NCBI GenBank assembly: GCA_031460175.1
Contig: JAVKGW010000002.1
Coordinates: 310,001 to 374,000, forward strand
DNA length: 64,000 nucleotides
Direction of reading: 5' to 3'
DNA from: Armatimonadota bacterium
Lineage (GTDB): Bacteria; Sysuimicrobiota; Sysuimicrobiia; Sysuimicrobiales; Sysuimicrobiaceae
Part shown: positions 1 through 64,000 of the stretch, piece by piece
Layout: each line of letters opens with the position of its first letter
Position numbering within the stretch: the first letter of the stretch is position 1
The notes under the pieces: generated by a model
What the model was told of the DNA's origin: nothing
The model's database searches: none
The model's input: the letters and a program-made list of their open reading frames with translations, nothing else
Made by a program: the position numbers and the translations under genes

Positions 1-128
1 CGCACCGCCTCCTCCCCGTCCGTGGCTTCCCCCACCACCTCGAACCCCAAGGACCGCAGCTGCGTTCGCAGGGTCATGAGGCGGATGGCCTCGTCGTCCG
101 CGATGAGGATCCGCAACCGCTCGCTCAT
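1..128 (-). CDS. Response regulator receiver domain, N-terminal part
   Basis: The first 42 codons of a minus-strand gene are present; the rest runs off the left edge. The start reads MSERLRILIADDEAIRLM, and the paired aspartates of IADDEA are the acidic pocket of a CheY-like receiver domain. The ATG overlaps the stop of the upstream histidine kinase by four bases (ATGA), so the two are translated together and are very likely partners. HisKA_2-type kinases often pair with short regulators carrying an RNA-binding ANTAR output domain, but the output domain lies outside the window and cannot be assigned. Confidence 0.85.
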   Translation of the reverse strand, partial: MSERLRILIADDEAIRLMTLRTQLRSLGFEVVGEATDGEEAV

Positions 129-1282
129 CGCCAAAACCGCACCTCCACCCTCGTCCCCTTTTGGCTCTCCATCCGAAACGTCCCCCGCAGGTCCCGGTGG
201 ACCAGGTCCCGGACGATCTGCAGTCCCAGGTGGGCGTCCCGGTCCGGGTCGAATCCCGGGGGGAGCCCCCGGCCGTCGTCCTCCACGGAGACCACCACCT
301 CCGCGCCCCGCGTGTGCAGGGTGATGCACACGTGCCCTCCCTGGCCGTTGAAGGCGTGCTGCACCGCGTTGGTCACGAGCTCGCTCAGAACCAGGGCCAA
401 GCTGGTGGCCTGCTTGCTGGGCAGGAGCAGGTGTTCCCCTCTCACCTCGACGGACACCCGACTTCCAGGGCCGGAGAGATCCTGCACGATGGTCTCCCCG
501 ATGCGCTCCGCGAGATGGTAGAGGTCCACTTCCTCGATGTGTTCCACGCTCAGCATCTGGTGGACGGCCGCGATGCTCTTCACCCGCCCCATGCTGTGGC
601 GAAGGCTCCGGCGGGCCTCCTCGGGCGCGGAGAGGGCCTCCAGGTACAGGAGGTCTGCCAGGGTCTGCAGGTTGTTCTTGATGCGGTGGTGCATCTCTTG
701 CAACAGGGTCCTCAGCTGCCGGTTGGTCTGCTCCAGCTCCTGCTCCCGTTGCCGGATGACCCGATCCCGGGCCTCCAGGTACGCCTGCCCCACGGCCAGC
801 ATCTGCACGTCCACGGCCCGGTGGATGCGCTCCATGGCGAAGAGCACATCCGGAGGGAACGCCACCCACAGCCGTTGGCTCAGCATGGCCTGCACCTGAG
901 CGTCCACGCTGCCGCGCAGCAGGCTCATGGCCTGGAGGATTTCCTCCAGACTGAAACTGGACTGGAGTTGCTGGGCCGCCACCCGATGGGCGTGCTCGTG
1001 GACCTCCTCCCGGAGGACCCGCTTCTCCTCCTCTCCCTCCGCCCGCAGGACCCGGATCAGGAGCTGCAGGGTCTGGCCCCCCCACTCGTCCACGAGGGCG
1101 GGAACGCCCGCGTACCGGGGGACCCGGCGGTGGAGCTCCTGGGTCCACCGGCGCAGGATGTCGGGAACGGCCCCCTCCAGGTGGGCCGCGGTGGTGCGGA
1201 CCGCAAACCGCACCATGGCCTCCCGCAGGCGTTGGAAGGGCTCGGCCACGTAACGAAGAACCCGGGCGAAGGACCGCACCAT
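125..1282 (-). CDS. Sensor histidine kinase, HisKA_2 type
   Basis: A cytoplasmic-looking kinase of 385 residues with no membrane segment. Residues 1-165 form a helical sensory region of the kind seen in RsbR-like N-terminal domains. Residues 170-195 are a coiled coil. The dimerisation and phosphoacceptor box EMHHRIKNNLQ lies near residue 195-205, with His199 the likely phosphorylation site. The ATP-binding domain shows the N box ELVTNAVQHAF (about 301-311) and the G1 box EDDGRGLP (about 334-341). The reading frame extends further upstream, but I start at the ATG of MVRSFARV because only low-complexity sequence precedes it and a TACACT promoter element lies ten bases before it. It would phosphorylate the response regulator that overlaps its stop codon. 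The stimulus is unknown. Confidence 0.88.
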   Translation of the reverse strand: MVRSFARVLRYVAEPFQRLREAMVRFAVRTTAAHLEGAVPDILRRWTQELHRRVPRYAGVPALVDEWGGQTLQLLIRVLRAEGEEEKRVLREEVHEHAHRVAAQQLQSSFSLEEILQAMSLLRGSVDAQVQAMLSQRLWVAFPPDVLFAMERIHRAVDVQMLAVGQAYLEARDRVIRQREQELEQTNRQLRTLLQEMHHRIKNNLQTLADLLYLEALSAPEEARRSLRHSMGRVKSIAAVHQMLSVEHIEEVDLYHLAERIGETIVQDLSGPGSRVSVEVRGEHLLLPSKQATSLALVLSELVTNAVQHAFNGQGGHVCITLHTRGAEVVVSVEDDGRGLPPGFDPDRDAHLGLQIVRDLVHRDLRGTFRMESQKGTRVEVRFWR

Positions 1283-1292
1283 CCCCACGGAT

Positions 1293-1298
1293 AGTGTA
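1293..1298 (-). promoter_or_regulatory. Candidate -10 element of the kinase gene (TACACT)
   Basis: TACACT read on the minus strand ends ten bases before the kinase ATG. Transcription would begin only a few bases before the start codon, giving a nearly leaderless message. No convincing -35 element is visible. The same arrangement recurs before three other genes in this window. Confidence 0.4.
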
Positions 1299-1320
1299 CC
1301 AGCCGAGGGGCCGCCTCCCC

Positions 1321-2289
1321 TCAGCGGTCCCGGATCAGGACGAACTCCGTGAGGCCGATGAGGCTGTCGCGGGCAGGGGCCGCGGGGAGGGTCCGGAGCG
1401 CTTCCAGGGCCCACTCCGCGTGCCGACGGGCGGCTTCCCGGGCATAGGCGAAGGAGCCGTACCGCAGGAGCTCCTGGCGCAGGCCCTCCACGTCCCCCTC
1501 CTGGATGAGGCGCACCAGACGCGCGCGGTCTCCATCCCGGGCATGCCGGAGGGCGTGGATGAGGGGGAGGGTCATCTTCCCCGACCGGATGTCGCTGCCG
1601 ATGGGTTTCCCGAGGGTCTCCGGATCACTCAGCAGATCCAGGGCGTCGTCCGTGATCTGGAAGGCGATCCCCCAGTGGAGCCCGAACCGGTCCAGGCGCT
1701 CCGCCACCGCCTCCTCCGCCCCCGCCAGGAGGGCTCCACAGGCGCACGCGGAGGCGATGAGCCGGGCGGTCTTCCCCTCCACGATGCGGAAGTAGATGCC
1801 CTCCTCCGTGTGCGGGGTGTTCCCGTACCGGATCTGCAGGATCTCCGCCTGGCTCATGGAGACCGTGGCGAGGGACATGCGGCTCGCCACGGTCTCCCGG
1901 CCGATGCGGGAGAGCAGGTGGAAAGACTTGGCGAACAGGTAATCCCCCAGCAGGACCGCCACCTGGTTTCCCCACCGGGCGTTCGCGGTGGGCTCGCCCC
2001 GCCGCAGGGGGGATTCGTCGATGACGTCGTCGTGGATCAGGCTCGCCACGTGGATGAGCTCCACCGCCGCGGCCAGGGCCCGGCTTTCCGCGGCAGGTTC
2101 TCCCACGGCCCGGGCGCTGAGGAAGGTGAGGGCGGGACGGAGGAGCTTGCCCCGGGTCCGGAGGACGTGGGTGACCAGCTCCTGGATGAAGGGATCGTCC
2201 GCCGCCAGCTCCTCCGAGAGCAACTGGAGGAGGGCTTCCAGGTCCTCCCGCACGGGCTGGTAGAGGGCTTCAAGGACACGCGGGGTCAT
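1321..2289 (-). CDS. Polyprenyl diphosphate synthase
   Basis: A trans-isoprenyl diphosphate synthase of 322 residues, the normal length. Both aspartate-rich motifs are intact: LIHDDVIDESPLRRG and QITDDALDLLSD, the sites that bind magnesium and the allylic substrate. The GKLLRPALTF motif that binds isopentenyl diphosphate is also present. The enzyme condenses isopentenyl units into the chain that becomes a quinone tail. The ATG overlaps the stop of the upstream cytochrome c gene (ATGA), placing it at the end of the respiratory run, so quinone tail synthesis is the likely role. Chain length (C30 to C50) cannot be read reliably from sequence. Confidence 0.88.
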   Translation of the reverse strand: MTPRVLEALYQPVREDLEALLQLLSEELAADDPFIQELVTHVLRTRGKLLRPALTFLSARAVGEPAAESRALAAAVELIHVASLIHDDVIDESPLRRGEPTANARWGNQVAVLLGDYLFAKSFHLLSRIGRETVASRMSLATVSMSQAEILQIRYGNTPHTEEGIYFRIVEGKTARLIASACACGALLAGAEEAVAERLDRFGLHWGIAFQITDDALDLLSDPETLGKPIGSDIRSGKMTLPLIHALRHARDGDRARLVRLIQEGDVEGLRQELLRYGSFAYAREAARRHAEWALEALRTLPAAPARDSLIGLTEFVLIRDR

Positions 2290-2858
2290 CGGGCCTGCTG
2301 GGCTCCCAGCTGTCGGACGTATGCCACAAGCGCCCAGATCTGCTCGTCCCTCAGGGCCCCGAAGGCCGGCATCCCGCTGCGGCGGGGCGTATCCGCCAAC
2401 CCGTGCTTGATGACCCAGAAGGTCGCCCCCGGAGGCATCCGTTCCTGGAACGCGCGGGCGTGGAAGTTCATGGGCTTTGGGTTCAAGGTCGCGCCCGCGG
2501 GACCGTCCCCCCGACCCTCCGGACCGTGGCAGACCGCGCACAGGGTCGCGTACTGCTGCCCCGCGGCCTGCAGGGCCGCGGGGCTCACGGGGGGCATGCG
2601 GGCGGCTCGGGCCTCCTGCGGGACCACCGCGAGGATTCCCTGGACCTGCTCGCTTCCGTCTTCCACCGGGCCCGCGGCGATGCCGCTCACGCCGGGGACC
2701 GTCCGGGCCACGGGCCGCACCTCCGGCGCCACGAGTCCGCCCACCACGAACAGGTACAGGACCGCCCAAGCGGGGAGGAGGGCGTAGAGCAGGAGCAGCG
2801 GCACCGGAAGCCGTTCCCGCCGCGTGGGATGCTCTGGCGTGGGAGCGTGCTCCGCCAT
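2286..2858 (-). CDS. Membrane-anchored monoheme cytochrome c
   Basis: A 190-residue protein. Residues 1-18 are charged, then about 19-40 form a single membrane anchor (LLLLYALLPAWAVLYLFVV). The exported domain carries one heme c site, CAVCH, near residue 112, and later methionines in MPPGATFW and SGMPAF that could supply the second axial ligand. The gene lies directly after the CcoO-like cytochrome gene and before the quinone-tail synthase. It probably shuttles electrons between the Rieske/cytochrome b proteins and the CcoO/CcoN-like pair, similar to a CcoP-type subunit but with only one heme. The start ATG at 2858 has a purine-rich site upstream; the longer open frame upstream overlaps the neighbouring gene and is rejected. 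Confidence 0.85.
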   Translation of the reverse strand: MAEHAPTPEHPTRRERLPVPLLLLYALLPAWAVLYLFVVGGLVAPEVRPVARTVPGVSGIAAGPVEDGSEQVQGILAVVPQEARAARMPPVSPAALQAAGQQYATLCAVCHGPEGRGDGPAGATLNPKPMNFHARAFQERMPPGATFWVIKHGLADTPRRSGMPAFGALRDEQIWALVAYVRQLGAQQAR

Positions 2859-2866
2859 CCCTTCCC

Positions 2867-3334
2867 TCACTTCAGGCTCATCAGGTAGGCCACCAGGGCC
2901 CGCAGCTCCGCGTCCGAGAGGTACGCGTAGGAGGGCATGCGTCCCGGAGGTGTACGACGACGGGGGTCCCGGAGCAGGCGCAAAAGCTCCTCGGCGTTCG
3001 TGATCCGGTTTCCCACCCGCGCGAGATCCGGGCCGATCCGCACCGTTCCCAGGGCCGTGGGATTCAGGTGTGCGTAGTCCCCCGGGCGGGAGGCCTCTCC
3101 GAGATCCCCGCTCCGGGCCACCACCCCGAACCGGGCCTCCGGGATCCGCACCTGCTGGGTGTGACACTGGGCGCACCCCTCCCGGAGGTACACCGCGTAC
3201 CCCCGCTGCGGCTCCCCCACCAGCGTCCGGGTCGCCCGCGCGGGGGGGACCGCGGGGAGCAGCACCGTGACCACAAACCCGGCGAGGGCGGTGACCAAGC
3301 ACATCAGGGGTAGCGAGGCAGCACGCGTCTGCAT
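2867..3334 (-). CDS. CcoO/FixO-like cytochrome c subunit
   Basis: A 155-residue protein with an N-terminal membrane anchor (about residues 8-28) and one heme c site in the context YLREGCAQCHTQQVR, which is the signature of CcoO, the monoheme subunit of cbb3 oxidases. The later stretch GPDLARVGNRI and the methionine in GRMPSYAYLSD also match CcoO. In a normal cbb3 oxidase this subunit passes electrons to CcoN. Here the neighbouring CcoN-like protein lacks all metal ligands, so the acceptor is uncertain. The usual CcoO is about 200 residues; this one is shorter, mainly in the loop after the heme. Confidence 0.82.
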   Translation of the reverse strand: MQTRAASLPLMCLVTALAGFVVTVLLPAVPPARATRTLVGEPQRGYAVYLREGCAQCHTQQVRIPEARFGVVARSGDLGEASRPGDYAHLNPTALGTVRIGPDLARVGNRITNAEELLRLLRDPRRRTPPGRMPSYAYLSDAELRALVAYLMSLK

Positions 3335-3344
3335 CCCGACCTCC

Positions 3345-4736
3345 CTACACCGCGAGCACCAGGTCCCGCTCCGCCGCGGGAACCTCGATCCCGGAATCCG
3401 CGGTGAGGAACACGTTCCAGCAGAACGCCACCTGCCCGAAGGCCACCAGACCGAGGGCGATGGCCCGGGCCGCCAGGTACGGGACCACCGCGTTCACCCC
3501 GTGGCCGAAGGGCACCGTACCCGTGGCCCACACCGCGCCCTGCACGAGGCCCGCCATCAGGAGGGCTCCCGCGGCCAAAAACCACCCTCCCGTCCACGCC
3601 CAGAAGTGCCACCAGGCGAGCCGGGGGCTGACCAACACCCGCCCGACGGCGGCAGGGATCATGACGTACGCGGCACCCAGAGCCACGGATCCCGCTCCGG
3701 CACCCAACAGGAGCGCCGTCCTCGCCTCCGTCCACAGGGTGAGACCGGCGATCCGGGCGGGGCCGAGTAGGGCTCCCAGTCCTGCCGCGAGGGCCCCGAA
3801 GAGGAACGCGGCGCTGCCCACCGGGAAGAAGGCCAGCCCGGGGGATTCCGACAGCCGGGCCCACTGTCCCTCCAGGGCCCGCCACACCCCCGCGGCGGTG
3901 CTTGCCGCGGGGATCAACAGGAGGAAGCCGGCGACCGCTCCCACCGTCTGTGTCCAGAAGGGCACCGGTCCCCAGATGAACTCGGAGCCGGTGCTGAAGG
4001 GAGCGAAGGCCGCGGTGGTGAGGAGCACCACCAGAGTCAGGGTGGAGTTCGCCTCCCCCGCGTTCGGTCGCCCACCGGCCAGACTCAGGGCCACCGCGGA
4101 GGCCGCGCCGAACAACCACAGCCACCCGAGCCCCTGGCGCAAGAACGCCTGCGCCAGGGCGTCCACGATCCCCCAGTAGGGGTTCCCACCCGGCGTGAAC
4201 AGCCCCTTGCCGAGCACCAGGACCACCACGAGCCACGTCACGGAGCCCATCCCGAGCCAGGCAATGGGATCTTCACGTTTTCCCGCCCGCACGGTCCGCA
4301 CAAGACTCCACAGCACCAAGAGCGCCGCGGCCAAGCGCAGGAGATCTGTACTCGGGGGTGCCTCCCCCCACAGCCGACCCCGGGAGATCCCCCGCAGGAG
4401 ATCCCACCAGGCCAGGAGTCCCGCCAGGTTCCACAGCCAGAAGGCGAGGTTCGCCAGGCGTACGCCCCAGAGGGGCTCCCGGACCGTGGACGGGACGATG
4501 GCCAACAGAGCCGCGAGGAGGAGGTTGCTGCAGAACCCGAAGATCCAGAGGTCCCGGGCCGCCGCCATCAGCCGGCCGTAGGAAAGCCACGACACGTCCC
4601 CGAAGATCCCCGGGAAGACCAGGTGGAGGCTCGCGGCGAGCTCGTGGAGGGCCGCTAGGGCTCCCCAGGCAGTCCCCAGGTACAGGAAGCGACGGGAGGG
4701 GCTCCAGGGTTCGTCCGTGAACATCCAGCCCAGCAT
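3345..4736 (-). CDS. CcoN-like membrane protein without heme or copper ligands
   Basis: A 463-residue polytopic protein with about 12 membrane segments that aligns to CcoN, the catalytic subunit of cbb3 oxidases, along most of its length (for example FPGIFGDVSWLSYGR and WWHFWAWTGG). The positions that should hold metal ligands do not. The low-spin heme His of CcoN (GRLRPLHTNAVIFG) is Ala60. The HxH that binds both hemes aligns without gaps to Arg339-Thr-Ala341. The CuB His-His pair aligns to Ser251-Glu252. Only four histidines remain in the whole protein (31, 38, 377, 412). It therefore cannot be a classical oxidase. It starts three bases after the stop of a small membrane protein and is followed by the CcoO-like gene. 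It may be a structural or quinone-binding anchor. The alignment was made by eye against remembered CcoN sequence. Confidence 0.75.
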   Translation of the reverse strand: MLGWMFTDEPWSPSRRFLYLGTAWGALAALHELAASLHLVFPGIFGDVSWLSYGRLMAAARDLWIFGFCSNLLLAALLAIVPSTVREPLWGVRLANLAFWLWNLAGLLAWWDLLRGISRGRLWGEAPPSTDLLRLAAALLVLWSLVRTVRAGKREDPIAWLGMGSVTWLVVVLVLGKGLFTPGGNPYWGIVDALAQAFLRQGLGWLWLFGAASAVALSLAGGRPNAGEANSTLTLVVLLTTAAFAPFSTGSEFIWGPVPFWTQTVGAVAGFLLLIPAASTAAGVWRALEGQWARLSESPGLAFFPVGSAAFLFGALAAGLGALLGPARIAGLTLWTEARTALLLGAGAGSVALGAAYVMIPAAVGRVLVSPRLAWWHFWAWTGGWFLAAGALLMAGLVQGAVWATGTVPFGHGVNAVVPYLAARAIALGLVAFGQVAFCWNVFLTADSGIEVPAAERDLVLAV

Positions 4737-4856
4737 CTACGTCTCCGCCACCAGACCGAAGGATGCCACGAACAGCAGCAGCAGGAAGAAGGCAATCCAG
4801 AAGAGGGTGTACCACAAGTAGCTGCGCAGCGTCCGGGGGTTAAACCGCCCGATCAT
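4737..4856 (-). CDS. Small single-span membrane protein
   Basis: A 39-residue protein: a short basic N-terminus (MIGRFNPRTLRSYLW) followed by one hydrophobic helix (about 14-36). The ATG overlaps the stop of the MvhD-like gene (ATGA) and the stop abuts the ATG of the CcoN-like gene, so it is part of the same transcript and is translated in step with both. Size and position resemble the small CcoQ/CcoH-type subunits of cbb3 oxidases, but there is no sequence match I can name. It is likely an assembly or stability subunit of the same complex. Confidence 0.7.
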   Translation of the reverse strand: MIGRFNPRTLRSYLWYTLFWIAFFLLLLFVASFGLVAET

Positions 4857-5293
4857 CGCTTCCCTCCTGTCGTGGTGAGACCCTGGACCTTCTCCACGAA
4901 ATCCCGGACCGCGGCCACGAACGCCTCCTGGTCGTGGAGGCCGTAGGCGAAGAAGGCCACCCGCTCCGGGTCCACCCGCTGGCGCTGCAACCGCTTGCGC
5001 AGCTGGTCGATCCGGCCCTCCATGATCCAGTTCCCCTCCCGGTTCAGGCAGTCCCCCATGGGGCACCCGCACACGAAGACCCCCGCGGCACCGCTGCGCA
5101 GCGCCAATTCCAGCCAGGCGGGCCGCACGAATCCACTGCACGGCACCGCGATCACCGTGACCTCCGGGCACGCCTTCATGGTGCCGTCCGGGTTCAGCAA
5201 CCCTTCCCCCGAGACGGCCCAGTCACATAGGAATCCCACCACCCGCCCAGGACGCTCCGGTTCCGTACGCTCCGTCACCTGCGGCTGCGCCAT
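4853..5293 (-). CDS. MvhD/FlpD-like iron-sulfur electron-transfer protein
   Basis: A soluble protein of 146 residues that matches the MvhD family (delta subunit of methyl-viologen-reducing hydrogenase, Pfam FlpD). The family cysteines are present: FLCDW, KACPE, VPCSGF, FVCGCPMGDC. Known members bind a [2Fe-2S] cluster and connect hydrogenases or formate dehydrogenases to heterodisulfide-reductase-like flavoproteins. Here no hydrogenase or HdrA is nearby; instead it sits 13 bases after a cytochrome b with a ferredoxin tail, with a strong GGGAGGAG ribosome site. It is therefore the likely soluble partner that exchanges electrons with those two [4Fe-4S] clusters. Confidence 0.82.
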   Translation of the reverse strand: MAQPQVTERTEPERPGRVVGFLCDWAVSGEGLLNPDGTMKACPEVTVIAVPCSGFVRPAWLELALRSGAAGVFVCGCPMGDCLNREGNWIMEGRIDQLRKRLQRQRVDPERVAFFAYGLHDQEAFVAAVRDFVEKVQGLTTTGGKR

Positions 5294-5306
5294 CGCTCCT
5301 CCCTCT

Positions 5307-6476
5307 TCATCCCGTGGGGACCGGGGCTCCCGTGGCCTGCCGGATCCGCTCGTGGATCTCCCGCTCCAGCATCCGCGGAAGCTCAAGGGCCTGGAAGGGG
5401 CACGCTCCGATGCAGATCCCGCACTCCACGCACCGGGAGTCCACCACCACCGCCAGCAGCTTCCGGTTGGCCGCGGCCCGGGTCTTCCCGGGATAGGGGC
5501 TGGGCACCATGTAGATGGCGTTGTACGGGCAGTCGTAGTAACAGAGCTCGCAGCCCGTGCAGTTGTCCTCCACCACCACGGCCACCCCGGGAGATCTGGG
5601 AACCCGGTCAGGATCGTCGGGCAGGGAGTACGGGATCCACAGGCCGTACACCACCAGGGCCATGACCAGCAGCAAGGCCCAGCCGGGGGCCATCCAGCGG
5701 GCCAGCACGTAGGGCCAGAGGTAAAACCAGTCCACCGCGAACCCCTCCGGCTGCGCGCCCGGGGCCGCGGGCCGGCCGCTCGTGGCGGGAAGAACCGCCG
5801 CGAGGAAGAACAGCAGCCCCACGCTGAAGAGGACCCACAGGGCCGGCGGCCACACCTTGGGGTGCCGGATGCGGACGTAGTGCCACCAGAGGAGGACGTA
5901 GAGGGTGACGGCCGGACCCACGTGCAGGAACAGGAACCGGGGAAGGGTGGCATCGCTCACCCCGGGACCGCCCACGAACAGCCGAACCAGGTGCTCCCCC
6001 ACCAGGGGCACGTCCCGGAGGGCCTGGACGGTCAGGCTCGCCAGGAGCTGGCTGCGCTCGTCCCACACCAGCAGATACCCCGTGAACCCCGCAAGCCCGC
6101 TCACGACCAGGAGGAACATCCCCGAGATCCACGCGGAGTCCCTCGCCTTCCGGTAGCGCTCCGTGAACCAGTTCCGGAACAGGTGCAGCAAGATGGCCAC
6201 CATGAAGGCGTCCGCCGCATACCGGTGGATCCCCCGGAAGATCACCCCGTAGGGCACCCGATCCGTGAGGAACTGCACGGAGGCATAGGCACCCTCCAGG
6301 CTTGGCTCGTAGTACAGGAAGATGAGGATGCCGGAGATCACGAGGACGGTGAGGAAGAGGTTTGCGAGACCCCCCGTGTAGTAGAGGGGGTTGAAGTCCT
6401 GCGGGTAGACCCGCTGGATCCACCGGTCCAGCCGCAGGGTCCAGTCCTGCAGCCTCAGGATCGCCTTCCGGTACAC
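5307..6476 (-). CDS. Cytochrome b fused to a two-cluster ferredoxin domain
   Basis: A 389-residue fusion. Residues 1-210 are the four-helix cytochrome b core with all four heme ligands: His84 and His98 in one helix, His185 and His199 in another, both pairs 14 apart. Residues 210-290 add about three more helices, with VDWFY in the place of the PEWY quinol-site motif of subunit IV. Residues 300-362 form a ferredoxin domain with two [4Fe-4S] motifs, C306-x2-C309-x2-C312-x3-C316 and C349-x2-C352-x2-C355-x3-C359. The protein can thus pass electrons between the quinone pool, two b hemes and two iron-sulfur clusters on one face of the membrane. It is followed by the MvhD-like gene and preceded by a small membrane protein and a second, ligand-poor cytochrome b. 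Confidence 0.9.
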   Translation of the reverse strand: MYRKAILRLQDWTLRLDRWIQRVYPQDFNPLYYTGGLANLFLTVLVISGILIFLYYEPSLEGAYASVQFLTDRVPYGVIFRGIHRYAADAFMVAILLHLFRNWFTERYRKARDSAWISGMFLLVVSGLAGFTGYLLVWDERSQLLASLTVQALRDVPLVGEHLVRLFVGGPGVSDATLPRFLFLHVGPAVTLYVLLWWHYVRIRHPKVWPPALWVLFSVGLLFFLAAVLPATSGRPAAPGAQPEGFAVDWFYLWPYVLARWMAPGWALLLVMALVVYGLWIPYSLPDDPDRVPRSPGVAVVVEDNCTGCELCYYDCPYNAIYMVPSPYPGKTRAAANRKLLAVVVDSRCVECGICIGACPFQALELPRMLEREIHERIRQATGAPVPTG

Positions 6477-6480
6477 CCTC

Positions 6481-6912
6481 TCATTCCTCCCGCGCGGTAA
6501 TTCCCGCCCTCCGAAACAGCAGCACCAGGAAGGAGTACAGCATGAGCAGGACCCCCATGGCCCCCGCGCTCACGAGCCGACGATCCGTGAGCTCCCCGTA
6601 CACCACCCCCCCCACACAGGCGAGGGAGGCGAGGCTCAGGAGGACGATGCCCCGGGCGGATCCCCGCTCCCCCCGGGCCAGGATGCGCTCGTACACCCCG
6701 ATCCGACGCCGGATCCGGCCGGCCCGCCGGTCCGCCGCGTACATCACGAGTCCTGCCCCGAGGAAGGCGGCCACGAGCAGCGCACTCCATCCCACGGCCC
6801 GGGCCCAGGTTCCGGGATTTCCCGTCTGCACCGCCGCCCTCCAGGCCGACCATGCCTCCGGCAGGGCCAGGACCGCGGCGGCGAAGGCGAGAAAGAAGGC
6901 GAGCCTCTGCAC
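6481..6912 (-). CDS. Four-helix membrane protein of unknown function
   Basis: A 143-residue protein with about four membrane helices (near residues 5-22, 44-62, 88-108, 115-133) and a basic loop (DRRAGRIRRRIGVYERIL) between the second and third. It begins with GTG two bases after the stop of the second cytochrome b gene, with GGGAG just upstream, and ends four bases before the cytochrome b-ferredoxin fusion. I do not recognise the family. Its place between two cytochrome b genes suggests a small subunit or assembly factor of that complex. Confidence 0.65.
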   Translation of the reverse strand: MQRLAFFLAFAAAVLALPEAWSAWRAAVQTGNPGTWARAVGWSALLVAAFLGAGLVMYAADRRAGRIRRRIGVYERILARGERGSARGIVLLSLASLACVGGVVYGELTDRRLVSAGAMGVLLMLYSFLVLLFRRAGITAREE

Positions 6913-6914
6913 CG

Positions 6915-8075
6915 CTACGCTCCCGAACTCGGGGCAGGCCGCGCCGCGGGGACCGCCCTCGGGGCGGGCCTGGGGGCCGCGGCCTCCGCAGCCCGCACCT
7001 TCCGGCGGTACCGGATCTCCAGCAAAAACCCCAGGGTGAGGGTGAGGGCGGTGAGGACGAGCACGATGTGGGGATCCCGGCCGATCACCGCGATGTTGAA
7101 CAGGATGAGGGCGGTGAAGACCAGGAAGTAGGTAAGGGCCATGATGCCTACCACGGTGAAGAAGGGGCGCTCGCTGGGCCGCCGTCCCTTGCTGCGGTCC
7201 AGGAAGGGCACCAGCATCCCGTAGGCGATGAGGAGCCCCGGTCCCAGCCCCGCCCACAGCGGTGGGGTGTACTTCACGTACTGGTACAGGGCCAGGAAGT
7301 ACCAGTCGGAAAGGATCGGCAGCGGCGTCCGGTTCGGGTCCGCCCGCCGGCCCATCTCCGCGGGGAAGATCCAGCTGGCGGCCACCAGCATCAGCAGCAG
7401 GATCACCAGGGCGGTGGGGGAGAGGTTGAAGCGCTTCCGGCGGGTGAAGATGAAGTACAGCTCCACCAGGATCAAGAGCAGCACGGAGATCCCGAAGTGG
7501 ATGGCGTAAAAGCGGGTGAGGGTTCCCTGGCCCTCCGCGGGGCCGCCGAGGAACGCGAAGGCGATGGCGCTGCCGAACCGGGTCTGGCCGATGAGGGGGA
7601 GCTGGTCCAGGTAGACGGCCACGGTGAGCACCACCTTGGCGGCCCAGAAGGCCCGCTGGTTCCAGATCAGGAGATACCCCGTGAGGCCGGAGATCATGGC
7701 CAGCACCAGGGACCCGAACAGGATCATCCAGCTGAGCTCGTTGGGTCGCTTGTACTCCCCCAGGAAGTACATGCGGTAGATCCGGAGGGTGATGGCGATG
7801 ATGAGCATGTCCGCCCCGTACTTGTGCATCCCCCGGATGAGCCAACCGAAGGGGATCTCGTGCTGGATGCGGAGGATGGAGTTGTAGGCCCCGTGGGTGG
7901 TGGGCTCGTACCAGATCATGAGGAGGATGCCGCTCACGATGACCACGATCCAGGAGAAGTACACGATCTGGCCGAGAAGATAGAGGGGGTTCCCGTAGCG
8001 CTCCACGTTCGTCTCGTCAAAGAGATCCAGCTTCTGCTTGCGCTCACTGAACCACTCCCGCAGGCGCTCCCACAT
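6915..8075 (-). CDS. Cytochrome b (b6/subunit IV fusion) lacking the n-side heme ligands
   Basis: A 386-residue cytochrome b that joins a b6-like four-helix part (1-215) with a subunit IV-like part (about 215-350) and an Ala/Pro-rich tail (355-386). Alignment to b6 is clear (FGWLIRGMHKYGADM, GQGTLTRFYAIHF). His84 and His193, the pair for the p-side heme, are present. Their partners are not: the residue 14 after His84 is Arg98, and those 14 and 15 after His193 are Tyr207 and Phe208. The n-side heme should therefore be absent. The quinol-site motif reads SDWYF instead of PEWY. It follows the Rieske gene by two bases. It probably forms a complex with the Rieske protein and perhaps with the ferredoxin-tailed cytochrome b downstream. 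Confidence 0.88.
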   Translation of the reverse strand: MWERLREWFSERKQKLDLFDETNVERYGNPLYLLGQIVYFSWIVVIVSGILLMIWYEPTTHGAYNSILRIQHEIPFGWLIRGMHKYGADMLIIAITLRIYRMYFLGEYKRPNELSWMILFGSLVLAMISGLTGYLLIWNQRAFWAAKVVLTVAVYLDQLPLIGQTRFGSAIAFAFLGGPAEGQGTLTRFYAIHFGISVLLLILVELYFIFTRRKRFNLSPTALVILLLMLVAASWIFPAEMGRRADPNRTPLPILSDWYFLALYQYVKYTPPLWAGLGPGLLIAYGMLVPFLDRSKGRRPSERPFFTVVGIMALTYFLVFTALILFNIAVIGRDPHIVLVLTALTLTLGFLLEIRYRRKVRAAEAAAPRPAPRAVPAARPAPSSGA

Positions 8076-8077
8076 GG

Positions 8078-8749
8078 TCAGGCGATCCCTCCCGGCTCCA
8101 CCGCGGTCACCACGATCACCCCGTTCCGGACCTCGTAGACGAAGTAGCGGGGAGGACGCGGCGCCGGGCCGGAGAGCACCCGGCCCGGGACCTCCCGGTC
8201 CGCGGGGTCGTAGATGGAGAGGTGGCAGGGGCAACCCAGGAGCCCGTGCCGGCGCTCCGGTGGGGGCACGTAGCCCCCGTACCCCGCCGTGATCTCCCGC
8301 CAGTCCGGCACGTAGTTGAAGATGCATCCCAGGTGCGGGCAGATCCGGGAGAAGACCACGATGTCCGTGGGTTCCTTGCCCTCCTTGTAGCCCGGGAAGC
8401 GCACCTTCCACGGGAGCCGGATGGCCACCCCGGGAACGGTGGCCGCCTTGGCCTGCTCGGGCGTGTACTGCGGGTACTTCTGGGTGAACACGAAGAACTT
8501 GCTGGACCAGGGCTCCGCGAGCTCCTCCAGCCGCGCGATGGGAAGAGGCTCCCCCTTCGGGAGGTCTCCCTCCGCCAGATCCGGCGGAACCTTGCCCTGC
8601 GGCACGCCGAGACCGGGCTCCAGGTTCGGCTTGAGGTAGCGCAAAAGAGGCGCCGCGAAGGCCGCGAGGGCCCCCACGGCGGGGATGGAGGCCACCAGTT
8701 GCAGGAAGGTCCGTCGGTTCACACCCTTTGCCTTCTGCTCCTCCGCCAT
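8078..8749 (-). CDS. Rieske [2Fe-2S] protein of a bc/b6f-type complex
   Basis: A 223-residue Rieske protein. Residues 10-15 (VNRRTFLQ) resemble a twin-arginine start, followed by one membrane helix (about 16-38). The cluster-binding motifs are CPHLGC (near 137) and CPCHLSIYD (near 174), each supplying one Cys and one His plus the disulfide cysteines. An insertion of about 20 residues rich in Pro, Gly and Tyr lies between the two boxes. The protein takes electrons from quinol at the p-side site and gives them to cytochrome c. It starts 13 bases after the diheme cytochrome gene. Confidence 0.93.
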   Translation of the reverse strand: MAEEQKAKGVNRRTFLQLVASIPAVGALAAFAAPLLRYLKPNLEPGLGVPQGKVPPDLAEGDLPKGEPLPIARLEELAEPWSSKFFVFTQKYPQYTPEQAKAATVPGVAIRLPWKVRFPGYKEGKEPTDIVVFSRICPHLGCIFNYVPDWREITAGYGGYVPPPERRHGLLGCPCHLSIYDPADREVPGRVLSGPAPRPPRYFVYEVRNGVIVVTAVEPGGIA

Positions 8750-8762
8750 GCTCCCCCACTCC

Positions 8763-9629
8763 TCACCGGAGATCCGCGGGCGGCTCGTACACGAAGGTCC
8801 ACAGGTAATCTACCACGGCCCAGATCTCGTTGGGGCTGAGTTCATCCCGGAACGCAGGCATGAGCTTCAACCCCCGCCGCTCCACGCCCTCCGCGATGCG
8901 CTGGTAGAGCTCCGTGGGCTTCCGGTAGGCCATCCACTCCCGGTCCGTGAAGATCCCGGGGCCCACCCCCCGGGCCCAGGTCCACACCAGTTCCCGGAAC
9001 TCCTCCGCCCGGGGTCCTCTCCCATCTCCGGCCGGTCCGTGACATTCCGCGCACCTCTGCTGGTAGATCCTCCGGCCCAGCTGCAGCCGCTCCCGGGTGG
9101 TGGTCCGGCTCCACTCCCAGAACACCACGTCCCAGATCTCCTGGTCCGTGAGCCGCGGGGTTCCGCCATCCGCGGCCCCGTACGCGGGGTGCTGGAACCC
9201 GGGCATGGCGGTGTGCGGGCGACCCCGGGCCACGGTCTCGAACATGGAAAAGGGGGTATTGAGCCGCATCTGGTCGAGGTTGTGGAAGTTGGCGGGCCGG
9301 GAGGGAAGGGGCTCTCCCCTCGGGCGGATCCGGAAAAAGCTCAGGAAGTCCGTGTAGAGGTTCTTCTCGGGTGCGGTGAGGGTCTTCGCCATGGGCCCGT
9401 CTCCCCGGCCCTCGGGTCCATGGCAGACCGCGCACCGGGCGTCGTAGGTCTTCTTCCCCGCATCCGCGCTGGGCTTGCGGGGCATGAAGCCCATGCGGAC
9501 CACGTAGCGGGGAAGGGGCTCATAGGCAGGTCCCCGGGGCCCGGCCATCCGGATGTACGGTTGGCAGCCCCCGAGCAGCACCGCGGCGAGGCCGAGGAAA
9601 AAGACACGCACCGCGACGGGTCGGCTCAT
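8763..9629 (-). CDS. Diheme cytochrome c lipoprotein
   Basis: A 288-residue exported protein with a lipoprotein signal: hydrophobic residues 8-20 and the lipobox LLGGC near residue 21, so the mature protein is membrane-tethered by lipid. Two heme c sites follow, CAVCH (near 74) and CAECH (near 189), each in its own cytochrome c domain of roughly 110 residues. Methionine-containing stretches in each domain (TAMPGF, LKLMPAF) could give the sixth ligand. It is the first gene after the promoter at 9717-9745 and precedes the Rieske gene, so it is the likely electron acceptor of the Rieske protein, in the role of cytochrome c1 or f. Confidence 0.88.
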   Translation of the reverse strand: MSRPVAVRVFFLGLAAVLLGGCQPYIRMAGPRGPAYEPLPRYVVRMGFMPRKPSADAGKKTYDARCAVCHGPEGRGDGPMAKTLTAPEKNLYTDFLSFFRIRPRGEPLPSRPANFHNLDQMRLNTPFSMFETVARGRPHTAMPGFQHPAYGAADGGTPRLTDQEIWDVVFWEWSRTTTRERLQLGRRIYQQRCAECHGPAGDGRGPRAEEFRELVWTWARGVGPGIFTDREWMAYRKPTELYQRIAEGVERRGLKLMPAFRDELSPNEIWAVVDYLWTFVYEPPADLR

Positions 9630-9716
9630 GCGATTTTCCCGATCTTGCCCGCGCTCTCCTTCCGGGAAGACACGAAAAGGCAGGACCGGCGCGGCCCCGC
9701 CCTCAAGGCCACCGGC

Positions 9717-9745
9717 ATTGTCCAACCTTTCCCGGGATCCGTCAA
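9717..9745 (-). promoter_or_regulatory. Promoter of the diheme cytochrome/Rieske/cytochrome b genes
   Basis: On the minus strand TTGACG (9745-9740) is followed after 17 bases by GACAAT (9722-9717). The -35 element overlaps the TGA stop of ccmE. It would give a leader of about 80 bases before the cytochrome ATG at 9629. This is the only sizeable gap in the 19-kb heme/cytochrome run. Confidence 0.6.
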
Positions 9746-10128
9746 GGCGCGTCCTCCCCTCCCTCGTACTTCGTGGGGCACTTGGTGAGCAGGACCCTCG
9801 CCCGGAACACCCCCTCCGGACCCCACGTCCCCTCCACCACCACGGGCGCCCCGTCCCGGAAGAGGTCCGTCACCACCCCCCGGTAGGTCACGGGCAGCCG
9901 GGCGTCTCCCTCCGCGAGCACGAAAAAGACCCGAGAACCTTCCCGACGGATGCTTCCGGGGACCACGTTCCCCGCCACCCGAACCGGGACGCCGTACGCA
10001 GCCTCCCCCCGGGCCTGAAGTTCCGAGACGGTGACGTAATAGACGGCCGCGGACCGCACCCCACCGTAGACGAGCACACCGAGACCCGCGAGGATGAGCC
10101 CCACGAGCAGGAATCTCCGCCTCTTCAC
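9742..10128 (-). CDS. ccmE: Cytochrome c maturation protein CcmE, Cys-type
   Basis: A 128-residue heme chaperone with an N-terminal membrane anchor (about 6-24) and an OB-fold domain facing outwards (VAGNVVPGSI, FVLAEGDARLPVTYRG, DLFRDGAPVVVEG). In most bacteria heme binds a histidine in an H-x3-Y motif near the C-terminus. Here the motif is CPTKY, the C-x3-Y form known from archaea and some bacteria with a variant System I. It starts with GTG, overlapping the ccmD stop (GTGA). It receives heme exported by CcmABCD. Confidence 0.88.
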   Translation of the reverse strand: MKRRRFLLVGLILAGLGVLVYGGVRSAAVYYVTVSELQARGEAAYGVPVRVAGNVVPGSIRREGSRVFFVLAEGDARLPVTYRGVVTDLFRDGAPVVVEGTWGPEGVFRARVLLTKCPTKYEGGEDAP

Positions 10129-10295
10129 TGGCGATCCTCCACGAACCCGTGCGGTTCTGTCCGCTTCCCCTCCCGCACCTGGGCCTCCAGCCTCGTGATC
10201 TCCTGATGAAGTTGGCTCGTCCGATGGTGCAGCCACATGAGGTACGCCACCAGGGCCACCCACACGAGCCAGTACGCCCAGAACAGGTAGACCAT
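10125..10295 (-). CDS. ccmD: Small membrane protein CcmD
   Basis: A 56-residue protein starting MVYLFWAYWLVWVALVAYLM, one membrane helix followed by a charged helical tail. This layout, the length and the position between ccmC and ccmE fit CcmD, the small subunit that helps release heme-loaded CcmE from the CcmABC complex. It starts one base after the ccmC stop and overlaps ccmE by four bases. CcmD is poorly conserved in sequence, so the call rests mainly on context. Confidence 0.75.
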   Translation of the reverse strand: MVYLFWAYWLVWVALVAYLMWLHHRTSQLHQEITRLEAQVREGKRTEPHGFVEDRQ

Positions 10296-10296
10296 G

Positions 10297-10968
10297 CTAC
10301 CCGCTTACCTCGATGCGCAGGCGTCGCACGGCCCCGTCCAGGAGCCCCACCCGCAGACGCAGGCGCACCAGAGCCGCGTACAGGAGGATGAAGGCGAAGA
10401 GCGTCATCACCAGGGCGTGCACCATGGCGGGCTCCAGTCCCGTGGGCCTGCCCGCGGGATCCTGCCCGAAGACCACGGGGTGCACGCCGCGCAGCAGGCG
10501 GACGCTCAGGAACACGAGCGGCAGGTTCAGAAAGGCCAGGATGCCCACCACCGCCGCAAAGCGGCGGGCTCGGTCTCCCTCCGAGACCGCGCGGAGAACG
10601 AGATATCCCAGGTACACCAGCTGCGTCAGGAGGGTGCTGGTGAGCTGCGGTTCCCACGTCCACCACACCCCCCAGGTGGGCTTGGCCCACACGGCTCCCG
10701 TGAGGAGCACGAGCCCGTTGAACAGCACCCCGATCTCCGCGGAGGCTCCTCCGAGTTCGTCCCAGTAGGCTTCCCGGGCGCGGAGGTACTGGATCCCCGC
10801 GCCAAAGGTCACGAGGAAGGCCAGCAGAGCCGCTCCCCACAGGCCCAGGTGCACGTAGAAGATCCGCTGCAGGTGGCCCATGATCCGCTCGGTGGGGGCG
10901 TAGAAGAAGCTTCCGTACCACGCCAGGGACAGCGCCACCACCAGCGCCCCGGCCTCCAGACGCTTCAA
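10297..10968 (-). CDS. ccmC: Heme exporter/handling protein CcmC
   Basis: A 223-residue protein with six membrane helices. It carries the tryptophan-rich heme-handling motif as WGVWWTWEPQLTS (near residue 100; the usual form has WD in place of WE) and flanking histidines in FYVHLGLWG and GVHPVVF that can bind heme. CcmC attaches heme to CcmE. The ATG overlaps the stop of the ccmAB fusion (ATGA). No ccmF or ccmH homolog lies in this window, so the ligation step must be encoded elsewhere. Confidence 0.92.
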   Translation of the reverse strand: MKRLEAGALVVALSLAWYGSFFYAPTERIMGHLQRIFYVHLGLWGAALLAFLVTFGAGIQYLRAREAYWDELGGASAEIGVLFNGLVLLTGAVWAKPTWGVWWTWEPQLTSTLLTQLVYLGYLVLRAVSEGDRARRFAAVVGILAFLNLPLVFLSVRLLRGVHPVVFGQDPAGRPTGLEPAMVHALVMTLFAFILLYAALVRLRLRVGLLDGAVRRLRIEVSG

Positions 10969-12341
10969 GATCCGTCCTCCACCACGGCTTCGAAGAGCAG
11001 CAGACTCGCGGCCCCCAGGATGATAGCAAAGGCAGCTACCAGCCGCAATTCAGGCCACGCCTCGCCCAGCGGCAGTCCCCGCAGGACCTTCGCCGTGGCT
11101 CCCACGCTGCCGATGAGGAGGGGGAGGGCCAGGGGCACGAGGAGGAGCGGGAGCATCAGCTGCCGCAGGCGGGTGTTCGCGGCCACCACGCTGAGCAGGG
11201 TTCCCGGGAGCCCCAGGCCTGCGCTGCCCAGCAACAGGACCGCGCCCAGGGAGGCCACCCGGCGGGGATCCAAGTCTACGTTCAGCAGCACGGCGAACAC
11301 GCCGAGGCTCAGAGCCTCCACGAGCAGCATCCACAGGAAGGTGCTGGTGGCCTTCGCGCCCAGGATGGCGGCCCGATCCACGGGGCTCGCGAGTACGGCC
11401 CACCCCGCCCGCTGCTCCTGCTCCAGTTCATACGCGCGCCCAAGCCCCAGGAGGGCGGTGAAGGTGACGGTGGTCCAGAGGATCCCCGGCCCTGCGGAGG
11501 CCACCACCGCGGGGTCCAGCCCCACAGCCACGCTGAAGAGCACCAGGGCCACGAGGGCCATGGTCCCCATGGAAAGGAGGATCTCCCGGGCCCGCAACTC
11601 GATCCGGAGGTCCTTGCTGACCAGCGCCCGGTAGGCTGTCCAGAATCCGGGAACCCGGCCGCCTCCCGGCAAGGCCGCGGTGGCCGGAGGGCGGGAGGAT
11701 CCCGCCTCCGGCACCAGCCGCCCGTCCCGCAGGCCCAGGATCCGGTGGCAGAGTCCCGCCACCTCCTGGGGTCGGTGGGTGGTGAGGACCAAAGCCCCCC
11801 CGGAGGCAAGGTAGCGGAGCAAGGTGGTGCGCAGCCAGTCCGATCCCTCCGCGTCCAGGCCCGTAAAGGGCTCGTCCAGGAGGAGGAGGGCGGGCTGGGG
11901 CAGGAGGGCCCGGACGAGGCTTACGCGCTGCTGCCACCCCCGGGAGAGGTTCCGCACGAGCTCCCCCCGCCGCGCTCCCAGCCCGCCCTCCTGGATCAAC
12001 CCCTCCACCCGTTCGGGGGCTACCCCGTAGAGCACGGCGAACAGGCGCAGGTTCTCCTCCACGGTGAGGCCGCCGTACAGGAAGGTCTCGTGCCCGGTCA
12101 TCCCCAACCGGATCCGGACGGCCTGGGGTTCGTGCCACGGATCCAGACCGAACAGCCGCAAGCTCCCCCTATCCGGCCGCAAGAGGGTGGCGAGGACGCG
12201 CAGGAGGGTGGTCTTTCCCGAGCCGTTGGGCCCCACGATGGCCACCGCCTCCCCGGGATACACCTCCAGGTCCACCTCCCGCAGCACCCGGTGCTCTCCC
12301 AGGGCTTTTCGGATCCCTCTCGCGGAGAGTACGGGGGACAC
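10965..12341 (-). CDS. ccmAB: CcmA-CcmB fusion: heme-export ABC transporter
   Basis: One continuous 458-residue frame holds both parts. Residues 1-205 are the CcmA ATPase: Walker A GPNGSGKTT, signature NLSRGWQQR, Walker B LLLLDEPFTG and the H-loop TTHRP. After a Ser/Pro/Gly linker at about 210-235, residues 240-458 are CcmB, with about six helices and the typical opening VSKDLRIELRAREIL. CcmA and CcmB are normally separate proteins; no stop or start break is visible between them. The GTG start at 12341 follows a TGAGGT ribosome site and lies five bases before the stop of the upstream gene. Confidence 0.88.
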   Translation of the reverse strand: MSPVLSARGIRKALGEHRVLREVDLEVYPGEAVAIVGPNGSGKTTLLRVLATLLRPDRGSLRLFGLDPWHEPQAVRIRLGMTGHETFLYGGLTVEENLRLFAVLYGVAPERVEGLIQEGGLGARRGELVRNLSRGWQQRVSLVRALLPQPALLLLDEPFTGLDAEGSDWLRTTLLRYLASGGALVLTTHRPQEVAGLCHRILGLRDGRLVPEAGSSRPPATAALPGGGRVPGFWTAYRALVSKDLRIELRAREILLSMGTMALVALVLFSVAVGLDPAVVASAGPGILWTTVTFTALLGLGRAYELEQEQRAGWAVLASPVDRAAILGAKATSTFLWMLLVEALSLGVFAVLLNVDLDPRRVASLGAVLLLGSAGLGLPGTLLSVVAANTRLRQLMLPLLLVPLALPLLIGSVGATAKVLRGLPLGEAWPELRLVAAFAIILGAASLLLFEAVVEDGS

Positions 12342-12346
12342 GGACC

Positions 12347-13921
12347 TCAGGTCGAAGACGCCAGCAGACGGGCCTCGAGGGCTTGCCGGAGGACTTGCCC
12401 GTCGAAAAGGAAGAAGGGGTAGCCGCGGTAGGTGGCCGCCGCGTACGCAGCCTCCTGCTGCTCCAGCCGGGTCAGTGCCTCCCGGACCCGGCGGATCTCT
12501 TCCGCGAGGGGGGCGCTCAGCTCCTGGTTGATGGCCCGGATCCGATGGGTGAGCGCTCGGCGCTCCCGGCGGGTCAGGGACTCCTCCTGGAGTCGTCGGA
12601 TGAGCGCCCACTTCTCTTCCACCAGGCTGCGGAGGCGGGGATCCTGGGGTTCTAGGATTCGGTCGGGGTTGTGGAGGAGCTCGTGCAGCCGCTGTTGGAG
12701 GCGTGCCCGCTGGATCCCCGGGTCATCCGGGGAGGGCAGCGGGAGGTGGAAGGTGGCGGTGACCACGGCGAAGGGGGGAGGGTCCAGGGCGAACAGGTTA
12801 CGGATCAGCCGGTCCGTGGCACGGTCGTAGAGGGCGCCCCCGACCCCGTGCACGAAGAGATCCGCCACGCACACCCGCACGAACAGGGTGAGGGCCATGC
12901 CCCTCGGCCGCAACCCCAACCCCGCGAGGACCTCGGGGGGCGTGCGGGGACCCACCCGGGCAAGTTCTCCCTCCTCCGTGGAGAGGACCACCTCCTCCCC
13001 GGCCCGCTGGGCGAACACCGGCCGCCGCCTCCCCTCCCGCACGGCCCACAGGGGGAGCTCGTAACGGTCCGACCACCGCCGCAAGTTGGGGAACGGCTGG
13101 GCCGCAGATCGGATCCCCTCGGACTTGCGGTGGGCCTCCAGGGCCTCGTTGTACGCAGCCCAGAAGGACTCGCAGGTACTCGCCATCCAACGGGCGAACC
13201 GCAGGAACCCCCGGGTCCGGCACAGCCAGGAGATCGGGAGCTCGGGGTACGCGGCGGCCGGTTCGAAGGCACGTCGCAGGCGCGCCACGAACTCTCCCAG
13301 GCTCTCGCACGCCTCCCGCTCCCGCTCCCCGAGCACCCTCAACCGCTCCAGGCCCGAGAGGAGGGCGGGATCGCCCAGGGTCGCGAGATCCTGACGAACC
13401 GCCTCCACCCACTCCCGCCACCGTGTCCGTGCGGGCGGCGGGGCTGCCTCAAAGGGGACGTCGGGGGGGCACCGCACCAGGGCCCGGTGCACGGTCCGCA
13501 GCTCCCCGTCCCACCGCGGCACCGCCACATCCAGCACTTCCACCGCATCGCTGTCCACGATGAGGTTCAGGGGCCGGACTCCCGGACACAGGCCCAGCAC
13601 CAGGGTCTTCGCCCAGATCCCGGGGTGATGGAAAACGGGCTGGTGGCCGGTGACCACGAGGGGCCCTGAGCCCTCCCCGGTTTGGAGGCCCCACCGGAGG
13701 CCGAAGCGGGCTGCGGCCGCGAGGACCTCCTCCCGAACCTCCCGGCGGAATGCCCCCAGGGCCTCGCCGTCCAGGCGGGCAGGGCTACGAGCCAGGCTCT
13801 CCGCGTTCGCCTCCGCCACGGCCGGCCAGCACGGCAGGGGAGGGAGGCACACCACCTCCCCGGAGCCCCTGGGAATGCTCGGTCGCGGGGTCTCCGCCGC
13901 CTGCGGGCGGTCCCTCCTCAC
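12347..13921 (-). CDS. Unrecognised protein, possible BshC-like partner of BshB1
   Basis: A protein of up to 524 residues that follows the BshB1-like gene with a GTGA overlap. It has the motif VTGHQPVFHHPG near residue 90, similar to the VTGQQ motif of BshC (the last enzyme of bacillithiol synthesis), and a long charged C-terminal helical region (about 390-490) ending in YPFFLFDGQ. Mid-protein sequence LTLFVRVCVADLFVHGVGGALYD resembles uncharacterised proteins of planctomycetes rather than Bacillus BshC. I therefore call the BshC link tentative: context and one motif support it, the rest does not clearly align. The start is uncertain; a GTG overlapping the previous stop is used, another lies about 20 codons inside. 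Confidence 0.55.
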   Translation of the reverse strand: MRRDRPQAAETPRPSIPRGSGEVVCLPPLPCWPAVAEANAESLARSPARLDGEALGAFRREVREEVLAAAARFGLRWGLQTGEGSGPLVVTGHQPVFHHPGIWAKTLVLGLCPGVRPLNLIVDSDAVEVLDVAVPRWDGELRTVHRALVRCPPDVPFEAAPPPARTRWREWVEAVRQDLATLGDPALLSGLERLRVLGEREREACESLGEFVARLRRAFEPAAAYPELPISWLCRTRGFLRFARWMASTCESFWAAYNEALEAHRKSEGIRSAAQPFPNLRRWSDRYELPLWAVREGRRRPVFAQRAGEEVVLSTEEGELARVGPRTPPEVLAGLGLRPRGMALTLFVRVCVADLFVHGVGGALYDRATDRLIRNLFALDPPPFAVVTATFHLPLPSPDDPGIQRARLQQRLHELLHNPDRILEPQDPRLRSLVEEKWALIRRLQEESLTRRERRALTHRIRAINQELSAPLAEEIRRVREALTRLEQQEAAYAAATYRGYPFFLFDGQVLRQALEARLLASST

Positions 13922-14601
13922 AGCAGGGCATCCAGGGTTCGTAGGCCCACCTCCTCCCGCATCACGAAGGGCTCCGCGTACGCCACCCCCACCAGGGCCC
14001 CGAAGTAGGCGGCGGAGGTGCGGAGGAGATCCAGGATCCACAGGTTTCCCCGCTCGTCCTCGAACTGGCTGCGGTAGGCAGCCACGCTCTCCAGCTTGCG
14101 CTCGAAGGTCTCGCTCACGTCCACCAGGAAGGAGGGGCGCCGCACCATCCGGTAGTGGGTGGAGAAGTAGTGGATCACCCGCCGCGGGTAGTGGGGCTCT
14201 CCGGGGATGTCGGACTTGGTGAGTTTCGCGTAGAACCGGGCGGCCTCCCCGAGCTGCGCGGCCTGGACGTGGTCCGGATGGGCATCCTCCCAGTACGGCA
14301 CGAACAGGAGCTCCGGCCGAACCTCCCGGATCACCCCTGCCACCTGTTTGCGGGCCTCCACGGTGTCCAGGAGGAACCGGTTGGGAAGATCCAGGGTGAT
14401 GCGGCGCACGCCCAGGATGTCCGCGGCCGCGGCCGCCTCCCGGAGCCGGCGCTCGGGCGTCCCCCGAGGGGTGGGCTCGCCGTTGGTGAGGTCGCAGAGC
14501 ACCACCGTCCAGCCCTGGCGGACCAGGAGGGCCACGGTCCCGCCCATCCCGATCTCCGCGTCGTCCGGATGCGGGCTCAGCACCAGGGCCCGCCGGCTCA
14601 T
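13918..14601 (-). CDS. LmbE/PIG-L family deacetylase, BshB1-like
   Basis: A zinc-dependent N-acetylglucosaminyl deacetylase of 227 residues. Zinc ligands are visible in SPHPDDAEIGMGG (His-x-Asp-Asp) and in DAHPDHVQA. The stretches CDLTNGEPTPRGT, LDLPNRFLLDT and GVAYAEPF follow Bacillus BshB1, which removes acetyl from GlcNAc-malate in bacillithiol synthesis. No BshA glycosyltransferase is identifiable next to it; the adjacent GT2 enzyme is a different family. Substrate could be another GlcNAc conjugate. The ATG at 14601 overlaps the glycosyltransferase stop (ATGA). Confidence 0.82.
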   Translation of the reverse strand: MSRRALVLSPHPDDAEIGMGGTVALLVRQGWTVVLCDLTNGEPTPRGTPERRLREAAAAADILGVRRITLDLPNRFLLDTVEARKQVAGVIREVRPELLFVPYWEDAHPDHVQAAQLGEAARFYAKLTKSDIPGEPHYPRRVIHYFSTHYRMVRRPSFLVDVSETFERKLESVAAYRSQFEDERGNLWILDLLRTSAAYFGALVGVAYAEPFVMREEVGLRTLDALL

Positions 14602-15341
14602 CCCCTGGGCTCCTTTCCCGCGCAGACCGCGGACTCCGCCCCGCGCAGCCACCGCTGTACGGCACGGTGCAGGACCTCCCGGTAGTACCGCAACCGGACC
14701 TCCGGGTCATCGAGTCCCCCCCAGAACCGGCGCGCGGGATTCTTGTAGATGCGGCCGATGGGGATCTCCCGGACGCGCAGCTTCAAGGCCGCGGCCTGCA
14801 CCCACACCTGCAGGGGCATCCCGTAGGAGGGCTCGTCCAGTTCCAGCCTCCGGAGGGCCTCCGCCCGGTACGCCTTGAACCCGCAGAAGGCATCCGTGAT
14901 CCCCAATCCCGTGAGGGCGTTCACCTCCTCCGTGATCTCCCGGTTGATGCGGAGCCGGTCCGGCGGCGGATCCTGGCCCCGGGAGGAGCCCGGGAGATAG
15001 CGGCTCCCGGAGACGATGTCCACGCCCTCCAGGGCGCTCAGGAGGTCTGGGATGAGGTAGGGCTCGTGCTGCTCGTCGCAGTCCATGGTCACCACCACGT
15101 CGTACCCGTGTTCCAGGGCATACCGGAAGCCGCTCATCAGGGAGGCCCCGTACCCGCGGTTTTCCGGGTGGCGGATCACCCGGACCTCCGGAAACCGCTT
15201 CAGGATCTCCGGGGAGTGGTCCGTGCTGCCGTCGTCCACCACCAGGATGTCCGCCGCGGGCGCGTACCGCCGCACCGCCCGCAGCACCCCTTCCAGGGTC
15301 TGCTCCTCATTGTACAGGGGCATGACGATGAGGACCCTCAT
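14598..15341 (-). CDS. Family 2 glycosyltransferase, DPM1/polyprenyl-phosphate type
   Basis: A 247-residue soluble GT2 enzyme starting MRVLIVMPLYNEEQTLEGVL. It has the nucleotide-binding VVDDGSTD, the metal-binding MDCDEQHEP in place of DxD, and GSRYLPGSSRGQ and KNPARRFWGGLDD near the C-terminus. The family transfers a sugar from a nucleotide donor, often to polyprenyl phosphate. There is no membrane tail. It overlaps hemL on one side and the deacetylase on the other by four bases each, so it is co-transcribed with the heme genes although its role is likely in envelope glycan synthesis. Confidence 0.82.
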   Translation of the reverse strand: MRVLIVMPLYNEEQTLEGVLRAVRRYAPAADILVVDDGSTDHSPEILKRFPEVRVIRHPENRGYGASLMSGFRYALEHGYDVVVTMDCDEQHEPYLIPDLLSALEGVDIVSGSRYLPGSSRGQDPPPDRLRINREITEEVNALTGLGITDAFCGFKAYRAEALRRLELDEPSYGMPLQVWVQAAALKLRVREIPIGRIYKNPARRFWGGLDDPEVRLRYYREVLHRAVQRWLRGAESAVCAGKEPRG

Positions 15342-16624
15342 CGCAGCTCCCGGAGGGCCTCGTAGGCTGCCTCGACCGTGTGCTCGATCTCCTCCGGCCC
15401 GTGGGCCAGGGACACGAACATGGCCTCGAACTGGCTGGGCGGGAGGTAGACGCCCCGGCGCAGCATCTCCCAGAAGAACTGCGCATACCGGACCACATCC
15501 GACCTCCGGGCGCTTTCGTAGTCCCGCACGGGAACCTCGGAGAAGAACAGGGTGAGCATGCTCCCCACCCGGTTCAGCTGCACGGGCACGCCCGCGGTTC
15601 GGGCCGCGTCCAGAAGTCCCTCTCCCAGTTGGGCACTCGTCCGCTCCAGTTGCTCGTAGGTTCCGGACTGCCGCAACCGTTCCAGGGTCGCCAGCCCCGC
15701 CCGTACCGCCACGGGATTCCCCGAAAGCGTGCCCGCCTGGTACACGGGTCCCGCGGGCGCCACCAGGGACATCACGTCGCGCCGTCCACCGTAGGCCGCG
15801 AGGGGAAACCCACCGCCGATCACCTTCCCCAGAGAGGTGAGGTCCGGCCGGATGCCGAGGACCGCCTGGGCCCCGCCCCACCCGACCCGGAAGCCCGTAA
15901 TGACCTCGTCGAAGACCAGCAAGGCGCCGTACGCCGCGGTCAGGTCCCGCAGGATCTCCAGAAACGCCCGCTCCGCGGGCACCACGCCCATGTTGCCCGC
16001 CACGGGTTCCACCACCACCGCGGCGATCTCCGGTCCGAACCGCGCGAAGGCCTCCTCCACGGCCTGGACGTCGTTGTACGGGAGGGAGAGGGTATGCTGG
16101 ACCGCGGCCGCGGGAACGCCCGGGCTATCCGGGAGCTCCAGGGTGGCCACGCCGCTCCCCGCACGGACCAAAAGGGCGTCCGCGTGCCCGTGATAACCGC
16201 CGTCGAATTTCACGATGCGGTCCCGCCCCGTGGCGGCCCGGGCGACCCGGAGGGCACTCATCACCGCCTCGGTGCCGCTGCACACCAGCCGCACCATCTC
16301 CAGGGAGGGAACGGCCTCGCAGAGCACCTCCGCGAAGGCCACCTCATACGGGGTGCAGGCACCGAAGGAGCTTCCGCCTTCCACGGCCTCCACCGCGGCC
16401 CGCACCACCTCCGGGTCCGCGTGCCCGCAGATGAGGGCGCCCCAACTGCCCACGTAGTCCACGTACCGGTTCCCGTCCACGTCCTCCACGTATGCCCCCT
16501 CGCCCCGCACGATAAAGGGCGGAATCCCGCCCACCGCCCGAAAGGCCCGGACAGGGCTGTTCACGCCCCCCGGCATGAGGGCCTGGGCGCGGGCGTAGAG
16601 CCTGTGGGAACCGTCCTGCCTCAT
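15338..16624 (-). CDS. hemL: Glutamate-1-semialdehyde 2,1-aminomutase
   Basis: A PLP enzyme of 428 residues, the usual length. It converts glutamate-1-semialdehyde to 5-aminolevulinate. Diagnostic stretches are MPGGVNSPVRAF, CSGTEAVMSALRVARA, DGGYHGHAD, FDEVITGFRVG and the PLP lysine in TSLGKVIGGGFP. It closes the order hemA-C-D-B-L and overlaps hemB by four bases (ATGA). Confidence 0.96.
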   Translation of the reverse strand: MRQDGSHRLYARAQALMPGGVNSPVRAFRAVGGIPPFIVRGEGAYVEDVDGNRYVDYVGSWGALICGHADPEVVRAAVEAVEGGSSFGACTPYEVAFAEVLCEAVPSLEMVRLVCSGTEAVMSALRVARAATGRDRIVKFDGGYHGHADALLVRAGSGVATLELPDSPGVPAAAVQHTLSLPYNDVQAVEEAFARFGPEIAAVVVEPVAGNMGVVPAERAFLEILRDLTAAYGALLVFDEVITGFRVGWGGAQAVLGIRPDLTSLGKVIGGGFPLAAYGGRRDVMSLVAPAGPVYQAGTLSGNPVAVRAGLATLERLRQSGTYEQLERTSAQLGEGLLDAARTAGVPVQLNRVGSMLTLFFSEVPVRDYESARRSDVVRYAQFFWEMLRRGVYLPPSQFEAMFVSLAHGPEEIEHTVEAAYEALRELR

Positions 16625-17604
16625 GCCCGGAGCTTCCGCGCGGCTTCCTTCGCGAAGTACGTGAGGATCACATCCGCCCCGGCCCGCCGGATGGCCAGGA
16701 GGGTCTCCCACATGGCCCGCTCCAGATCCACCCACCCCCGCTGGGCGGCGGCGTGGATCATGGCGTACTCCCCGCTCACCTGGTAGGCGGCGGTGGGCAC
16801 CCCGAACCGTTCCTTCACCGCCCGCAGCACGTCCAGGTAGGGGAGCGCGGGCTTGACCATCACCAGGTCCGCACCCTCCTCCAAGTCCTGCGCCACCTCC
16901 CGCAGGGCTTCCCGTATGTTCGGGGGATCCATCTGGTAGCTTCGCCGATCCCCGAACCGCGGGGAGCTCTCCGCGGCCTCCCGGAACGGGCCGTAGAAGC
17001 AGCTGGCGTACTTCGCCGCATACGCCAGGATCCCCACGTGGGAGTAACCCGCCTGATCCAGGCTCCGGCGGATGGCCTGGACCTGCCCGTCCATCATGCC
17101 GGAGGGCGCCACGAGGTCCGCGCCGGCCTCCGCCTGGGCCACCGCCACGCGGCCGTAGATCTCCAGGGTGGCATCGTTGTCCACGGGCCCCTCGGGCCCT
17201 GCCAAGACCCCGCAGTGGCCGTGGTCCGTGTACTCGCACAGGCACAGGTCCGCGAGGAGCACCACCTGATCCCCGAACTCCCTCCGCAGCCTCCGCAGGG
17301 CTCGCTGGACGATCCCCTCAGGGCTGTAGGCCTCGCTCCCCACCGGATCCTTCCGCGTGGGGATCCCGAAGAGGATCACCGCCCGGACTCCCGCCTCCAG
17401 GAGTTCTCCCACCTCCCGCACCAAGCTGTGCAAGGTGTGCTGGTACTGACCCGGAAGGGAGGGAATCTCCACGGGCTGCGAGAGGCCCTCCTTCACGAAG
17501 AGGGGGGCGACCAGCTGCTCGGCCCGCAGGGCGTGCTCGGCCACCAGCCGCCGCAGGACCTCCGTGCGACGCAGCCGCCGTCCCCGGTGGACCGGAAATC
17601 CCAT
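16621..17604 (-). CDS. hemB: Delta-aminolevulinate dehydratase (porphobilinogen synthase)
   Basis: A 327-residue enzyme that condenses two 5-aminolevulinate molecules to porphobilinogen. The metal site is of the cysteine (zinc) type: DLCLCEYTDHGHCG. The Schiff-base lysines lie in KYASCFYGPFREA and MVKPALPYLD. RRSYQMDPPN is the conserved active-site lid. It begins one base after the hemD stop and overlaps hemL at the other end. Confidence 0.96.
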   Translation of the reverse strand: MGFPVHRGRRLRRTEVLRRLVAEHALRAEQLVAPLFVKEGLSQPVEIPSLPGQYQHTLHSLVREVGELLEAGVRAVILFGIPTRKDPVGSEAYSPEGIVQRALRRLRREFGDQVVLLADLCLCEYTDHGHCGVLAGPEGPVDNDATLEIYGRVAVAQAEAGADLVAPSGMMDGQVQAIRRSLDQAGYSHVGILAYAAKYASCFYGPFREAAESSPRFGDRRSYQMDPPNIREALREVAQDLEEGADLVMVKPALPYLDVLRAVKERFGVPTAAYQVSGEYAMIHAAAQRGWVDLERAMWETLLAIRRAGADVILTYFAKEAARKLRA

Positions 17605-17605
17605 C

Positions 17606-18346
17606 CTACCGCCTCCTCTCGAGAACCGCGCGCACCGCCTGCACCACCCCCTCGGAAGTGTACACCTCAGCGACCCCGTCCACCCGCAACCCCAACTCCC
17701 TGGCCGCCTCTGCGGTCACGGGACCGATGCACACCAGCCGGGTGCCCTCCGGGAGCCGTCCCCCTCCCAGCAAGGATACCAGGGCCCTCGCCGCGGAAGG
17801 GCTCGCGAGGGTCACCACATCCACCCCTTCCCGGATCGCCTCCCTCAGCCGGGGAGCCTCCTCCCAGGCCACCTCCGTCCGGTAGGCGGCCACCACCTCC
17901 ACCTCCGCACCCCGCGCCCGCAGTCCTTCGGGCAGCACGTCCCGGGCCTCCTCCGCCCGGGGGATCAGGATCCGCACGCCTCGCAGTTCCTGGGCTGCGA
18001 AGGCCTTCACCAAGCCCTCCGCCCGATACTCGGATGGCTGGAACACTGCAGGGATGCCCAGCTGTTCCAGCCTTCGGGCGGTGGCGGGTCCGATGGCAGC
18101 GATGCGCACGCCCCGCAGGACTTCCAGGGAGATGTCCAGGTGGCGGAGCCGGCACTCCACTGCCCGGACCCCGTTCTGGCTCGTGAACACCACCCACTGG
18201 TAGGTTTCCAGCTGGCGCAAGGCCCGGTCCAGATCCTCCCAGGACGGAGGAGGGAGGATCCGGAGGAGGGGGATGTGCACCACCTCCAGGCCCAGGGCCC
18301 TCAGCCGCGCTCCGAGCTCAGAGCCCTGAGACGCGGGACGCGTCAC
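17606..18346 (-). CDS. hemD: Uroporphyrinogen-III synthase
   Basis: A 246-residue HemD. The family is poorly conserved, but the fold landmarks are visible: VTRPASQGSELGARLRALG at the N-terminus, VVFTSQNGVRAVE, IAAIGPATARRLEQLG, VEVVAAYRTE, VVTLASPSAARAL and LVCIGPVTAEAARELG. It closes the linear tetrapyrrole with inversion of ring D. The GTG start shares its G with the hemC stop (TAGTG), a one-base overlap, and the order between hemC and hemB supports the call. Confidence 0.92.
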   Translation of the reverse strand: MTRPASQGSELGARLRALGLEVVHIPLLRILPPPSWEDLDRALRQLETYQWVVFTSQNGVRAVECRLRHLDISLEVLRGVRIAAIGPATARRLEQLGIPAVFQPSEYRAEGLVKAFAAQELRGVRILIPRAEEARDVLPEGLRARGAEVEVVAAYRTEVAWEEAPRLREAIREGVDVVTLASPSAARALVSLLGGGRLPEGTRLVCIGPVTAEAARELGLRVDGVAEVYTSEGVVQAVRAVLERRR

Positions 18347-19251
18347 TAGGACGCGAGGGTGGGCAGTCCTCCGCACACGGCCTCCGCGGCTTGCCGCCCC
18401 ATCTCCTCCGCGGCCGCGATGGACCCCACGCGCTCCACGCGCACCACCCAGCTCCCATCCGGAGCCGCCACGAGGCCCCTGAGCCGCAGGACGCTTCCGG
18501 CTCCCTCCCAGGTGGCAAGCGCCGCGGCCGGGATCGCGCACCCGCCTCCCAACCCCCGCAAGAAGGCCCGCTCCGCGCTTACCGCCGCCCGGGTCAGAGG
18601 GTCGTCCAGGGGCTCGACCAGTCCGCGCACCCGGTGGTCGTCCTCCCTGACCTGGAGGGCGATCGCCCCCTGCCCCGGGGCCGGGAGCATCACCTCCGGG
18701 TCCAGGCGCTCCGCGATCTCCTCTTCCCAACCGCCCCGCACCAGTCCCGCCACGGCCAGGACGGCGGCGTCCACCTCCCCGGTCCGCACCTTCCGGATGC
18801 GGGTGTCCACGTTGCCCCGAAGCGGCACCACCTCCAGGTCCTTCCGGTAGATCCGGAGTTGGGCCGCCCGCCGGGGACTGCTGGTGCCCACCCGGGCTCC
18901 GGGGGGGAGTTGCGCGAGGGAAGGGGCGTGGGCCACGAGGGCGTCCCGGGGGTCCTCCCGGGGCGGGATGGCGGCGATCGCGAGGCCCGGGGTCGGGTCC
19001 GTGGGAAGGTCCTTGAGGCTGTGCACCGCGAGATCGACGGCGCCTTCCCGTAGGGCCTGCTCCAGCTCCGCCACGAAGAGGCCCGGACCCGAGGGATGCG
19101 CCAGAGGGCCTGCCCACCGGTCCCCGCGGGTCTGGATCACCACCACCTCGAACCTGACCCCAGGGTGCAGCCCGCGCAGGGCCGCTAAGACCGCCTCCGT
19201 TTGCCGGCGGCTGAGCAAACTCCCCCGGGTTCCCACGCGGACAGTGCTCAA
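18346..19251 (-). CDS. hemC: Hydroxymethylbilane synthase
   Basis: A 301-residue enzyme that polymerises four porphobilinogens. RVGTRGSLLSRRQ, HSLKDLPT, GTSSPRRAAQL, LRGNVDTRIRKV and LPAPGQGAIALQ are all diagnostic. The cysteine that holds the dipyrromethane cofactor is in GLGGGCAIP. I use the TTG start that overlaps the hemA stop (TTGA) because it gives the usual length before RVGTRGS; a GTG five codons inside is the alternative. Confidence 0.95.
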   Translation of the reverse strand: MSTVRVGTRGSLLSRRQTEAVLAALRGLHPGVRFEVVVIQTRGDRWAGPLAHPSGPGLFVAELEQALREGAVDLAVHSLKDLPTDPTPGLAIAAIPPREDPRDALVAHAPSLAQLPPGARVGTSSPRRAAQLRIYRKDLEVVPLRGNVDTRIRKVRTGEVDAAVLAVAGLVRGGWEEEIAERLDPEVMLPAPGQGAIALQVREDDHRVRGLVEPLDDPLTRAAVSAERAFLRGLGGGCAIPAAALATWEGAGSVLRLRGLVAAPDGSWVVRVERVGSIAAAEEMGRQAAEAVCGGLPTLAS

Positions 19252-20519
19252 GAGGTCGCCGCGTCCTCCAGATCCAGCAGGGCCCGGGCCGCGTCCACCA
19301 GCGCGGGGTCCCGTTCCGCCGCCATCGCCTTCAGGCGCACGATGGGCCGGTGCAGCAACCGGTTGACGGCGGTGCGGAGGGCCTGGCGCACCGCCTCCTG
19401 GTGCTCCGCGGGGAGGTGCGCCAGCTGCGGGCGGAGTCGGGCCCACTCCTCCTCCAAAATGGCGTCTGCCCGGTGTCGGAGGGCACGGATGAGGGGCACC
19501 ACGTCGAGGGAACGGTACCAGGTCTCGAACTTCTCCGTCTCCTCCGCCAGGATCGCTTCCGCCCGCTCCACGTCCCCCAGACGCTCCCGGAGCACCCTTT
19601 GGCCCGCGGCCTGCAGGTCGTCGATGTCCACGAGGTGCACGCCGGGGAGGGAGCGCACCGCGGGGTCCACGTCCCGGGGGACCGCGATGTCCAGGATCAG
19701 GAGGGGAGCCGTACGCCTCCGCATCGCCTCCGCCACCAGGGACGCCTCCACCACCACGTGTGGGGCGCCCGTGGAGGTCACGAGGATGTCGGCTTCCCGG
19801 AGGGCGGAACCCAGCTCGTCGAACCGCACGGTCCGGGCCCCAAAGGCTGCGGCCAAGGCTTCTGCGTGCTCCAGGGTGCGGTTGCAGACCACCACCGCGG
19901 TGCACCCCGCTTCCACCAGGTTCCGGACCAGCAGGCGCGCCATCTCCCCGCTTCCCAGGACGAGAACCCGCCGCCCCCGAAGCTCCCCGCATGCCTCCCG
20001 GGCCACGGTGAGCGCGGCACCGGGTACGGACACCGCACCCCGGCCGATCCCCGTCTCGCGCCGCACCCTCCGGCCTGCGGCGATGGCCTGCCGGAACAGA
20101 CGGCTCAGCACGGGGCCGATCCCGCCTCCCTGCTGGGCCAGGCGGAAGGCCTCCCGCACCTGGCCCAGGATCTGCGCCTCCCCCACGATCATGGAGTCCA
20201 GCCCTCCCGCCACCCGGAAGAGGTGCCGGGCGGCCTCCGCCCCGCGGTGCAGGTACACGTAAGGCCCGAAGGTCTCCCTGGGCACCCCGTGGTAGGCGGA
20301 CCAGAAGGACAACACGGCCTCCCGGCCCGCTTCCCCATCCACCGCGACCACGTAGGCCTCCGTCCGGTTACAGGTGGAGAGCAGGGCAGCCTCCGCGATG
20401 CCCTTCTGCTGCCGGAGGAGGGCCACCGCGGAGGGGAGCTTGCCGGGCAGGAACGCCACCCGCTCCCGTACCTCCACGGGGGCCGTGTGATGGCTCAGAC
20501 CGAGCGCGAGGAGATCCAT
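19248..20519 (-). CDS. hemA: Glutamyl-tRNA reductase
   Basis: A 423-residue enzyme that reduces glutamyl-tRNA(Glu) to glutamate-1-semialdehyde, the first committed step of heme synthesis by the C5 route. The catalytic cysteine lies in LLSTCNRTEAYV; GLDSMIVGEAQILGQV and the NADPH-binding VLGSGEMARLLV follow. The start is fixed at MDLLALGLSHHTAPV: the more upstream ATG lies inside the -10 element of the promoter at 20533-20562, whereas this ATG has AGGAG just upstream. First gene of the heme operon. Confidence 0.96.
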   Translation of the reverse strand: MDLLALGLSHHTAPVEVRERVAFLPGKLPSAVALLRQQKGIAEAALLSTCNRTEAYVVAVDGEAGREAVLSFWSAYHGVPRETFGPYVYLHRGAEAARHLFRVAGGLDSMIVGEAQILGQVREAFRLAQQGGGIGPVLSRLFRQAIAAGRRVRRETGIGRGAVSVPGAALTVAREACGELRGRRVLVLGSGEMARLLVRNLVEAGCTAVVVCNRTLEHAEALAAAFGARTVRFDELGSALREADILVTSTGAPHVVVEASLVAEAMRRRTAPLLILDIAVPRDVDPAVRSLPGVHLVDIDDLQAAGQRVLRERLGDVERAEAILAEETEKFETWYRSLDVVPLIRALRHRADAILEEEWARLRPQLAHLPAEHQEAVRQALRTAVNRLLHRPIVRLKAMAAERDPALVDAARALLDLEDAATS

Positions 20520-20532
20520 CGCTCCTGGTGCG

Positions 20533-20562
20533 AGCATAGCCGCCCCGCGGCCGGACCGTCAA
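20533..20562 (-). promoter_or_regulatory. Promoter of the heme operon
   Basis: On the minus strand TTGACG (20562-20557), 18 bases, then TATGCT (20538-20533). Transcription would start near 20526, just before the AGGAG site of hemA. It fills the 47-base gap between hemA and the HD-domain gene and can serve the whole run down to the ccm genes, since no gap larger than five bases follows until 9741. Confidence 0.7.
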
Positions 20563-20566
20563 ACCG

Positions 20567-21283
20567 CTAGAGCAGCTTGACCCCGTTGATCTGCAGCTTG
20601 AACTGGCACCCCAGGAACTCCGCGGCCCGACGGCAAAGGATCATGCGGGACAGGAAGATCTCGAAGTACTCCATCACGGGGGCCGCCTCCGTGTTGATGA
20701 CGAGCTCCAGGGTGATCTCCCGGTTCCTCTCATCCACCCGCAGAAAGGAGTGCTCCACCGCGTAGTTCACCCGGTCGTGGATGTCGAAGGTGGTGGGGTC
20801 CGGGTTGCGTACCCGGGTGCGGTGCACGTCGGACTTGTCCGCGAGGATCACCGCGGCTCCCACGTTGCTCACGGGCTGCCCGTGGGACTCCTCGTGGTTG
20901 CCGATGGCGCTCATCACCACTGCCCGTTCCTCCGGTCCCATCCCCAACCGCGCGAGGATGCGGTCCGCCAGCATGGCCCCGACCTGCTCGTGGTTCTGGC
21001 GGCTCACGAGGTTCCCGATGTCGTGGAGGTAGCCCGCGATGGCCGCCAGCTCCGCGTCCCGCTCCGGATGCCCCAGTCGTTTGAGGATGTTGTACGCGAT
21101 GCGGGCGGTGAGGTTCGCGTGCCGGAAGCCGTGCTCGGTGTAGCCCAGAACCCCCAGGGCCTCGTTTGCCTTGCCCACATAGGCTTCCACCTCCGGGTCC
21201 GCCTTTACCGTCTCCAGGGTGACCCGGAAAGGGGGAGCCGCAGGGGAGTGCGGGTCCCGGGGGCTTCCCACGGGTTCACGCAT
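20567..21283 (-). CDS. HD-domain metal-dependent phosphohydrolase
   Basis: A 238-residue protein with an HD domain at about 55-170: HGFRHANLTARIAYNIL, GYLHDIGNLVSRQNHEQ, NHEESHG and DKSDVHR supply the His and Asp metal ligands. The C-terminal 70 residues (NREITLELVINTEAAPVMEYFEIFLSRM) form a further conserved domain of this subgroup of uncharacterised bacterial HD proteins. A nucleotide or phosphoester substrate is likely but not identifiable. The ATG at 21283 overlaps the end of the glutamate dehydrogenase gene by eight bases. Confidence 0.75.
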   Translation of the reverse strand: MREPVGSPRDPHSPAAPPFRVTLETVKADPEVEAYVGKANEALGVLGYTEHGFRHANLTARIAYNILKRLGHPERDAELAAIAGYLHDIGNLVSRQNHEQVGAMLADRILARLGMGPEERAVVMSAIGNHEESHGQPVSNVGAAVILADKSDVHRTRVRNPDPTTFDIHDRVNYAVEHSFLRVDERNREITLELVINTEAAPVMEYFEIFLSRMILCRRAAEFLGCQFKLQINGVKLL

Positions 21284-22547
21284 ACAGCCCGCGCAGCCGG
21301 CGGGCCTCCACGATGCGCTCCACCCCAAGACAGTACGCCGCGGTCCGCAGATCCACCCCGAACCGCTCCGCGGTGGCGAGCACCGCCTGGAAGGCGCGCA
21401 CCATGAACAGCTCCAGCCGGGCCCGGACCTCCTCCTCCGGCCAGAAGTACCCGTACCGGTCCTGTACCCACTCGAAGTAGCTCACCACCACCCCGCCCCC
21501 GTTCGCCAGCAGATCCGGGACGACGAGGACTCCCCGCCGGCGGAGGATCTCGTCCGCCTCCGGGGTGGTGGGCTCGTTCGCGCCCTCCACGATCACGGAG
21601 GCCCGGATGCGCTCCGCGTTCTCTGCGGTGATCTGGTGCTCGATGGCCGCGGGGATCAAGAGGTCGCAGGGGATCTCCAGGAGCTCCCGGTTGGAGATGG
21701 TGCGGGCCCCCGGGTAGCCCACCACGCTTCCCGTGTTGCGGGCGTACTCCTTCACCTGCTGCGGGACGAGCCCCTCCGGATGGTAGATCCCTCCCCGCAC
21801 GTCGCTCACCGCCACCACCCGGGCCCCCGCCTCCTCGTGCAGCAGCCGGGCCGCGTGGTAGCCTACGTTCCCGAACCCCTGGACCACCACCCGGGCTCCC
21901 TCCAGGCGCAGGCCCCGGTGGGCGAAGGCCTCCCGGGCCACCACGAGCACCCCCCGACCCGCGGCTTCCTCGCGGCCCCTGGAACCACCGAGCGGAATGG
22001 GCTTCCCGGTCACGGTTCCGGGTTCCAGATAGCCTCGCTTCATGCAGATGGTGTCCATTACCCAAGCCATGACCTGGGGATTGGTGCCCACATCCGGGGC
22101 CGGGATGTCCTTGTCCGGCCCGATGATGTCGAAGATCTCCGCGGTGTACCGGCGGGTGAGCCGTTCCAGCTCCCGGTGGCTCAGGCGCGTTGGGTCGCAC
22201 GCCACCCCACCCTTCCCCCCACCGAAGGGCACATCCACCACCGCGCACTTCAAGGACATGAGGGCCGCGAGGGCCATCATCTCCTCCAGGGTGACGTTTG
22301 GGTGGTAGCGTAACCCTCCCTTGCACGGGCCCCGGGCGGTGTCGTACTGTACCCGGTAGCCCACGAACACCTCCACCCGCCCATCGTCCATCTCCACGGG
22401 GAGGGAGACGATGACGCACCGGCGCGGGTGTTTGAGGGGCTTGGTGGTGGACTCGTCGTAGCCCAGCAGGTGGGCAGCCCGGTCAATCCACCGACAGACG
22501 GCCTCGAAGGGATTCTCCGGTTTCTGGGCCTGGATCACGAGCCCCAT
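21276..22547 (-). CDS. gdhA: Glutamate dehydrogenase
   Basis: A 423-residue Glu/Leu/Phe/Val dehydrogenase of the hexameric RocG/GudB type. The substrate pocket and catalytic lysines are in GPCKGGLRYHP and VDVPFGGGKGGV; the coenzyme domain shows VVVQGFGNVGYHAARLL. The enzyme interconverts glutamate with 2-oxoglutarate and ammonia. It starts just after yajC (three-base gap). NAD or NADP preference cannot be read with certainty. The enzyme could influence glutamate supply for the C5 heme route, but that is inference. Confidence 0.93.
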   Translation of the reverse strand: MGLVIQAQKPENPFEAVCRWIDRAAHLLGYDESTTKPLKHPRRCVIVSLPVEMDDGRVEVFVGYRVQYDTARGPCKGGLRYHPNVTLEEMMALAALMSLKCAVVDVPFGGGKGGVACDPTRLSHRELERLTRRYTAEIFDIIGPDKDIPAPDVGTNPQVMAWVMDTICMKRGYLEPGTVTGKPIPLGGSRGREEAAGRGVLVVAREAFAHRGLRLEGARVVVQGFGNVGYHAARLLHEEAGARVVAVSDVRGGIYHPEGLVPQQVKEYARNTGSVVGYPGARTISNRELLEIPCDLLIPAAIEHQITAENAERIRASVIVEGANEPTTPEADEILRRRGVLVVPDLLANGGGVVVSYFEWVQDRYGYFWPEEEVRARLELFMVRAFQAVLATAERFGVDLRTAAYCLGVERIVEARRLRGLYA

Positions 22548-22550
22548 CCC

Positions 22551-22889
22551 TCACCCCTTTCGCTCTCCCGCCCGCTCCCGCTCCTTCTCCGGAGCCTCCG
22601 CCTTGCGGCCGCGCACAGATCCCACCGCGGAGCGATCCGCCCGGACCCGCACGTTGGGCGCGAGCTCCAGGGTGATCTCGTCCCCGTGGACGTCCACGAT
22701 GGTCCCGTGCAGGCCCCCGACGGTGACCACCCGATCCCCCTTCTTGAGCTTCGCCAGCATCTCCCGCCGGCGCCGCTGCTGTTGCTGCTGGGGCCGGATG
22801 AGGAGGAAGTAGAAGACCGCGAGGAGCAGCGCCCAGAGGATCAGGGTATAGAGGACATTCGGCTGGCCCTGCGGGGCCTGCAGGAACAT
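22551..22889 (-). CDS. yajC: Preprotein translocase accessory subunit YajC
   Basis: A 112-residue protein with one N-terminal membrane helix (about 12-32) followed by RPQQQQQRRRREMLAKLKKGDRVVTVGG, the classic YajC sequence, and a charged C-terminus. It associates with SecDF during protein export. The tgt-yajC neighbourhood is widely conserved. A GGAGGG site lies upstream of the ATG. Confidence 0.93.
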   Translation of the reverse strand: MFLQAPQGQPNVLYTLILWALLLAVFYFLLIRPQQQQQRRRREMLAKLKKGDRVVTVGGLHGTIVDVHGDEITLELAPNVRVRADRSAVGSVRGRKAEAPEKERERAGERKG

Positions 22890-22936
22890 GGTCCCTCCTT
22901 ATTCGCCCGACCTTCCCTCCCCATGGTACCACCCTT

Positions 22937-24064
22937 CTACCACCGGGTGGCGTACCGGGCGAGAACCCGCTCCCGCCACGCGGCGAAGGTCCCTTGCAGG
23001 ATGGCCCCCCGGGCCTCCTCGACCCATCGCAGGAGGAAGGCCACATTGTGGTAGGTGGCCAGGATCGGGCCCAGCAGCTCGCCTGATTTGAAGAGGTGGC
23101 GCACGTAGGCGCGGGTGTGCCGCTGGCACACCCGGCAGGCACATTCGGGATCGAGCGGCCGGAAATCCGTGCGGAAGGGGCTGTTGCGGAGGTTGAGGCG
23201 GCCCTCTCGGGTGAACACCACCCCCGTGCGACCCACCCGGGTGGGGAGCACGCAGTCGAAGAGGTCCACGCCCCGGGCGATGGCCTCCACGATGCCCGGC
23301 GGAGAACCCACCCCCATGAGGTAGCGGGGGCGATCCTCCGGCAGGTGTCGTACCGTGTGCTCCAGGAGCTCGTACGTGAGGGAGAGGGGCTCGCCCACGG
23401 AGAGCCCACCGATCGCGTATCCCGGTAGGTCGAGGCTCACCGCGTGGGCCGCGGCCTGGGCCCGCAGGGCGGGACTGAAGCCGCCCTGCAGGATCCCGAA
23501 GAGGGCTTGGTCCGGGCGACGCCGAGCCGCCAACGCGCGCTCCAGCCAGTGCATGGTCCGGCGCAGCGCCTCCCTCGCTTCCTCCTCGTCCAGGGGATAC
23601 CCGCTGCAAACGTCCAAGGGTGTGATGATGTCCGAGCCCAGAGCTTCCTGGATCTCCACCACCCGCTCGGGCGTGAGCTCGTGCAGACTCCCGTCGATGG
23701 GCGAGCGGAACACCACCCCCCGGTCCGTCACCCGCCGCAGGTGCGCCAGGCTCAGGACCTGGAACCCGCCGCTGTCCGTTAGGAGGGGGCCGCTCCAGCC
23801 CATGAAGGCGTGGAGACCCCCCGCCTGCTGGATGAGCTCCGGCCCGGGCCGGAGGTACAGGTGGAAGGTGTTCGCCAGCAACAGATCCGCCCCGAGGGAC
23901 CGTAAGTCCCATACGGCCACGCCCCGCACCGCGGCGTTCGTGGCCACGGGCGCAAAGCAGGGCGTGCGGATGGGACCATGAGGGGTGTACAGAATCCCCG
24001 CCCGCGCCGCGCCGTCCCGCGCGAGGATCTCGAACCGAAACGGTTGGGCTCGGACGACCTGCAC
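22937..24064 (-). CDS. tgt: tRNA-guanine transglycosylase
   Basis: A 375-residue enzyme that exchanges guanine 34 of GUN-anticodon tRNAs for the queuosine precursor preQ1. Active-site stretches are LLTDSGGFQVLSL and GVDLFDCVLPTRVGR; zinc ligands are C-x-C-x2-C in ECACRVCQ plus the His of ATYHNVAF. The GTG start at 24064 has no good ribosome site but lies ten bases after a TATACT element, so the message may be nearly leaderless. Works with queA encoded 640 bases upstream. Confidence 0.93.
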   Translation of the reverse strand: MQVVRAQPFRFEILARDGAARAGILYTPHGPIRTPCFAPVATNAAVRGVAVWDLRSLGADLLLANTFHLYLRPGPELIQQAGGLHAFMGWSGPLLTDSGGFQVLSLAHLRRVTDRGVVFRSPIDGSLHELTPERVVEIQEALGSDIITPLDVCSGYPLDEEEAREALRRTMHWLERALAARRRPDQALFGILQGGFSPALRAQAAAHAVSLDLPGYAIGGLSVGEPLSLTYELLEHTVRHLPEDRPRYLMGVGSPPGIVEAIARGVDLFDCVLPTRVGRTGVVFTREGRLNLRNSPFRTDFRPLDPECACRVCQRHTRAYVRHLFKSGELLGPILATYHNVAFLLRWVEEARGAILQGTFAAWRERVLARYATRW

Positions 24065-24074
24065 ACCGCGCAGG

Positions 24075-24091
24075 AGTATACCGCGTATAAT
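24075..24091. promoter_or_regulatory. Divergent promoter pair between tgt and a hypothetical gene
   Basis: Two -10 elements face away from each other within 17 bases. TATACT on the minus strand (24080-24075) lies ten bases before the tgt GTG. TATAAT on the plus strand (24086-24091) lies 33 bases before the ATG of the plus-strand gene, which has its own GAAGGAGGG site. Neither has a clear -35 element. The two polymerase sites overlap, so expression of one gene could exclude the other. Confidence 0.55.
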
Positions 24092-24124
24092 GGCGGGCGG
24101 GGAGCGTAACCGAAGGAGGGTTCC

Positions 24125-24697
24125 ATGGCGGAGGAGGAACGCAAGCCCCGGACTCCACCCCAGGACGACGAGGCCGCAGCCCGCCGCCGGCAGCTCATCG
24201 AGGAGGCGAAGGCCCGGTGGGCGGCCAAGAAGGCCGCCGCGGAGGGAGCTGCAGCCCCGGGCAAGCCCCAGACGGAGCCGGGCCGGGAGGAGCGCGCCCC
24301 GGCCAGGGCCCGGCCGGAGGCGGCTCGGGCTCCGCGGGCGCAGCCGGCCGCGGCTCCTGCGGTAGAGGTGTTCGTGGCGAGCCAGAACCCGGGGGCCTCC
24401 CCCCTCTCGCCGCCGCAGAACCCCGTGCTGCGGGCCTTCGGTACCGTCAACCAGGCCATCGAGATCGAGGCGGACCCCAGCGAGGAGCAGAACCTCCGGA
24501 AGCTCCTGGGAGGCCTCGGCGCCTACCAGAACCCGCTCCGGCAAAACCGTTTCCAGCTGGACTACCGGTACTGGAGGGAGGCGAAAAGGCGGCTCGAGGC
24601 CGCGGGCTACCGGATCGAGCAGCGGGACTTCATGGGCCGCCCCCTGGACGAGTGGGACCCCCTGACCCGCGGGTGGGTGCGGGCGCGCCTGGAGTAG
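24125..24697 (+). CDS. Hypothetical protein with Ala/Pro/Arg-rich linker
   Basis: A 190-residue soluble protein, alone on the plus strand. Residues 1-50 are a charged helical segment (EEAKARWAAKKAAAEG). Residues 50-80 are a disordered Ala/Pro/Arg linker. Residues 100-190 form a compact domain with NPVLRAFGTVNQAIEIEADPSEEQNLRKLLGG, then FQLDYRYWREAKRRLEAAGYRIE. I do not recognise the family. A clear ribosome site and a perfect TATAAT upstream support expression. Its stop is directly followed by the stop of queA on the other strand, with no terminator between. Confidence 0.7.
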   Translation: MAEEERKPRTPPQDDEAAARRRQLIEEAKARWAAKKAAAEGAAAPGKPQTEPGREERAPARARPEAARAPRAQPAAAPAVEVFVASQNPGASPLSPPQNPVLRAFGTVNQAIEIEADPSEEQNLRKLLGGLGAYQNPLRQNRFQLDYRYWREAKRRLEAAGYRIEQRDFMGRPLDEWDPLTRGWVRARLE

Positions 24698-25720
24698 CTA
24701 CAGGATCAGCATGGCATCCCCGAAGCTCCCGAACCGGTATCCCTCCACCAGGGCCTTCCGGTAGGCCTCCAGCACCCGCTCCCGTCCCGCGAACGCGCTC
24801 ACGAGCACGAGGGGCGTGCTCCGGGGAAGGTGAAAGTTCGTGATGAGGGCGTCCACCGCCCGGAACCGGTAACCGGGATAGATGTAGAGGTCCGTCCACC
24901 CGCCTCCGGCCCGAACCGTGCCGTCCGACTGCGCGGCGGTCTCCAGGGCCCGCACCACCGTGGTGCCCACCGCCACCACCCGGCTCCTCCGGGCCTTCGC
25001 CTCGCGGATGGCTTCCGCGGTCCCGGGCGGGATCTCGTAGGGCTCTGCCTCCATGCGGTGCCGGGTCGGGTCTTCCGCGGTGATGAGCCGGAAGGTTCCG
25101 GGACCCACGTGGAGGGTCAAGAACACGTGGGGGATCCCGCGGGCGGAGAGGCGTTCCAAGAGCTCCCGGGTGAAGTGCAGACCCGCGGTAGGCGCGGCGA
25201 GGGCCCCCGGGGACCGGGCATAGACCGTCTGGTACGCCTCCGGATCCCGGGGCTGCTCCCGGATGTAGGGGGGAAGCGGCACCTCCCCCCACCTCTGGAT
25301 GGCCTCTACGGGGGAGACGTCTCCTTCCAGGGCAACCCGCCAGCTGCCTCCCTCCCCCCGCTCCAGGAGCTCCGCCCGAAGGTGTCCTTCCGCGAGGACC
25401 ACCCGGGTTCCCCTCCGGACCCGGCGGGCCCGCACCAGGGCCTGCCATGTACCTTCCGTTTCTTGCCACACCAGAAGGATCTCCACCCGCCCGCCCGTGC
25501 CTTCCTTGTGGCCCCGCAGGCGGGCTGGGATCACCCGGGTGTCGTTGAGCACCAGGAGGTCCCCCGGGGCCAGGAGTTCCGGGAGGTCCCGGAAGATCCG
25601 GTGCGCGAGGGTCCCGGTGCGCCGGTCCAGCACCAGAAGGCGCGCCGCGTCCCGGGGCTCCGCGGGCTGCTGGGCGATCCGGTCGGGGGGGAGCTCGTAC
25701 TCGAAGTCGCTCAGGTGCAT
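24698..25720 (-). CDS. queA: S-adenosylmethionine:tRNA ribosyltransferase-isomerase
   Basis: A 340-residue QueA that moves the ribosyl group of SAM onto preQ1 in tRNA, the step after Tgt in queuosine synthesis. Diagnostic stretches: FEYELPPDRIAQQP, LVLNDTRVIPARL, AAPTAGLHFT, HVGPGTFRL, GTTVVRALE and ITNFHLPRSTPL. It starts four bases after the SpoIID-like gene and is thus in the DUF2905-spoIID-queA transcript. Confidence 0.94.
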   Translation of the reverse strand: MHLSDFEYELPPDRIAQQPAEPRDAARLLVLDRRTGTLAHRIFRDLPELLAPGDLLVLNDTRVIPARLRGHKEGTGGRVEILLVWQETEGTWQALVRARRVRRGTRVVLAEGHLRAELLERGEGGSWRVALEGDVSPVEAIQRWGEVPLPPYIREQPRDPEAYQTVYARSPGALAAPTAGLHFTRELLERLSARGIPHVFLTLHVGPGTFRLITAEDPTRHRMEAEPYEIPPGTAEAIREAKARRSRVVAVGTTVVRALETAAQSDGTVRAGGGWTDLYIYPGYRFRAVDALITNFHLPRSTPLVLVSAFAGRERVLEAYRKALVEGYRFGSFGDAMLIL

Positions 25721-25724
25721 CCCC

Positions 25725-26873
25725 TCAGCGCGGCAGGAGCTCCACGCCCCGGTAGTAGTACCGGAGGATGCGGTCGAAGGAGGCACCCGCCAGGGCCATC
25801 CCCCGGGCCCCCCACTGGGAGAGGCCAACCCCGTGTCCCCACCCGCTCCCCTCGAAGACGGCGTTCTGGCCTTCCACCCGCACCGCGAACCGGGTGCTGA
25901 GCAGGACGTTGGGACCCAGGAGGGACCGGAGGCGGGTTCCCGCCAGCTCGATGGACTCGGAGCCCGAGACGATCCGGAGCAGGAAGGCCCGGCCGGATTC
26001 CGTGACGCGCAGGATCTCGATCCCCGTGATCCCCTGCACCGGGACGCCGCCCGCCCGCAGCCGGTCCTCCAGGTACCCGAGGGGCACCACCACCGTCCAC
26101 CGCTGGTAAGGACTTTGCGCCACGTACGGATCCTCCACGCTGCGCAGGTAAGGGTAGGCCACGCCCCAAACGTGCTCGCTCGCCTCCGTCTGCCCGCCGG
26201 AGTCCGCGTGGTAAACCGCGTGGATGGGTTTCCCTCCGTGGAAGAGGAGGACCCCCCGGGTGGCGTCCACCGCGGCGTTCGTACGGGGATCCTCGAAGGT
26301 GGCTCCGCCGTAGAGCTGCACCTCCGTGGTGTCCCGCACATCGTACCCTTCCCGCCGGAAGCGCCCCAGGCTCGCGAAGGCCAGGGTCCGGGCCGCCACC
26401 GCCTGGGCCTTCAGGGCCTCCGAAGGCCAAGCGGGGTCCACCTCCAGCCGGAGCACCCCGTAGAGATAGCTCTCCAGGTCGAGCTCGTTCACCACCACCA
26501 GCCCCCGATCCGTCCGGCGGAGCTCCACCACTCCCCGGTAGGCCCGCTGCCGTTCCACCAGCCGGACGGGGACTCCCGTCTGGGCCCTCACCCGGAGGAC
26601 GTCCCCGTACGTGCGGCCCGCCCCCTCGATCCCTCCGGGCACCGCCCGGAAGGTCCAGGGGCCGGGCGCGAGGTAATCCACCCGGTCCATCTGCACGTCC
26701 AGCACCTCGAGCACCGCCTCCGCGGCCAGGGTTGCTTGTGCCTGCCCCAGGAGGATTCCCACCCGGATCAGGGTTTGGGATTGGACAGGGAGGGAGGGTG
26801 GCGCGGCCACCAGCAGGAGACCGCCGACGAGGATCATCAAACGCCCGGGAGGCATTCGCACAGGCCGTGCCAA
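25725..26873 (-). CDS. SpoIID/LytB-domain protein
   Basis: A 382-residue exported protein with an N-terminal signal (about 12-33). The SpoIID domain covers about 115-380: ELDLESYLYGVLRLEVDPAWP, LKAQAVAARTLAFA, VYHADSGGQTE and GWGHGVGLSQWGARGMA. SpoIID is a lytic transglycosylase acting on peptidoglycan in sporulating Firmicutes, but LytB-like members occur in many non-sporulating phyla. No other sporulation gene is in the window, so it is better read as a cell-wall remodelling enzyme. Confidence 0.88.
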   Translation of the reverse strand: MARPVRMPPGRLMILVGGLLLVAAPPSLPVQSQTLIRVGILLGQAQATLAAEAVLEVLDVQMDRVDYLAPGPWTFRAVPGGIEGAGRTYGDVLRVRAQTGVPVRLVERQRAYRGVVELRRTDRGLVVVNELDLESYLYGVLRLEVDPAWPSEALKAQAVAARTLAFASLGRFRREGYDVRDTTEVQLYGGATFEDPRTNAAVDATRGVLLFHGGKPIHAVYHADSGGQTEASEHVWGVAYPYLRSVEDPYVAQSPYQRWTVVVPLGYLEDRLRAGGVPVQGITGIEILRVTESGRAFLLRIVSGSESIELAGTRLRSLLGPNVLLSTRFAVRVEGQNAVFEGSGWGHGVGLSQWGARGMALAGASFDRILRYYYRGVELLPR

Positions 26874-26884
26874 CAGGAGTCCCC

Positions 26885-27103
26885 TCAGCGACGGGCCCAG
26901 AAGAGGAGGTTCAGGAGGAGCGTCAGGATCAGGCTCACCAGGAGACTCGTGACGAGGGGGAAGTAAAACGTGAAGCCATCCCGCTGGATGAGGATGTCGC
27001 CCGGAAGGCGCGGGAGAACCAGCCGGGGCAGGAGCGTCAAAGCAAGTCCCACCGCCACCAGCACGAGACCGAAGACCACCAGCAGCCGGCCCAGCTCCGT
27101 CAT
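26885..27103 (-). CDS. DUF2905 membrane protein
   Basis: A 72-residue protein with two membrane helices (about 6-26 and 48-68) and the connecting PRLPGDILIQRDGFTFYFPL, which is typical of DUF2905. The function of the family is not known. It starts ten bases after a perfect TATAAT and appears to be the first gene of the DUF2905-spoIID-queA transcript. Confidence 0.88.
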   Translation of the reverse strand: MTELGRLLVVFGLVLVAVGLALTLLPRLVLPRLPGDILIQRDGFTFYFPLVTSLLVSLILTLLLNLLFWARR

Positions 27104-27113
27104 CCCGGGGAGG

Positions 27114-27119
27114 ATTATA
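27114..27119 (-). promoter_or_regulatory. -10 element before the DUF2905 gene (TATAAT)
   Basis: A perfect TATAAT on the minus strand, ten bases before the ATG at 27103 and seven bases after the end of the upstream GGDEF-EAL gene. The intervening CCTCCCCGGG holds no ribosome site, so the transcript would be nearly leaderless. Confidence 0.55.
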
Positions 27120-27125
27120 GCGGAT

Positions 27126-29804
27126 TCACGCGGGGGCCGGTGATCGCCGGCGAAAGGACCGAGCCCCGAGTCCCAAGGAGGGAGCAGGCGGGAAGGGGAC
27201 GGGCCTTCCCAGGTGGTAGCCCTGCGCGCAGTCCACCCCGAGCGCCCGCACCACCCGAAGGGTCTCCTCGTCCTCCACGCACTCCGCCATCACTAGACAC
27301 CTCAGCCCGTGCCCCATCTCCACCACGGCACGGACCAGGTAGCGATCCCGCGGGTCCGTCCGCAGGTTCCGGACGAAGCTCCCGTCCACCTTCAAGGCAT
27401 CCACCTCTAAGGAGCGCAGGTGGGCGATGGAGGAATAGCCCACGCCGAAGTCGTCCAAGGCCACGCCGCACCCCTCCTGCTGGAGGGCCCGGATCCACCG
27501 CACGGCCTGGGCAAGGTCGGACACCACGGTGGTCTCCGTGATCTCCACCACGAGCCGCCTCGCCTGCCGCGGGTGCGCTCTTAGCAACCGGACCGCCTGC
27601 TGCAACGCCCCTTCCTCCGCCAGGGTTCGGGCGGAGAAGTTCACGTGGAGCCGGGCGGGGAACCGCTTCAACCACTCCACCGCCTGCCGCAGTACCCACA
27701 GATCCATCTCCGCCACCAGGCCCGTGCGCTCCGCCGCGGGCAGGAACTCCCCCGGCAGGATCACCTCCTGCGCCTCCACCAAGCGCAGGAGCAGTTCCCA
27801 CCGGTCCACTCGGCCCGTCCGGAGGTCCCGGATGGGCTGGCCCACCAGGAGGAACCCACCGCGATCCAGGGCCCTGCGCAGGCGATCCTCCCAGCGGTCC
27901 ACGGCTTTGAGATCGGCCGCGGGACGGGCGAGCCGGACCCCACCCCGGAGCTTGGACTCGTGCAAGGCGGCTTCCGCGGCAGCCAGGAGGGTCTCCCCCT
28001 CGGCCCTCCGGCCGGATACCGCCACCCCGCAGCTCACGGAGATCTGCACGCCACGGCCTTCCACCGGGAGGGGAGCGCCGCGCAACCTCCGCACCAGCCG
28101 CTCCGCCGCTTGCCGGGCCTGCCGGGCCCCCACGGGGAAGAGCAGGACCCCGAACTCGTCCCCACCCACCCGCGCGAGGAGGTCGCCCGCCCGCAGGGAC
28201 TCGCGGAGGAGGCGGGCCACGGCCTGGAGCACCTGATCCGCAGCCCGTTGCCCGATCCGCTCGTTCACCTCCTGGAAGTGATCCAGGTCCAGGAGGATCA
28301 CCGCACATCCCACCCGTGAACCCGCCTTGGCCAGCACCCGGTCCAGCTCCTCCCGGAATCGCCTCCGGTTCAGCAGTCCCGTCAGGGGATCGTGCCCCCA
28401 CAGGAAGGCCAGCTGCTCCTCCAGGGCCTTGCGACGGGTGATGTCCACCACGCTGCCCTCGTAGTACGCGGGACGTCCCCCGGGGCCCAGCACGACCTGG
28501 GCTGAACCCAGAACCCAGATGCGTCCTCCGTCGGCCCGCACCCACTGGACCTCAAACCCTTCCACCCTGCCGTGCCGACGCAAAGCCTCCTGCCACCGCC
28601 GGTAATCCCGGGGGTTCGCGTAGGCGGTCCGGACGTCCCAGGCCGTGAGGGCCTCCGTTGAGGGATGGCCTAGGATCTCCGCAAACGCCCGGTTCGCCCG
28701 CAGCAGCCGACCCTCCTGGGTGGAACGGTACAGACCCACGGGCACCCGCTCGAAGAGATCCCGGAAGGCCTGGTACTCCAGGATCCGCTCCACAGCCACG
28801 GCCACCACCCGGCCCCACAACTCCGCGGCGCGGAGGTGGGAGGGCTTGAGTTCCCTTCGGGAACGGAAGTCCACCGCCAAGGTCCCGGTGACCTGCCCGC
28901 CCGCGGCCAAGGGGATCAGGAGCACGGAGCGGACCCCGGCTTCCCAGGCCTCCGGAGATCTCCGGAAGGGAAGGGCTGGATCGCCCAGATCCTCCACGAA
29001 GCACGGGGCGTCCTGGTGCGCGGCCCAGGCCACGCAGCTGTCCTCAGGGGGATCCAGGGAAACGCTGGTCCGGTACGGGCACGCCCCGTCCTCCCAGACC
29101 TCCGCCACGTGCTGGAGGAAGGTCCGGGAAGGATCCGCGACGAACAGGTGCATCCCGTCCGGATCCAGGAGGCGCTGGAAAGAGGGTCGAACCGCCTCCA
29201 GGAGCGCCTCCCAGGACTTCGCCTCCAGGAGCCTCCGGGCCATCCCCGCGGTCTCCTCCAGCTCCTCCTCCACCGCCTGCCGCTCCATGGCCACCCCCAG
29301 CAGACGGCTCGTGAGCATCAGGGCGGAGATCTCCTCCTGGCTCCACGTCCGGGGCCGGCGGCACTCGTCAAAGCCCAGAAATCCCCACCACCGGCCCTCC
29401 GCGAAGATGGGCACGGCCACGATGGAGACGATCTCCTGAGGCTCCAGGACCGCCCGCTCCGCGGGCGGGAAGTCCCGCACGAGGCCGAAAACCGGCTCGC
29501 CCCGGGACATCCGCTCCACCCACCTCGCAAATCCCCCCTCGATCCACGGGAAGTCCTGGAGATCCGGGTTCGCGATCTGCGGGGGGATACCGGGCGCCGC
29601 CCACTCGTATCGCTGGCTCGTGCGCAGCTCCCCACGCGGGCCCGGGTGGTTCTCGAACACGTAAACCCGGCTGACCCCCGTGGCCTCGCCGAGCACCGCC
29701 AGCACCTCGCCGACGGCCCGATTCCACGGCCGGTACAGGAGCAGCCGCTCCGCCACCCGCACCGCCGCGCGGAGGATCTCCTCCGCGCGGGCGCTCTGTC
29801 TCAT
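27126..29804 (-). CDS. GAF-GAF-PAS-GGDEF-EAL cyclic-di-GMP enzyme
   Basis: An 892-residue cytoplasmic protein. Order: GAF (about 20-170), GAF (about 195-345), PAS (about 350-465, with QWVRADGGRIWVLG), GGDEF (about 470-630) and EAL (about 645-880). The cyclase signature RVGGDEFGVLL is intact and no RxxD inhibitory site is obvious. The EAL motif reads ELLLR in place of EALLR, but other phosphodiesterase residues are kept: Asn in VNFSA, Glu in EITET, the Asp pair in LDDFGVGYSS, Lys in LKVDGSF, and QGYHLGRP. Both activities are therefore possible. The GAF domains probably bind small ligands. A second GGDEF gene lies directly upstream. Confidence 0.92.
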   Translation of the reverse strand: MRQSARAEEILRAAVRVAERLLLYRPWNRAVGEVLAVLGEATGVSRVYVFENHPGPRGELRTSQRYEWAAPGIPPQIANPDLQDFPWIEGGFARWVERMSRGEPVFGLVRDFPPAERAVLEPQEIVSIVAVPIFAEGRWWGFLGFDECRRPRTWSQEEISALMLTSRLLGVAMERQAVEEELEETAGMARRLLEAKSWEALLEAVRPSFQRLLDPDGMHLFVADPSRTFLQHVAEVWEDGACPYRTSVSLDPPEDSCVAWAAHQDAPCFVEDLGDPALPFRRSPEAWEAGVRSVLLIPLAAGGQVTGTLAVDFRSRRELKPSHLRAAELWGRVVAVAVERILEYQAFRDLFERVPVGLYRSTQEGRLLRANRAFAEILGHPSTEALTAWDVRTAYANPRDYRRWQEALRRHGRVEGFEVQWVRADGGRIWVLGSAQVVLGPGGRPAYYEGSVVDITRRKALEEQLAFLWGHDPLTGLLNRRRFREELDRVLAKAGSRVGCAVILLDLDHFQEVNERIGQRAADQVLQAVARLLRESLRAGDLLARVGGDEFGVLLFPVGARQARQAAERLVRRLRGAPLPVEGRGVQISVSCGVAVSGRRAEGETLLAAAEAALHESKLRGGVRLARPAADLKAVDRWEDRLRRALDRGGFLLVGQPIRDLRTGRVDRWELLLRLVEAQEVILPGEFLPAAERTGLVAEMDLWVLRQAVEWLKRFPARLHVNFSARTLAEEGALQQAVRLLRAHPRQARRLVVEITETTVVSDLAQAVRWIRALQQEGCGVALDDFGVGYSSIAHLRSLEVDALKVDGSFVRNLRTDPRDRYLVRAVVEMGHGLRCLVMAECVEDEETLRVVRALGVDCAQGYHLGRPVPFPPAPSLGLGARSFRRRSPAPA

Positions 29805-29816
29805 CCCGAGCGGATG

Positions 29817-30965
29817 CTAGTAAGCAAACGCCATGCCATTCCCAGGGGTCGGCCCGCACGGATCCCCCGTGACGCCCGCGAACTCCACCCGGTTCCCGCC
29901 GCCACTCTTGGCCCGGTACAGGGCCTCATCCGCCCGGCTCAGGAGTTCCTGAGCCGTCCCCCCGTCCCCGGGAAACCGGGCGGCTCCCACGCTCAGGGTG
30001 ATCCGCCTTGCGGACTCCCCGTCGGCCAGGCGGAGGGAAGCCACCGCGTTCCGGATCCGCTCCAGGACCTGGAGGGCATCCTGCGGGGCGATGTCCACGA
30101 GCACCACCGCGAACTCATCGCCCCCGTAGCGGGCCACGAGGTCGCCCCTGCGCACGCTTGCCCGCATGGCCGCGGCCGCCAGCCGGAGCACGTGGTCCCC
30201 GGCCAGGTGCCCGTGCGTGTCGTTGTACTGCTTGAAGCCGTCCAGGTCCATCATGGCCACCACCAGGGACTTCCCACTCCTCCGGGCGCGCTCCACCTCC
30301 AGGGTCAGCTGCTCCTCGAGGTACCGCCGGTTGAAGGCGTCCGTGAGGGGATCCCGGAGGGCCATCTCCGCCAGGCGCTGGTTCGCCTCCCGCAATTGCT
30401 CGGTGAGCCCCCGTACTTCCAGACGCCGGGCCCGCACCCGCTCGGAGACCATGGCAAGGATCCACGCGGAGACCCCCACGTTGAGCACCGGGAGGAGCTC
30501 CCGCACCCCCGTGGTTCCGGGCAGGTGGATCGCCCACGCCAGGTACATCCCGCCCATCGCCGCCGTGAGCCCCAACGCCGGGAGAAAGCGCACGTACCCC
30601 GAGGCCATGGCGAGGGCCGCCAGCCACCCGTGGATGAGGAGCCACCGGGCCGCGGGAGCGAGGAGCATCTGGAGGTTGAGGAGGACGATGGTGAAGGCGA
30701 GGGGGACGTACACCCAGTGCCGATCCCAGGGAAAGAGGACTCGGTGGAGGCCCGTGCGGGCCAGGCCGTAGAGGGCCGCAATCCCCCCACCTCCCAACCC
30801 CGCCACGCCCACCAAGGCGAGATCCGAGAAGGAGGCCAAACCTACGTGCCGGATCAGGAGGAGGATTACGAAGCCCGAGAGGTGCCCGATCCCCGAGAGG
30901 GCGATCTGCCGGGCCTGGATCGAGCGGCGCCGCCTCTCCTCATCCTGCTCCACCCGCGTTTCCAT
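29817..30965 (-). CDS. Membrane-bound diguanylate cyclase
   Basis: A 382-residue protein with about six membrane helices in residues 20-190, a short coiled coil (LTEQLREANQRLAEMAL) and a C-terminal GGDEF domain (about 215-375). The signature RYGGDEFAVVL is intact and the domain start DPLTDAFNRRYLEEQL is typical. The sensor part is not a named family to my eye. I start at METRVEQ; a TTG eight codons upstream is possible. It ends 12 bases before the GGDEF-EAL gene and is probably co-transcribed with it. Confidence 0.88.
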   Translation of the reverse strand: METRVEQDEERRRRSIQARQIALSGIGHLSGFVILLLIRHVGLASFSDLALVGVAGLGGGGIAALYGLARTGLHRVLFPWDRHWVYVPLAFTIVLLNLQMLLAPAARWLLIHGWLAALAMASGYVRFLPALGLTAAMGGMYLAWAIHLPGTTGVRELLPVLNVGVSAWILAMVSERVRARRLEVRGLTEQLREANQRLAEMALRDPLTDAFNRRYLEEQLTLEVERARRSGKSLVVAMMDLDGFKQYNDTHGHLAGDHVLRLAAAAMRASVRRGDLVARYGGDEFAVVLVDIAPQDALQVLERIRNAVASLRLADGESARRITLSVGAARFPGDGGTAQELLSRADEALYRAKSGGGNRVEFAGVTGDPCGPTPGNGMAFAY

Positions 30966-31043
30966 GGCATCGCTCTCTGGACCCAGCAAGCAAGGAATGT
31001 GCCACAGGATCCCGGATGGAAAAGGGTTGCTGGGAGAAGGGGC

Positions 31044-31739
<696 letters not shown>

Positions 31740-31741
31740 TG

Positions 31742-32494
31742 CTACACTTCCTCCTCTCCCAGGTAGATGGCCTGGACCTCCGGGTTCCGCCGGATCTCCT
31801 CCACGGTGCCCTCCGCGAGGATCCTCCCGAGGTGCATGACCGTGATGCGCTGGGCGACGGCGAACGCCACGTCCATGTCGTGCTCGATGAGCAGCACGGT
31901 GATGGCAGGATCCAGGGCCTGCAGCAGCTCCACCACCCGCTGGGTCTCCGCGGGCGACAGGCCCGCGGTGGGTTCGTCCAGCAGGAGCAGCCGGGGATTC
32001 CCGGCCAGGGCCAGCACGATCTCCAGCTCCCGCTGTTCCCCGTAGGAGAGGCTTGCCGCCGGCCAGTCCCGCTTCTCCCAGAGCCCGAAGGTCTCCAGCA
32101 GCTCCTGGGCCTTGGCCCACGTCTCCCGATGCGAACGGGTGGGCCGGAACGGGTCGTACTGCTCGCGCCGCAGGCCCCACAGTGCCAGGAGCACGTTCTC
32201 CAGGACGGTGAGGCTCAAGAAGACGTTCGTCACCTGGTACGTGCGTCCGATCCCCAGGGCCGTCCGCCGATGCGCGGGGAGATGCGTGACCTCCCTCCCG
32301 TGCCACCAGATCCGGCCATGGGTGGGGCGGACCTCCCCGCTCAGGAGGTGGAAGAGGGTGGTCTTGCCCGCCCCGTTCGGGCCGATGATGACCCGGCGCT
32401 CCCCCTCCTCCACCCGCAGGTTCACCCCGTCCACCGCGCGCAGTCCACCGTATGCCTTGGAGAGGCCCTCCGTGCGGAGGACGATTCCCGCCAC
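31742..32494 (-). CDS. livG: Branched-chain amino acid-type ABC transporter ATPase LivG
   Basis: A 250-residue ATPase with Walker A GPNGAGKTT, GIGRTYQVTNVFLSLTVLEN (the LivG Q-loop region), signature LSYGEQRELEI and Walker B LLLLDEPTAGLSP. The GTG start follows a GGAGG site seven bases upstream and is 13 bases after the livM stop. Partner of LivF. Confidence 0.93.
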   Translation of the reverse strand: MAGIVLRTEGLSKAYGGLRAVDGVNLRVEEGERRVIIGPNGAGKTTLFHLLSGEVRPTHGRIWWHGREVTHLPAHRRTALGIGRTYQVTNVFLSLTVLENVLLALWGLRREQYDPFRPTRSHRETWAKAQELLETFGLWEKRDWPAASLSYGEQRELEIVLALAGNPRLLLLDEPTAGLSPAETQRVVELLQALDPAITVLLIEHDMDVAFAVAQRITVMHLGRILAEGTVEEIRRNPEVQAIYLGEEEV

Positions 32495-32507
32495 GCCGCC
32501 CGGCCTC

Positions 32508-33500
32508 CTAGCTCCCCTTCTCCCCCACCGCGGGCGCCCGTTTCCACGCCTCCCGGGGTCTTTGCATCCGCCTCGCCCACGCCGCGGCCAGCGGAGGATA
32601 CAGACCCGCCGGCGCATAGCGCACCACGAGGACGTACCCGATGCCCAACAGGGCGGCCCAGTATTCCGTGTAGCCGCTGATCCAGTGCTTCACGAGGGTC
32701 ACCACGAAAGCTCCCAGGGCCGGCCCCAGGAACGTCCCGGGTCCCCCCACGAGGACCATCACGAGCCCTTCTGCGGAGGTGAGGATGTGCAGCTCCGTGG
32801 GGCCCACGAACCCGTTGTGGTAGGCGAGGAGGGCCCCTGCCAAGCCCGCCATCATGCCGCTGCCCACGAGCGCGAGGAACTTGTGGAGCTGCGTGTTGTA
32901 TCCCAGGGTCCGCATCCGGTTCTCGTTTTCCCGGATCCCCTGGAGCACGAGCCCGAAGCTGGATTGCCCCACCCGGCGCAGGAGAATCAGGCAACCCAGG
33001 AACACCAGGAGAAGGAGATAGTACTCGGAGGTGCCCCCGAGGGACGGGAGGACCTCTCCCAGGCGTGGCACGCCCGTAAGCCCGTCGTCCCCGCCCGTGA
33101 AGGAGCGCCACTTCACCGCCCCTCCCCAAAGCATCATGGAGATGGCGAGGAAGGCCATGAGGGACACGATTCCGCGGGTGCGGAGGACGGCGGGAGCGAT
33201 CACGGTCGCCAGGATCCCCGCCGCCAGCATCCCGCTGAGGGTGCCGAGAAGCATATTCTGTATCCCGAGCCGCGCCCCCAGGAGCCCCGCGGTGTACGCG
33301 CCCATCCCCCAGAACGCCGCGTGCCCCAGGGACTCGATCCCCGCATACCCGTAGAGGAGATCCAGGCTCATGGCGAAGATGGCGTAGAGGAAGGTGAGGC
33401 TCAGGAGGGTCCGCTGGTACTCGGAGAGGACCCACGGCAAGAGCAAGAAGAGCACAACTCCCCCCAGCTGCAGAAGGCGCGGAGGAGCGTTCCGAACCAT
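32508..33500 (-). CDS. livM: Branched-chain amino acid-type ABC permease LivM
   Basis: A 330-residue permease with about nine membrane helices. Family landmarks: LLYGYAGIESLGHAAFWGMGAYTAG, the EAA-like GIRENENRMRTLGYN cytoplasmic loop and FVGPTELHILTSAEGLVMVLVGG. Forms the channel with LivH. Ten bases separate it from livH. Confidence 0.92.
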   Translation of the reverse strand: MVRNAPPRLLQLGGVVLFLLLPWVLSEYQRTLLSLTFLYAIFAMSLDLLYGYAGIESLGHAAFWGMGAYTAGLLGARLGIQNMLLGTLSGMLAAGILATVIAPAVLRTRGIVSLMAFLAISMMLWGGAVKWRSFTGGDDGLTGVPRLGEVLPSLGGTSEYYLLLLVFLGCLILLRRVGQSSFGLVLQGIRENENRMRTLGYNTQLHKFLALVGSGMMAGLAGALLAYHNGFVGPTELHILTSAEGLVMVLVGGPGTFLGPALGAFVVTLVKHWISGYTEYWAALLGIGYVLVVRYAPAGLYPPLAAAWARRMQRPREAWKRAPAVGEKGS

Positions 33501-33510
33501 ACCCTGGTTC

Positions 33511-34383
33511 CTACCGCTCCACGAGCCCGCCCGGCCGCAGCATGAGGGCGGCCACCATCACCGCGAACAGGCTGAAGGTGGAGATCTCCGGCCAGTTCCC
33601 CGTGAGCACCGTCTCCAGCACGCCCACCAGGAGCGCCCCGAGATACGTCCCCGCCACACTCCCCACCCCTCCCACCACCACCACCACGAGGGCAGCCACC
33701 AGCATCTCCACATCCATCCCGGGGCCCACTCCCGTGATGATCCCTCCCACCACACCTCCCAGGCCCGCAAGCCCTGAGGCGATCCCGAACACCCACCGCT
33801 TGATCCGCACCACGTCAATCCCGAGCCCTCGTGCCATCTCCTCGTCGTCCACCGCGGCCCGGACCAGGGCCCCCCAGTGGGTCCGCTCCACCACCCACCA
33901 GAGGATCCCCGCGATCGCCCCGCCCAGCCCCACCAGGACCAGCCGGTACGCGGGGACGACCGCCCCGCCGAGCGTCACCGCACCCTGCGCCCACCTCGGC
34001 GCCGCCACCAGGGTGGGAATCCCCCCCCACACGAACCGGAAGAGGTCCATGGCCACGAACAGCACCCCCACCGTGAGCAGCACCTGGGCCAGAAGTGTCC
34101 GGGCCCAGGGCCGCCGAAGGAGCTCGAAGATCGCAAAGCCTCCTGCGGTGCTGGCCAGGATCCCGCACATCGCCCCCGCCCCCCAGCTCCCCGTGGCCCG
34201 GGCCACGCTCACCGCCAGGTACCCGCCCAGAAGGTAGAGGGAGCCGTGCGCGAGGTTGGCGATGCGCAGCACGCCGATCCCCACGCTCAGCCCCACCGCC
34301 ACCAGGAAGAGGACGCTGCCGTAGACGAGCCCGTTCAGCGCCTGTAGCCCGTAGGCGGAGATCACCGCCTCCACCACTGCCAC
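33511..34383 (-). CDS. livH: Branched-chain amino acid-type ABC permease LivH
   Basis: A 290-residue permease with about eight helices, opening ALNGLVYGSVLFLVAVGLSVG and IANLAHGSLYLLGGYLAV, typical of LivH, and the loop GALVRAAVDDEEMARGLGID. The GTG start lies inside the binding-protein gene, a 22-base overlap. This start region was copied together with the binding protein in the second copy at 38.3 kb. Confidence 0.92.
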   Translation of the reverse strand: MAVVEAVISAYGLQALNGLVYGSVLFLVAVGLSVGIGVLRIANLAHGSLYLLGGYLAVSVARATGSWGAGAMCGILASTAGGFAIFELLRRPWARTLLAQVLLTVGVLFVAMDLFRFVWGGIPTLVAAPRWAQGAVTLGGAVVPAYRLVLVGLGGAIAGILWWVVERTHWGALVRAAVDDEEMARGLGIDVVRIKRWVFGIASGLAGLGGVVGGIITGVGPGMDVEMLVAALVVVVVGGVGSVAGTYLGALLVGVLETVLTGNWPEISTFSLFAVMVAALMLRPGGLVER

Positions 34384-35561
34384 ACGTCCACCTGCGCCAC
34401 CTGCCCGATCCGATCAATGGGGACGTTCAGCAGCTGGCCCTCGCGGCGCTCCACCCGCACCACGTACAGGTCGAAGATCCGCTGGTTGTACCGGTCCAGG
34501 CGGAGGGGACCCGCGGGCGTGACGATCTTGGGAGCCTCCCGGCGCATGGCCCGGGCGAGCTCCTCCCTGCGGCTCGTGTCCCCCCGCATGGCCTGCAGGC
34601 CCGCGAGGATGAGCTTCCCGGCCGTGTATCCGCTCTCCTCATAGGAGAAGGGCAGCCGCCCGTACCGCTGCCGGAAGGCCTGCACGAACCTCCGGCTCTC
34701 CGGGGTCTCCAGGACCGGCGTGTACGGGGTGACGGTGATGACCCCCAGTGCGGAGTCCCCCGCCTCGCTCACGTACGCCTCATCGGACATGGGCCTCCCG
34801 CCGTACAGGGGAAGCCGGGCCTTCCATCCGAAGGCGTCGTACTGCTTCAGGAACCGGATGGCATCCACTCCGGCAAACCACGCGTACACCGCGTCCGCCC
34901 CCTCCATGTTCGCGGGCGTGAGGAAGGGCGCGAAGTCCACGGTGCCCACCCGCACGAAGATCTTCCGGAGGACGCGGCCGCCTGCGGCCCGCACGCCCGC
35001 CTCGAACGCCCCGATCCCGTCGTGCCCCGCCGCCACGTCGAAGCCGATGGCCACGAGGTTCCGGTGCCCGCGCTTGTTCACCACCCACCGCCCGAGGGGG
35101 AAGCTATTCTGGTCGCTGGTGTCCACGAGCCGGAACATCCGGGGCGTTGCCCGCTCCGGGGTCATCAGAAGCCGGGTGGTGGGCACCGGGATGACCCAGA
35201 TGACGTCCCGCGTGCGCAGGTAGTCCGCCAAAGCGAGCGCCACGTGACTCCACACCGGCCCCACGAGGAAATCCACCTGCCGCTCCTCCACCAGGCGCCG
35301 GACCTTGCTCAGCGCCACCGTGGGGCTCCCTTCATCGTCCTCCCGGAAGAGCTCGAAGCTCCTTCCCGCTACCCGGCCTCCGACTTCCTCCAGGGCGAGC
35401 CGCAGCCCGTCCTCCACCCCCCGGGACTGGACGGGCTGGCTCGCATAGGTCAAGGGAAGCCCGATGCGGATGGGAGCCGGCTGAGGAAGTCCCGGCAAGC
35501 TCAGGAAGAGGAGCATGGAGAGGAGGAGGACCCCTATCCCTCCCATGCGCAGGACTCGCAT
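34362..35561 (-). CDS. livJ: Periplasmic/extracellular solute-binding protein of the Liv importer
   Basis: A 399-residue type I periplasmic-binding-fold protein (Peripla_BP_6). An N-terminal signal (about 5-24) is followed by IRIGLPLTYASQPVQSRG in place of the usual sugar/amino-acid pocket start. VDFLVGPVWSHVALAL, GRWVVNKRGHRNLVAIG and YTAGKLILAGLQAMRGD mark the fold. There is no lipobox cysteine, so it may be free in a periplasm. The ATG at 35561 has GGGTGAGG upstream. A close paralog lies at 38308-39508. Substrate unknown. Confidence 0.88.
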   Translation of the reverse strand: MRVLRMGGIGVLLLSMLLFLSLPGLPQPAPIRIGLPLTYASQPVQSRGVEDGLRLALEEVGGRVAGRSFELFREDDEGSPTVALSKVRRLVEERQVDFLVGPVWSHVALALADYLRTRDVIWVIPVPTTRLLMTPERATPRMFRLVDTSDQNSFPLGRWVVNKRGHRNLVAIGFDVAAGHDGIGAFEAGVRAAGGRVLRKIFVRVGTVDFAPFLTPANMEGADAVYAWFAGVDAIRFLKQYDAFGWKARLPLYGGRPMSDEAYVSEAGDSALGVITVTPYTPVLETPESRRFVQAFRQRYGRLPFSYEESGYTAGKLILAGLQAMRGDTSRREELARAMRREAPKIVTPAGPLRLDRYNQRIFDLYVVRVERREGQLLNVPIDRIGQVAQVDVWQWWRR

Positions 35562-35699
35562 GTCCTCACCCCCTTCTCCAGAATCCATACTTCCCCAGCG
35601 GAATCCGCCGGGGAGGTGCTTCATAGCGCCACGATCTACCATACCACGCCCACGGAACCCCAGCCAGCAGCCCCGGGAGCTGCCCCCCCACCACCGTAT

Positions 35700-36075
35700 C
35701 TACTGCCGGGCCACCATCGCCCGGCACTGCCGGGCGGATCCCGCGAAAGGAGCGGCGGCCATAGTGACCCGGATCTCCATCTGCACGTGGGCTCCACGCT
35801 GGGCTTCCGGGAACCCCCGTTGGGCTCGCCCCACACTAGGATGAGCTCCGTCCCTGGCTGGCTGTAGGGCTCCTCCACAGTGGCCAAGGAGACCGCCACG
35901 GTCTCCTTGTGAGGTGTACCCGGGCCACCTGCCGAACCCCACCACCTCCCCCGGCGGTTTAACACGGCATCATAGTGCCACATGGCGTACTGGGCCGCGG
36001 GCATATCGATGAACTTCGCCCGCTGGCCCAGGGGCTTCGGCCCTGGCTGCGCCGCGCGGACGGTCGCTCCCTCGC
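35700..36075 (-). pseudogene. Remnant of a tetrahydrofolate-dependent O-demethylase (DesA/LigM, GcvT-like), C-terminal part
   Basis: The C-terminal end of a GcvT-fold demethylase is readable only by switching frames. PKPLGQRAKFIDMPAAQYAM and MWHYDAVLNRRG lie in one frame (about 36045-35935). VGFGRWPGYT is in a second. VSLATVEEPYSQPGTELILV and WGEPNGGSRKPSVEP return to the first. HVQMEIRVTMAAAPFAGSAR is again in the second, down to a stop at 35700. The order and wording match the C-terminus of syringate/vanillate O-demethylases. At least three indels and the missing N-terminal two thirds show that it is dead. It suggests past use of methoxylated aromatic compounds. Confidence 0.6.
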
Positions 36076-36510
36076 CCGCCTACCTTCCCGCCTCAGAAGG
36101 CCGGACGCGGCCACGGCCGAAACGCACCGACCCACGCGGCCTTGGAATCCGGGCCCGACCGGATCGACGGGGGCGCCGGATCCGCAGGACATCCGGTGAT
36201 CTTACTTTATCTCCTCGCGGGATTGTGGACGTCGCCCCTGGTAGAGGTCAAAATCTCCGAGTGGGCAAGGGATGCCCGCAGCCTGAAAACCTTCCCGGAC
36301 GAGTACCCGGATATGACGGACGGCGGCCCCTTGACGTGCACCGGCGGGCAGATCCTGCCCCTCACCCGCCGGGTTCCGGCAGTGCCCCGGTGGGCCGTGC
36401 GCTGAAGGATCTGTCCAGGACCCGATGAAAGCCCGCGTCATGGCAGGATCACCCCTCGGTTCCTTGCCGGTAGGCGGAGGGCCGGGTCCGGGATGGACCA
36501 CCCTGAACGG
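36076..36510. other. Non-coding or decayed stretch before the IS element
   Basis: No convincing gene in 435 bases. Short open frames exist on both strands (for example 36142-36405 plus, 36202-36501 minus) but none has a ribosome site or a recognisable domain. The stretch lies between a demethylase remnant and a dead transposon, so it is probably further decayed coding sequence. Confidence 0.5.
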
Positions 36511-36544
36511 CTCTAGCCTGTCCTGTTTCGCATTCGTGTTGACA
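36511..36544 (+). repeat. Left terminal inverted repeat of the IS element
   Basis: Reads CTCTAGCCTGTCC at the outer end and GTGTTGACA at the inner end. It matches the reverse complement of 37622-37655 at 25 of 34 positions, counted by eye. Confidence 0.75.
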
Positions 36545-36617
36545 GTACAGGAGGGCCATGTGACGAATCCTTCCCGCTGGAAACCAACCCCTTCCGGGTT
36601 GACGGGGAGGACCGCCC

Positions 36618-37615
36618 ATGACCCTCGCCGACAGTGTACACGCCTTCCGGCTCCGTGTGATCGCCCGGGCCCAGGCCCTGAGGAACGTCAGCCAGGCCGC
36701 TCGAGGAGTTCGGGATCTCCCGCACGCTGTTCTACCGCTGGCGCCGTCGCTACCTGGCCTACGGGCCGGATGGTTTGCATCCCCGCCGTCAGGGTCCCAG
36801 GCGGGGTCGGCCACCCACCCTGACCGCGCAGGAGGAGCGCGCCATCCTGGCGCTCGCCCTCGCCTGGCCGACATGGGGGCCGGCCCGATTGGCCGACATG
36901 TGGCGCGACCGGAGCAGGGCGGGCTGCGGGTGGCCCCGACGACGATCTACCGCCTGCTGCGCCTGCTGTGGGCTGCAAACCCGCTGGGAACGCCTGGCCG
37001 TGCTCGAGATCCACAGTGCCCAGAGTGTGGGGTTGTTGACCGACCGGACCCGTCGCTCAAGTGGCGCATCAGGCCCGGCACATCGCGGCGCGCCGTCCCG
37101 GCGAAGTGGTCTGTGTCGATACGTTCTACATCGGCAAGCTCAAGGGGGTCGGCAAAGTCTGGCAGTACACCGCCTGCGATGCGGCATGCTCGTATGCCAT
37201 CGCCGAGGTGTCGACCGAGTTCTCGGCCCGGGCGGCAGCCCGCTTCCTGACCAGGCGAGTCGAGCCGACCTATCGGGGCGCGGGCTGGGTCATAGAGCGG
37301 GTCCTGACCGATCAGGGCAGCGAGTACCGGGGGGCGTTCGATCAGGCCTGTCGGGCGCTGGGGATCCAGCACACGCGGACCCAACCCCGCCATGCCTGGA
37401 CCAACGGCTTCGTCGAGCGCCTGCAAGGCACCATCCTGAGCGAGCTGTGGCGCCTGGAGTTCCGCCGGCGCTTCTTTACCCGCGTGGCGACCATGCAGGA
37501 CGCTCTGGATCGCTACCTGACGTTCTACAATCACCACCGTCCCCACCTGGGGTATCGGACCCGAGGTCGTACCCCTGGCGAGCTCTTCATGCACCACAAG
37601 GAGGTCTCCTCATGA
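36618..37615 (+). pseudogene. Frameshifted IS481-like transposase
   Basis: An HTH plus DDE integrase-type transposase spread over three frames. The N-terminal MTLADSVHAFRLRVIARAQA starts at 36618; near 36700 it shifts to EEFGISRTLFYRWRRRYLAY and AQEERAILALALAWPTWGPA. Near 36905 it shifts to ARPEQGGLRVAPTTIYRLLR, near 36960 back to GLQTRWERLAVLEIHSAQSV, and near 37055 to the catalytic part. That part shows the acidic triad as VCVDTFYIG, LTDQGSEYRG and NGFVERLQG. At least four indels mean no full-length protein is made, although the last 184 codons are open. Confidence 0.8.
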
Positions 37616-37621
37616 GTAAGG

Positions 37622-37655
37622 TGTCAACACCCTTCCGGAACTTGACAGCCTAGAC
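37622..37655 (-). repeat. Right terminal inverted repeat of the IS element
   Basis: Inner end TGTCAACAC, outer end GACAGCCTAGAC. It is the imperfect reverse complement of 36511-36544. Confidence 0.75.
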
Positions 37656-37657
37656 CT

Positions 37658-38281
37658 TCAGGTACCCTTCCCCAAATCCTCAGGAGCCGGAAGTACCCTG
37701 AGCAGACTCTTGCTCATCTCGACCCTACCAAAGTATTTTCCGATGCGCTCCAATGCCAGCTCGTGCTCTTTCACATCGAGAGCACCACAGCAATCGCCCA
37801 CCACCGTAACCACATATCCAAGGTCCACGGCGCTACGCACCGTACTCTCCACGCATACATCTGTAGTGACCCCTGCGATGACCAGCGAAGTAATTTCTTG
37901 ACTTCGCAGTACAAGATCCAGGTCCGTTCCGCAGAACGCGCTGAATCTGTGCTTCGTGACCACCAACTCCCCTCTACCCGGCCCGATCCGGTAAAATTCC
38001 GCTCCCCACGACCCTGCTCGACAGATCTCCGGCACCACCTCTCTGCCTAGACCTCTGAGCCTTTCCCGCCATCCCGCCGCATCCGTCCAAGGGCTGTGCT
38101 CGGTGCGAACGAAGAGAACTGGAAGTCCGCCCACACGCCAAGCCTTCAGAAATCGCTCCAGTCGCGCCACTGCCTCCTGGATGGCTCTCACCGAGAAGCC
38201 CGCACGCCCGAAGGCCCCTCCCTCATGACAATAATCGTTCTGCACATCCACCACCACCAGTATTCTCCGTGCATCTCTCAC
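37658..38281 (-). CDS. Isochorismatase-family cysteine hydrolase
   Basis: A 207-residue amidohydrolase. The catalytic triad of the family is visible: Asp in VVVDVQNDYC, Lys in VVTKHRFSAF and Cys in GVTTDVCVESTVRSA, with the preceding cis-peptide region VIAG. Relatives are N-carbamoylsarcosine amidases, ureidoacrylate/biuret amidohydrolases and nicotinamidases; the substrate is not clear. The open frame extends upstream to a GTG at 38329, but that part only mirrors the livH start carried with the duplicated binding-protein gene. I start at the GTG at 38281, which has GAGAGG eight bases upstream. Codon use is visibly less GC-rich than in the flanking housekeeping genes. Confidence 0.85.
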   Translation of the reverse strand: MRDARRILVVVDVQNDYCHEGGAFGRAGFSVRAIQEAVARLERFLKAWRVGGLPVLFVRTEHSPWTDAAGWRERLRGLGREVVPEICRAGSWGAEFYRIGPGRGELVVTKHRFSAFCGTDLDLVLRSQEITSLVIAGVTTDVCVESTVRSAVDLGYVVTVVGDCCGALDVKEHELALERIGKYFGRVEMSKSLLRVLPAPEDLGKGT

Positions 38282-38307
38282 ACTCACTACCTCTCTTCTC
38301 GAATTGC

Positions 38308-39508
38308 TCACCTTCTCCACCACTGCCACACATCTACTTGTGCAATCCGTCCAAGCCGATCTATCGGCACATTGACCAGCCGTCCTTCTCGCCGTTCCAC
38401 CTGCAATACGTAGATATCAAAGATCCTTTGGTTCCAGCGATCGAAGCGTAGGGGGCCCACCGGTGTAAGCACTTTCTGCGCTGCTCGCCTCATCGCGCGT
38501 GCCAGTTCTTCCGGGGAACTCGTGTCGCCTCGCATGGCCTGCAAGCCCGCAAGAATCAGCTTCCCCGCCGTATAGCCGTATTCGCTGTACCGGTAAGGAA
38601 CCTGCCGAAACTTTCGCTGATACAGCTCCACAAACTTCCGGTTCTGCGGTGTATCCACCACCGAGGTGTAATGTGCTAAACTGATCACCCCGACCGCTGA
38701 TTCCCCGATCTCACCGAGGTATGGGTCGTCCACCAGAGGGTTGCATCCTTGGAGGGGGATACGGCTTTTCCATCCAAGCTCCGCATATTGCTGGACAAAT
38801 CGCACCGCATCAATCCCCGCAAAACACGCGTACACCGCTTCTGCTCCGCTCAGGTTGGCGGCCGTCAGGAACGGCGCAAAGTTCACGGTACCGATCCGGA
38901 CAAAAACCTTCCGGAGCACCTGACCTCCGGCAGCCCGGACTCCCGCTTCAAACGCTCCCACAGAGTCGTGTCCGAACGCTACATCGGTTCCGAAGACCAC
39001 GATGTTTTTGTGCCCCCGACTTCGTACCATCCACCGGCCATGGGGAAAGCCGCTCTGGTCCGTAGTTTCCACCACCCGAAACATCCGCGGGGTTGCCCGC
39101 TCGGGAGTCATTAGGAGCCGTGTGGCTGCCACCGGGATCACCCAGATCACATCCCGTGCCTTCAGGTAATCCAGGAGGGCCAACGCTTCATGGCTCCAGA
39201 CCGGGCCGACGATGAACTCCACTCGCCGTTCCTCTACAAGCCTCCGGGCCTTCGTTAGGGCCACGGTGGGATTGACCTCCGTGTCCTCCCGGAGGAGCTC
39301 GATTCTCCGCCCCGCCACCTGGCCTCCCTCCTCTTCCACCGCCAGCTGCAACCCCCTGGTCCGTCCCAATGGCCTGGAACGGCGATGGCCCCGTATAACT
39401 CAGCAGGAGGCCAACGCGAACCGGTCGCTCCTGTCCTGCTCCCGGAACCCCTAACGCAAGAACCACGAGCCCGATTAGCGACAGGTAGGCATTCCTTCGA
39501 AATCGCAT
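38308..39508 (-). pseudogene. Second solute-binding protein, paralog of livJ, with one frameshift
   Basis: The full span is 1201 bases, exactly one more than the 1200 of the intact livJ. The first part (signal peptide, then RPVRVGLLLSYTGPSPFQAI) is in one frame and the remaining 85 percent in the next. The break falls at a run of five C on the plus strand (39352-39356); with four, the frame reads continuously QGLQLAVEEEGGQVAGR. The rest follows livJ closely down to the same ending, VDVWQWWRR. It is either a young pseudogene or a sequencing error in a homopolymer. If functional it would supply an alternative substrate to the LivHMGF importer. No permease genes accompany it. Confidence 0.8.
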
Positions 39509-39544
39509 CGCCCTTTATACCCCCTCTTTCTTTTCTTTCGACCT

Positions 39545-41313
39545 TCACCCTCCCCGGGGAAACTCCCCTCCTGACACGTACAGACCCAGGAGGTTCCCTC
39601 TCGTTACTGGCAACAGGAGGTAGCTCGGAAAGTGGGCATTATGCTGGATAACGATACGGCTAGGCCGCTGCCTACGCAGGCTTCCCGCCCCGATGAGCTC
39701 GAGTGGATTGCTGGGTGGTTCCTCTACTCCCGCAATCCTCAGCACCAGCCGCTCTCCGGGCCGCACGAGTATCCCCGTGGGCCGAACATTGATCCAGAAT
39801 TCGTGGATCTCCCCTGGAGTCAGCGGAACCATCCGGTCGTGCCGATGCCGGATCTCCCAAATCGTGGAGTTCTCCCAATCCACCTCCCGATGGCTGCCAC
39901 GGAGCCACCCTCTCGTCAACAACCTGCGTTCTCCATTCCTATCCTCGTGGTACAAGGAGACGACCCAAAACACGTCCGTGTCTGTACTGCTGGCGTAAAG
40001 CTTTAGAATGATGGGTCCCAGCACCTCTGTGGACTCCACCATGGGCGGGGTCCGAAACTCCACACTCCCGCGGTACCATGGAGAGTCTTCATATGCCGAA
40101 CTCCCTCCATCCTCCGCCGGCTCCCGATCCAGGAGCAGGCCTCCCTCATGCAGGAAAAGGGGAACCCACCGCGTTCCCGGCACCGGCCAGTCGGTGGTCT
40201 CCTTCCACTCGCCTGTCCCCATCACAAAGAGACGGACCGGAGGTTCCTCCAGAATTCCTGTTGGAATCCCCTTCATCCAGTAATCAAACCACCGCAGGGC
40301 CTCAAACTGCAGCTGGTAGAGGGGGCGGTCCAGGTAGACCGGTGGGCCAATGATCAGCTTCTTCGGTGCGGTAATCCGCTTCCAAGCCCGGAAGGCCCCT
40401 GGGAGGTGCAACCCATAGATCCCCCAGTCCCCTCCTAGGTAGGCTGGGATGTGGATTCGCTCCAAATCCACTGTGCGCTCACGCCAGTACTCATCGTAGA
40501 AAGGATGGAGAAGGACATCCACCAAGAACGGGTGCATGCCGGTCTCCGGATCCGCCAGGGCCCGCTGGAGCTCCGGGATGGCCGCAAGGTCCTCATCCTG
40601 CTTGAGTTCTGTGATCCTCTGCGCGAGCATCTGTTCATCGAAGGTCCGCCTGCTCACCAGCTCTGGCTGGCACCGGCTATACGTCAAGGAGGTCTGGCTC
40701 CAGCCCACCAGCCACTGCCAGGCCAGAAGACCCCCTCGATACACAAAGTCCCTGTAGAAGTCCGTGGCAGCCCAAGGACAGAACAAACACCGCAGCTCCT
40801 CCGTGCCTTTGGCGGCTGCGAAGAGCTGAATCCAGGCAAAGTAGGAGACGCCGAACATGGCCACCTGGCCGGTGCACCAGGGCTGACGAGCGATCCACCG
40901 GATTACCTCCAGAACGTCCTCCACCTCCTTGTCGCCCACAAACGTCCACTTGCCTTCGGACCCCCCGTACCCCGCACATTGCAAACCACATGTGCGTATC
41001 CCCTCCGCGCAAACAGATACGGGTCACCTGCTTCCAGCGAAGCATTGGTCCGCTCCTGGCCGGGGTGGCGCCATTGAGCGGTGGAAAGGGCCGTGGGACG
41101 GATGGGAGCGGTCTGACCCAGTCGGTGGTAGGGGTGGCAGCCCAGGATGGCGGGGAACCGCCCATCCGCATCCGGCCGGAACACGTCGCACAGCAGCCGA
41201 ACCCCATCCTTCATGGGGACCGCGACATCCCGTTCCACCCGCACTCCGAAAAGCCGCTCCGACGTCACCCAATCTAAGCCACGGATCGTGGGACCGAGCT
41301 CACGTGGTTCCAT
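39545..41313 (-). pseudogene. S15/CocE-type hydrolase with one frameshift
   Basis: An X-Pro dipeptidyl-peptidase (S15)/cocaine-esterase family hydrolase of about 589 codons in two frames. The N-terminal part runs from MEPRELGPTIRGLDW to YAHVVCNVRGTGG, the C-terminal part from GGSEGKWTFVGDKEVEDVLE to the end. The span of 1769 bases is one short of a multiple of three, and the break falls in a run of six C at 40961-40966; seven would restore the frame. The nucleophile region is GVSYFAWIQ and the C-terminal half is the jelly-roll domain of the family. It is followed by an intact paralog. As with the binding protein, a read error is possible. Confidence 0.8.
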
Positions 41314-41343
41314 GGTCTTCCCTCCTCTTCCCTAGCACCCGCA

Positions 41344-43026
41344 TTACGGGACGTGCGGGATCACGAGGTACGAGTCGAACCGGCCCCCGCCCCAGACCAC
41401 GTGCCGGCCCACGTTCACCGTGGCCTCGTGGCGGGCGTACGGGAGGTGGCGGGGGTAGTCCTGGATGTCCCGGCCCTGGATCACCAGGCGCAGCCGGTCC
41501 CCCGCTTCAAACCGCGTCCCCGAAGGCCAGATCTCGATCTCCAGGGGCACCACCTCCCCCGGGTGCAACTTCTCTTCCCGGCGGTGCGGGTGCACGGGCT
41601 GCCATTCCGTGCTGGCCACGGGATCCACCTCCCGGTGGGAGGCCCGCAGCCAGCCAAGCGCCACGGGACCGTCCTCGTACTGGGCATAGTGGATGAAAGG
41701 CACTGTCTGCCCGTCCCGGCGGATCTTCTGGATCCCCACGAACACGTCCATGTCGTCCCCGTCCGGGGTGCTCATCCACACCCGCAGCTTCATGTACCCC
41801 ACAAGATCCACCCGCTCCCGGAACACGTACTCGAACACCACCCGGCCCAACTCCCGCCGGTGCCGATCGTACCCGCCGCTCGTGGCGAGATAGAAGCGGC
41901 TCGCTTCCTCCCCCACCGGCGCCTCCTGCAGGCGGCCCTCCGCCACGTTCAGGTACAGCCGCTGGTACCGGGTCTCCGGAACCGGCCACCCCTCAAAGGA
42001 CCGCCACACCCCTTCTGTCCCCTGCTCCCGGACGAAGGCCTGGATCCGGGGCCAGTTTTCCACCTCCGTACGCTCGCCCTTCAGGAACCGGTCGAAGAAG
42101 GCCGCCTGCCGCTCGAGGCTCTCCCGCCGGTAGTAGTAGGCCCACTTCTTGTGCCCGTGGACTTCCAGCCACTTCGGGTCCGACCGGATGCGCTTGAAGC
42201 CCTCCAGGGTTCCCCGGGTATGCAGCCCGTGGTCGCTCCAGCTCGCCACCACGTACGCGGGCACCCGGATGGCCTCCAGGTCCGGAAGCTTCGAGGCCCA
42301 GAAGGCGTCGAAGAAGGGATGCTCGAGCTCCTCCGCAAAGAGGTCCTCCACCTGGTGAAGGCCCACACCGATGCGCTGCAGGCTCCAGTAGGGCCGGAAC
42401 CAGGTCTCCGGGATCCCGCCGTGTCGGGAGACCTCCCGGTAATGGTCCGTAAAGCCTTCCCAGGGGTTGATGGCCGCGAGGTGCGGAGGGTGCAGGGCCG
42501 CCACCTTCCACTGGATGCACGCGAGGTAACTTACCCCCGTCATCCCCACCTTCCCGTTGCACCAGCTCTGGTGGGCGATCCACTCGATGACGTCGTAGCA
42601 GTCCTGGGCTTCTTCGGGGGAGAGGAAGGTGGCCACCCCTTCCGAGTACCAGGTGCCCCGGGGGTTCACGTTGACCACCGCGTATCCCCGGGGGACCCAA
42701 TAGGCAGGATCTGGTCCCTCGAAGACCGCATAGGAGGAGACGTCCTCCTCCCGCACCCCCGCGGCCGGGAAGGCCCGCACCAGGTACTGCAGGGTTCCCT
42801 CGTGCTTGCCGTAGGGGCTCCATGCCAGCAGGGCGGGGACCGGAGGACCGTCCGGGGGTCGGAAGACGTCCGCGTAGATCCGCACCCCGTCCCGCAGCGG
42901 GATGGCCACGTCCCGCTCCACCAGCATCCCCGCCTCCACCCCTCGGCTTGGACGGGGGCCCACGACCCCCACCTCCTCCGGACGGTACAGGGGCGTACGG
43001 AACCGGTATGCGAAGGTCTCCGGCAT
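41344..43026 (-). CDS. S15/CocE-type alpha/beta hydrolase
   Basis: A 560-residue hydrolase of the X-Pro dipeptidyl-peptidase/cocaine-esterase family. The catalytic core covers about 35-330: RDVAIPLRDGVRIYADVFRP, WVPRGYAVVNVNPRGTWYSEG, the nucleophile elbow GMTGVSYLACIQW (Ser), and a His-bearing region VASWSDHGLH. The jelly-roll C-terminal domain covers about 350-560 (RELGRVVFEYVFRERVDLVG, GWLRASHREVD). Substrate may be an ester or an amide; no signal peptide, so it acts in the cytoplasm. A GGGGAGGAG site precedes the ATG. It is a paralog of the frameshifted gene downstream. Confidence 0.87.
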   Translation of the reverse strand: MPETFAYRFRTPLYRPEEVGVVGPRPSRGVEAGMLVERDVAIPLRDGVRIYADVFRPPDGPPVPALLAWSPYGKHEGTLQYLVRAFPAAGVREEDVSSYAVFEGPDPAYWVPRGYAVVNVNPRGTWYSEGVATFLSPEEAQDCYDVIEWIAHQSWCNGKVGMTGVSYLACIQWKVAALHPPHLAAINPWEGFTDHYREVSRHGGIPETWFRPYWSLQRIGVGLHQVEDLFAEELEHPFFDAFWASKLPDLEAIRVPAYVVASWSDHGLHTRGTLEGFKRIRSDPKWLEVHGHKKWAYYYRRESLERQAAFFDRFLKGERTEVENWPRIQAFVREQGTEGVWRSFEGWPVPETRYQRLYLNVAEGRLQEAPVGEEASRFYLATSGGYDRHRRELGRVVFEYVFRERVDLVGYMKLRVWMSTPDGDDMDVFVGIQKIRRDGQTVPFIHYAQYEDGPVALGWLRASHREVDPVASTEWQPVHPHRREEKLHPGEVVPLEIEIWPSGTRFEAGDRLRLVIQGRDIQDYPRHLPYARHEATVNVGRHVVWGGGRFDSYLVIPHVP

Positions 43027-43115
43027 CTCCTCCCCCGTCTCTTCGGGGCGTGTCGTATAGAGGTTCTCCCCCAGGGGCCGGGCTTCCTGCCCCGCGCCAT
43101 GGGGAAAGGGCCGGG

Positions 43116-46100
43116 CTAACGGGATGCGACCTCCTGCTCGCGTCCCACCATCCGCACGGAGACGATGCGGGAGATCCCGGGTTCCTCCATGGTGACCCCG
43201 TAGAGGACGTCCGCGGCCTCCATGGTGGCCTTGTTGTGGGTGATGATGATGACCTGGCTGCGCTCTGCGAGCTCCCGCAGCAGGGCCGTGAGACGTCGGG
43301 TGTTCTCGTCGTCCAGGGCCGCCTCCACCTCGTCGAAGACGCAGAAGGGGCTCGGGTGCACCCGCAGGAGGGCGAAGATGAGGGCGAGGGCCGTCATGGC
43401 CCGCTCCCCGCCCGAGAGGGCCCCCAGATCCCGAACCTTCTTGCCGGGCACCTGCACCTGGATCTCGATCCCCTCCTCCCCGTCCTCGTCCACCACCCGC
43501 TCCAGGGAGGCGTTCCCTCCCCCGAACAGGCGCCGGAAGCAATCCGCAAGCGCCCCGTTCACCGCTTGGAGGGTTGAGCGGAAGCGCGCGTCCAGGACCC
43601 GACCCAGCCGCTCCATCTCCTCCCGCAAAAGCGCCCGGGCCCGCTCGATGTCCTCCACCTGCGCCCGCAGCTTCTCCAGGCGCTCGCGCAGACGCCCGTG
43701 TTCCTCCACGGCCCGGAGATTCACCGGTCCCAGGGCTTCCAACTGGGCACGCAGCTCCTCGGCCCGCCGTACGAGCTCCTCGCGTGGAAGCTCCTGGGGA
43801 GCGGCCTCCTCCGCGGCCGAGAGCTCTACCCCGAACGCCTCCGCCACCCGCTCCGCCAGAGCTCTGTGCTCAGCCTCCACCTGCGCCCTGCGCAGCGCGA
43901 TCCGGTGCAAGGCTTCCGTTGAGCCCCGGACCTCCCTCCAGGCCGCCTCGCTCGCGGCCACGAGCGCCTGGACCTCCTCTGAGGCGCGCTCCCGTTCCTG
44001 CGCGGCCGCCTGGATCTCTCCCCGCAGCGCCTCCTCCCGCGCCCGCAAGCTCTCGAGGGCCCTCTGGGCCTCTGCCTGCTCCCGGGCCAGGTGATCCGCC
44101 TCCTCTGAGAGCGCCGCCCGCTCCGCCTGCACCGCGGCCAAGCGCTCCTCCAGCAGCCTGCGCGTCTGCTCCCCGTCCTCCACCCGGTGATGCAGGGTCT
44201 CCCGCAGGGCCTGGAGCTCCACCAGGTTCACGCGGAGCCTCGTGTGCTCCGCCCGGGCGGCTTCCAGGGCCCGCTCCCGCTCGTCCAGGGCCTCCCGGGC
44301 CGTCTGGAACGCGGCCCGCACCCGTTCCAGCTCCGCTTCCACGGACGTGAGATCCGCCTCGGCGCGCTCGAGGACACCCGCTCGCGCGTGGGCCTCGGAC
44401 TCCACGGCTTCGAGTTCCGCCCGGAGTTCGGCCTCCATTGAGCCCCTGCGGGTTCGATCCTCCTCCACCGCCAGCAGCGCGCGGCGCAGCTCCGCCAGCC
44501 GGATCTCCCAGGTCCGGAGGGTCTGGGTGATCCCGTGGAGCTCGGCCCGCAGGGCCTCCAGGTGCCGCTCGAGGGATCGCCGACGCTCTTGGAGCTCCTG
44601 CCTGCGGGCGTCCAGGATCGCGAGGGTGGCCCGGAGGCTCTCCAGCTCCTGAGCACGCCCCAAGGGATGGTCGGGACTCACCCCTCCGGTGGCGAGCAGC
44701 CCCTCCGGGCTCAGGACCTCGCCCGCCAGGGTGACCAGACGACCCGAAACCCCCTGGGCCCGCAGGGCGAGGGCGGCCTCCAGATCCCGGACCACCCAGG
44801 TATCCGCCAGGGCCGCGGCCACGAAGGGCGCCACTTGCGGGGGGCAACGCACCAGCTCCGGGGCCGGGATCGCGCCATCCGGTGGGGAAGAGCCGTTCGA
44901 GGGGATACGGAGGAGCTCAGGGACGAAAAAGCGCACCCCGCCCGCCCGGTCCTCTAGCCACCGGAGAGCCGCGCGGGCGGATTCCAGGGAGTCCGCGAGG
45001 AGCCCGAAGAGGGCGGGACCCAGGGCCGCCTCCACCGCACGCCGGTGCGGGGTCTCCACCTCCAGGAAGTCCACGAGGGCTCCCCGAACCCCCCGAAGCT
45101 CCGGGGAGTGGGTCCGCGCCAGCAGGACCTCCCGGGCGCCCTGCTCGTAACCCACCAGACTCGCCTGCGCCTCCTCCAGGTACCGGAGCCGTTCGAGACG
45201 GGCCGACCGGTCCAGTTCCACCTCCCGCTCCTCGGCCCGGACCCGCTCCACCTCCGCCTCCACCTGCTGGATCTGCGCCCGGAGGGCTTCCACCCGCTCG
45301 CCCAGCGCCTCCATCTGAGCAACGCCTTGGCTTACCTGGGCCTCCAGAGCCTCCTGCTGCGCCTGTAATGCCCGGCCCTCCTCCTGGACGCGCTCCAGGC
45401 GCTCCTGGAGGCGATGCCGCTGGGCATGTAAGCCTTGGAGGCGGCTGCGGGCCGCGGCGAGCTGGGCTTGGGTCTGGGCCCGGGCGTGCTCCAGCTCCAC
45501 GAGGTCCGCCCGCAACCGCTCCACCTCCTCCCGATGGATCCTCACCTCCTCCGCACGCTCCTCCACCCGGGCCCGGGCCTCCGCCTCCGCCTTGGCCGTC
45601 GAGGTGACCTCAACCTCCACGGTCGCCCGCTGAGCCTGAAGGGCCTCTATCGTCTCGCGGAGGGCCGCAAGCTCCCCCGCAAGGCGCGTGGCCTCTGCCT
45701 CAAGCCGCAATTCCCGCTCTCTCCGGGTCCGGAGCCGCTCGGCCAGGAGCTGGAGGCGGGCCTCGCACGCCCGGGCCGCCTCCACCGCCGAGAGGAGCTC
45801 CCGCTGTGCCGCCTCCAAGAGGGCTGCCGCGGCCTCCGTGCGCTGTCGTTTCTCCCGGAGGGCGCAATCCACGGCCTGCGCCCGCTCTTCCGCCTCCGCG
45901 TGCCGGCCCCGGACGGCCTCGTGCTGGGCCTCAAGACGCTGGAGCTGAGCGGCCAAGCGCCGGGCCGCCTCCACGTGCAGCAGGAGCTCCACCTCCTTTA
46001 GCTCCCGCTCGCACGCCCGATACCGGTTTGCGGCCTCCGCCTGGTCCGCCAGGGAGGCTTCTTGGGCCCCGAGCTCCTGCAGGAGATCCCGCAACCGCTC

Positions 46101-46664
46101 CAGGTTCTCCTGAGCCTGCCGCAGCCGCCGTTCAGATTCCCGCTGCCGGCGCTGGTAGCGGGCGATCCCCGCGGCCTCCAGCAGCCACGCCCGCCGCTCC
46201 TGGGGGGAGGCGTCCAGGACGGCCTCCACCTCGCCCTGGGCGATCATGGCGTACGAGCGGCCGCCGAGCCCCGTACCCAAAAACAAGGCCTGAACATCCC
46301 GCATCCGGTAAGGGATCCGGTTCACGAAAAACTCGCTCTCGGAGGCCCGGGTGGCCCGGCGGACCACGGTGACTTCGGAGAACTCCAGGGGCAGGATCCC
46401 GCTCGTGTTGTCCAGGGTGAGCTCCACCTGCGCGATGCCATGGGGCCGGCGGGTGCTAGTTCCCGCGAAGATCACGTCCTCCGTGCGGTGGGTTCGGAGG
46501 GCCCGGTGGGAGGTCTCCCCGAGCACCCACCGGATGGCATCGAAGAGGTTGCTCTTCCCGGCCCCGTTGGGGCCCACGATGGCGGTGATCCCAGGACCGA
46601 ACTCCAGCTCCGTGCGGTCCGCAAAGGTCTTGAACCCCACCAGCTCCAGGCGCTTGAGGTACAT
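43116..46664 (-). CDS. smc: Chromosome segregation ATPase SMC
   Basis: A 1182-residue SMC, standard length. The N-terminal head has MYLKRLELVGFKTFADRTEL and Walker A GPNGAGKSN; coiled coils follow at about 170-480. The hinge is near 500-650 (LRGVRGALVDFLEVETPHRR) and the second coiled coil runs to about 1020. The C-terminal head has signature LGALSGGERAMTALAL and Walker B FCVFDEVEAALDD. It organises newly replicated DNA with ScpA/ScpB, which are not in this window. GGGGAGG precedes the ATG; the glycosyltransferase upstream ends 11 bases before it. Confidence 0.96.
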   Translation of the reverse strand: MYLKRLELVGFKTFADRTELEFGPGITAIVGPNGAGKSNLFDAIRWVLGETSHRALRTHRTEDVIFAGTSTRRPHGIAQVELTLDNTSGILPLEFSEVTVVRRATRASESEFFVNRIPYRMRDVQALFLGTGLGGRSYAMIAQGEVEAVLDASPQERRAWLLEAAGIARYQRRQRESERRLRQAQENLERLRDLLQELGAQEASLADQAEAANRYRACERELKEVELLLHVEAARRLAAQLQRLEAQHEAVRGRHAEAEERAQAVDCALREKRQRTEAAAALLEAAQRELLSAVEAARACEARLQLLAERLRTRRERELRLEAEATRLAGELAALRETIEALQAQRATVEVEVTSTAKAEAEARARVEERAEEVRIHREEVERLRADLVELEHARAQTQAQLAAARSRLQGLHAQRHRLQERLERVQEEGRALQAQQEALEAQVSQGVAQMEALGERVEALRAQIQQVEAEVERVRAEEREVELDRSARLERLRYLEEAQASLVGYEQGAREVLLARTHSPELRGVRGALVDFLEVETPHRRAVEAALGPALFGLLADSLESARAALRWLEDRAGGVRFFVPELLRIPSNGSSPPDGAIPAPELVRCPPQVAPFVAAALADTWVVRDLEAALALRAQGVSGRLVTLAGEVLSPEGLLATGGVSPDHPLGRAQELESLRATLAILDARRQELQERRRSLERHLEALRAELHGITQTLRTWEIRLAELRRALLAVEEDRTRRGSMEAELRAELEAVESEAHARAGVLERAEADLTSVEAELERVRAAFQTAREALDERERALEAARAEHTRLRVNLVELQALRETLHHRVEDGEQTRRLLEERLAAVQAERAALSEEADHLAREQAEAQRALESLRAREEALRGEIQAAAQERERASEEVQALVAASEAAWREVRGSTEALHRIALRRAQVEAEHRALAERVAEAFGVELSAAEEAAPQELPREELVRRAEELRAQLEALGPVNLRAVEEHGRLRERLEKLRAQVEDIERARALLREEMERLGRVLDARFRSTLQAVNGALADCFRRLFGGGNASLERVVDEDGEEGIEIQVQVPGKKVRDLGALSGGERAMTALALIFALLRVHPSPFCVFDEVEAALDDENTRRLTALLRELAERSQVIIITHNKATMEAADVLYGVTMEEPGISRIVSVRMVGREQEVASR

Positions 46665-46675
46665 CCGAACCTCCC

Positions 46676-47845
46676 CTAAGGCGAATGGTTTCGCCCCCCT
46701 CGCCCCTGCCCCTCCCGTACGGACCGATACAGGGCCAGCACCCGTTCCGCTTGAGCGGCCTCGGACCAGTTGCGGGCCACGTTCCGGGCCTGCTCTCCCA
46801 TCCTGCGCCGGAGATCCGGCTGGTCCGCGAGCCGCACCACTGCCCCCGCCAGCGCCTCCGGATCCGGATCCACGAGCAGACCGGTTCGACCGTGGGTCAC
46901 GGTCTCGCTGGTCCCCGTGGCCTCCACCGCGGCCACCGGCAGCCCGCACGCCATGGCCTCCACCACCGCCAGTCCCTGGGTCTCCGTCCGGGAGGCGAAC
47001 ACGAAGACGTCCGAAGCCTTCATCCAGGCCAGGGCCTCGGGGTGCGGGAGGGCACCCGCAAAGGTCACCCGGTCCCAGACCCCCGCCTCACGTGCCCTGC
47101 GCTCGAGCCCCGCGCGCTCAGGGCCGTGGCCGACGAGGAGCAGGTGCAAGGGGCGGCTTCTGCAGGCCCGTGCGAACGCCTCCAGGAGCAGGTCCAGGCC
47201 CTTTTCCCGGGCCAGCCGGCCCACGTACACCAGCAGGATCCGGTCCTGGGGGATCCCGAGCGCCCGCCGGTCCGCGGGCGGGATCCGGGCGATGCCCTCA
47301 AGGTCCAGGGCCGCGGTGGGGATCACCTCGATCCGGCTCCTGACCCCCTGCGCCCGCAGGAGGTCCAATACGGCCCGGGAAGGGGCGATGACCGCGTCAC
47401 AGCGGTTGCAGAACCGGACCACGTGGGTCCGCACGAACCAGGCGGCCACGGGAGGCGGGACCCAGGGGACGTAGTGCACGTACTCGGCGTAGAGGGTGTG
47501 GTGGGTAAAGACCACGGGCACGCGAAGGGCCCGGGCGGCGTTCAACCCCAGGCGGCCCGCGAGGAAAGGGGAGTGCACGTGCACCACCTCCGGCGCGATG
47601 GCCCGGATGTGTCCCATCACCCCCGGCTGGACGGGCACGAGCAGCGGGAAATCGGGGTACTGGGGGAGGTGGAGGGACCGGAGGCGGTGCACGTCCGGTT
47701 CTGAGTCCCGATAGCCGGGATAGGCGGGCGCGAAGAGGTGCGCGCGGATCCCCCGACGCCGCAGGCCCCGCACCAGGGCCGCCACGGAGTGCACCACCCC
47801 GCTCAGCCGGGGCCGGTACGAGTCGCTGAACAGGGCCACCTTCAC
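46676..47845 (-). CDS. Family 4 glycosyltransferase
   Basis: A 389-residue GT4 enzyme with a GT-B fold. VALFSDSYRPRLSGVVHSV at the N-terminus and VHVHSPFLAGRLG, FTHHTLYAEYVHYVP resemble glycolipid glucosyl- or mannosyltransferases. The donor-binding part has LVYVGRLAREKGLDLLLEAF, FASRTETQGLAVVEAMACG (E-x7-E) and ATGTSETV. It probably glycosylates a diacylglycerol or similar lipid. It starts with GTG seven bases after a TAGACT element, with no ribosome site, and leads into smc. Confidence 0.9.
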   Translation of the reverse strand: MKVALFSDSYRPRLSGVVHSVAALVRGLRRRGIRAHLFAPAYPGYRDSEPDVHRLRSLHLPQYPDFPLLVPVQPGVMGHIRAIAPEVVHVHSPFLAGRLGLNAARALRVPVVFTHHTLYAEYVHYVPWVPPPVAAWFVRTHVVRFCNRCDAVIAPSRAVLDLLRAQGVRSRIEVIPTAALDLEGIARIPPADRRALGIPQDRILLVYVGRLAREKGLDLLLEAFARACRSRPLHLLLVGHGPERAGLERRAREAGVWDRVTFAGALPHPEALAWMKASDVFVFASRTETQGLAVVEAMACGLPVAAVEATGTSETVTHGRTGLLVDPDPEALAGAVVRLADQPDLRRRMGEQARNVARNWSEAAQAERVLALYRSVREGQGRGGRNHSP

Positions 47846-47852
47846 GCCCTAC

Positions 47853-47858
47853 AGTCTA
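47853..47858 (-). promoter_or_regulatory. -10 element before the GT4 gene (TAGACT)
   Basis: TAGACT on the minus strand, seven bases before the GTG start. Transcription would begin at or next to the start codon. Confidence 0.45.
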
Positions 47859-47908
47859 GCCGAGGAATGCCCGTCTCCCGTGCCTCGTTGGAGGGGGCGG
47901 ACATCGGG

Positions 47909-47914
47909 TAGACT
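47909..47914 (+). promoter_or_regulatory. -10 element before iscS (TAGACT)
   Basis: TAGACT on the plus strand, 13 bases before the ATG at 47928; GGGAGG lies between. A TTGGAG at 47888-47893 could be a -35 element, but the spacing of 15 is short. Together with 47853-47858 it forms a divergent promoter region of about 80 bases. Confidence 0.4.
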
Positions 47915-47927
47915 ACGGGAGGTCGGG

Positions 47928-49100
47928 ATGATCTACCTGGATCACAGCGCCACCACGAGGCCGCTCCCGCAGGCGGTGGAGGCGGTGCGCCGGGCCTTGG
48001 TGGAGCGGTGGGGGAATCCCTCCTCCCTCCACCGGATGGGGCTGGAGGCGGAGCGCCTCGTGCAGGAAGCCCGGACGCTCCTCGCCGAGGCCCTGGGAGT
48101 GGATGCGGGGGAGGTGGTGTTTACCTCCGGGGCCACGGAGGCCAACAACCTGGCCCTGTGGGGCGTCGCCCGAAACCGGCGGGATCCCCACGTGGTGGTG
48201 AGCGCGGTGGAGCACTCCTCGGTGCTGGAGGTCGCTCACCGCATGCGGGAGGGGGGAGTGCAGGTGGACGTGGTGCCCGTGGACCGGGAGGGGTTCTTGC
48301 GATGCGACGTGCTGGAGGAGCTCGTAGGACCGGGCACGAGCCTGGTGAGCGTGATGCTGGTGAACAACGAGGTGGGGACGATCCAGCCCCTGGCAGAGGT
48401 GGTGCGGATCCTGGACCACGTGGAGACGCGATCCGGCCGCCGGCCGCTCCTGCACGTGGATGCGGTTCAGGGGCTTTTTAAGGTGGAGGTGCGGCCCAGG
48501 ATCCAGCGGTTCGATCTCGTGAGCCTCTCGGGACACAAGGTGGGCGGCCCCAAGGGGATCGGGGCCCTGTACGTGCGAAAGGGGGTGCGGCTTGCCCCCC
48601 TGCTGGCAGGGGGGGACCAGGAGCGGGGCCTGCGGCCCGGCACGGAAAACGTCCCGGGGATTGCGGGATTCGGAGCCGCGGTGCGGGTCCAGCTTGGCAC
48701 GTGGCGGCAGGACGCGGAGCGCATGCGGAGCCTTCGGGACCTGCTGCGGGAACTCCTCTCGGATCTCCCCGACGTGGTGTGGAACACGCCGGACCACGAC
48801 ATCGCCCCCCACATCCTGAACTTCGCGGTGTCGGGCGTGCGAGGAGAGGTCCTCGTGCACCGCCTGGAGCAGGAGGGGGTGTACGTGAGCACGGGATCCG
48901 CGTGCCATTCCCGGAAGGCCCGTCCCAGCCACGTGCTGCTCGCCATGGGACGCACGGAGGAAGAGGCCATGAGCAGCGTCCGCGTGAGCCTGGGGCCCCA
49001 GACCTCGGAGGACGAGGTCCGCGCGGCGGCGGAAGCCATCCGCCGGGCGGTGGAGGATCTGCGGCCGCAGCCGGTGCGGCGGGGAGCATGGAGGAAGTGA
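47928..49100 (+). CDS. iscS: Cysteine desulfurase IscS/NifS
   Basis: A 390-residue PLP enzyme that takes sulfur from cysteine as a persulfide. MIYLDHSATTRPLP, FTSGATEANNLALWG, HVDAVQG, the PLP lysine in SLSGHKVGGPKGIGALYV and GGDQERGLRPGTENVPG are diagnostic. The persulfide cysteine is in STGSACHSRKARPSHVL. It overlaps thiI by 13 bases, so it likely feeds sulfur to tRNA 4-thiouridine as well as iron-sulfur clusters. A GGGAGG site fixes the ATG. Confidence 0.94.
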   Translation: MIYLDHSATTRPLPQAVEAVRRALVERWGNPSSLHRMGLEAERLVQEARTLLAEALGVDAGEVVFTSGATEANNLALWGVARNRRDPHVVVSAVEHSSVLEVAHRMREGGVQVDVVPVDREGFLRCDVLEELVGPGTSLVSVMLVNNEVGTIQPLAEVVRILDHVETRSGRRPLLHVDAVQGLFKVEVRPRIQRFDLVSLSGHKVGGPKGIGALYVRKGVRLAPLLAGGDQERGLRPGTENVPGIAGFGAAVRVQLGTWRQDAERMRSLRDLLRELLSDLPDVVWNTPDHDIAPHILNFAVSGVRGEVLVHRLEQEGVYVSTGSACHSRKARPSHVLLAMGRTEEEAMSSVRVSLGPQTSEDEVRAAAEAIRRAVEDLRPQPVRRGAWRK

Positions 49101-50266
49101 TCCTGGTCCGGTACGGGGAGATCGGCCTCAAGGGCCGCAACCGAGGTTTCTTCTTGCGGCACCTGGAGCGCAACCTCCGGGCGCGCCTGGCGGATCTGGA
49201 CGCGGAGGTGGAGAACCGATTCGACCGGTTCGTGGTGCGGGCCGTGCGGGACCGCGAGGAGGCCATCGTCCGCATCACCCGCACCTTCGGGGTGGTCTCC
49301 GCGAGCCCTGCCCTGGAGGTCCCCGGGGAACTACAGGCCATCGAGGAGGCTGCGGTGGAGGTCACACGCCGGGCCCTGGGGGAGGCCGCCACGGCCACCT
49401 TCCGGGTCAGCGCCCGCCGCGGGGATCCCCGCTTCCCCATGCGCTCCGTGGACCTGGAGCGGCACCTGGGGGCGGTGCTCCTCCGGCGGTTTCCCGGGCT
49501 GGTGGCCCGCATGAAGGATCCGGAGATCGAGGTGTGTGTGGAGGTGCGGAAGCGGGCGTACGTGTACACCCGGACGCATCCAGGCCCCGGGGGTCTCCCC
49601 GTGGGGAGCGGAGGCCGTGCGGTGGGGCTGCTCTCGGGCGGGATTGACAGCCCCGTGGCCCTTTGGATGATGGCCCGGCGGGGAATGGAGATCCTCCCCC
49701 TCCACTTCCACGCCTTCCCCTTCACGAGCGAGCGGTCGAAGGAGAAGGTGGTGAGCATCGTGCGGCGGCTCGAGACGTGGACGGGCCCTTTGCGGCTCCG
49801 CGTGGCACCCTTTGCGGAGGTGCAGCGGGCCATCGGGCAGTCCGTCCCGGAGCCCCTGTGGACCCTGGTGATGCGGCGCATGATGATGCGGGTGGCGGAG
49901 CGGATGGCGGATGCCGCGGGCGCCCGGGCCCTGGTGACCGGGGAGAACCTGGGACAGGTGGCGAGCCAGACCGTGGAGGCCCTGCACGTGATCGAGGCCG
50001 TGACGCGCCTGCCGGTGCTGCGGCCGCTGGTAGGGATGGACAAGCAGGAGATCGTGGCCCTGGCCCAGCGCATCGGCACCTACGAGCTCTCCCTCTTGCC
50101 CTACGAGGACTGCTGCACCCTTTTCGTGCCCCGCCATCCCCGCACCCGGCCTTCCCTGGAGGAGGTGGAGGCGGCGGAGCGTGTCCTTCCCGTGGAGGAC
50201 CTCGTGGAACGCGTAGTGGCGGGGGTGGAGGAGATCCCTTCCCCGGAGCCCGTCTCCGTGAACTAA
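49088..50266 (+). CDS. thiI: tRNA 4-thiouridine synthase ThiI
   Basis: A 392-residue ThiI without the C-terminal rhodanese domain of the enterobacterial enzyme. Ferredoxin-like/THUMP region at 1-165 (LVRYGEIGLKGRNRGFFLR, FRVSARRGDPRFP), then the PP-loop adenylation domain with GLLSGGIDSPVALWMM and GENLGQVASQTVEAL. EDCCTLFVPRHP near residue 345 holds a pair of cysteines found in the short form. It transfers sulfur from IscS to uridine 8 of tRNA and possibly to thiazole. Its last four bases overlap the stop of the convergent glycosyltransferase gene. Confidence 0.93.
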   Translation: MEEVILVRYGEIGLKGRNRGFFLRHLERNLRARLADLDAEVENRFDRFVVRAVRDREEAIVRITRTFGVVSASPALEVPGELQAIEEAAVEVTRRALGEAATATFRVSARRGDPRFPMRSVDLERHLGAVLLRRFPGLVARMKDPEIEVCVEVRKRAYVYTRTHPGPGGLPVGSGGRAVGLLSGGIDSPVALWMMARRGMEILPLHFHAFPFTSERSKEKVVSIVRRLETWTGPLRLRVAPFAEVQRAIGQSVPEPLWTLVMRRMMMRVAERMADAAGARALVTGENLGQVASQTVEALHVIEAVTRLPVLRPLVGMDKQEIVALAQRIGTYELSLLPYEDCCTLFVPRHPRTRPSLEEVEAAERVLPVEDLVERVVAGVEEIPSPEPVSVN

Positions 50267-51618
50267 ACGGCCTCCGGCCGGGGCGCGCCCCGATGCTCCG
50301 TCTTCAGCCACTCCCCCTGCCCCGTAAGGGTGTCCCTGGCGTACCGGAGGAGGGCCAGGGGAGCCGTCAGCATCTGGTGCGATCCCATGAGGAGGTAGCT
50401 CAGCAGGGCCCCCGCCACCCGGAGCGGGCGGAAGCCCATCTGGGCCCCGATGGCGGTGGCGAGGGCTCCGGTGAACAGGAAGAAGGCCGCGTTGGTGAGC
50501 TCGGGCGCGAGGGCGCGGCCGATGGGCAGGAGGTACAGGGGCTCCAGCAGGTTCCGCAGGAACAGGACGGTGCCGTACACGTAGCTCGCGAAGATGGCCG
50601 CGGGGATCGCCACGGTGCCCGTGAGGAAGAACACCAGATCCAGCTTCTGAAAAAGGGTGGTGCGCCCCAGAAGGATCCTGAGGAAGTAGTCGCCCAGGGC
50701 CATGAGGGCTCCCTCGGACCAGCGGGTGCGCTGGCGGACGAGGTCCCACCAACCGGGCACGGACTCCTCCCACACCACCGCCTCCTCGCAGTACCGTACC
50801 CTCCAGCCCGCGGCCCAGAACCGGATGGCAAGGTCCGTGTCCTCCGTGAGAGCGAGGGGGTTCCATCCGCCCAGGGCCAGCAGGGCCCGGCGGTTCACCA
50901 ACATGCCGTTCCCGCCCAGGAGCACGCACGCGCCGAAGTGTTCCCGGGCCCGCTGCATGAGGGTGTGGAACACCCGGAACTCCACCTCCTGGCCCCGGCT
51001 CAGGAGCGTGCGCACGGGATGGTAGAAGAGGCGCCGGCCCTGCACCCCCGCCACCCCCGGCTCCAGGAGGTACGGAACCGCCCGCCGCAAGAACTCCGGG
51101 TGGATCCGGGCGTCCGCGTCGAACACCGCCACGAGCTCCCCGCGTGCGTGCCGCATCCCCACGTTCAGAACCGATGCCTTCCGGCCCCCTTCGCCCTCCG
51201 GGACCCGCACCACCCGGGGCACCACGGGGAGGGTATCCTGGAGCGCCCGCACCACCTCCGAGGTCCCGTCCGTGGACCCATCGTCCAGCACGATCACCTC
51301 GAACCGGGGCCTCCCCTGGGCGTCGTGGTAGCGGAGGGAGCAGCTGCTCCGCACGCTGCGGCCGATCACCCTCGCCTCGTTGCGGGCGGGGATGAGCACG
51401 GTGACGAAGGGAAGGCGGTCCGCAGGGGGTGCACAACGGGGCCGGAAGCGGGCCAAGGTCCCCAGGAGGTGCATGCACACGCCGTAGAGGGAATAGACAA
51501 GGAGCACCACCTGCAGCCAGCGGATGTCGTGGGTGCGGACGCTGTAGAGGAGGAGGGCGACCCACACGGCCCCTCCCCCCACCACCCAGAGAAGCGCCTC
51601 CGGCCGCCGGGTCCGCAT
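50263..51618 (-). CDS. Membrane family 2 glycosyltransferase
   Basis: A 451-residue processive-type GT2. Two helices at about 9-55, catalytic domain at about 70-300, then about four helices. All motifs are intact: VLDDGSTDGT, the DxD as VFDADARIHP, LTEDTDLAIRFW and the QxxRW-type RQRTRWSEGAL. The family includes cellulose, hyaluronan and poly-GlcNAc synthases. Product unknown; an exported polysaccharide or glycolipid is likely. It lies four bases after mtnA. Confidence 0.88.
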   Translation of the reverse strand: MRTRRPEALLWVVGGGAVWVALLLYSVRTHDIRWLQVVLLVYSLYGVCMHLLGTLARFRPRCAPPADRLPFVTVLIPARNEARVIGRSVRSSCSLRYHDAQGRPRFEVIVLDDGSTDGTSEVVRALQDTLPVVPRVVRVPEGEGGRKASVLNVGMRHARGELVAVFDADARIHPEFLRRAVPYLLEPGVAGVQGRRLFYHPVRTLLSRGQEVEFRVFHTLMQRAREHFGACVLLGGNGMLVNRRALLALGGWNPLALTEDTDLAIRFWAAGWRVRYCEEAVVWEESVPGWWDLVRQRTRWSEGALMALGDYFLRILLGRTTLFQKLDLVFFLTGTVAIPAAIFASYVYGTVLFLRNLLEPLYLLPIGRALAPELTNAAFFLFTGALATAIGAQMGFRPLRVAGALLSYLLMGSHQMLTAPLALLRYARDTLTGQGEWLKTEHRGAPRPEAV

Positions 51619-51622
51619 GGCC

Positions 51623-52678
51623 CTAGACCTGCAGGGGTTGGGCCGCTCCCACCAGGCGCCGCAGGGATTCCTCGTAGGGCGGGGTCGCGATGCCCGCGTC
51701 CGTGACGATGGCGCTCACCAGCTCCGCGGGCGTCACGTCGAAGGCGTCGTTGAGGACGGGGGTCCCCTCCGGCGCCACGGGAATTCCCCCGAGGTGGGTG
51801 ACTTCCCGGGGATCCCGGGACTCGATGGGGATGGCGGCCCCGTTGGGTGTGGCGAGGTCGACGGTGGAACTCGGCGCCGCCACCCAGAAGGGAATCCCGT
51901 GGTGCCGGCTCAGAACCGCGAGGGTGTAGGTACCGATCTTGTTCGCCACGTCCCCGTTCGCCGCGATCCGGTCCGCCCCCACGATCACCCGATCCACCAT
52001 CCCCCGCGCCATGAGCCACCCCGCGGCCGCGTCCGGGAGGAGGTGAAAGGGGATCCCCTCCTGCAGCAGCTCCCAGGCGGTGAGCCGAGCGCCCTGCAGC
52101 ACCGGGCGGGTCTCACACACGTACACGTGGATGCCCTTGCCGGAGGCGTGAGCCGCCCGGAGGATACCGAGGGCGGTGCCCATGCCCGCCGTGGCCAGGG
52201 CTCCGGTGTTGCAGAGCGTGAGGATGCGCTCCCCGGGCCGGATCTGCGCGGCCCCGAGGAGACTCAGGCGGCGGTTCGCCTCCGCCTCCTCCTCCAGGAT
52301 CCGGTGGGCCTCCCGGAGCAACGCCTCCGCGTTTGCCCATGGGTCCCTGCGGGGATCCAGGCACCGCATCAGCCGGTCCACCGCCCCCTGCAGGTTCACC
52401 GCGGTGGGCCGGGCCTTCCGGATCTCCTCCGCGGCCTGATGGAGCCGGACCTCGAAGGAGTCCGGGTCCGCGGCAGCCTGCCGGGCCGCGAGGGCCAAGG
52501 CGTATGCACCCGCGGCCCCGATGGCGGGAGCGCCCCGCACCCGCATCTCGCGGATGGCCTCCACCACCTCCCGCCAATCCCGCAACCGCAGCACCCGCAC
52601 CTCATGCGGGAGGCGGGTCTGGTCCAGGACCTCCAGGGCATCCGCTTGCCAGGCGATGCTGCGAAGCGGCATCCGCAC
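51623..52678 (-). CDS. mtnA: Methylthioribose-1-phosphate isomerase
   Basis: A 351-residue member of the eIF2B-like isomerase family. MRVRGAPAIGAAGAYALA, LTLCNTGALATAGMGTALG (catalytic Cys), VYVCETRPVLQGARLTAWEL and VIVGADRIAANGDVANKIGTY (catalytic Asp) match MtnA of the methionine salvage pathway, which converts 5-methylthioribose-1-phosphate to the ribulose form. No other mtn gene lies nearby, so a related sugar-phosphate isomerase role cannot be excluded. Confidence 0.9.
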   Translation of the reverse strand: MRMPLRSIAWQADALEVLDQTRLPHEVRVLRLRDWREVVEAIREMRVRGAPAIGAAGAYALALAARQAAADPDSFEVRLHQAAEEIRKARPTAVNLQGAVDRLMRCLDPRRDPWANAEALLREAHRILEEEAEANRRLSLLGAAQIRPGERILTLCNTGALATAGMGTALGILRAAHASGKGIHVYVCETRPVLQGARLTAWELLQEGIPFHLLPDAAAGWLMARGMVDRVIVGADRIAANGDVANKIGTYTLAVLSRHHGIPFWVAAPSSTVDLATPNGAAIPIESRDPREVTHLGGIPVAPEGTPVLNDAFDVTPAELVSAIVTDAGIATPPYEESLRRLVGAAQPLQV

Positions 52679-52680
52679 GC

Positions 52681-53085
52681 CTAAACGGGGAAGAGGGGAC
52701 CGGTGGCGCGCGGCGGGTTGGCGGAAGGAGCCGTGATCACCACGTGGCTGGGCGCGAACAGGAAGATCTCCTCCCCCACCTGCTGGAGATGCCCGTCCAG
52801 GGCATAGTCCACTCCGCAGAGGAAGTCCACGATCCGCTGCGCCGTCTCCCGCTCCACGTCCCGGAGGTTCACGATCACGGGGCGCCGGTGCTTGAGACAG
52901 TCCGCGGCCCCCCGGGCTTCCTCCAGGCTCTTGGGCTCCAGGACCACGATCTCCATCTGCCGGTTCGTGTGCAGGCTGAGGATGGGGGTCCTGCGGCGCC
53001 GGGGTTCCTCCTCGACGAGCGGTTCTTCCTCCTCCGGCTCCTCATCGAAACCCAGGAACTGCATCAGGCGCGCCATGGCTCCCAT
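52681..53085 (-). CDS. sepF: Cell division protein SepF
   Basis: A 134-residue SepF. The N-terminal membrane-binding helix MARLMQFLGF is followed by an acidic, Arg-rich linker (EEPEEEEPLVEEEPRRRR) and the SepF core at about 45-125 (EARGAADCLKHRRPVIVNL, RIVDFLCGVDYALDG, IFLFAPSHVVIT). It anchors FtsZ to the membrane beside FtsA. A second ATG three codons in is an alternative start. It sits beside yggS and pgeF as in many Gram-positive bacteria, but here ftsZ is about 8 kb away. Confidence 0.93.
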   Translation of the reverse strand: MGAMARLMQFLGFDEEPEEEEPLVEEEPRRRRTPILSLHTNRQMEIVVLEPKSLEEARGAADCLKHRRPVIVNLRDVERETAQRIVDFLCGVDYALDGHLQQVGEEIFLFAPSHVVITAPSANPPRATGPLFPV

Positions 53086-53144
53086 GCCTTCCACCCCGCT
53101 TTCCCTGGTCCCCTGGGTATTCGCCCCTGACCCCCTCCATCCCT

Positions 53145-53852
53145 TCACCGGCCGGGCCGTTCTCCGAAGAGGGCCCGGCCCAGGCGCACCATGGTGGCTC
53201 CCTCCTCCACCGCCACCTCGAAGTCGTCCGTCATCCCCATGGAGAGCTCCGGGAGGGGAAAGCCCAGGCGGTGCGCGAGGTCGTCCCGCAGGGTCCGCAG
53301 CGTCCGGAACACCCACCGGACCTCCTCCGGGTGGGGGGTGAGGGGAGCGATGGTCATGAGTCCCCGCAGCCGCAGCCTCCGAAGCCGCAGCACGGCTTGG
53401 GCAAGCCGGATGGCCTCCTCGGGCGGGACCCCGTGCTTTTGGGCCTCCCCCGCTACGTTTACCTGGATAAGCACCTGGAGGGCGCGGTCGTGCTGTGCGG
53501 CCCTGCGATCCAGCTCCTCCGCGAGGGCCTCGGAGTCCAGGGAGTGGATCCACGGGAACAACCGGACCGCCTCCCGGGCCTTGTTCCGCTGCAGGTGCCC
53601 CACCAGGTGCCAGGTGGCCTCCGGAACCGCCCGGATTTTCTCCCGGGCTTCCTGCACGTAGTTCTCCCCGAGGTCCGTCAATCCCGCCTGCACCGCGGCC
53701 ACCACCACCTCCGCGGGGAACCCCTTGGTCACGGCCACCACCCGCACGGAGGCGGGATCCCGGCCCGACCGGGCGCAGGCGGCGGCGAGGCGCAACCGCA
53801 CCGCCTCGAGGTTGTGCCGCACCAGATCTAGCCCGATCGCGCCCACGGTCAC
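53145..53852 (-). CDS. yggS: PLP homeostasis protein YggS/YlmE
   Basis: A 235-residue PLP-binding barrel protein. The PLP lysine is in [52 protein letters not shown] and [20 protein letters not shown] are diagnostic. It maintains the pool of free pyridoxal phosphate. The GTG start overlaps the pgeF stop (GTGA). Confidence 0.94.
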
Positions 53853-54613
53853 GGCTCCAGGGCGATGAGACCCTCCATCCGACCCACCCGCCCGTCCCGC
53901 CGGTACGAGAAGAACCACTCCCCGTGACACGCGGTGCAGGCGGGACAGAAGCTCATCCGGTGCCAGGATACCCCGACATCCCGGAGCTGCACGCGGGCCA
54001 CCGCCCGAAGGTCCAACTTCCAGTGGCCGGGACGGGTGGGCAGAAGGGCCCCTTCCGCCCAGCGCTTTAGGGCCTCCACCACGGGCCCGTCCACCTCGTA
54101 GCAGCAAGGGCCCACGGAAGGCCCCCCCACCGCGGTGATGCGGTCGGCCCGGGCCCCCCGGGCCACCATGACCTCCACCACCCGGGCCAGGATCCCTCTT
54201 GCCAGCCCCCGCCATCCCGCGTGTGCGGCCGCCACCACCCCCGCCTCCGGATCCACGAGGAGGACGGGGAGGCAGTCGCTGGTCCGAACGCTCAGCACCA
54301 GGCCGGGTTCTGCCGTCACCACCGCGTCCGCCACGCCCAGCTGCCTTCCTGCGTCAGCCCTCTCCGCCACTACCGCCCGGGCGGTATGCCGTTGGGTGAC
54401 CGCTACGGCCCGTTGTGGATCGAATCCCAACGCCGCGAGCAAGCGGGCCCGGAAGGTGGGGTCCGCCAGGGGATCGGAAGATCCCATGCGGGCCCGGCGG
54501 GTGGTAAAGGCATGCCGGACCCGGGCCACACCCTGGAGCCGCCTGGACCGCAGGCACCACAGCCCCTCTACCTCCACGGGCTCGAAGTCGGGTCCGAAGG
54601 GCATGGGATCCAT
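53849..54613 (-). CDS. pgeF: PgeF/YfiH-family protein (multicopper-oxidase-like fold, peptidoglycan editing)
   Basis: A 254-residue member of the DUF152/YfiH family. Metal and active-site residues are visible in VTQRHTARAV, VRTSDCLPVLLVD and VAAAHAGWRGLARGI. Members were described as laccase-like polyphenol oxidases and purine nucleoside enzymes, and E. coli YfiH edits mis-incorporated residues in peptidoglycan precursors. The position beside yggS and sepF fits a cell-wall role. The ATG at 54613 lies only 14 bases after a strong hairpin, in the leader of the gene. Confidence 0.88.
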   Translation of the reverse strand: MDPMPFGPDFEPVEVEGLWCLRSRRLQGVARVRHAFTTRRARMGSSDPLADPTFRARLLAALGFDPQRAVAVTQRHTARAVVAERADAGRQLGVADAVVTAEPGLVLSVRTSDCLPVLLVDPEAGVVAAAHAGWRGLARGILARVVEVMVARGARADRITAVGGPSVGPCCYEVDGPVVEALKRWAEGALLPTRPGHWKLDLRAVARVQLRDVGVSWHRMSFCPACTACHGEWFFSYRRDGRVGRMEGLIALEP

Positions 54614-54627
54614 CCGTGCACGGAAAC

Positions 54628-54658
54628 GGGCGCGGGAGGGAAGTCCCCTCCCGCGCCC
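54628..54658 (-). terminator. Strong hairpin after the ferredoxin gene
   Basis: A perfect 13-bp stem (54628-54640 with 54646-54658) and a five-base loop, followed on the minus strand by GTTTCC. It can end the HTH-ferredoxin transcript. The T tract is short, and the pgeF start is only 14 bases beyond, so partial read-through or attenuation into pgeF-yggS-sepF is possible. Confidence 0.65.
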
Positions 54659-54683
54659 CGTGTGCACCGTTCGTGGCCCGGAC

Positions 54684-54977
<294 letters not shown>

Positions 54978-55003
54978 AGGTCCCTCCTCCGATGGGGTTT
55001 GGG

Positions 55004-55453
55004 CTAGACCGCCTTGCGCTCGCCACGCTGTACCCGATCCACCAGGAACTCCACGTACAGGAGCAGGGCCTCCACCACGTCCGCGGGGGCCGGCCGCAGC
55101 TTCTCGAGATTCGCCTGGAGACGGGCCCATAGGACCGGACTCGCAGGCTCCGGCCGGGCACTGCGCAGCTCCACCACGTCCATGGGCGTCACCAGGGCCG
55201 CCACCCGCTTCATCACGGAGGGCCGAACCCCCAGGGCAGGGGCCAACCGCTCGATGTACCATGGCTTGCGGAGGTCCTGGAGGCCCCGCTCTCCCCGGGA
55301 GAGCACACTCAGGGGGATCCCGGTCTCCTCACTGAGCTGCCGCAGGCTCTTGCCCTTGCCGCGGCCGTAGAAGTTCTGCCGCAGGGACCGGATGTAGTTG
55401 CCGAACGCCCGGGCCCGCTCCCTGGACTCCGCCGGGTCACTTGTTCCTACCAT
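55004..55453 (-). CDS. HTH (Xre-like) transcriptional regulator
   Basis: A 149-residue protein. Residues 15-85 hold a helix-turn-helix domain of Xre type (GKGKSLRQLSEETGIPLSVL followed by SRGERGLQDLRKPWYIERLA); the C-terminal 60 residues are helical with no named domain. The ATG at 55453 has GGGAGGGTG upstream and lies inside one of two matching palindromes, so it very likely represses itself. The regulated operon includes the 7Fe ferredoxin 26 bases downstream. No cysteine cluster or ligand-binding site that would identify the signal is evident. Confidence 0.82.
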   Translation of the reverse strand: MVGTSDPAESRERARAFGNYIRSLRQNFYGRGKGKSLRQLSEETGIPLSVLSRGERGLQDLRKPWYIERLAPALGVRPSVMKRVAALVTPMDVVELRSARPEPASPVLWARLQANLEKLRPAPADVVEALLLYVEFLVDRVQRGERKAV

Positions 55454-55459
55454 GGAACA
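55442..55459. promoter_or_regulatory. Operator palindrome 1 (TGTTCC-N6-GGAACA)
   Basis: A perfect dyad that covers the start codon of the HTH gene and lies just downstream of the expected transcription start (about 55461). An identical pair of arms occurs at 55506-55523, centre to centre 64 bases away, about six helix turns. Confidence 0.7.
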
Positions 55460-55467
55460 CCCTCCCC

Positions 55468-55497
55468 AGTTTACGCGGGGATTCTCCCGGATTTCAA
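55468..55497 (-). promoter_or_regulatory. Promoter of the HTH-ferredoxin operon
   Basis: On the minus strand TTGAAA (55497-55492), 18 bases, TAAACT (55473-55468). It lies between the two operator palindromes, so a bound dimer at each site could close the promoter by looping. Confidence 0.65.
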
Positions 55498-55505
55498 CCG
55501 CCAGA

Positions 55506-55523
55506 TGTTCCAGATTTGGAACA
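55506..55523. promoter_or_regulatory. Operator palindrome 2 (TGTTCC-N6-GGAACA)
   Basis: The second perfect copy of the dyad, eight bases upstream of the -35 element of the HTH gene and 28 bases before the divergent mutY ATG. It could influence both genes. Confidence 0.7.
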
Positions 55524-55551
55524 ACCAGAGGAACTGGTGCGTTTGCCGGGA

Positions 55552-56592
55552 ATGACATCCTCGATGGATACCGGTTTCTCTCGCGCGCTGCTGGCCTGGT
55601 ACGTCCGGAGTGCGCGCCCGCTCCCCTGGAGGGCCACCCGAGACCCCTACGCCATCTGGGTGGCGGAGGTCCTCTTGCAGCAGACCCGGGTGGAGGTGGC
55701 TATTCCTTACTACCACCGGTTCCTCCAGGCCTTCCCCACGGTGGAGTCCCTGGCCGCGGCACAGGGGGAGGAGGTCCTGCGGGTGTGGGAGGGATTGGGG
55801 TACTACGCCCGAGCCCGTCACCTCCACCGGGCCGCCCGTCTGGTGACGGAGCAGGGGGGATTCCCCACCACCGCGGAGGGGTGGATGAAGTTACCGGGGG
55901 TAGGTCCCTACACCGCGGCCGCCATCGCGAGCATCGCCTTCGGCCAAGACGTGCTGGCCCTGGACGGCAACGGACTGCGGGTCGGGGCGAGACTACTGGG
56001 CATCCGCCGGCCGTTGGATGACCCCTCCGCCCGCCAGCGCATCCGCGCGGGCCTGGAGGCCCTGCTCCCCCGGGGCCGGGCCGGGGAGTTTAACCAGGCC
56101 CTCATGGACCTGGGAGCCACGGTGTGCCTAGCCCGGTCTCCCCGGTGCGAGGCGTGTCCGGTGTGGAGGTGGTGCGCGGCCGCGGCCCACGGGCTTTGGG
56201 AGCACATCCCCGCCCGGCCGGCGAAGCGCCCCAAGCCCCACCGCCACTTCGTGGCGGTCCTCGTGCGGGACCCCGCGGGTCGGGTGCTGCTGGTGCGCCA
56301 GCCCCCGAGGGGGTTGTGGGGCGGGCTGTGGATTCTCCCACAGGTGGAGGCCCGGACGTGGAGGCAGGCCCGGCAAAGGCTCGAGCGTGTTTTGGGGGTC
56401 CGCCTGCGGCGCCGCACGGGTAGGCCCTTCGCCGTCCTACAACACGGCTTCACCCACTTCCTGGCCACCTTCCGCGCGGTAGAAGCCATCCCAAGCGCCC
56501 GGCCCGCGGTAGGGCGCTTCGTCTCCCCCCGCTCGCCGGGTGTCCCGGTTCCCGTCCCGACCCGGAGGATCCTCGAACGGCTCAGGACCTAG
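55552..56592 (+). CDS. mutY: A/G-specific adenine glycosylase MutY
   Basis: A 346-residue DNA glycosylase that removes adenine paired with 8-oxoguanine. The glycosylase core has LLQQTRVEVAIPYY, the helix-hairpin-helix LPGVGPYTAAAIASIAFG and the catalytic Asp in LALDGNGLRV. The [4Fe-4S] cluster motif is C-x6-C-x2-C-x5-C (CLARSPRCEACPVWRWC). The C-terminal Nudix-like domain reads 8-oxoguanine (RQPPRGLWGGLWILPQ, FTHF). The start has only a weak ribosome site; a second ATG is five codons inside. The stop overlaps the nrdJ stop by four bases. Confidence 0.94.
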   Translation: MTSSMDTGFSRALLAWYVRSARPLPWRATRDPYAIWVAEVLLQQTRVEVAIPYYHRFLQAFPTVESLAAAQGEEVLRVWEGLGYYARARHLHRAARLVTEQGGFPTTAEGWMKLPGVGPYTAAAIASIAFGQDVLALDGNGLRVGARLLGIRRPLDDPSARQRIRAGLEALLPRGRAGEFNQALMDLGATVCLARSPRCEACPVWRWCAAAAHGLWEHIPARPAKRPKPHRHFVAVLVRDPAGRVLLVRQPPRGLWGGLWILPQVEARTWRQARQRLERVLGVRLRRRTGRPFAVLQHGFTHFLATFRAVEAIPSARPAVGRFVSPRSPGVPVPVPTRRILERLRT

Positions 56593-59003
56593 CACTTCGA
56601 GTACCCGCACCCGCGGCAGACCGCGCACCCGTTCTCGTACACGAGGGTTTCCCCGCAGTCCGGGCAGATGCCCGCGAACTCCAGGGGCACGGTGCCGTTC
56701 GCGGCCCCTACAGGGGGGAGCGGCTGCGCGGGAGCGAAGCGCAGCCGCTCCTGGCGGGCGCGCGGCACCGGCTCGGGGAGAACTGCCGCGCGCGGGAACT
56801 CCCGATCGGGACGAAAGGCCTCCCCGTACAGGGTCCGGCCCAGGGCCAGGGCCACCGCCTGGGCGATGGTGCTCACCCGCACGGGCGTGCCGTCGCTGCT
56901 GCGGTCGATCACCGCCTCCTTGGACTGCACCCGCCACAGCTGCTCGATGACCTCCCGGGCGTCCACCCCGGCCCGCAGGGCCAAGGAGCTCAGCCGGCCG
57001 ATGGCCTCCGCTTCCACGTCCAGGGACTCCACGAACACCTCGCACACCCCCAGCTCGTCCTCGTTCACCGTCACGTACACCCTCCCCCGGGGTGTCTCGA
57101 TGCGCTCCGTGCGGCCCTGGGTGACCTTGGGCCGGGCCCGCACCGCCACGGCCCCGCGCCCGGCCTCCGGGGCCCGCTCGGCCCGGGAGGGAGCGGACCG
57201 TGCCGCGTCGTTGTCCGGTTGCTTCTCCCCGCTCAGGCTCCGGAGGATGTCCTCCCGGCTCCCTTCCCGGTACACGGTGATCCCCTTGCACCCGAGCTTC
57301 CACGCGAGGAAGTAGACGCGCTCCACGTCCTCCACCGTGGCCTCACGGGGCAGGTTCACCGTGGAACTGATGCTGTGGTCAACGTGCTTCTGGATCGTGG
57401 CCTGCATCCGCACCCGCATCTCTGGCCGGATCCGGTGGGCGGTGGTGAAGTAGTCCGGCAGGTGCTCCTCGTCCACTCCGAACTCGTCCATGTACTGCTT
57501 GACAAGCGGGTGATAGACCTTGAACTCCCGCTGGCTCAGGGATTCGCTGCGCCGCAGGTAGAAGAGGTCGTAGATGGGCTCGATCCCGCTCGTGACCCCC
57601 GCGAGGGCCGCGCCGCTTCCCACGGGCGGGACCGTGAGCAGGGCCACGTTCCGCAGCCCCCAAGTCCGGCACTTGGCGAGCACTTCCGGGCTCAGGGTGG
57701 CGAGGAACGGATGCAGCGTCCCGTCCCGGTAGAAGTGCCGGTCCGGGTCAAAGGCGGGGAACGGACCCTTCTCCCGGCTCAACTCCGCGGAGGCTTCGTA
57801 GGCGGCGTCCTTGATGCGCTGGAAGAGCCGGTCCACGAAGGCGATGGCCTCCTCCGTGTCGTACCGCAGCCGCAGCTGCGCCAGCATGTCCCCAAGTCCC
57901 GTGAATCCCACCCCGATCCGGCGGGCCCTCCGGCTCGCTTCCCGCTGCTGCGGCAGGGGATGCCGGTCCATGTTGTAGTCCAGGACGTCGTCCAGGAACC
58001 GCACGGTGTACCGCACCGCCCGCAGCAGCCCCTCCTCGTCCACCCGGGCCCGGTCCGTGAAGGGGTCCAGGACGAACCTCGCCAAGTTCACGTTCGCCAG
58101 GTTGCAGGACCCGTACGCCTCGAGCGGAATCTCGCTGCACGGGTTGGTGGTGAGGACCTCCATCCCGTTGTACTCGCTCGTGGAGTAGCGCTTGACCGTG
58201 TCCCAGAAGATGACCCCGGGCTCCGCCCACCCCCAGGCTCCCTCCACGAGTTCCCGCCACAGATCCCGGGCACGGATGGGACGCTCCACGTGGGCCTTCT
58301 CGTTGCGGAAGCGCAGGACGTACTCCCCGTCGCGTTCCACGGCCCGCATGAAGTCGTCGTGGATCCGGACGCTGATGTTGGCATAACGCACCCGATCCAG
58401 GTTGCGCTTGACCCGGCAGAACTCCAGCACATCCGGATGGTCGTTGGCGATGGTGATCATGAGGGCCCCCCGACGCCCCGCCTGCCCGATGGTGCCGGTG
58501 GTGGTGGACATGAGCTCCATGAAGCTCACGGCACCGGTGCTGGTGAGGGCCGCGTTGTTCACGGGGCTGCCGCGGGGCCGCAGCACGCTGATGTCCCCGC
58601 CCACCCCACCGCCCAGGGAGTAGGTGCGGGCCGCCTCCTTGCACCACTCGAAGATGTCCTCCAGGGAATCGCCCCGGATGGGGATGACGTAGCAGTTGCT
58701 GGCGGTGCTGCGGCGGGGGTTTCCGGCGGCGAAGAGGATGCGGCCTCCGGGCACCATCCGGAAGTCCTCCAGCAGCCACCGGAACTTCTCCTCCCACTCC
58801 CGGCGCAGGGCCTCCGTGGGCTCCGCGGAGGCGATCTCCCGCGCCACCCGGTTCCACATCTCCGGCGGGGTGCGCTCCAGGATCCGCCCCCCTCCATCCC
58901 GCAGGGCGTACTTGTCCAGGAACACCCGGGCACGCAGCTCGTCTCCCCCAAACCATCGGAAGGTCTCCTCGAAGAGGGTCCTGGGTTCCGTGGCGATGGT
59001 CAT
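56589..59003 (-). CDS. nrdJ: Adenosylcobalamin-dependent (class II) ribonucleotide reductase
   Basis: An 804-residue NrdJ. Barrel landmarks: MVPGGRILFAAGNPRRSTASN, GRRGALMITIANDHPDVLEF, TNPCSEIPLEAYGSCNLANV (catalytic cysteines) and PPVGSGAALAGVTSGIEPI. The C-terminal zinc ribbon ends CPDCGETLVYENGCAVCRGCGYSKC in two C-x2-C pairs, the usual redox tail. The enzyme makes deoxyribonucleotides and needs vitamin B12, independent of oxygen. It lies 29 bases after nrdR with AGGAGG upstream and is under the tandem NrdR boxes at 59571-59618. Confidence 0.95.
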   Translation of the reverse strand: MTIATEPRTLFEETFRWFGGDELRARVFLDKYALRDGGGRILERTPPEMWNRVAREIASAEPTEALRREWEEKFRWLLEDFRMVPGGRILFAAGNPRRSTASNCYVIPIRGDSLEDIFEWCKEAARTYSLGGGVGGDISVLRPRGSPVNNAALTSTGAVSFMELMSTTTGTIGQAGRRGALMITIANDHPDVLEFCRVKRNLDRVRYANISVRIHDDFMRAVERDGEYVLRFRNEKAHVERPIRARDLWRELVEGAWGWAEPGVIFWDTVKRYSTSEYNGMEVLTTNPCSEIPLEAYGSCNLANVNLARFVLDPFTDRARVDEEGLLRAVRYTVRFLDDVLDYNMDRHPLPQQREASRRARRIGVGFTGLGDMLAQLRLRYDTEEAIAFVDRLFQRIKDAAYEASAELSREKGPFPAFDPDRHFYRDGTLHPFLATLSPEVLAKCRTWGLRNVALLTVPPVGSGAALAGVTSGIEPIYDLFYLRRSESLSQREFKVYHPLVKQYMDEFGVDEEHLPDYFTTAHRIRPEMRVRMQATIQKHVDHSISSTVNLPREATVEDVERVYFLAWKLGCKGITVYREGSREDILRSLSGEKQPDNDAARSAPSRAERAPEAGRGAVAVRARPKVTQGRTERIETPRGRVYVTVNEDELGVCEVFVESLDVEAEAIGRLSSLALRAGVDAREVIEQLWRVQSKEAVIDRSSDGTPVRVSTIAQAVALALGRTLYGEAFRPDREFPRAAVLPEPVPRARQERLRFAPAQPLPPVGAANGTVPLEFAGICPDCGETLVYENGCAVCRGCGYSKC

Positions 59004-59032
59004 CGCGCCCTCCTCCTTTCGTGACGTGCCCC

Positions 59033-59560
59033 TCAATACCGTCCGTCGCTCTGGTTCTCCGGGGCGGGCAGGAGAGGGATCTGGCGCCGCAGCAGCTCCT
59101 CCCGTGCCTTCTGAGCCCGCAGCCGGGCCACCTCCTCCACGATGCTGTCCGCATCCGAGAACCGCCGGTACTCGGAGGCGAACCGCACGTAGGCCACCTC
59201 GTCCAGGGACCGCAGCCGCTCCATCACCAGCTCCCCGATGAGGCTGCTCGGAACCTCCGCCTCGCCCCGATGGCGCACCACCCGCTCCACGTCCGCCACC
59301 AGGGCCTCCAGGGCCTCGATGGGGATGGGACGCTTGCCCCTGGCCTTCAGCAGGCCCGCGAGGATCTTCCCGCGGTCAAAGGGCTCCCGCCGACCGTCCC
59401 GCTTCACCACCATGAGGGGGGCCGCCTCCACCCGCTCGTAGGTGGTGAACCGCCGCTCGCACCGGGGGCACTCCCGCCGCCGCCGGACGGCACTCCCCTC
59501 CTCCACCGGGCGGGAGTCCAGCACCCGGCTGTCCTCATACCCGCAGTACGGACACCGCAT
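59033..59560 (-). CDS. nrdR: Ribonucleotide reductase repressor NrdR
   Basis: A 175-residue repressor with an N-terminal zinc ribbon (MRCPYCGYEDSRVLDSR, then RRRRECPRCERRFTTYERVE) and an ATP-cone domain (about 48-135) that senses dATP. It is slightly longer than usual because of a Gln/Pro-rich C-terminus. First gene of the nrdR-nrdJ operon, preceded by its own target boxes. Confidence 0.96.
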   Translation of the reverse strand: MRCPYCGYEDSRVLDSRPVEEGSAVRRRRECPRCERRFTTYERVEAAPLMVVKRDGRREPFDRGKILAGLLKARGKRPIPIEALEALVADVERVVRHRGEAEVPSSLIGELVMERLRSLDEVAYVRFASEYRRFSDADSIVEEVARLRAQKAREELLRRQIPLLPAPENQSDGRY

Positions 59561-59570
59561 CCCCCACCTG

Positions 59571-59586
59571 CCCCTAGATTTAGAGA
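59571..59586. promoter_or_regulatory. NrdR box, proximal copy
   Basis: TCTCTAAATCTAGGGG on the minus strand agrees with most of the NrdR box pattern (ACACWATATATWGTGT) including the central A-x-AT-x-TWG. It starts 11 bases before the nrdR ATG and is 32 bases from the distal copy, the spacing of about three helix turns typical of NrdR box pairs. Confidence 0.6.
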
Positions 59587-59602
59587 TCCTGTTCAGGGGC
59601 CA

Positions 59603-59618
59603 CCTCTAAATATTGTGG
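59603..59618. promoter_or_regulatory. NrdR box, distal copy, overlapping the promoter
   Basis: CCACAATATTTAGAGG on the minus strand. It covers the likely -10 element AATATT (59614-59609), which lies 18 bases after TTGACC (59638-59633). Binding here would block the nrdR-nrdJ promoter. Confidence 0.65.
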
Positions 59619-59662
59619 CAGAAGGCGGAACAGGTCAAGCCGTCAAAATCCTCCGAAGGCCC

Positions 59663-59679
59663 AAAATCCCGCGGGTTTT
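59663..59679. terminator. Short A/T-flanked hairpin
   Basis: AAAATCCCGCGGGTTTT: a GC core flanked by four A and four T, so it can act as a weak intrinsic terminator in either direction. It lies between the site-2 protease gene and the nrdR promoter. Confidence 0.5.
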
Positions 59680-59686
59680 CTCCTCC

Positions 59687-59712
59687 GCACGAGGTCGCAC
59701 GCCTCCTCGTGC
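59687..59712 (-). terminator. Hairpin after the site-2 protease gene
   Basis: An 8-bp stem (59687-59694 with 59705-59712) with a ten-base loop, immediately after the stop of the protease gene. With the hairpin at 59663-59679 it probably ends the division-gene transcript. Confidence 0.5.
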
Positions 59713-59713
59713 G

Positions 59714-60841
59714 TTACTGGAGGAGGCGGAGGGGAAGGAGGAAGTAATCGAGGGGGAGGGCCAGGAGGAAGATCGTAAGGAGCAGCAGGCCGACGGCGAT
59801 CCGGGAGGCGGTTGGGGGAGAGACGTCGTTGGCTGGCCCGGGGTGCCCGCGGGTGGTGAGGAAGAGGAGCAGGATGGCCATGGGGATGAGGCCCAACAGC
59901 AGCAACAGCACCACCGCGGCGTAGGAGGCCACCCGGTGCCACCGGGGGCCCAGCAGGGCCCGCACCGCGTGCCCGCCGTCCAGCATGCTGGCGGGGAGGA
60001 GGTTGATGCCGGTGACGAAGAGCCCGATGACCGCGGCGTCCGTGAGCGGATCCGTGTAGTACACCACCTCGGATCCCGCGCCGAACCGCCACTCCAGCAG
60101 GCGCGCCACGGACCAGGGGAAGGGGAAGGCCGGCAGACCCCCCAGGTGAGGCAGGATTTGCCTCAGATCCAACAGCACCGTGCGATCCAGGCCCAAGAGC
60201 AGGAGGGGAATGGCCACCAGCAGGCCGGCCAGCGGGCCGCTGGCCCCGAGGTCGAACAGGGCGTTGCGGCTGGGAGCGGGTTCCCGGGTGACGATCACCG
60301 CCCCCATGGTCCCGATGGAGACCTGTCCGAGGATCACGGGCGGGAAGGGGATGAAATACGGCCAGCTGGCGTCGATCCCGTGGATGCGGGCCGCCAGCTT
60401 GTGCCCCAGCTCGTGCACCAGGAGGATCCCCAGCAGGGCCGCGCTGAACACGAGCCCGTCCCGCAGGGGATCCGGGGTATACCCCGCCCGCAGCACCGCC
60501 TCCGGCACCCGTTGCAGGACCTCCGCGAACCGGAGGGATCCGATGTAGCCCGTGGCGAAGGTGGTGGCCACCGTGGCCAGAAAGAGCGCCACGTGCAGCC
60601 CCATGCGGGCGCCCGGAGGATGCGGTTTTGGAACCACGGTGAGGAGCACGGCTCCGTCCCGACGGCGCAGCAACGGCATCTGTCCGTGCGGCCGGAGGGC
60701 CTCCCGCAGCGCCTCGAACCGCTCCTCCAGGTCCTGGGTGGGGAGCACCGCGAACACCGGGTACCCGTCCTGCACCCATGCCTCCCGCACCGGGAAGTAA
60801 CGGTGAATGAGGAGGGCGAGGTCGTCCGGAGAGAACGTCAT
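59714..60841 (-). CDS. Site-2 protease family (M50) membrane metalloprotease
   Basis: A 375-residue protein. Residues 1-75 are a soluble domain. About six membrane helices follow from 80 on. The zinc motif is [13 protein letters not shown] (HExxH) and the third ligand lies in [19 protein letters not shown] loop between them ([20 protein letters not shown]) resembles the EGY/plant S2P-like subgroup rather than RseP; there is no PDZ domain. It cleaves substrates within the membrane. The ATG overlaps the ftsZ stop (ATGA), an unusual position that ties it to division or envelope control. Confidence 0.87.
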
Positions 60842-61914
60842 GAGCCGCGCCGGCGCAGGAACGCGGGGATGTCCAGGTAATCGTCGATGAGGCGTACGGG
60901 CTGCGGCTCCGGCTTGGGCGCGGCCTCCCGCGCTGGAGCCGGCTCCTGCGCCGGGACCTGGGCGGCCTCGAACCCCGTGGCGATCACGGTGATGCGGACC
61001 TCGTCGCTCATGCCCTCGTCGATGACCGCGCCGAAGATGATGTTGGCGTCCGGATCCGCGGTCTTGGCGATGATCTGGGCGGCCTCGTTCACCTCCACCA
61101 GTCCCAGGTCCAGCCCGCCGGTGACGTTCATGAGCACCCCCCGGGCCCCGTCCATGGAGGTCTCCAGCAGGGGGCTGCTGATGGCCGCCTGGGCGGCCCG
61201 CACCGTCCGGTCCTCCCCGCTGGCCACGCCGATCCCGATGAGGGCGCTGCCGGCCTCCGACATCACCGCCCGCACGTCCGCGAAGTCCAGGTTGATAAGG
61301 CCCGGCACCGTGATGAGGTCCGCGATCCCCTGGACCCCCTGGCGGAGCACGTCGTCCGCCACCCGGAAGGCCTCGATGAGGCTCACCTTGCGATCGATGA
61401 TCTGCAGCAGGCGGTCGTTGGGGATGGTGATGAGGGTGTTCACCTGCTCCTTGAGGCGCCGGATTCCGTCCTCCGCGGTGGCCGCGCGCCGGCGTCCCTC
61501 GAAGGAGAAGGGCTTGGTGACCACCCCGATCACCAGGGCCCCCAGTTCCCGGGCGATGCGGGCCACCACGGGGGCTCCGCCCGTCCCCGTGCCCCCGCCC
61601 ATCCCCGCGGTGACGAACACCATGTCCGCACCCTCCAGGGCGTCGTACAGGTCGTCCTTGCTCTCCTCCGCGGCCTGGCGGCCGATCTCCGGATCCCCTC
61701 CGGCTCCCAGCCCACGGGTGAGCTTGCTGCCGATGTGGATCTTCCGCTCCGCCTGCGAGAGGGCCAGGGCCTGGATGTCCGTGTTGACGGCGATGAACTC
61801 CACGCCCCGCAGGCCCGCGGCGATCATGCGGTTCACCGCGTTGCTGCCGCCCCCGCCCACGCCCACCACCTTGATGGATGCGAAACGCCGCAGATCCCGG
61901 TCCAGGTTCGCCAT
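60838..61914 (-). CDS. ftsZ: Cell division protein FtsZ
   Basis: A 358-residue tubulin homolog. [57 protein letters not shown] (GTP signature) and [20 protein letters not shown] are diagnostic. After a short Pro/Glu linker the conserved tail [11 protein letters not shown] binds FtsA and SepF. AGGAGGGGG lies upstream of the ATG at 61914. Confidence 0.97.
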
Positions 61915-61933
61915 GGTCGCCCCCTCCTCTTGG

Positions 61934-63160
61934 CTATTCTCCCACAAGCCAGGTGCGCAGCCGCTGCCAGATTCCCCGGGCCGCACCATCCCGCCCCCGC
62001 GCCCGCTCCACCGCCTGATGGTGGGCGTAGAGCAGCAGGCCGATCGCGGTGGCGTATGCCGGTCCGCTCACCGCGGCCGTGGGCCCCAGGAGTCCCCGGG
62101 GATGCCCCACCCGCACGGGAAGCCCCCAGCGCTCGGAGGCCAGCTCCACGAGACCGGGCAGGAGCGTGCTGCCCCCCGTGAGGACCACCCCCGCAGGCAA
62201 TTGGGCCACGGACCCCCACCGCTCCAACTGCGCGCGGACCAAGTCCAGCAGCTCCTCCACCCGGGCCTCGATGATCTCGCACACCACCCGCCGCGGGATG
62301 ACCTTCGGGGTCTGCGCCCCGATCTCCGCCACCTCCAGGAACTCTCCCTCCGCGGCCATGCGGGCCGCGGCGGCTCCGGAGCGGAGCTTGATCCGCTCCG
62401 CTTCCTCCACGGAGGTGCGCAGGCCCACCGCGAGGTCGTTGGTGATGTGCTGGCCGGCCACGGGGACCACCGCGGTGTGGCAGAGGGCCCCGCCCTGGAA
62501 GATGCCCAGGCTCGTGATCCCACCCCCCACCTCGCACACCGCCACCCCGAGTTCCCGCTCCGCCCCGGAGAGCACCGCCTCCGCGGAGGCCAGAACCCCG
62601 AGCACCAGTCCCTCCACTTCCAGGCCCGCCTGTTCCACGCACTTCACGAGGTTCGCCACCTGGGTGCTGGCCCCGGTCACCACGTGGGCCTCCACCTCCA
62701 ACCGCACCCCGTACATCCCCACGGGGTTGCGCACGCCATCCGTCCCGTCCACCACGAAGTGCCGGGGCAGTACGTGGAGCACTTCGCGATCCGCGGCGGG
62801 GACCGCGCTCATGCGGGCGGCCTCGAGAGCCCGGGCCACGTCCGCGGAGGAGATCTCCCGATCGGGAGAGCTCACGGCCACCACGCCCCGGGTGTTCTGG
62901 CCCGTCACGTGGTCTCCGGAGACCGCCACGTACACGGACCGGATCTCGCGGCCTGCGGCCTTCTCCGCCCGCTCCACCGCCCGCTCCACCGCCTCCGTGG
63001 CCGCGCGGAGGTCCGCCACCACGCCCCGCCGGAGGCCTGCGGAGGGGGCGGTTCCCACCCCCAAGAGCTGGAGTCGGTCCCCTGCCTCCGCCTGGGCCAC
63101 CACAGCACAGACCTTCGTGGTTCCGATGTCCAGACCCACCAGCGGGCTCGATCTTGCCAC
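61934..63160 (-). CDS. ftsA: Cell division protein FtsA
   Basis: A 408-residue actin-like protein. [16 protein letters not shown] (phosphate 1), the 1C domain ([15 protein letters not shown]), [15 protein letters not shown] (phosphate 2) and [17 protein letters not shown] (adenosine) are present. The C-terminal amphipathic helix [13 protein letters not shown] anchors it to the membrane. It recruits FtsZ. Confidence 0.95.
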
Positions 63161-63188
63161 CGCCTTCCTCCCATCCGGGGTGGTTGCC

Positions 63189-63917
63189 CTATTCCACGGG
63201 AGCCATGGGAGTCCTCCCTCGGGGCCGCACGATGGCCCGGTCCCCGAACCGGAGGTCCACGGACTCCACGGAGATCCCCTCCCGTTCCAGGGCCCGCACC
63301 ACCGCCTCCGCCGTCCTCAGGCGCGTCCGGAGATCGTCCTCCAGCCGCACCTGCACCCAGGGGCCGGACCGCAGCTTCACGTGCAGGCTCCCTTCCGGAT
63401 CCAGGCGCGCGAGGAAGAGCTGATGGCGTCCCTCCTCGGGAAGCGCGGCGAGGGCCCGCACCGCCTCCTGCAGCCGAGGAGAGGCAAGTCGCGCGCCGAG
63501 CGGGGTAGGAGGAACCCGGAACTCCACGAGGAGGGGAAGCAGGTCCTCCCCGCGCCCGTCCAGCACCACCCCTTCCTCGTCCACCACCAGGACCCGATCC
63601 CCCACCACCACGTGGAGGACGGGGATCCGCTCCGCGATGTGGAGCACGACCGTGTGCGGCCACCGGAACTCCACCCGGGCCGTGCGGATGCGGGGATGCC
63701 GCAGGAGGTGCGCGGTCACCTCCTCTTCTCGGATGCGGGCCAGGGGAATCCCCGTACGCAGTCGGGCCCAGTGGAGGACCTCGGATTCCGGGAGGGCCCG
63801 GTTGCCCGACACGACAACGGTGCGGACGGCGAAGACGGACGAGTGCGGGAAGGAGAAGAGCGCGGCGATGGTACACATCACCGCGCCGAAGCGCAACCCC
63901 CGCACCCACCGCGTCAT
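63189..63917 (-). CDS. ftsQ: Cell division protein FtsQ/DivIB
   Basis: A 242-residue protein with a short cytoplasmic start, one membrane helix (about 10-30), a POTRA domain (RTVVVSGNRALPESEVLHW to VEFRWPHTVVLHIAERIP) and the FtsQ domain (VVVGDRVLVVDEEGVVLDG). It links early and late divisome proteins. The ATG shares one base with the murB stop. Confidence 0.92.
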   Translation of the reverse strand: MTRWVRGLRFGAVMCTIAALFSFPHSSVFAVRTVVVSGNRALPESEVLHWARLRTGIPLARIREEEVTAHLLRHPRIRTARVEFRWPHTVVLHIAERIPVLHVVVGDRVLVVDEEGVVLDGRGEDLLPLLVEFRVPPTPLGARLASPRLQEAVRALAALPEEGRHQLFLARLDPEGSLHVKLRSGPWVQVRLEDDLRTRLRTAEAVVRALEREGISVESVDLRFGDRAIVRPRGRTPMAPVE

Positions 63918-64000
63918 CAGAACTCCCCCACCAGCTGGACCTCCAGTTCCAGCTCCACCCCGAACGTGCGCCGCACCCGGTCCCGCACCGTCTCCACCAG
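63917..64000 (-). CDS. murB: UDP-N-acetylenolpyruvoylglucosamine reductase MurB, C-terminal end
   Basis: Only the last 27 codons are inside the window, ending VRRTFGVELELEVQLVGEF. This matches the conserved end of MurB (form V-x3-FGV-x-LE-x-E), the enzyme that makes UDP-MurNAc, and murB commonly precedes ftsQ in this cluster. The gene continues beyond the right edge. Confidence 0.8.
   Translation of the reverse strand: MVETVRDRVRRTFGVELELEVQLVGEF

Follow-up and report, generated by a model that had tools for sequence, protein, structure and literature searches.

Why should one operon encode two different cytochromes b together with a single Rieske iron-sulfur protein? The question is raised by the window analysed here, a stretch of 64,000 nucleotides of Sysuimicrobiota DNA in which a preliminary description had located two cytochrome b genes, one Rieske gene and an MvhD-like gene. 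All four were found in place, on the minus strand, as are the other operon genes described below; plus-strand frames over the same positions are meaningless. The first operon gene (8763..9629) encodes a dihaem c-type cytochrome (Pfam Cytochrom_C, 3.2e-22) with two CxxCH motifs and a possible lipoprotein signal; its open reading frame extends to 9725 with a TTG start. It is followed by the Rieske gene (8078..8749), the product of which has a twin-arginine N-terminus and the cluster motif CPHLGC...CPCH, and matches TIGR01416 (5.6e-10) as well as, under the cut-off, the Pfam Rieske profile (0.0056). The Rieske cluster motif and the two CxxCH motifs of the cytochrome were each present in 20/20 relatives, and the position of the cytochrome gene was unchanged in all loci read. 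In this operon a PF00033 cytochrome b thus occurs with a Rieske protein as well as a c-type cytochrome, as is characteristic of the Rieske/cytochrome b class.

The first cytochrome b (6915..8075, 386 amino acids), here termed bR, matches PF00033 (5.9e-32) and PF00032 (1.4e-7), the latter of which does not match the second chain, bF. Alignment confirmed the earlier claim that bR keeps only the p-side ligands: His84 and His193 of haem bL are present, and Arg98 and Tyr207 occupy the haem bH sites. This pattern is conserved in 22 bR sequences, with Arg at the first bH site in all 22 and a residue other than His at the second in 21, one relative retaining one of the two bH ligands. All four His were present in 51/51 canonical cytochromes b used for comparison, and bR therefore departs from the two haems bound by four His per b chain that typify the class. 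The dN and dS estimates give a dN/dS of about 0.06-0.16, indicating purifying selection, which together with the conservation in 22 sequences rules out chance or decay as the origin of the missing ligands. The Qo columns of bR (W138/N139/W144/A145 and SDWYF) are invariant in 22/22 sequences.

The second chain, bF (5307..6476; PF00033 4.3e-32, Fer4 3.5e-11), is a cytochrome b with a two-[4Fe-4S] tail. As previously described, it has all four haem ligands (His84, His98, His185 and His199; 23/23 bF sequences), and the tail contains two CxxCxxCxxxCP motifs (C306/309/312/316 and C349/352/355/359), the eight Cys of which are invariant among bF sequences. The six transmembrane helices of bF (model helices, with a Foldseek match to bc1 cytochrome b) place the tail on the n side, beside haem bH. 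The n-side residues N29, G35/G36, R101 and R202 are kept, the haem cn column holds Tyr and no Cys, and a dN/dS of about 0.08-0.25 again indicates purifying selection. At the column corresponding to Gly158 of Rhodobacter capsulatus (bR 145), a bulky Leu, Val or Ile is found in 22/22 bF sequences; in addition, W144 is lost and the PEWY motif is degenerate. The Qo site of bF thus looks dead, which is a new observation beyond the preliminary description. The cd1 and PEWY-type Qo elements, expected in every b chain of the class, are accordingly found in bR and not in bF, and the alignments indicate that bR is the sole chain of the pair with an intact Qo site. Quinol oxidation had been envisaged in either half; it would instead be confined to bR.

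These patterns also bear on the idea that bR is a degenerate structural subunit, with bF performing all redox chemistry as an ordinary cytochrome b and with a regulatory or vestigial tail and FlpD. Although bF provides by itself the ligands of both haems, the Qo residues are better conserved in bR than in bF, dN/dS is low in both b genes and the eight tail Cys are invariant, and we regard this explanation as highly improbable.

According to Pfam, bR and bF are the only PF00033 genes of the source genome. In 20/20 Sysuimicrobiota loci they are part of the same succession, i.e. dihaem cytochrome c, Rieske, bR, small transmembrane protein, bF, FlpD and polyprenyl synthase, and the gene order is likewise fixed in longer named loci. 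The small hydrophobic protein (6481..6912), always located between bR and bF and found in 20/20 loci, gave no match in a Pfam or NCBIfam profile search. There is one Rieske gene per bR/bF pair, in agreement with the notion of one Rieske protein for two complementary b chains, and the search for genomes with both b types, suggested in the preliminary description, showed the two genes to be strictly co-occurrent and syntenic throughout the phylum. Mirror-tree correlation was 0.91 for bR and bF, compared with 0.74 for bR and the polyprenyl synthase; at the level of sequence, bR and bF thus co-diverge.

The complementary losses, of haem bH in bR and of the Qo site in bF, are most readily understood if electrons follow a route common to both chains: with bR lacking bH and bF lacking a working Qo site, electrons probably must pass between the halves. 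We consider a physical bR-bF heterodimer probable, in place of the homodimer of b chains typical of the class, and transfer between the two bL haems the best reading of its working path. The AlphaFold2 monomers, built from 21-sequence alignments, are poor models (pLDDT 59 for bR and 55 for bF) and too weak for judging an interface, although both match bc1 cytochrome b in Foldseek.

The occurrence of separate or single b genes in relatives had been named as grounds for abandoning the heterodimer. None of the phylum genomes examined contained a single b chain with its partner demonstrably absent. One-sided cases in the phylum lie at contig ends or in poor assemblies. Outside the phylum, a pattern-limited scan of 84,980 species detected bR-type genes only in one MAG labelled Symbiobacterium (L074), which has the whole operon. 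Among about 300 genomes of the phylum of this MAG and 154 of its class, no second full bF was found except in a Bacillota-class genome (L139), which encodes a natural fusion of cytochrome b, two [4Fe-4S] motifs and FlpD, with no bR or Rieske gene within the 11 kb read around it. This genome goes only part of the way towards the counter-evidence named beforehand. A 30% match in a Brocadiia MAG (L079) was rejected as a relative, as it is a lone short b-like ORF with no operon context.

The L139 fusion supports contact between bF and FlpD, and the lack of a nearby Rieske or bR gene suggests that a bF-FlpD module can perhaps function alone. It thereby also favours two separate homodimers, namely a bH-less bR/Rieske complex and a stand-alone, quinone-linked bF/FlpD complex resembling QmoC/HdrE. 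There is precedent for the latter: in QmoABC, HdrDE and Hdr-Mvh, a cytochrome b, two [4Fe-4S] clusters and an MvhD-type domain link quinones with cytoplasmic redox partners, and in Qmo/Hdr systems a cytochrome b with two [4Fe-4S] clusters can operate without a Rieske protein. Unlike the operon studied here, however, these systems use another cytochrome b family (HdrE type) and have neither a Rieske protein nor a cytochrome c. Moreover, in a bR homodimer the Qo site would function while the second electron would be stuck at bL, a dead end with a risk of superoxide formation, and the invariant synteny and bR-bF co-divergence would be unneeded. Two homodimers therefore seem improbable to us.

If bR and bF do form a heterodimer, where do the electrons go? 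The gene downstream of bF (4853..5293, 146 amino acids) encodes an FlpD/MvhD-like protein (PF02662, 6.1e-27) with Cys23, 52, 77 and 82 conserved throughout, which is a probable cytoplasmic electron-exchange subunit. We tentatively propose an asymmetric Rieske/cytochrome b complex that divides the labour between bR and bF and performs quinol-driven bifurcation in the outward direction. Quinol would be oxidized at the Qo site of bR, together with the Rieske protein and the dihaem cytochrome c. The first electron would pass via the Rieske protein to cytochrome c and the second to haem bL of bR, from which, haem bH being absent, it could exit only by crossing to bL of bF. It would then proceed to bH of bF, the sole n-side haem, and through the two [4Fe-4S] clusters to FlpD in the cytoplasm, such that quinol oxidation delivers low-potential electrons into the cytoplasm. 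Given a heterodimer, we incline somewhat towards this direction of flow. The fuller proposition of a natural, obligate heterodimer, with inter-monomer bL-bL transfer as sole route and a ferredoxin-like outlet through which quinol drives low-potential electrons to the cytoplasm, is possible but somewhat doubtful.

Two observations count against outward flow. Quinol-driven reduction of low-potential iron-sulfur clusters has to proceed against the bL-bH membrane potential, and the partners of FlpD are mostly missing. FlpD/MvhD domains are usually accompanied by an MvhAG hydrogenase or HdrA. A role of FlpD as hydrogenase partner was rejected for the source genome, which has no clear NiFe hydrogenase, and a general role as HdrA partner was rejected since HdrA2-type proteins were matched in only 12/43 genomes. 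The HdrA2-FlpD fusion gene of the source genome, adjoining a 2-oxoacid:ferredoxin oxidoreductase, is for the same reason not a general FlpD partner. No dedicated cytoplasmic acceptor was identified, the usual FlpD partners being missing from most of these genomes; it might perhaps be a soluble ferredoxin.

The same heterodimer could also operate with reverse n-side flow, from reduced ferredoxin or another cytoplasmic donor via FlpD and the tail to bH of bF, with quinone being reduced at a bF Qi site jointly with electrons from the Qo site of bR. Such a complex would combine the activity of a ferredoxin:quinone oxidoreductase with a Q-cycle, similar to the proposed route of cyclic electron flow through b6f. 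Entry at the n side would be spared the work against the bL-bH membrane potential, and the retained bH ligands and residues N29, G35/G36, R101 and R202 make a Qi site in bF possible. The 2-oxoacid:ferredoxin oxidoreductase beside HdrA2-FlpD is a possible source of reduced ferredoxin, and a ferredoxin route into b6f via haem cn has been proposed (PMC9342900). However, the Qi site of bF is only putative, the haem cn Cys is replaced by Tyr, and reverse flow does not by itself explain the removal of bH from bR. We therefore consider it unlikely. The b6f complex with ferredoxin/FNR shares the proposed ferredoxin route at n-side haems, but is a homodimer with haem cn to which ferredoxin/FNR is docked, rather than having a fused tail as in bF (PMC9342900).

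The proposed pair has close counterparts in an engineered and a natural system. In cross-inactivated Rhodobacter bc1 (fused WB-BN type), G158W, which inactivates Qo, in one half is combined with H212N, which removes haem bH, in the other, and the enzyme turns over through bL-bL transfer between monomers, its only route, on a catalytic time scale (PMC4330944). The likeness to bR/bF is close, in that one b chain carries a bulky residue in place of Gly158 and the other is devoid of bH, but the engineered enzyme was made from copies of an ordinary cytochrome b gene and sends its electrons to quinone at Qi, not to iron-sulfur clusters. Quinol-driven bifurcation to a low-potential cytoplasmic acceptor via haems b and iron-sulfur clusters has been proposed for the anammox Rieske/cytochrome b complexes Kuste4569-4574 and Kustd1480-1485, which are modelled as homodimers with split b6 and subunit IV, haem cN, an NAD(P) oxidoreductase and hexa- or octahaem cytochromes c (PMC12954380). 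The concept is thus already proposed, for complexes of another build than the present one. No bH-less b chain, fused ferredoxin tail or FlpD is reported for the anammox complexes; conversely, neither the operon of the window nor any of the 20 loci contains the anammox-type NAD(P) oxidoreductase or hexa- or octahaem cytochromes c. The earlier remark that no described complex of this build is known agrees with the open literature searched, in which we found no bH-less b chain paired with an iron-sulfur-fused one (most subscription journals being outside this scope), and does not extend to bifurcation as such. Both b chains have ExtP/ExtQ (NF040969, NF040970) among their best NCBIfam matches, but this profile lacks the iron-sulfur tail of bF, and identification as ExtP (NF040969) was rejected at 152 and 138 bits against a curated cut-off of 290.

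Electron crossing between the halves of bc1 in normal life has so far been argued from engineered asymmetric mutants. An equivalent asymmetric pair has apparently arisen in evolution and been maintained phylum-wide, making the question testable on a native enzyme. If flow is outward, the complex would be a second, differently built quinol-driven source of low-potential reductant beside that proposed in anammox bacteria. Judging from the genes, the little-known phylum Sysuimicrobiota, for which autotrophy has been reported without mention of complex III (PMC11604079), probably carries a respiratory complex with two different cytochromes b that requires this crossing, a need not known for any complex described so far.

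The remaining operon genes lie downstream of FlpD. A 39-residue single-transmembrane peptide (4737..4856), overlapping FlpD by four bases, is recognizable by tblastn in many loci and in L074. The subsequent CcoN-like membrane protein of the COX1 family (3345..4736; COX1 7.4e-25) has no haem or Cu ligands when aligned to 3mk7 and relatives, and is a family-specific addition to the operon, found in 9/43 genomes. It is followed by a CcoO/FixO-like monohaem cytochrome c (2867..3334; FixO 6.4e-19) and a membrane-anchored monohaem cytochrome c (2286..2858; Cytochrom_C 2e-12). The fixed last gene (1321..2280, N-terminal boundary approximate) encodes a polyprenyl diphosphate synthase, probably with a role in the quinone side chain, and homologues with 52-69% identity occupy the same place in loci of other genera.

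The genes described at this locus in the preliminary description are real and are encoded on the minus strand. From 9629 down to 1321 (-), the operon encodes a dihaem cytochrome c, a Rieske protein, a first cytochrome b (bR, 6915-8075), a small membrane protein, a second cytochrome b fused C-terminally to a two-[4Fe-4S] tail (bF, 5307-6476) and an FlpD/MvhD-like protein (FlpD, 4853-5293), followed by a 39-residue single-transmembrane peptide, CcoN-like and CcoO-like (cytochrome c) proteins, another cytochrome c and a polyprenyl diphosphate synthase. Apart from bR and bF, the source genome (2.49 Mb, 99% complete) has no PF00033 gene. The two small family-less membrane proteins (4737-4856 (-) and 6481-6912 (-)) are retained at this locus throughout the phylum, and the former, the 39-residue peptide, has a 55% identical counterpart in L074, a locus from a MAG labelled Symbiobacterium thermophilum. 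Cytochrome c maturation genes lie upstream (9742-12100 (-)), and a haem biosynthesis cluster named by sequence (hemL, hemB, hemD, hemC, hemA; 15338-20537 (-)) was called downstream of the operon. The named-collection relatives are CSP1-3, 'Armatimonadetes' and ANGP1 MAGs, a phylum described as Sysuimicrobiota (PMC11604079); 'cytochrome', 'Rieske', 'bc1' and 'complex III' are absent from the main text of that paper.

In bR, the haem bL ligands His84 and His193 are invariant, while the first bH ligand site is Arg in 22/22 sequences and the second is Phe, Tyr, Leu, Met or Trp in 21/22. The lone exception, L074, has Arg at the first site but retains the second bH His, and looks like an intermediate. 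Glu205, near the lost second ligand, is invariant, and an Arg98-Glu205 salt bridge may occupy the empty haem pocket. All four His and eight tail Cys of bF are invariant (21-sequence alignment), and the full set of four His is present in 51/51 ordinary cytochromes b that these searches also returned.

A new point of our analysis is that the quinol oxidation site (Qo), judged by its motifs, appears degraded in bF and intact in bR. Both the cd1 stretch of bR (W138 N139 x R141 ... W144 A145) and its SDWYF motif (256-260) are invariant. In bF, Trp144 is gone, the PEWY stretch varies (VDWFY, LDVFF, VDWLF), and Leu (15), Val (4) or Ile (3; n = 22) occupies the position of bR Ala145, which we take to be Gly158 of R. 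capsulatus; the residue there is Ala or Gly in 50/51 ordinary cytochromes b. Given these motifs, the earlier suggestion that quinol could be oxidised in either half was not borne out. In an engineered asymmetric bc1, G158W kills Qo in one half and H212N removes bH in the other (PMC4330944). Such complexes still turn over, and bL-bL transfer therefore proceeds on the catalytic time scale (PMC4330944). bR and bF likewise pair a Qo lesion in one chain with a bH lesion in the other, so quinol oxidation most probably takes place in bR alone. The bL-bL transfer is already known from the engineered bc1, as is the published proposal of quinol-driven bifurcation to the cytoplasm by anammox complexes (PMC12954380). 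The literature searched yielded no natural pair of b chains with complementary lesions in which one chain carries a fused ferredoxin-like tail, and we call the predicted bR/bF complex a new variant of Rieske/cytochrome b complexes.

Outward electron flow, i.e. bifurcation, is favoured because the chain that has lost bH is precisely the Qo-active one, so that the low-potential electron would be forced from the Qo of bR into bF and on to its Fe-S outlet. However, the bL to bH step of this route opposes the membrane potential, and the leading alternative is that electrons flow inward, to a possible Qi site in bF. The structural models are poor (pLDDT 55 for bF, 59 for bR) and unusable for the interface; that of bF has six helices, A to F, ahead of the tail and matches bc1 cytochrome b across ~280 columns in Foldseek. 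The N-terminus of cytochrome b lies on the n side, and with an even number of helices the bF tail would therefore also be on the n side, adjoining haem bH.

Both b types co-occur across the phylum, with strong bR matches in 36 of the 41 genomes first searched and strong bF matches in 37/43. G037 and G038 have bR without strong bF, and bR lies at a contig end there; in G040 a contig end cuts bR, which adjoins bF, and in G392 (64% complete) the second chain is only a fragment. Neither chain was found in four genomes, all of one genus. In this genus, locus L141 (G010:C1:56000-70000) instead encodes a Rieske/cytochrome b (four His, PEWY), adjoining a molybdopterin oxidoreductase and multihaem cytochromes. 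Gene order was constant in 20 fetched loci and in the longer named loci. The distance correlation was 0.91 for bR-bF versus 0.74 for bR and the neighbouring polyprenyl synthase, which supports but does not prove bR-bF linkage, because vertical descent alone yields high values. bR formed one clade (100/98), with L074 basal in both the bR and bF trees; bF and a fusion from the distant genome G355 (L139) did not form one clade, and some branches were long. The dN/dS ratios were near 0.06-0.16 for bR and 0.08-0.25 for bF.

The four Cys of FlpD are conserved throughout. The L139 fusion (G355:C117, 7558-9078 (-)) joins cytochrome b, two [4Fe-4S] clusters and FlpD in a single 507-residue frame, with one in-frame TAG, beside SCO1-like and CtaB-like genes; Rieske and bR were not found in the 11 kb read around it. 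This arrangement supports a putative bF-FlpD contact and indicates that such a module can exist without bR. The source genome also encodes an HdrA2-FlpD fusion adjoining a 2-oxoacid:ferredoxin oxidoreductase. As HdrA2-type matches occur in only 12/43 genomes and hydrogenases are absent from many, including the source genome, we name no cytoplasmic partner; a soluble ferredoxin is our guess. In locus L152 (G000:C7:2000-21900), the HdrA2-FlpD fusion has 1133 aa and lies beside 2-oxoacid:ferredoxin oxidoreductase genes, together with genes for a molybdopterin oxidoreductase and its Fe-S and NrfD-like subunits.

The CcoN-like protein (haem-copper oxidase subunit I; 3345-4736 (-)), which shares the operon with the CcoO-like and cytochrome c-like genes, lacks all haem and copper ligands. 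Given its presence in 9/43 genomes and alongside the bR/bF pair of L074, this protein may represent an ancient subunit, devoid of cofactors, of the predicted bR/bF complex. The whole operon of L074 (3620-11738) comprises genes for CcoN-like protein, CcoO, cytochrome c, Rieske, bR, bF, FlpD and the small peptide; transfer, misbinning and a true relative are candidate readings of its origin.

Follow-up and report, generated by a model that had tools for sequence, protein, structure and literature searches.

The question raised by this locus is how a Rieske/cytochrome b complex could work when its cytochrome b lacks the ligands of one of its two hemes. In known b6f and bc1 complexes, a single kind of cytochrome b with two b hemes forms the dimer. 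In the stretch of 64,000 nucleotides analyzed here (the window), which belongs to a genome of 2.49 Mb with a completeness of 98.9%, a gene at positions 6915–8075 of the minus strand, referred to as cytb1, encodes a cytochrome b with b6 and subunit IV in one chain of 386 amino acids, and not in separate chains as in b6f. Its open reading frame has an ATG start and eight predicted trans-membrane helices and matches the Pfam families Cytochrome_B (E 5.9e-32) and Cytochrom_B_C (E 1.4e-7). Close relatives of the window locus were found at 88–89% identity, and one relative bears the name CSP1-3, which is placed in Candidatus Sysuimicrobiota. Searches of the window for Rfam families and tRNAs found nothing.

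A sequence-only reading of the window had claimed that cytb1 has lost both n-side heme ligands, that this is not decay and that a standard Q cycle cannot run inside this chain. Alignment to the b6 of solved structures (6rqf, 1q90 and 1vf5) places His84 at the first p-side His and Arg98 at the second His of the same helix, while His193 falls at the next p-side His and Leu-Tyr-Phe, including Tyr207 and Phe208, at the last b6 His. Cytb1 homologues were collected at 109 loci by two overlapping searches, of which 108 passed a filter of at least 300 residues (the one dropped had 197 matched residues at a contig end); clustering at 97% gave 79 clusters, window included. Positions 84 and 193 are His in 108/108 loci. 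Position 98 is always Arg or Lys (100 and 8 loci; 73 and 6 clusters, respectively), position 207 is Tyr in 73 loci, Phe in 25, Leu in 8 and Met in 2, and position 208 is Phe in 99, Tyr in 5, Ile in 3 and Val in 1. None of the 108 loci has His at 207 or 208, and none carries all four His ligands. When cytb1 was aligned together with 22 canonical cytochromes b taken from other genomes (two of these proteins were the weakest profile matches), all 22 canonical proteins had His at columns 84, 98, 193 and 207. Another conserved His that could take the place of the missing ligands, which would have undone the earlier claim, was looked for and not found: the next best position, 166, has His in 50/109 rows vs. 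109/109 at 84 and 193. A shifted alignment that hides a replacement His is therefore rejected, and so is a sequencing error or pseudogene, given the same residues in 108 loci and the low dN/dS of cytb1 (0.06–0.23 in seven pairs), which indicates strong purifying selection. The ligand replacement is thus borne out, and the intact reading frame and dN/dS agree with the claim that it is not decay.

To characterize the heme pockets, we used 16 columns in helices A to D that are conserved in at least 21/22 canonical cytochromes b and in 95% or more of the sequences of cytb2, the partner cytochrome described below. Cytb1 keeps G35, G49, A63, R81, H84, G133, Y134 and H193 in 109/109 rows, and G77 is present in 107. 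H98 and H207 are gone (0/109 each), and R112 (kept in 19/109), W116 (51/109) and G119 (24/109) are relaxed; the loop columns P160 and G163 are mildly relaxed (kept in 86 and 93 of the 109 rows, respectively). In the known topology of cytochrome b, R112, W116 and G119 belong to the first part of helix C, which is on the side of H98 and H207. With both ligands lost and the relaxation on that side, the n-side heme site of cytb1 has mostly been abandoned, whereas the p-side site is untouched. The release is not complete, since G35 is retained although it too is located towards the n-side. Lys and Tyr are able to bind heme iron in other proteins, which would allow an n-side heme of cytb1 to be held by Lys/Arg98 and Tyr207 instead of His. 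We regard this as extremely improbable, because 73/79 clusters have Arg at position 98, 21/79 have Phe, Leu or Met at position 207 and Gly119 is replaced in 85/109 rows. Heme cn was also rejected as a substitute heme. The Cys that binds it covalently, which we take to be b6 Cys35, is found neither in cytb1 (0 Cys in 109 rows at position 33) nor in cytb2 (0/99, with Tyr in 99/99), which is a further difference from b6f. With ligands absent in 108/108 loci and n-side pocket residues relaxed, the cytb1 chain alone would not run a complete Q cycle, as had been proposed.

Two acidic residues were also observed. Glu205 is invariant in 109/109 main-set cytb1 rows and does not occur at that position in the 22 canonical cytochromes b; its column is a gap in two divergent rows (genomes G391 and G392, see below). 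It is possibly a filler of the n-side pocket, and a salt bridge to Arg98 is only a lead. Asp89 is invariant in the main-set rows of both cytb1 (109) and cytb2 (99) and absent from 22/22 canonical rows. It may be a mid-membrane acid common to the two cytochromes, and its presence in both hints at a common descent of the pair, without being proof, as the tree described below is unrooted.

An AlphaFold2 model of cytb1 (pLDDT 81.6) has eight long membrane helices, and its top Foldseek matches among structures are bc1 cytochromes b (E 8e-11, probability 1.00). At the quinol site, the motif SDWY replaces PEWY in 79/79 clusters. The Rieske iron-sulfur protein is encoded at 8078–8749 of the minus strand, and its cluster-binding sequence (CPHLGC...CPCHLSIYD) is intact. 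It matches NCBIfam TIGR01416 (5.6e-10) and the Pfam Rieske family (E 0.0056), both below cut-off; the cluster ligands are intact in 107/107 rows, and the gene is found upstream of cytb1 in 72/72 testable loci of the genome_contigs set. The adjoining gene (8763–9629, minus strand) encodes a diheme c-type cytochrome with two CxxCH motifs, which may accept electrons from the Rieske protein on the p-side. Cytochrome c maturation genes for CcmE, a CcmC-like protein and an ABC ATPase/CcmB (9742–12611, minus strand) lie directly upstream of the cluster, and CcmB shares one frame with the ABC ATPase. A genome search found MenD and did not find the MqnA/D family, so the quinone is likely to be menaquinone. 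The cytochrome b fold, the p-side heme ligands, the Rieske partner, the c-type cytochromes and the PEWY-like motif are all shared with b6f and bc1. Unlike b6f and bc1, however, the cluster encodes two different b proteins, one without n-side ligands and one fused to [4Fe-4S] motifs.

The second cytochrome b, the FlpD-like protein next to it and a ligand-less oxidase-like subunit were overlooked in the sequence-only reading, which to that extent was incomplete. Cytb2 (5307–6476, minus strand), the second gene downstream of cytb1, encodes a cytochrome b with six predicted trans-membrane helices followed by two [4Fe-4S] motifs of eight Cys. Between the two genes, a small hydrophobic protein whose start codon is uncertain (6481–6918, minus strand) has no family match in Pfam or NCBIfam, and open reading frames resembling it were seen in relatives. 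All four His ligands of cytb2 (H84, H98, H185 and H199) are present in 98/98 loci, and the eight Cys are invariant or nearly so in 37 rows. A model of cytb2 has six membrane helices and lacks the last two. The N-terminal side of known cytochromes b is the n-side; with six helices, the ferredoxin domain of cytb2 would be on that same side, and its two [4Fe-4S] motifs are therefore predicted to face the n-side. The equivalent of the quinol motif in cytb2 has F, L or W instead of Tyr. As SDWY is found in all cytb1 clusters and cytb2 has neither the Tyr nor the last two helices, each pair would have one intact quinol site. The n-side heme that cytb1 is missing is probably supplied by cytb2.

The gene after cytb2 (4853–5293, minus strand) encodes a FlpD/MvhD-like [2Fe-2S] protein (Pfam FlpD, 7.5e-27), whose four Cys are conserved in 67/67 rows and which is a probable cytoplasmic electron carrier for cytb2. 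It also matches the C-terminal part of HdrA2 (1.2e-21, NCBIfam). In NCBIfam, the ferredoxin part of cytb2 matches residues 569–641 of archaeal HdrA2 and FlpD matches residues 635–774; the two thus match neighboring parts of the MvhD/HdrA2 C-terminal module, but in this cluster one portion of the module belongs to a cytochrome b and the other to a small protein of its own, with no HdrA beside it. In nine clusters listed gene by gene, with open reading frame starts read by eye, no obvious HdrA or NAD(P) reductase was found directly beside flpD; two of them (L052 and L055) have a ferredoxin and flavoprotein pair on the opposite strand, 1–2 kb on. Elsewhere in the window genome (L141, 9222–12623, G000:C7) there is a large HdrA-like flavoprotein with two flavin parts, a ferredoxin and its own FlpD domain, which is a possible partner of the low-potential side. 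The end of flpD is overlapped by a 39-amino-acid peptide (4737–4856, minus strand), single-helix by its sequence, of which a 30-amino-acid core has no family match in Pfam.

Among testable genome_contigs loci with enough flank, cytb2 adjoins cytb1 in 67/67 and flpD comes next in 62/62. Cytb1 and cytb2 distances are correlated over 71 clusters (r 0.97), and within two groups r is 0.89 and 0.96 vs. shuffled maxima of 0.29 and 0.19; this shows that the two are co-inherited, not that they are in contact. In an unrooted tree, cytb1, cytb2 and canonical cytochromes b form three separate supported clades. The window genome has only two PF13631 matches, both in the cluster, and a second bc complex that would cover the heme loss is therefore rejected for this genome; separate canonical cytochromes b exist in other genomes of the same order (L120–L126, L130 and L131). 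The loss of two ligands by cytb1, like the loss of six metal ligands by its CcoN-like neighbor in the window clade, could be read as a sign that cytb1 is structural or decaying and that cytb2 alone is the working cytochrome b. This is very improbable, given that cytb1 is under purifying selection, that its p-side ligands and SDWY are invariant in 79/79 clusters, with the p-side ligands also found in a third phylum, and that it is cytb2 whose quinol-oxidation motif is degraded and whose last two helices are missing.

The pair was found in Sysuimicrobiota (CSP1-3), in non-photosynthetic, Melainabacteria-type Cyanobacteriota and in a third phylum. In the window's order, 37/42 other genomes have a cytb1 match with E <1e-50. 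Among 292 Cyanobacteriota genomes sampled, a full-length cytb1 match (E <1e-160) was found in 5 and no match in 147; the matches in the other 140 (about 1e-40 to 1e-47) are mostly to frames of 215–270 amino acids, whose length and score point to PetB. One genome of the third phylum (G156) carries a complete cluster, and two others, G391 and G392, carry a very divergent cytb1/cytb2 pair at 29–33% identity. The latter clusters, which also include FlpD (L159, 2001–3269 and 799–2022; L160, 1793–3091 and 3054–4274), keep the one-heme/two-heme asymmetry: cytb1 is still H-R-H, and cytb2 has four His and the [4Fe-4S] motifs (in G391, the cytb2 sequence stops behind the first of these, where the locus ends). 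The Rieske gene is absent from both clusters, and no convincing Rieske protein was found elsewhere in these two genomes (best E 0.195 in G391 and nothing in G392), although the Pfam model performs poorly on this family, giving E 0.007 even for the window's own Rieske protein, so that a miss is possible. Because no Rieske gene accompanies the pair in these clusters, Rieske-driven bifurcation may not be its core function.

The gene pairing suggests a heterodimer rather than a homodimeric cytochrome b. Separate cytb1 homodimers and cytb2 homodimers are a conceivable alternative. In cytb1, heme bp would have no n-side heme to pass electrons to, and the nearest known exit is the bp of the other half, so that a cytb1-cytb2 heterodimer would restore a path. 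We consider it rather likely, on the genes at hand, that cytb1 pairs with cytb2 in an obligate, asymmetric heterodimer, making up a split Rieske/cytochrome b complex with a bL-bL route into the cytb2/FlpD chain; the heterodimer, its heme occupancy, the bL-to-bL route and the direction of the electrons are all what we infer from the genes. Cytb1 would hold the quinol-oxidizing site beside the Rieske protein and, as its only heme, bp (bL). One electron of the quinol would go to the Rieske protein and on to the c-type cytochromes. The other would go to heme bp of cytb1, where it could not cross the membrane, so quinol electrons probably reach the cell inside only by moving from one half to the other. 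That electron would pass over the dimer interface to heme bp of cytb2 and from there, via the n-side heme of cytb2 (bn) and the two [4Fe-4S] clusters, to FlpD. In ordinary bc1, the bL-bL bridge is dispensable. In engineered bc1, heme bL-bL transfer takes place on the catalytic timescale of milliseconds, and in fusions of Rhodobacter capsulatus bc1 whose two cytochromes b are each inactivated in the opposite half, electrons are forced across bL-bL (PMC4330944). The cytb1/cytb2 pair, known here from its genes, has the same layout as these cross-inactivated fusions, but the latter are artificial mutants without an iron-sulfur output, whereas the pair described here has become fixed in nature in three phyla.

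The same bL-bL route could also serve an ordinary Q cycle in the heterodimer, in which quinone is reduced at the n-side of cytb2 and the iron-sulfur motifs and FlpD are regulatory or a minor branch; that the route sustains turnover in cross-inactivated bc1 (PMC4330944) is consistent with this. We consider it improbable, as the eight cytb2 Cys and four FlpD Cys are conserved and the presence of flpD in 62/62 testable loci suggests a main rather than a minor role. A stronger alternative, unlikely but far from negligible, is that the same heterodimer works as an input, with electrons from ferredoxin or another soluble donor passing via FlpD and the [4Fe-4S] clusters to the n-side heme of cytb2 and to quinone. 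Such a flow would be downhill, and the region of HdrA2 that is matched by FlpD and the two-[4Fe-4S] part, its C-terminal one, is an electron-wiring module. The best-known role of FlpD/MvhD is to conduct electrons into HdrA, with which input fits as well as output, and a comparable input from ferredoxin to b6f has been postulated for cyclic electron flow. Also in its favor, a partial complex I is reported in Melainabacteria, like that of Saganbacteria without NADH-binding subunits (PMC6349859). The window genome, however, has two NuoF homologues, so NADH can enter at complex I, and input alone leaves unexplained why cytb1 has lost its n-side heme in every lineage despite an invariant quinol-oxidation motif. 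On balance, our analysis favors output, in which quinol would drive the reduction of a low-potential acceptor in the cytoplasm, somewhat over input or plain quinone reduction at the n-side site. We tentatively propose, as a serious possibility, that the halves divide the Q cycle, with quinol oxidation in one and transmembrane and low-potential delivery in the other, that the bL-bL bridge is the sole route between them, that bifurcation yields reduced cytoplasmic FlpD or ferredoxin and that the oxidase subunit is a metal-free scaffold in some lineages.

The oxidase subunit in question is a CcoN-like homologue of heme-copper oxidase subunit I (3345–4736, minus strand; COX1 7.4e-25; ccoN 5.6e-26, far below cut-off). 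Unlike C-type heme-copper oxidases, it has 0/6 of the His ligands for heme b, heme b3 and CuB in the window and in five other loci (L033, L034, L035, L037 and L051), whereas all six are kept by the orthologues in 49 further rows, most of whose loci carry Melainabacteria or Cyanobacteria in their titles. The frame is open in all six ligand-less genomes, and a dN/dS of 0.13–0.57 points to a gene that is relaxed yet still constrained. In eight loci of the CSP1-3 type whose flanks are long enough, no such gene was detectable. The window genome has four further COX1 homologues, all scoring strongly, and therefore probably does not need the gene at 3345–4736 to reduce oxygen. That gene is followed on the minus strand by genes for a FixO/CcoO-like monoheme cytochrome c (2867–3334; FixO 6.4e-19) and a membrane-anchored monoheme cytochrome c (2286–2858), each with one CxxCH.

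In Melainabacteria, petB and petC, encoding cytochrome b6 and the Rieske protein, have been described near a C-type oxygen reductase as complex III/IV (PMC6349859). This is probably the same gene cluster; the portion of that paper available to us makes no mention of paired cytochromes b, missing ligands or FlpD. The relevant portions of PMC7368068, PMC8235220, PMC6451369 and PMC11604079 hold nothing on the cluster beyond general statements on complex III, and PMC6606698 was rejected as a precedent because it concerns cytochrome bd. The output reading resembles a proposal for the Rieske/cytochrome b complexes of anammox bacteria (Kuste4569–4574 and Kustd1480–1485), in which the low-potential electron is diverted to an n-side iron-sulfur/flavin chain and not to quinone (PMC12954380, excerpted text). 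The anammox complexes, however, are modeled as homodimers that contain an additional central heme and subunits of the NAD(P) oxidoreductase type, and the excerpts report no ligand loss. Unlike such NAD(P)H-producing complexes, the window cluster has no NAD(P) oxidoreductase subunit among its ten proteins in a Pfam scan. Neither a cytochrome b naturally without n-side ligands nor such a heterodimer was found in the open-access literature searched. The parts are known; their arrangement, a variant of the Rieske/cytochrome b complex, was not found in that literature and is regarded here as new.

Electron transfer between the two halves has been argued over for years in bc1/b6f physiology and has been tested with engineered asymmetric mutants. 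Here, nature has apparently fixed the asymmetry across three phyla, so that electrons would be obliged to pass between the monomers, which could be tested directly. Should the n-side path be an output, the pair would represent a second, differently built form of quinone-based electron bifurcation that makes a low-potential reductant, and it would occur in close relatives of the oxygenic Cyanobacteria and in Sysuimicrobiota.

Follow-up and report, generated by a model that had tools for sequence, protein, structure and literature searches.

The closest described counterparts of the regulator studied here are SinR and SlrR of Bacillus subtilis, which belong to the XRE family and have a similar helix-turn-helix (HTH) domain. 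The inverted-repeat duplex that SinR binds best in vitro, TTTGTTCTCTAAAGAGAACTTA, contains GTTC-N8-GAAC according to PMC3163267. SinR targets carry several sites distributed along 80-100 bp. Another instructive case is C.Kpn2I, a controller protein that regulates a restriction-modification system and represses its own gene by a roadblock; PMC6237814 describes it as a small regulator that binds within its own gene and also acts on an adjacent promoter. A search of titles and abstract openings, with subscription papers mostly outside its coverage, returned no description of the operon or the motif reported below.

In the window (the whole stretch of DNA analysed, 64,000 nucleotides) a short operon encoding an HTH protein and a ferredoxin is preceded by a promoter that lies between two perfect dyads of the same pattern. 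The features of the locus are as follows.

55552..56592, plus strand: mutY, the divergent neighbour (TIGR01084 matched above cut-off)
55506..55523, no strand assigned: putative outer operator, a perfect TGTTCC-N6-GGAACA dyad, TGTTCCAGATTTGGAACA
55468..55497, minus strand: HTH-ferredoxin promoter of sigma-70 type, -35 TTGAAA (55497-55492), 18 bp spacer, -10 TAAACT (55473-55468)
55442..55459, no strand assigned: putative inner operator, a perfect TGTTCC-N6-GGAACA dyad, TGTTCCTACCATGGAACA
55004..55453, minus strand: HTH gene, 149 aa, XRE type (Pfam HTH_31), DNA-binding domain most like that of SinR/SlrR
54684..54977, minus strand: fdxA-type ferredoxin gene, 97 aa, 7Fe (3Fe-4S plus 4Fe-4S), 26 bp past the HTH stop codon
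54628..54658, minus strand: strong, G+C-rich 13-bp hairpin behind the ferredoxin gene, a possible terminator

The original prediction of two perfect dyads 64 bases apart, one just upstream of the -35 element and one across the HTH start codon, was borne out by a pattern scan in sequence, position and placement. The start-to-start distance of 64 bp corresponds to 6.1 turns at 10.5 bp per turn, and the 'six helical turns' of the prediction are thus correct. The outer dyad is upstream of the -35 hexamer, its near end 8 bp away, and lies 28 bp from the first likely ATG of mutY; the inner dyad, which begins 8 bp past the -10 hexamer, includes the HTH start codon ATG. TTGAAA-18-TAAACT, between the dyads, was the only promoter found by a promoter scan of 54560-55620 (mean in shuffled sequences 0.0). 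Apart from these two dyads, the pattern scan of the whole window gave no match with fewer than two mismatches; at up to two mismatches the window had nine matches compared with a mean of 1.70 in shuffled sequences, none of 100 shuffles reaching nine. The whole 2.49-Mb genome has three perfect dyads as against none for the reversed control pattern (131 against 59 at up to two mismatches), and the third perfect dyad is within a glycosyltransferase-like reading frame.

The predicted order of HTH gene, 7Fe ferredoxin and hairpin was confirmed, although the terminator scan accepted no T-tract at the hairpin. A strong hairpin follows the ferredoxin gene also in genomes G001 and G009; it is not clear in G002, G004 and G005. 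The ferredoxin carries the CX7CX3C and CX2CX2CX3CP cysteine pattern and resembles solved 7Fe ferredoxins (1bc6, E 6.4e-31; 2v2k, a ferredoxin, E 3.1e-31), which identifies it as a 7Fe protein of the FdxA type; its best NCBIfam model, FdxA_Actino, was matched with a score of 115.4, under the model cut-off of 125. What sets this locus apart from FdxA as described is that the ferredoxin gene sits behind an HTH gene.

The HTH protein belongs to the XRE (Cro/C1-type HTH) family, its HTH_31 score being 27.8 bits against a cut-off of 27, and the same model was matched by 16 of 16 aligned orthologs at E values up to 1. Its DNA-binding domain matches SinR (E 9.4e-5; SinR PDB chains 5tn0, 3qq6 and 1b0n at E about 1e-4), and hhalign against a SinR sequence gave a probability of 93.8% over 53 columns, covering the HTH part only. 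The SlrR model NF046032 was matched by 5 of the 16 aligned members. In the alignment, which comprises 16 of the 18 orthologs (G025, with a broken frame, and the partly masked G028 were omitted), the recognition region is invariant, as is an SVLSRGERG stretch in all 16 proteins; for the alignment and the structure job, GTG and TTG starts were written as M. The dyads share with the SinR site the inverted GTTC-N8-GAAC geometry, but the half-site is TGTTCC here and GTTCTYT for SinR, with GTTC alone common to both. The HTH protein also differs from SinR in that a Pfam search found no SinI/SinR-type hook domain, and in that the operators flank its own promoter. No second match to the protein was found in its own genome at E up to 10. 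A phage origin was considered and rejected; two records of one phage matched, with 40% identity over 62 residues. The structure model has helices at 106-119 and 124-142, is weak (mean pLDDT 69.7, pTM 0.48) and gave no Foldseek match at E up to 0.001; the predicted structure carries no weight in what follows.

Clear orthologs of the HTH gene were found in 18 of 41 genomes with the protein as query and in 18 of 43 with the alignment; order and phylum searches yield only the same 43 genomes, and neither G024 (E 1.6e-4) nor a second, weak match in G003 was counted. (In PMC11604079, Armatimonadota are the outgroup for CSP1-3/Sysuimicrobiota.) The original prediction expected the dyad to recur in front of these orthologs. 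The inner dyad was present at 13 of the 18 loci, and nine of these had both dyads: all seven genomes of family f1, G008 (f3) and G009 (f4), with at most two mismatches per dyad (up to two in the G002 and G003 sites). The comparison across orthologs thus argues well for twin operators around the HTH-ferredoxin promoter. All nine ferredoxin-bearing loci have the outer dyad and none of the nine loci without ferredoxin has it, and a TAnnnT sequence stands ahead of the inner dyad, at a distance of 6 to 9 bp, in 9/9 twin-operator loci and in 0/4 single-operator loci. In 9/9 loci of f1, f3 and f4 the dyad pair, the -10 box and an adjoining ferredoxin gene are found together. Loss of the ferredoxin is accompanied by loss of the outer operator and of the promoter box, so that the families present a natural experiment in which operator pair and box are there with the ferredoxin and absent without it. 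When 215-bp upstream segments of the 18 orthologs were dinucleotide-shuffled, at least one dyad with up to two mismatches appeared in 28 of 5400 shuffles, and none of the 5400 had two or more. The orthologs are related and these counts are not independent events; the flanks beyond the dyads and the promoter box nevertheless vary widely among the f1 genera, f3 and f4. Dyads, promoter box, operon order and conservation can be read directly from the sequences compared. The ferredoxin gene adjoins the HTH gene in all nine twin loci, though in G008 and G009 it is truncated where the contig stops. G008 has a ferredoxin start on each of two contigs: one follows the HTH gene where C72 ends (locus L091), and the other is at C100 1-428 (L114), where it sits behind transposase-fragment-like sequence and its frame ends differently; an insertion element or an assembly break is a possible cause.

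Family f2 shows a different arrangement. A search at E up to 1e-20 detected the ferredoxin gene in none of its ten genomes, and of the nine that have the HTH gene four (loci L029, L030, L034 and L036) keep a single inner dyad over the start codon, without a TAnnnT box. The remaining five (G016, G019, G022, G028 and G037), all the dyad-less cases among the 18 orthologs, have no dyad near the gene though the recognition region is conserved. A search of 6 to 18 kb around the gene in these five genomes gave a perfect dyad only in G022, 13.5 kb off and inside a rhomboid-like frame; G028 has a two-mismatch site about 3 kb off. Since several f2 loci sit close behind a sugar-permease-like frame, as read from the translations, the HTH gene at these loci may be transcribed from an upstream promoter. 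The f2 inner dyad without promoter box is a possible roadblock site, by analogy with C.Kpn2I, and the roadblock idea fits best these four loci. In the ferredoxin-bearing loci, unlike C.Kpn2I, the inner site is at the likely transcription start, which makes initiation the likelier step to be blocked; a further difference is that no restriction-modification genes were seen adjoining the HTH gene.

The overlap of dyad and start codon recurs among the orthologs. With start codons assigned by hand, the start lies at dyad positions 10-12 in 11 of the 13 loci that have a dyad (TGTTCC-NNN-NTG-GGAACA), as ATG in most, GTG in G002 and TTG in G006 and G008, and as ATG at positions 7-9 in G000 and G001. 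A half-site of the putative operator encodes the N-terminus of the putative repressor, Met-Gly-Thr in 9/13 and Met-Val-Gly-Thr in 2/13 dyad loci. The -10 box ends 6 to 9 bp ahead of the dyad, which puts the expected transcription start near the dyad edge and would leave a very short leader.

In the seven f1 genomes YGTTCC-N6-GGAACR has 18 matches, 11 at the HTH locus and 7 elsewhere. The off-locus rate of 1.0 per genome is like the background of 1.3 per genome in the 23 genomes that lack the HTH protein and have 29 dyads versus 9 reversed-control matches; because dyads outnumber the reversed control even there, weak or scattered dyads are indistinguishable from noise. A wider regulon was considered for this genome and set aside: the third perfect site and six sites with one mismatch overlap long reading frames, although such overlap is weak evidence in G+C-rich DNA and the right frame at C3:328645 is uncertain. 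Of the seven off-locus f1 sites (one each in G000, G001:C1, G001:C3, G003 and G004, two in G002), those of G000, G001:C1, G003 and G004 were inspected. Since the inspected dyads lie in reading frames, the regulon looks like approximately one operon, in contrast to SinR, which targets biofilm genes. The genome scan that the prediction had proposed revealed no convincing dyad elsewhere in the genome, in agreement with the self-contained unit it had described. G039, which lacks the HTH protein, carries two perfect dyads of identical sequence, TGTTCCGGTACTGGAACA, 434 bp apart on one contig (C178:198-215 and 632-649).

Taking these sequence comparisons together, it is highly probable that the dyads are the operators of the HTH protein itself, through which it would repress the HTH and ferredoxin genes, the outer site strengthening or tuning the effect. 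The HTH protein is by far the likeliest binder, since its gene is adjacent, its recognition region invariant, its domain SinR-like and the GTTC-N8-GAAC geometry the same. According to this model a dimer of the SinR-like XRE protein would bind each dyad; the dimer at the inner site would cover transcription start and start codon and block initiation by RNA polymerase directly, giving negative autoregulation of a two-gene operon, and the outer site by the -35 element would strengthen or tune repression, most simply through cooperative binding or a small repression loop. The identity of the binder, the sign of regulation, cooperativity and the relieving signal are the parts that we infer. Autoregulation by an XRE repressor with paired operators is a familiar mechanism, here well conserved and ordinary in kind; what the locus adds is a regulator with clearly delimited operators, from a bacterial lineage that is uncultured and little studied, and a hint of how cells may keep a 7Fe ferredoxin at a set level.

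Whether a loop is essential to this repression is more doubtful. A tetramer, or dimer of dimers as in SinR, could bridge the operators and bend the promoter into a small closed loop, an arrangement that we regard as possible yet hold only tentatively. The dyads are 64 bp apart in six genomes, 74 bp in G009, 84 bp in G003 and 134 bp in G008. At 10.5 bp per turn the first three spacings make 6.1, 7.05 and 8.0 turns; the outer dyad shifts relative to the -35 element (8-9, 21 and 28 bp) with the phase kept, and for the tetrameric SinR a loop over 80-100 bp is suggested in PMC3163267. The 134 bp of G008, however, make 12.76 turns, and a Rayleigh test, resting on four distinct spacings, gave p of about 0.13 at 10.5 bp per turn, 0.075 at 10.4, 0.47 at 11 and 0.018 at 10.0, this last fit having been noticed afterwards. 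Helical phasing of the spacings is thus suggestive only. Nor did the Pfam search find a hook domain of the SinI/SinR kind through which a tetramer might form, and the C-terminal part of the structure model is not reliable enough to be used. The locus would be among the simpler systems for testing looping at short range with a SinR-type protein. The redox regulon of the original prediction was not supported for the HTH protein: Cys is absent from 13 of the 18 ortholog translations (including a partly masked one), no column is invariant or nearly so for Cys, and domain searches found no extra or sensor domain. For want of a conserved Cys, the reading of the HTH protein itself as redox sensor was rejected; a redox link could run solely through the ferredoxin or another partner. 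It would be rather surprising if the most elaborate scheme applied, in which a SinR-like repressor closes a small loop around its promoter and adjusts the amount of ferredoxin by feedback; the signal would be the ferredoxin or its cluster state, and operator and start codon would be fused, a half-site encoding the N-terminus of the repressor.

Binding by some other regulator of the genome, with the HTH gene merely a target, would be in keeping with the low dyad background in genomes without the HTH protein, and binding by the latter is deduced from sequence; but the dyad accompanies the HTH gene in four families, even though the upstream neighbour changes twice, and the checked sites outside the locus lie in reading frames, which makes another binder very improbable. 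It is still harder to credit that the inner dyad acts as RNA and controls translation by folding into a hairpin of 6 bp whose loop holds the start codon. UGUUCC and GGAACA are able to pair around the start codon, and the four f2 loci keep the inner dyad with no promoter box beside it; yet 6 bp make a weak stem, and the same dyad recurs upstream of the promoter, outside the expected transcript of the gene. The centre of the outer dyad, just upstream of the -35 element, is a position open to activators, and the likely mutY start is 28 bp off in this genome, so that the outer site might be an activator site or an operator shared with mutY, at which the bound HTH protein helps or blocks a neighbouring promoter instead of supporting repression at the inner site. 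We consider this unlikely. The dedicated link to mutY that had been predicted is not upheld by the comparison, since mutY is adjacent (and divergent) in only three of the nine twin-operator loci (G000, G001 and G008), lies about 0.8 kb off in G003 and was not found near the other five; moreover, the promoter scan found no mutY promoter. As the outer dyad is kept without directly adjoining mutY in six genomes (G002, G003, G004, G005, G006 and G009), it probably serves the HTH-ferredoxin promoter first, and mutY may be touched by it in the three genomes where the genes adjoin.

At its far end mutY meets a convergent gene for a B12-type ribonucleotide reductase, the two stop codons overlapping in one CTAG (window positions 56589-56592); in G003 (L092) the mutY and ribonucleotide reductase matches are about 140 bp apart.
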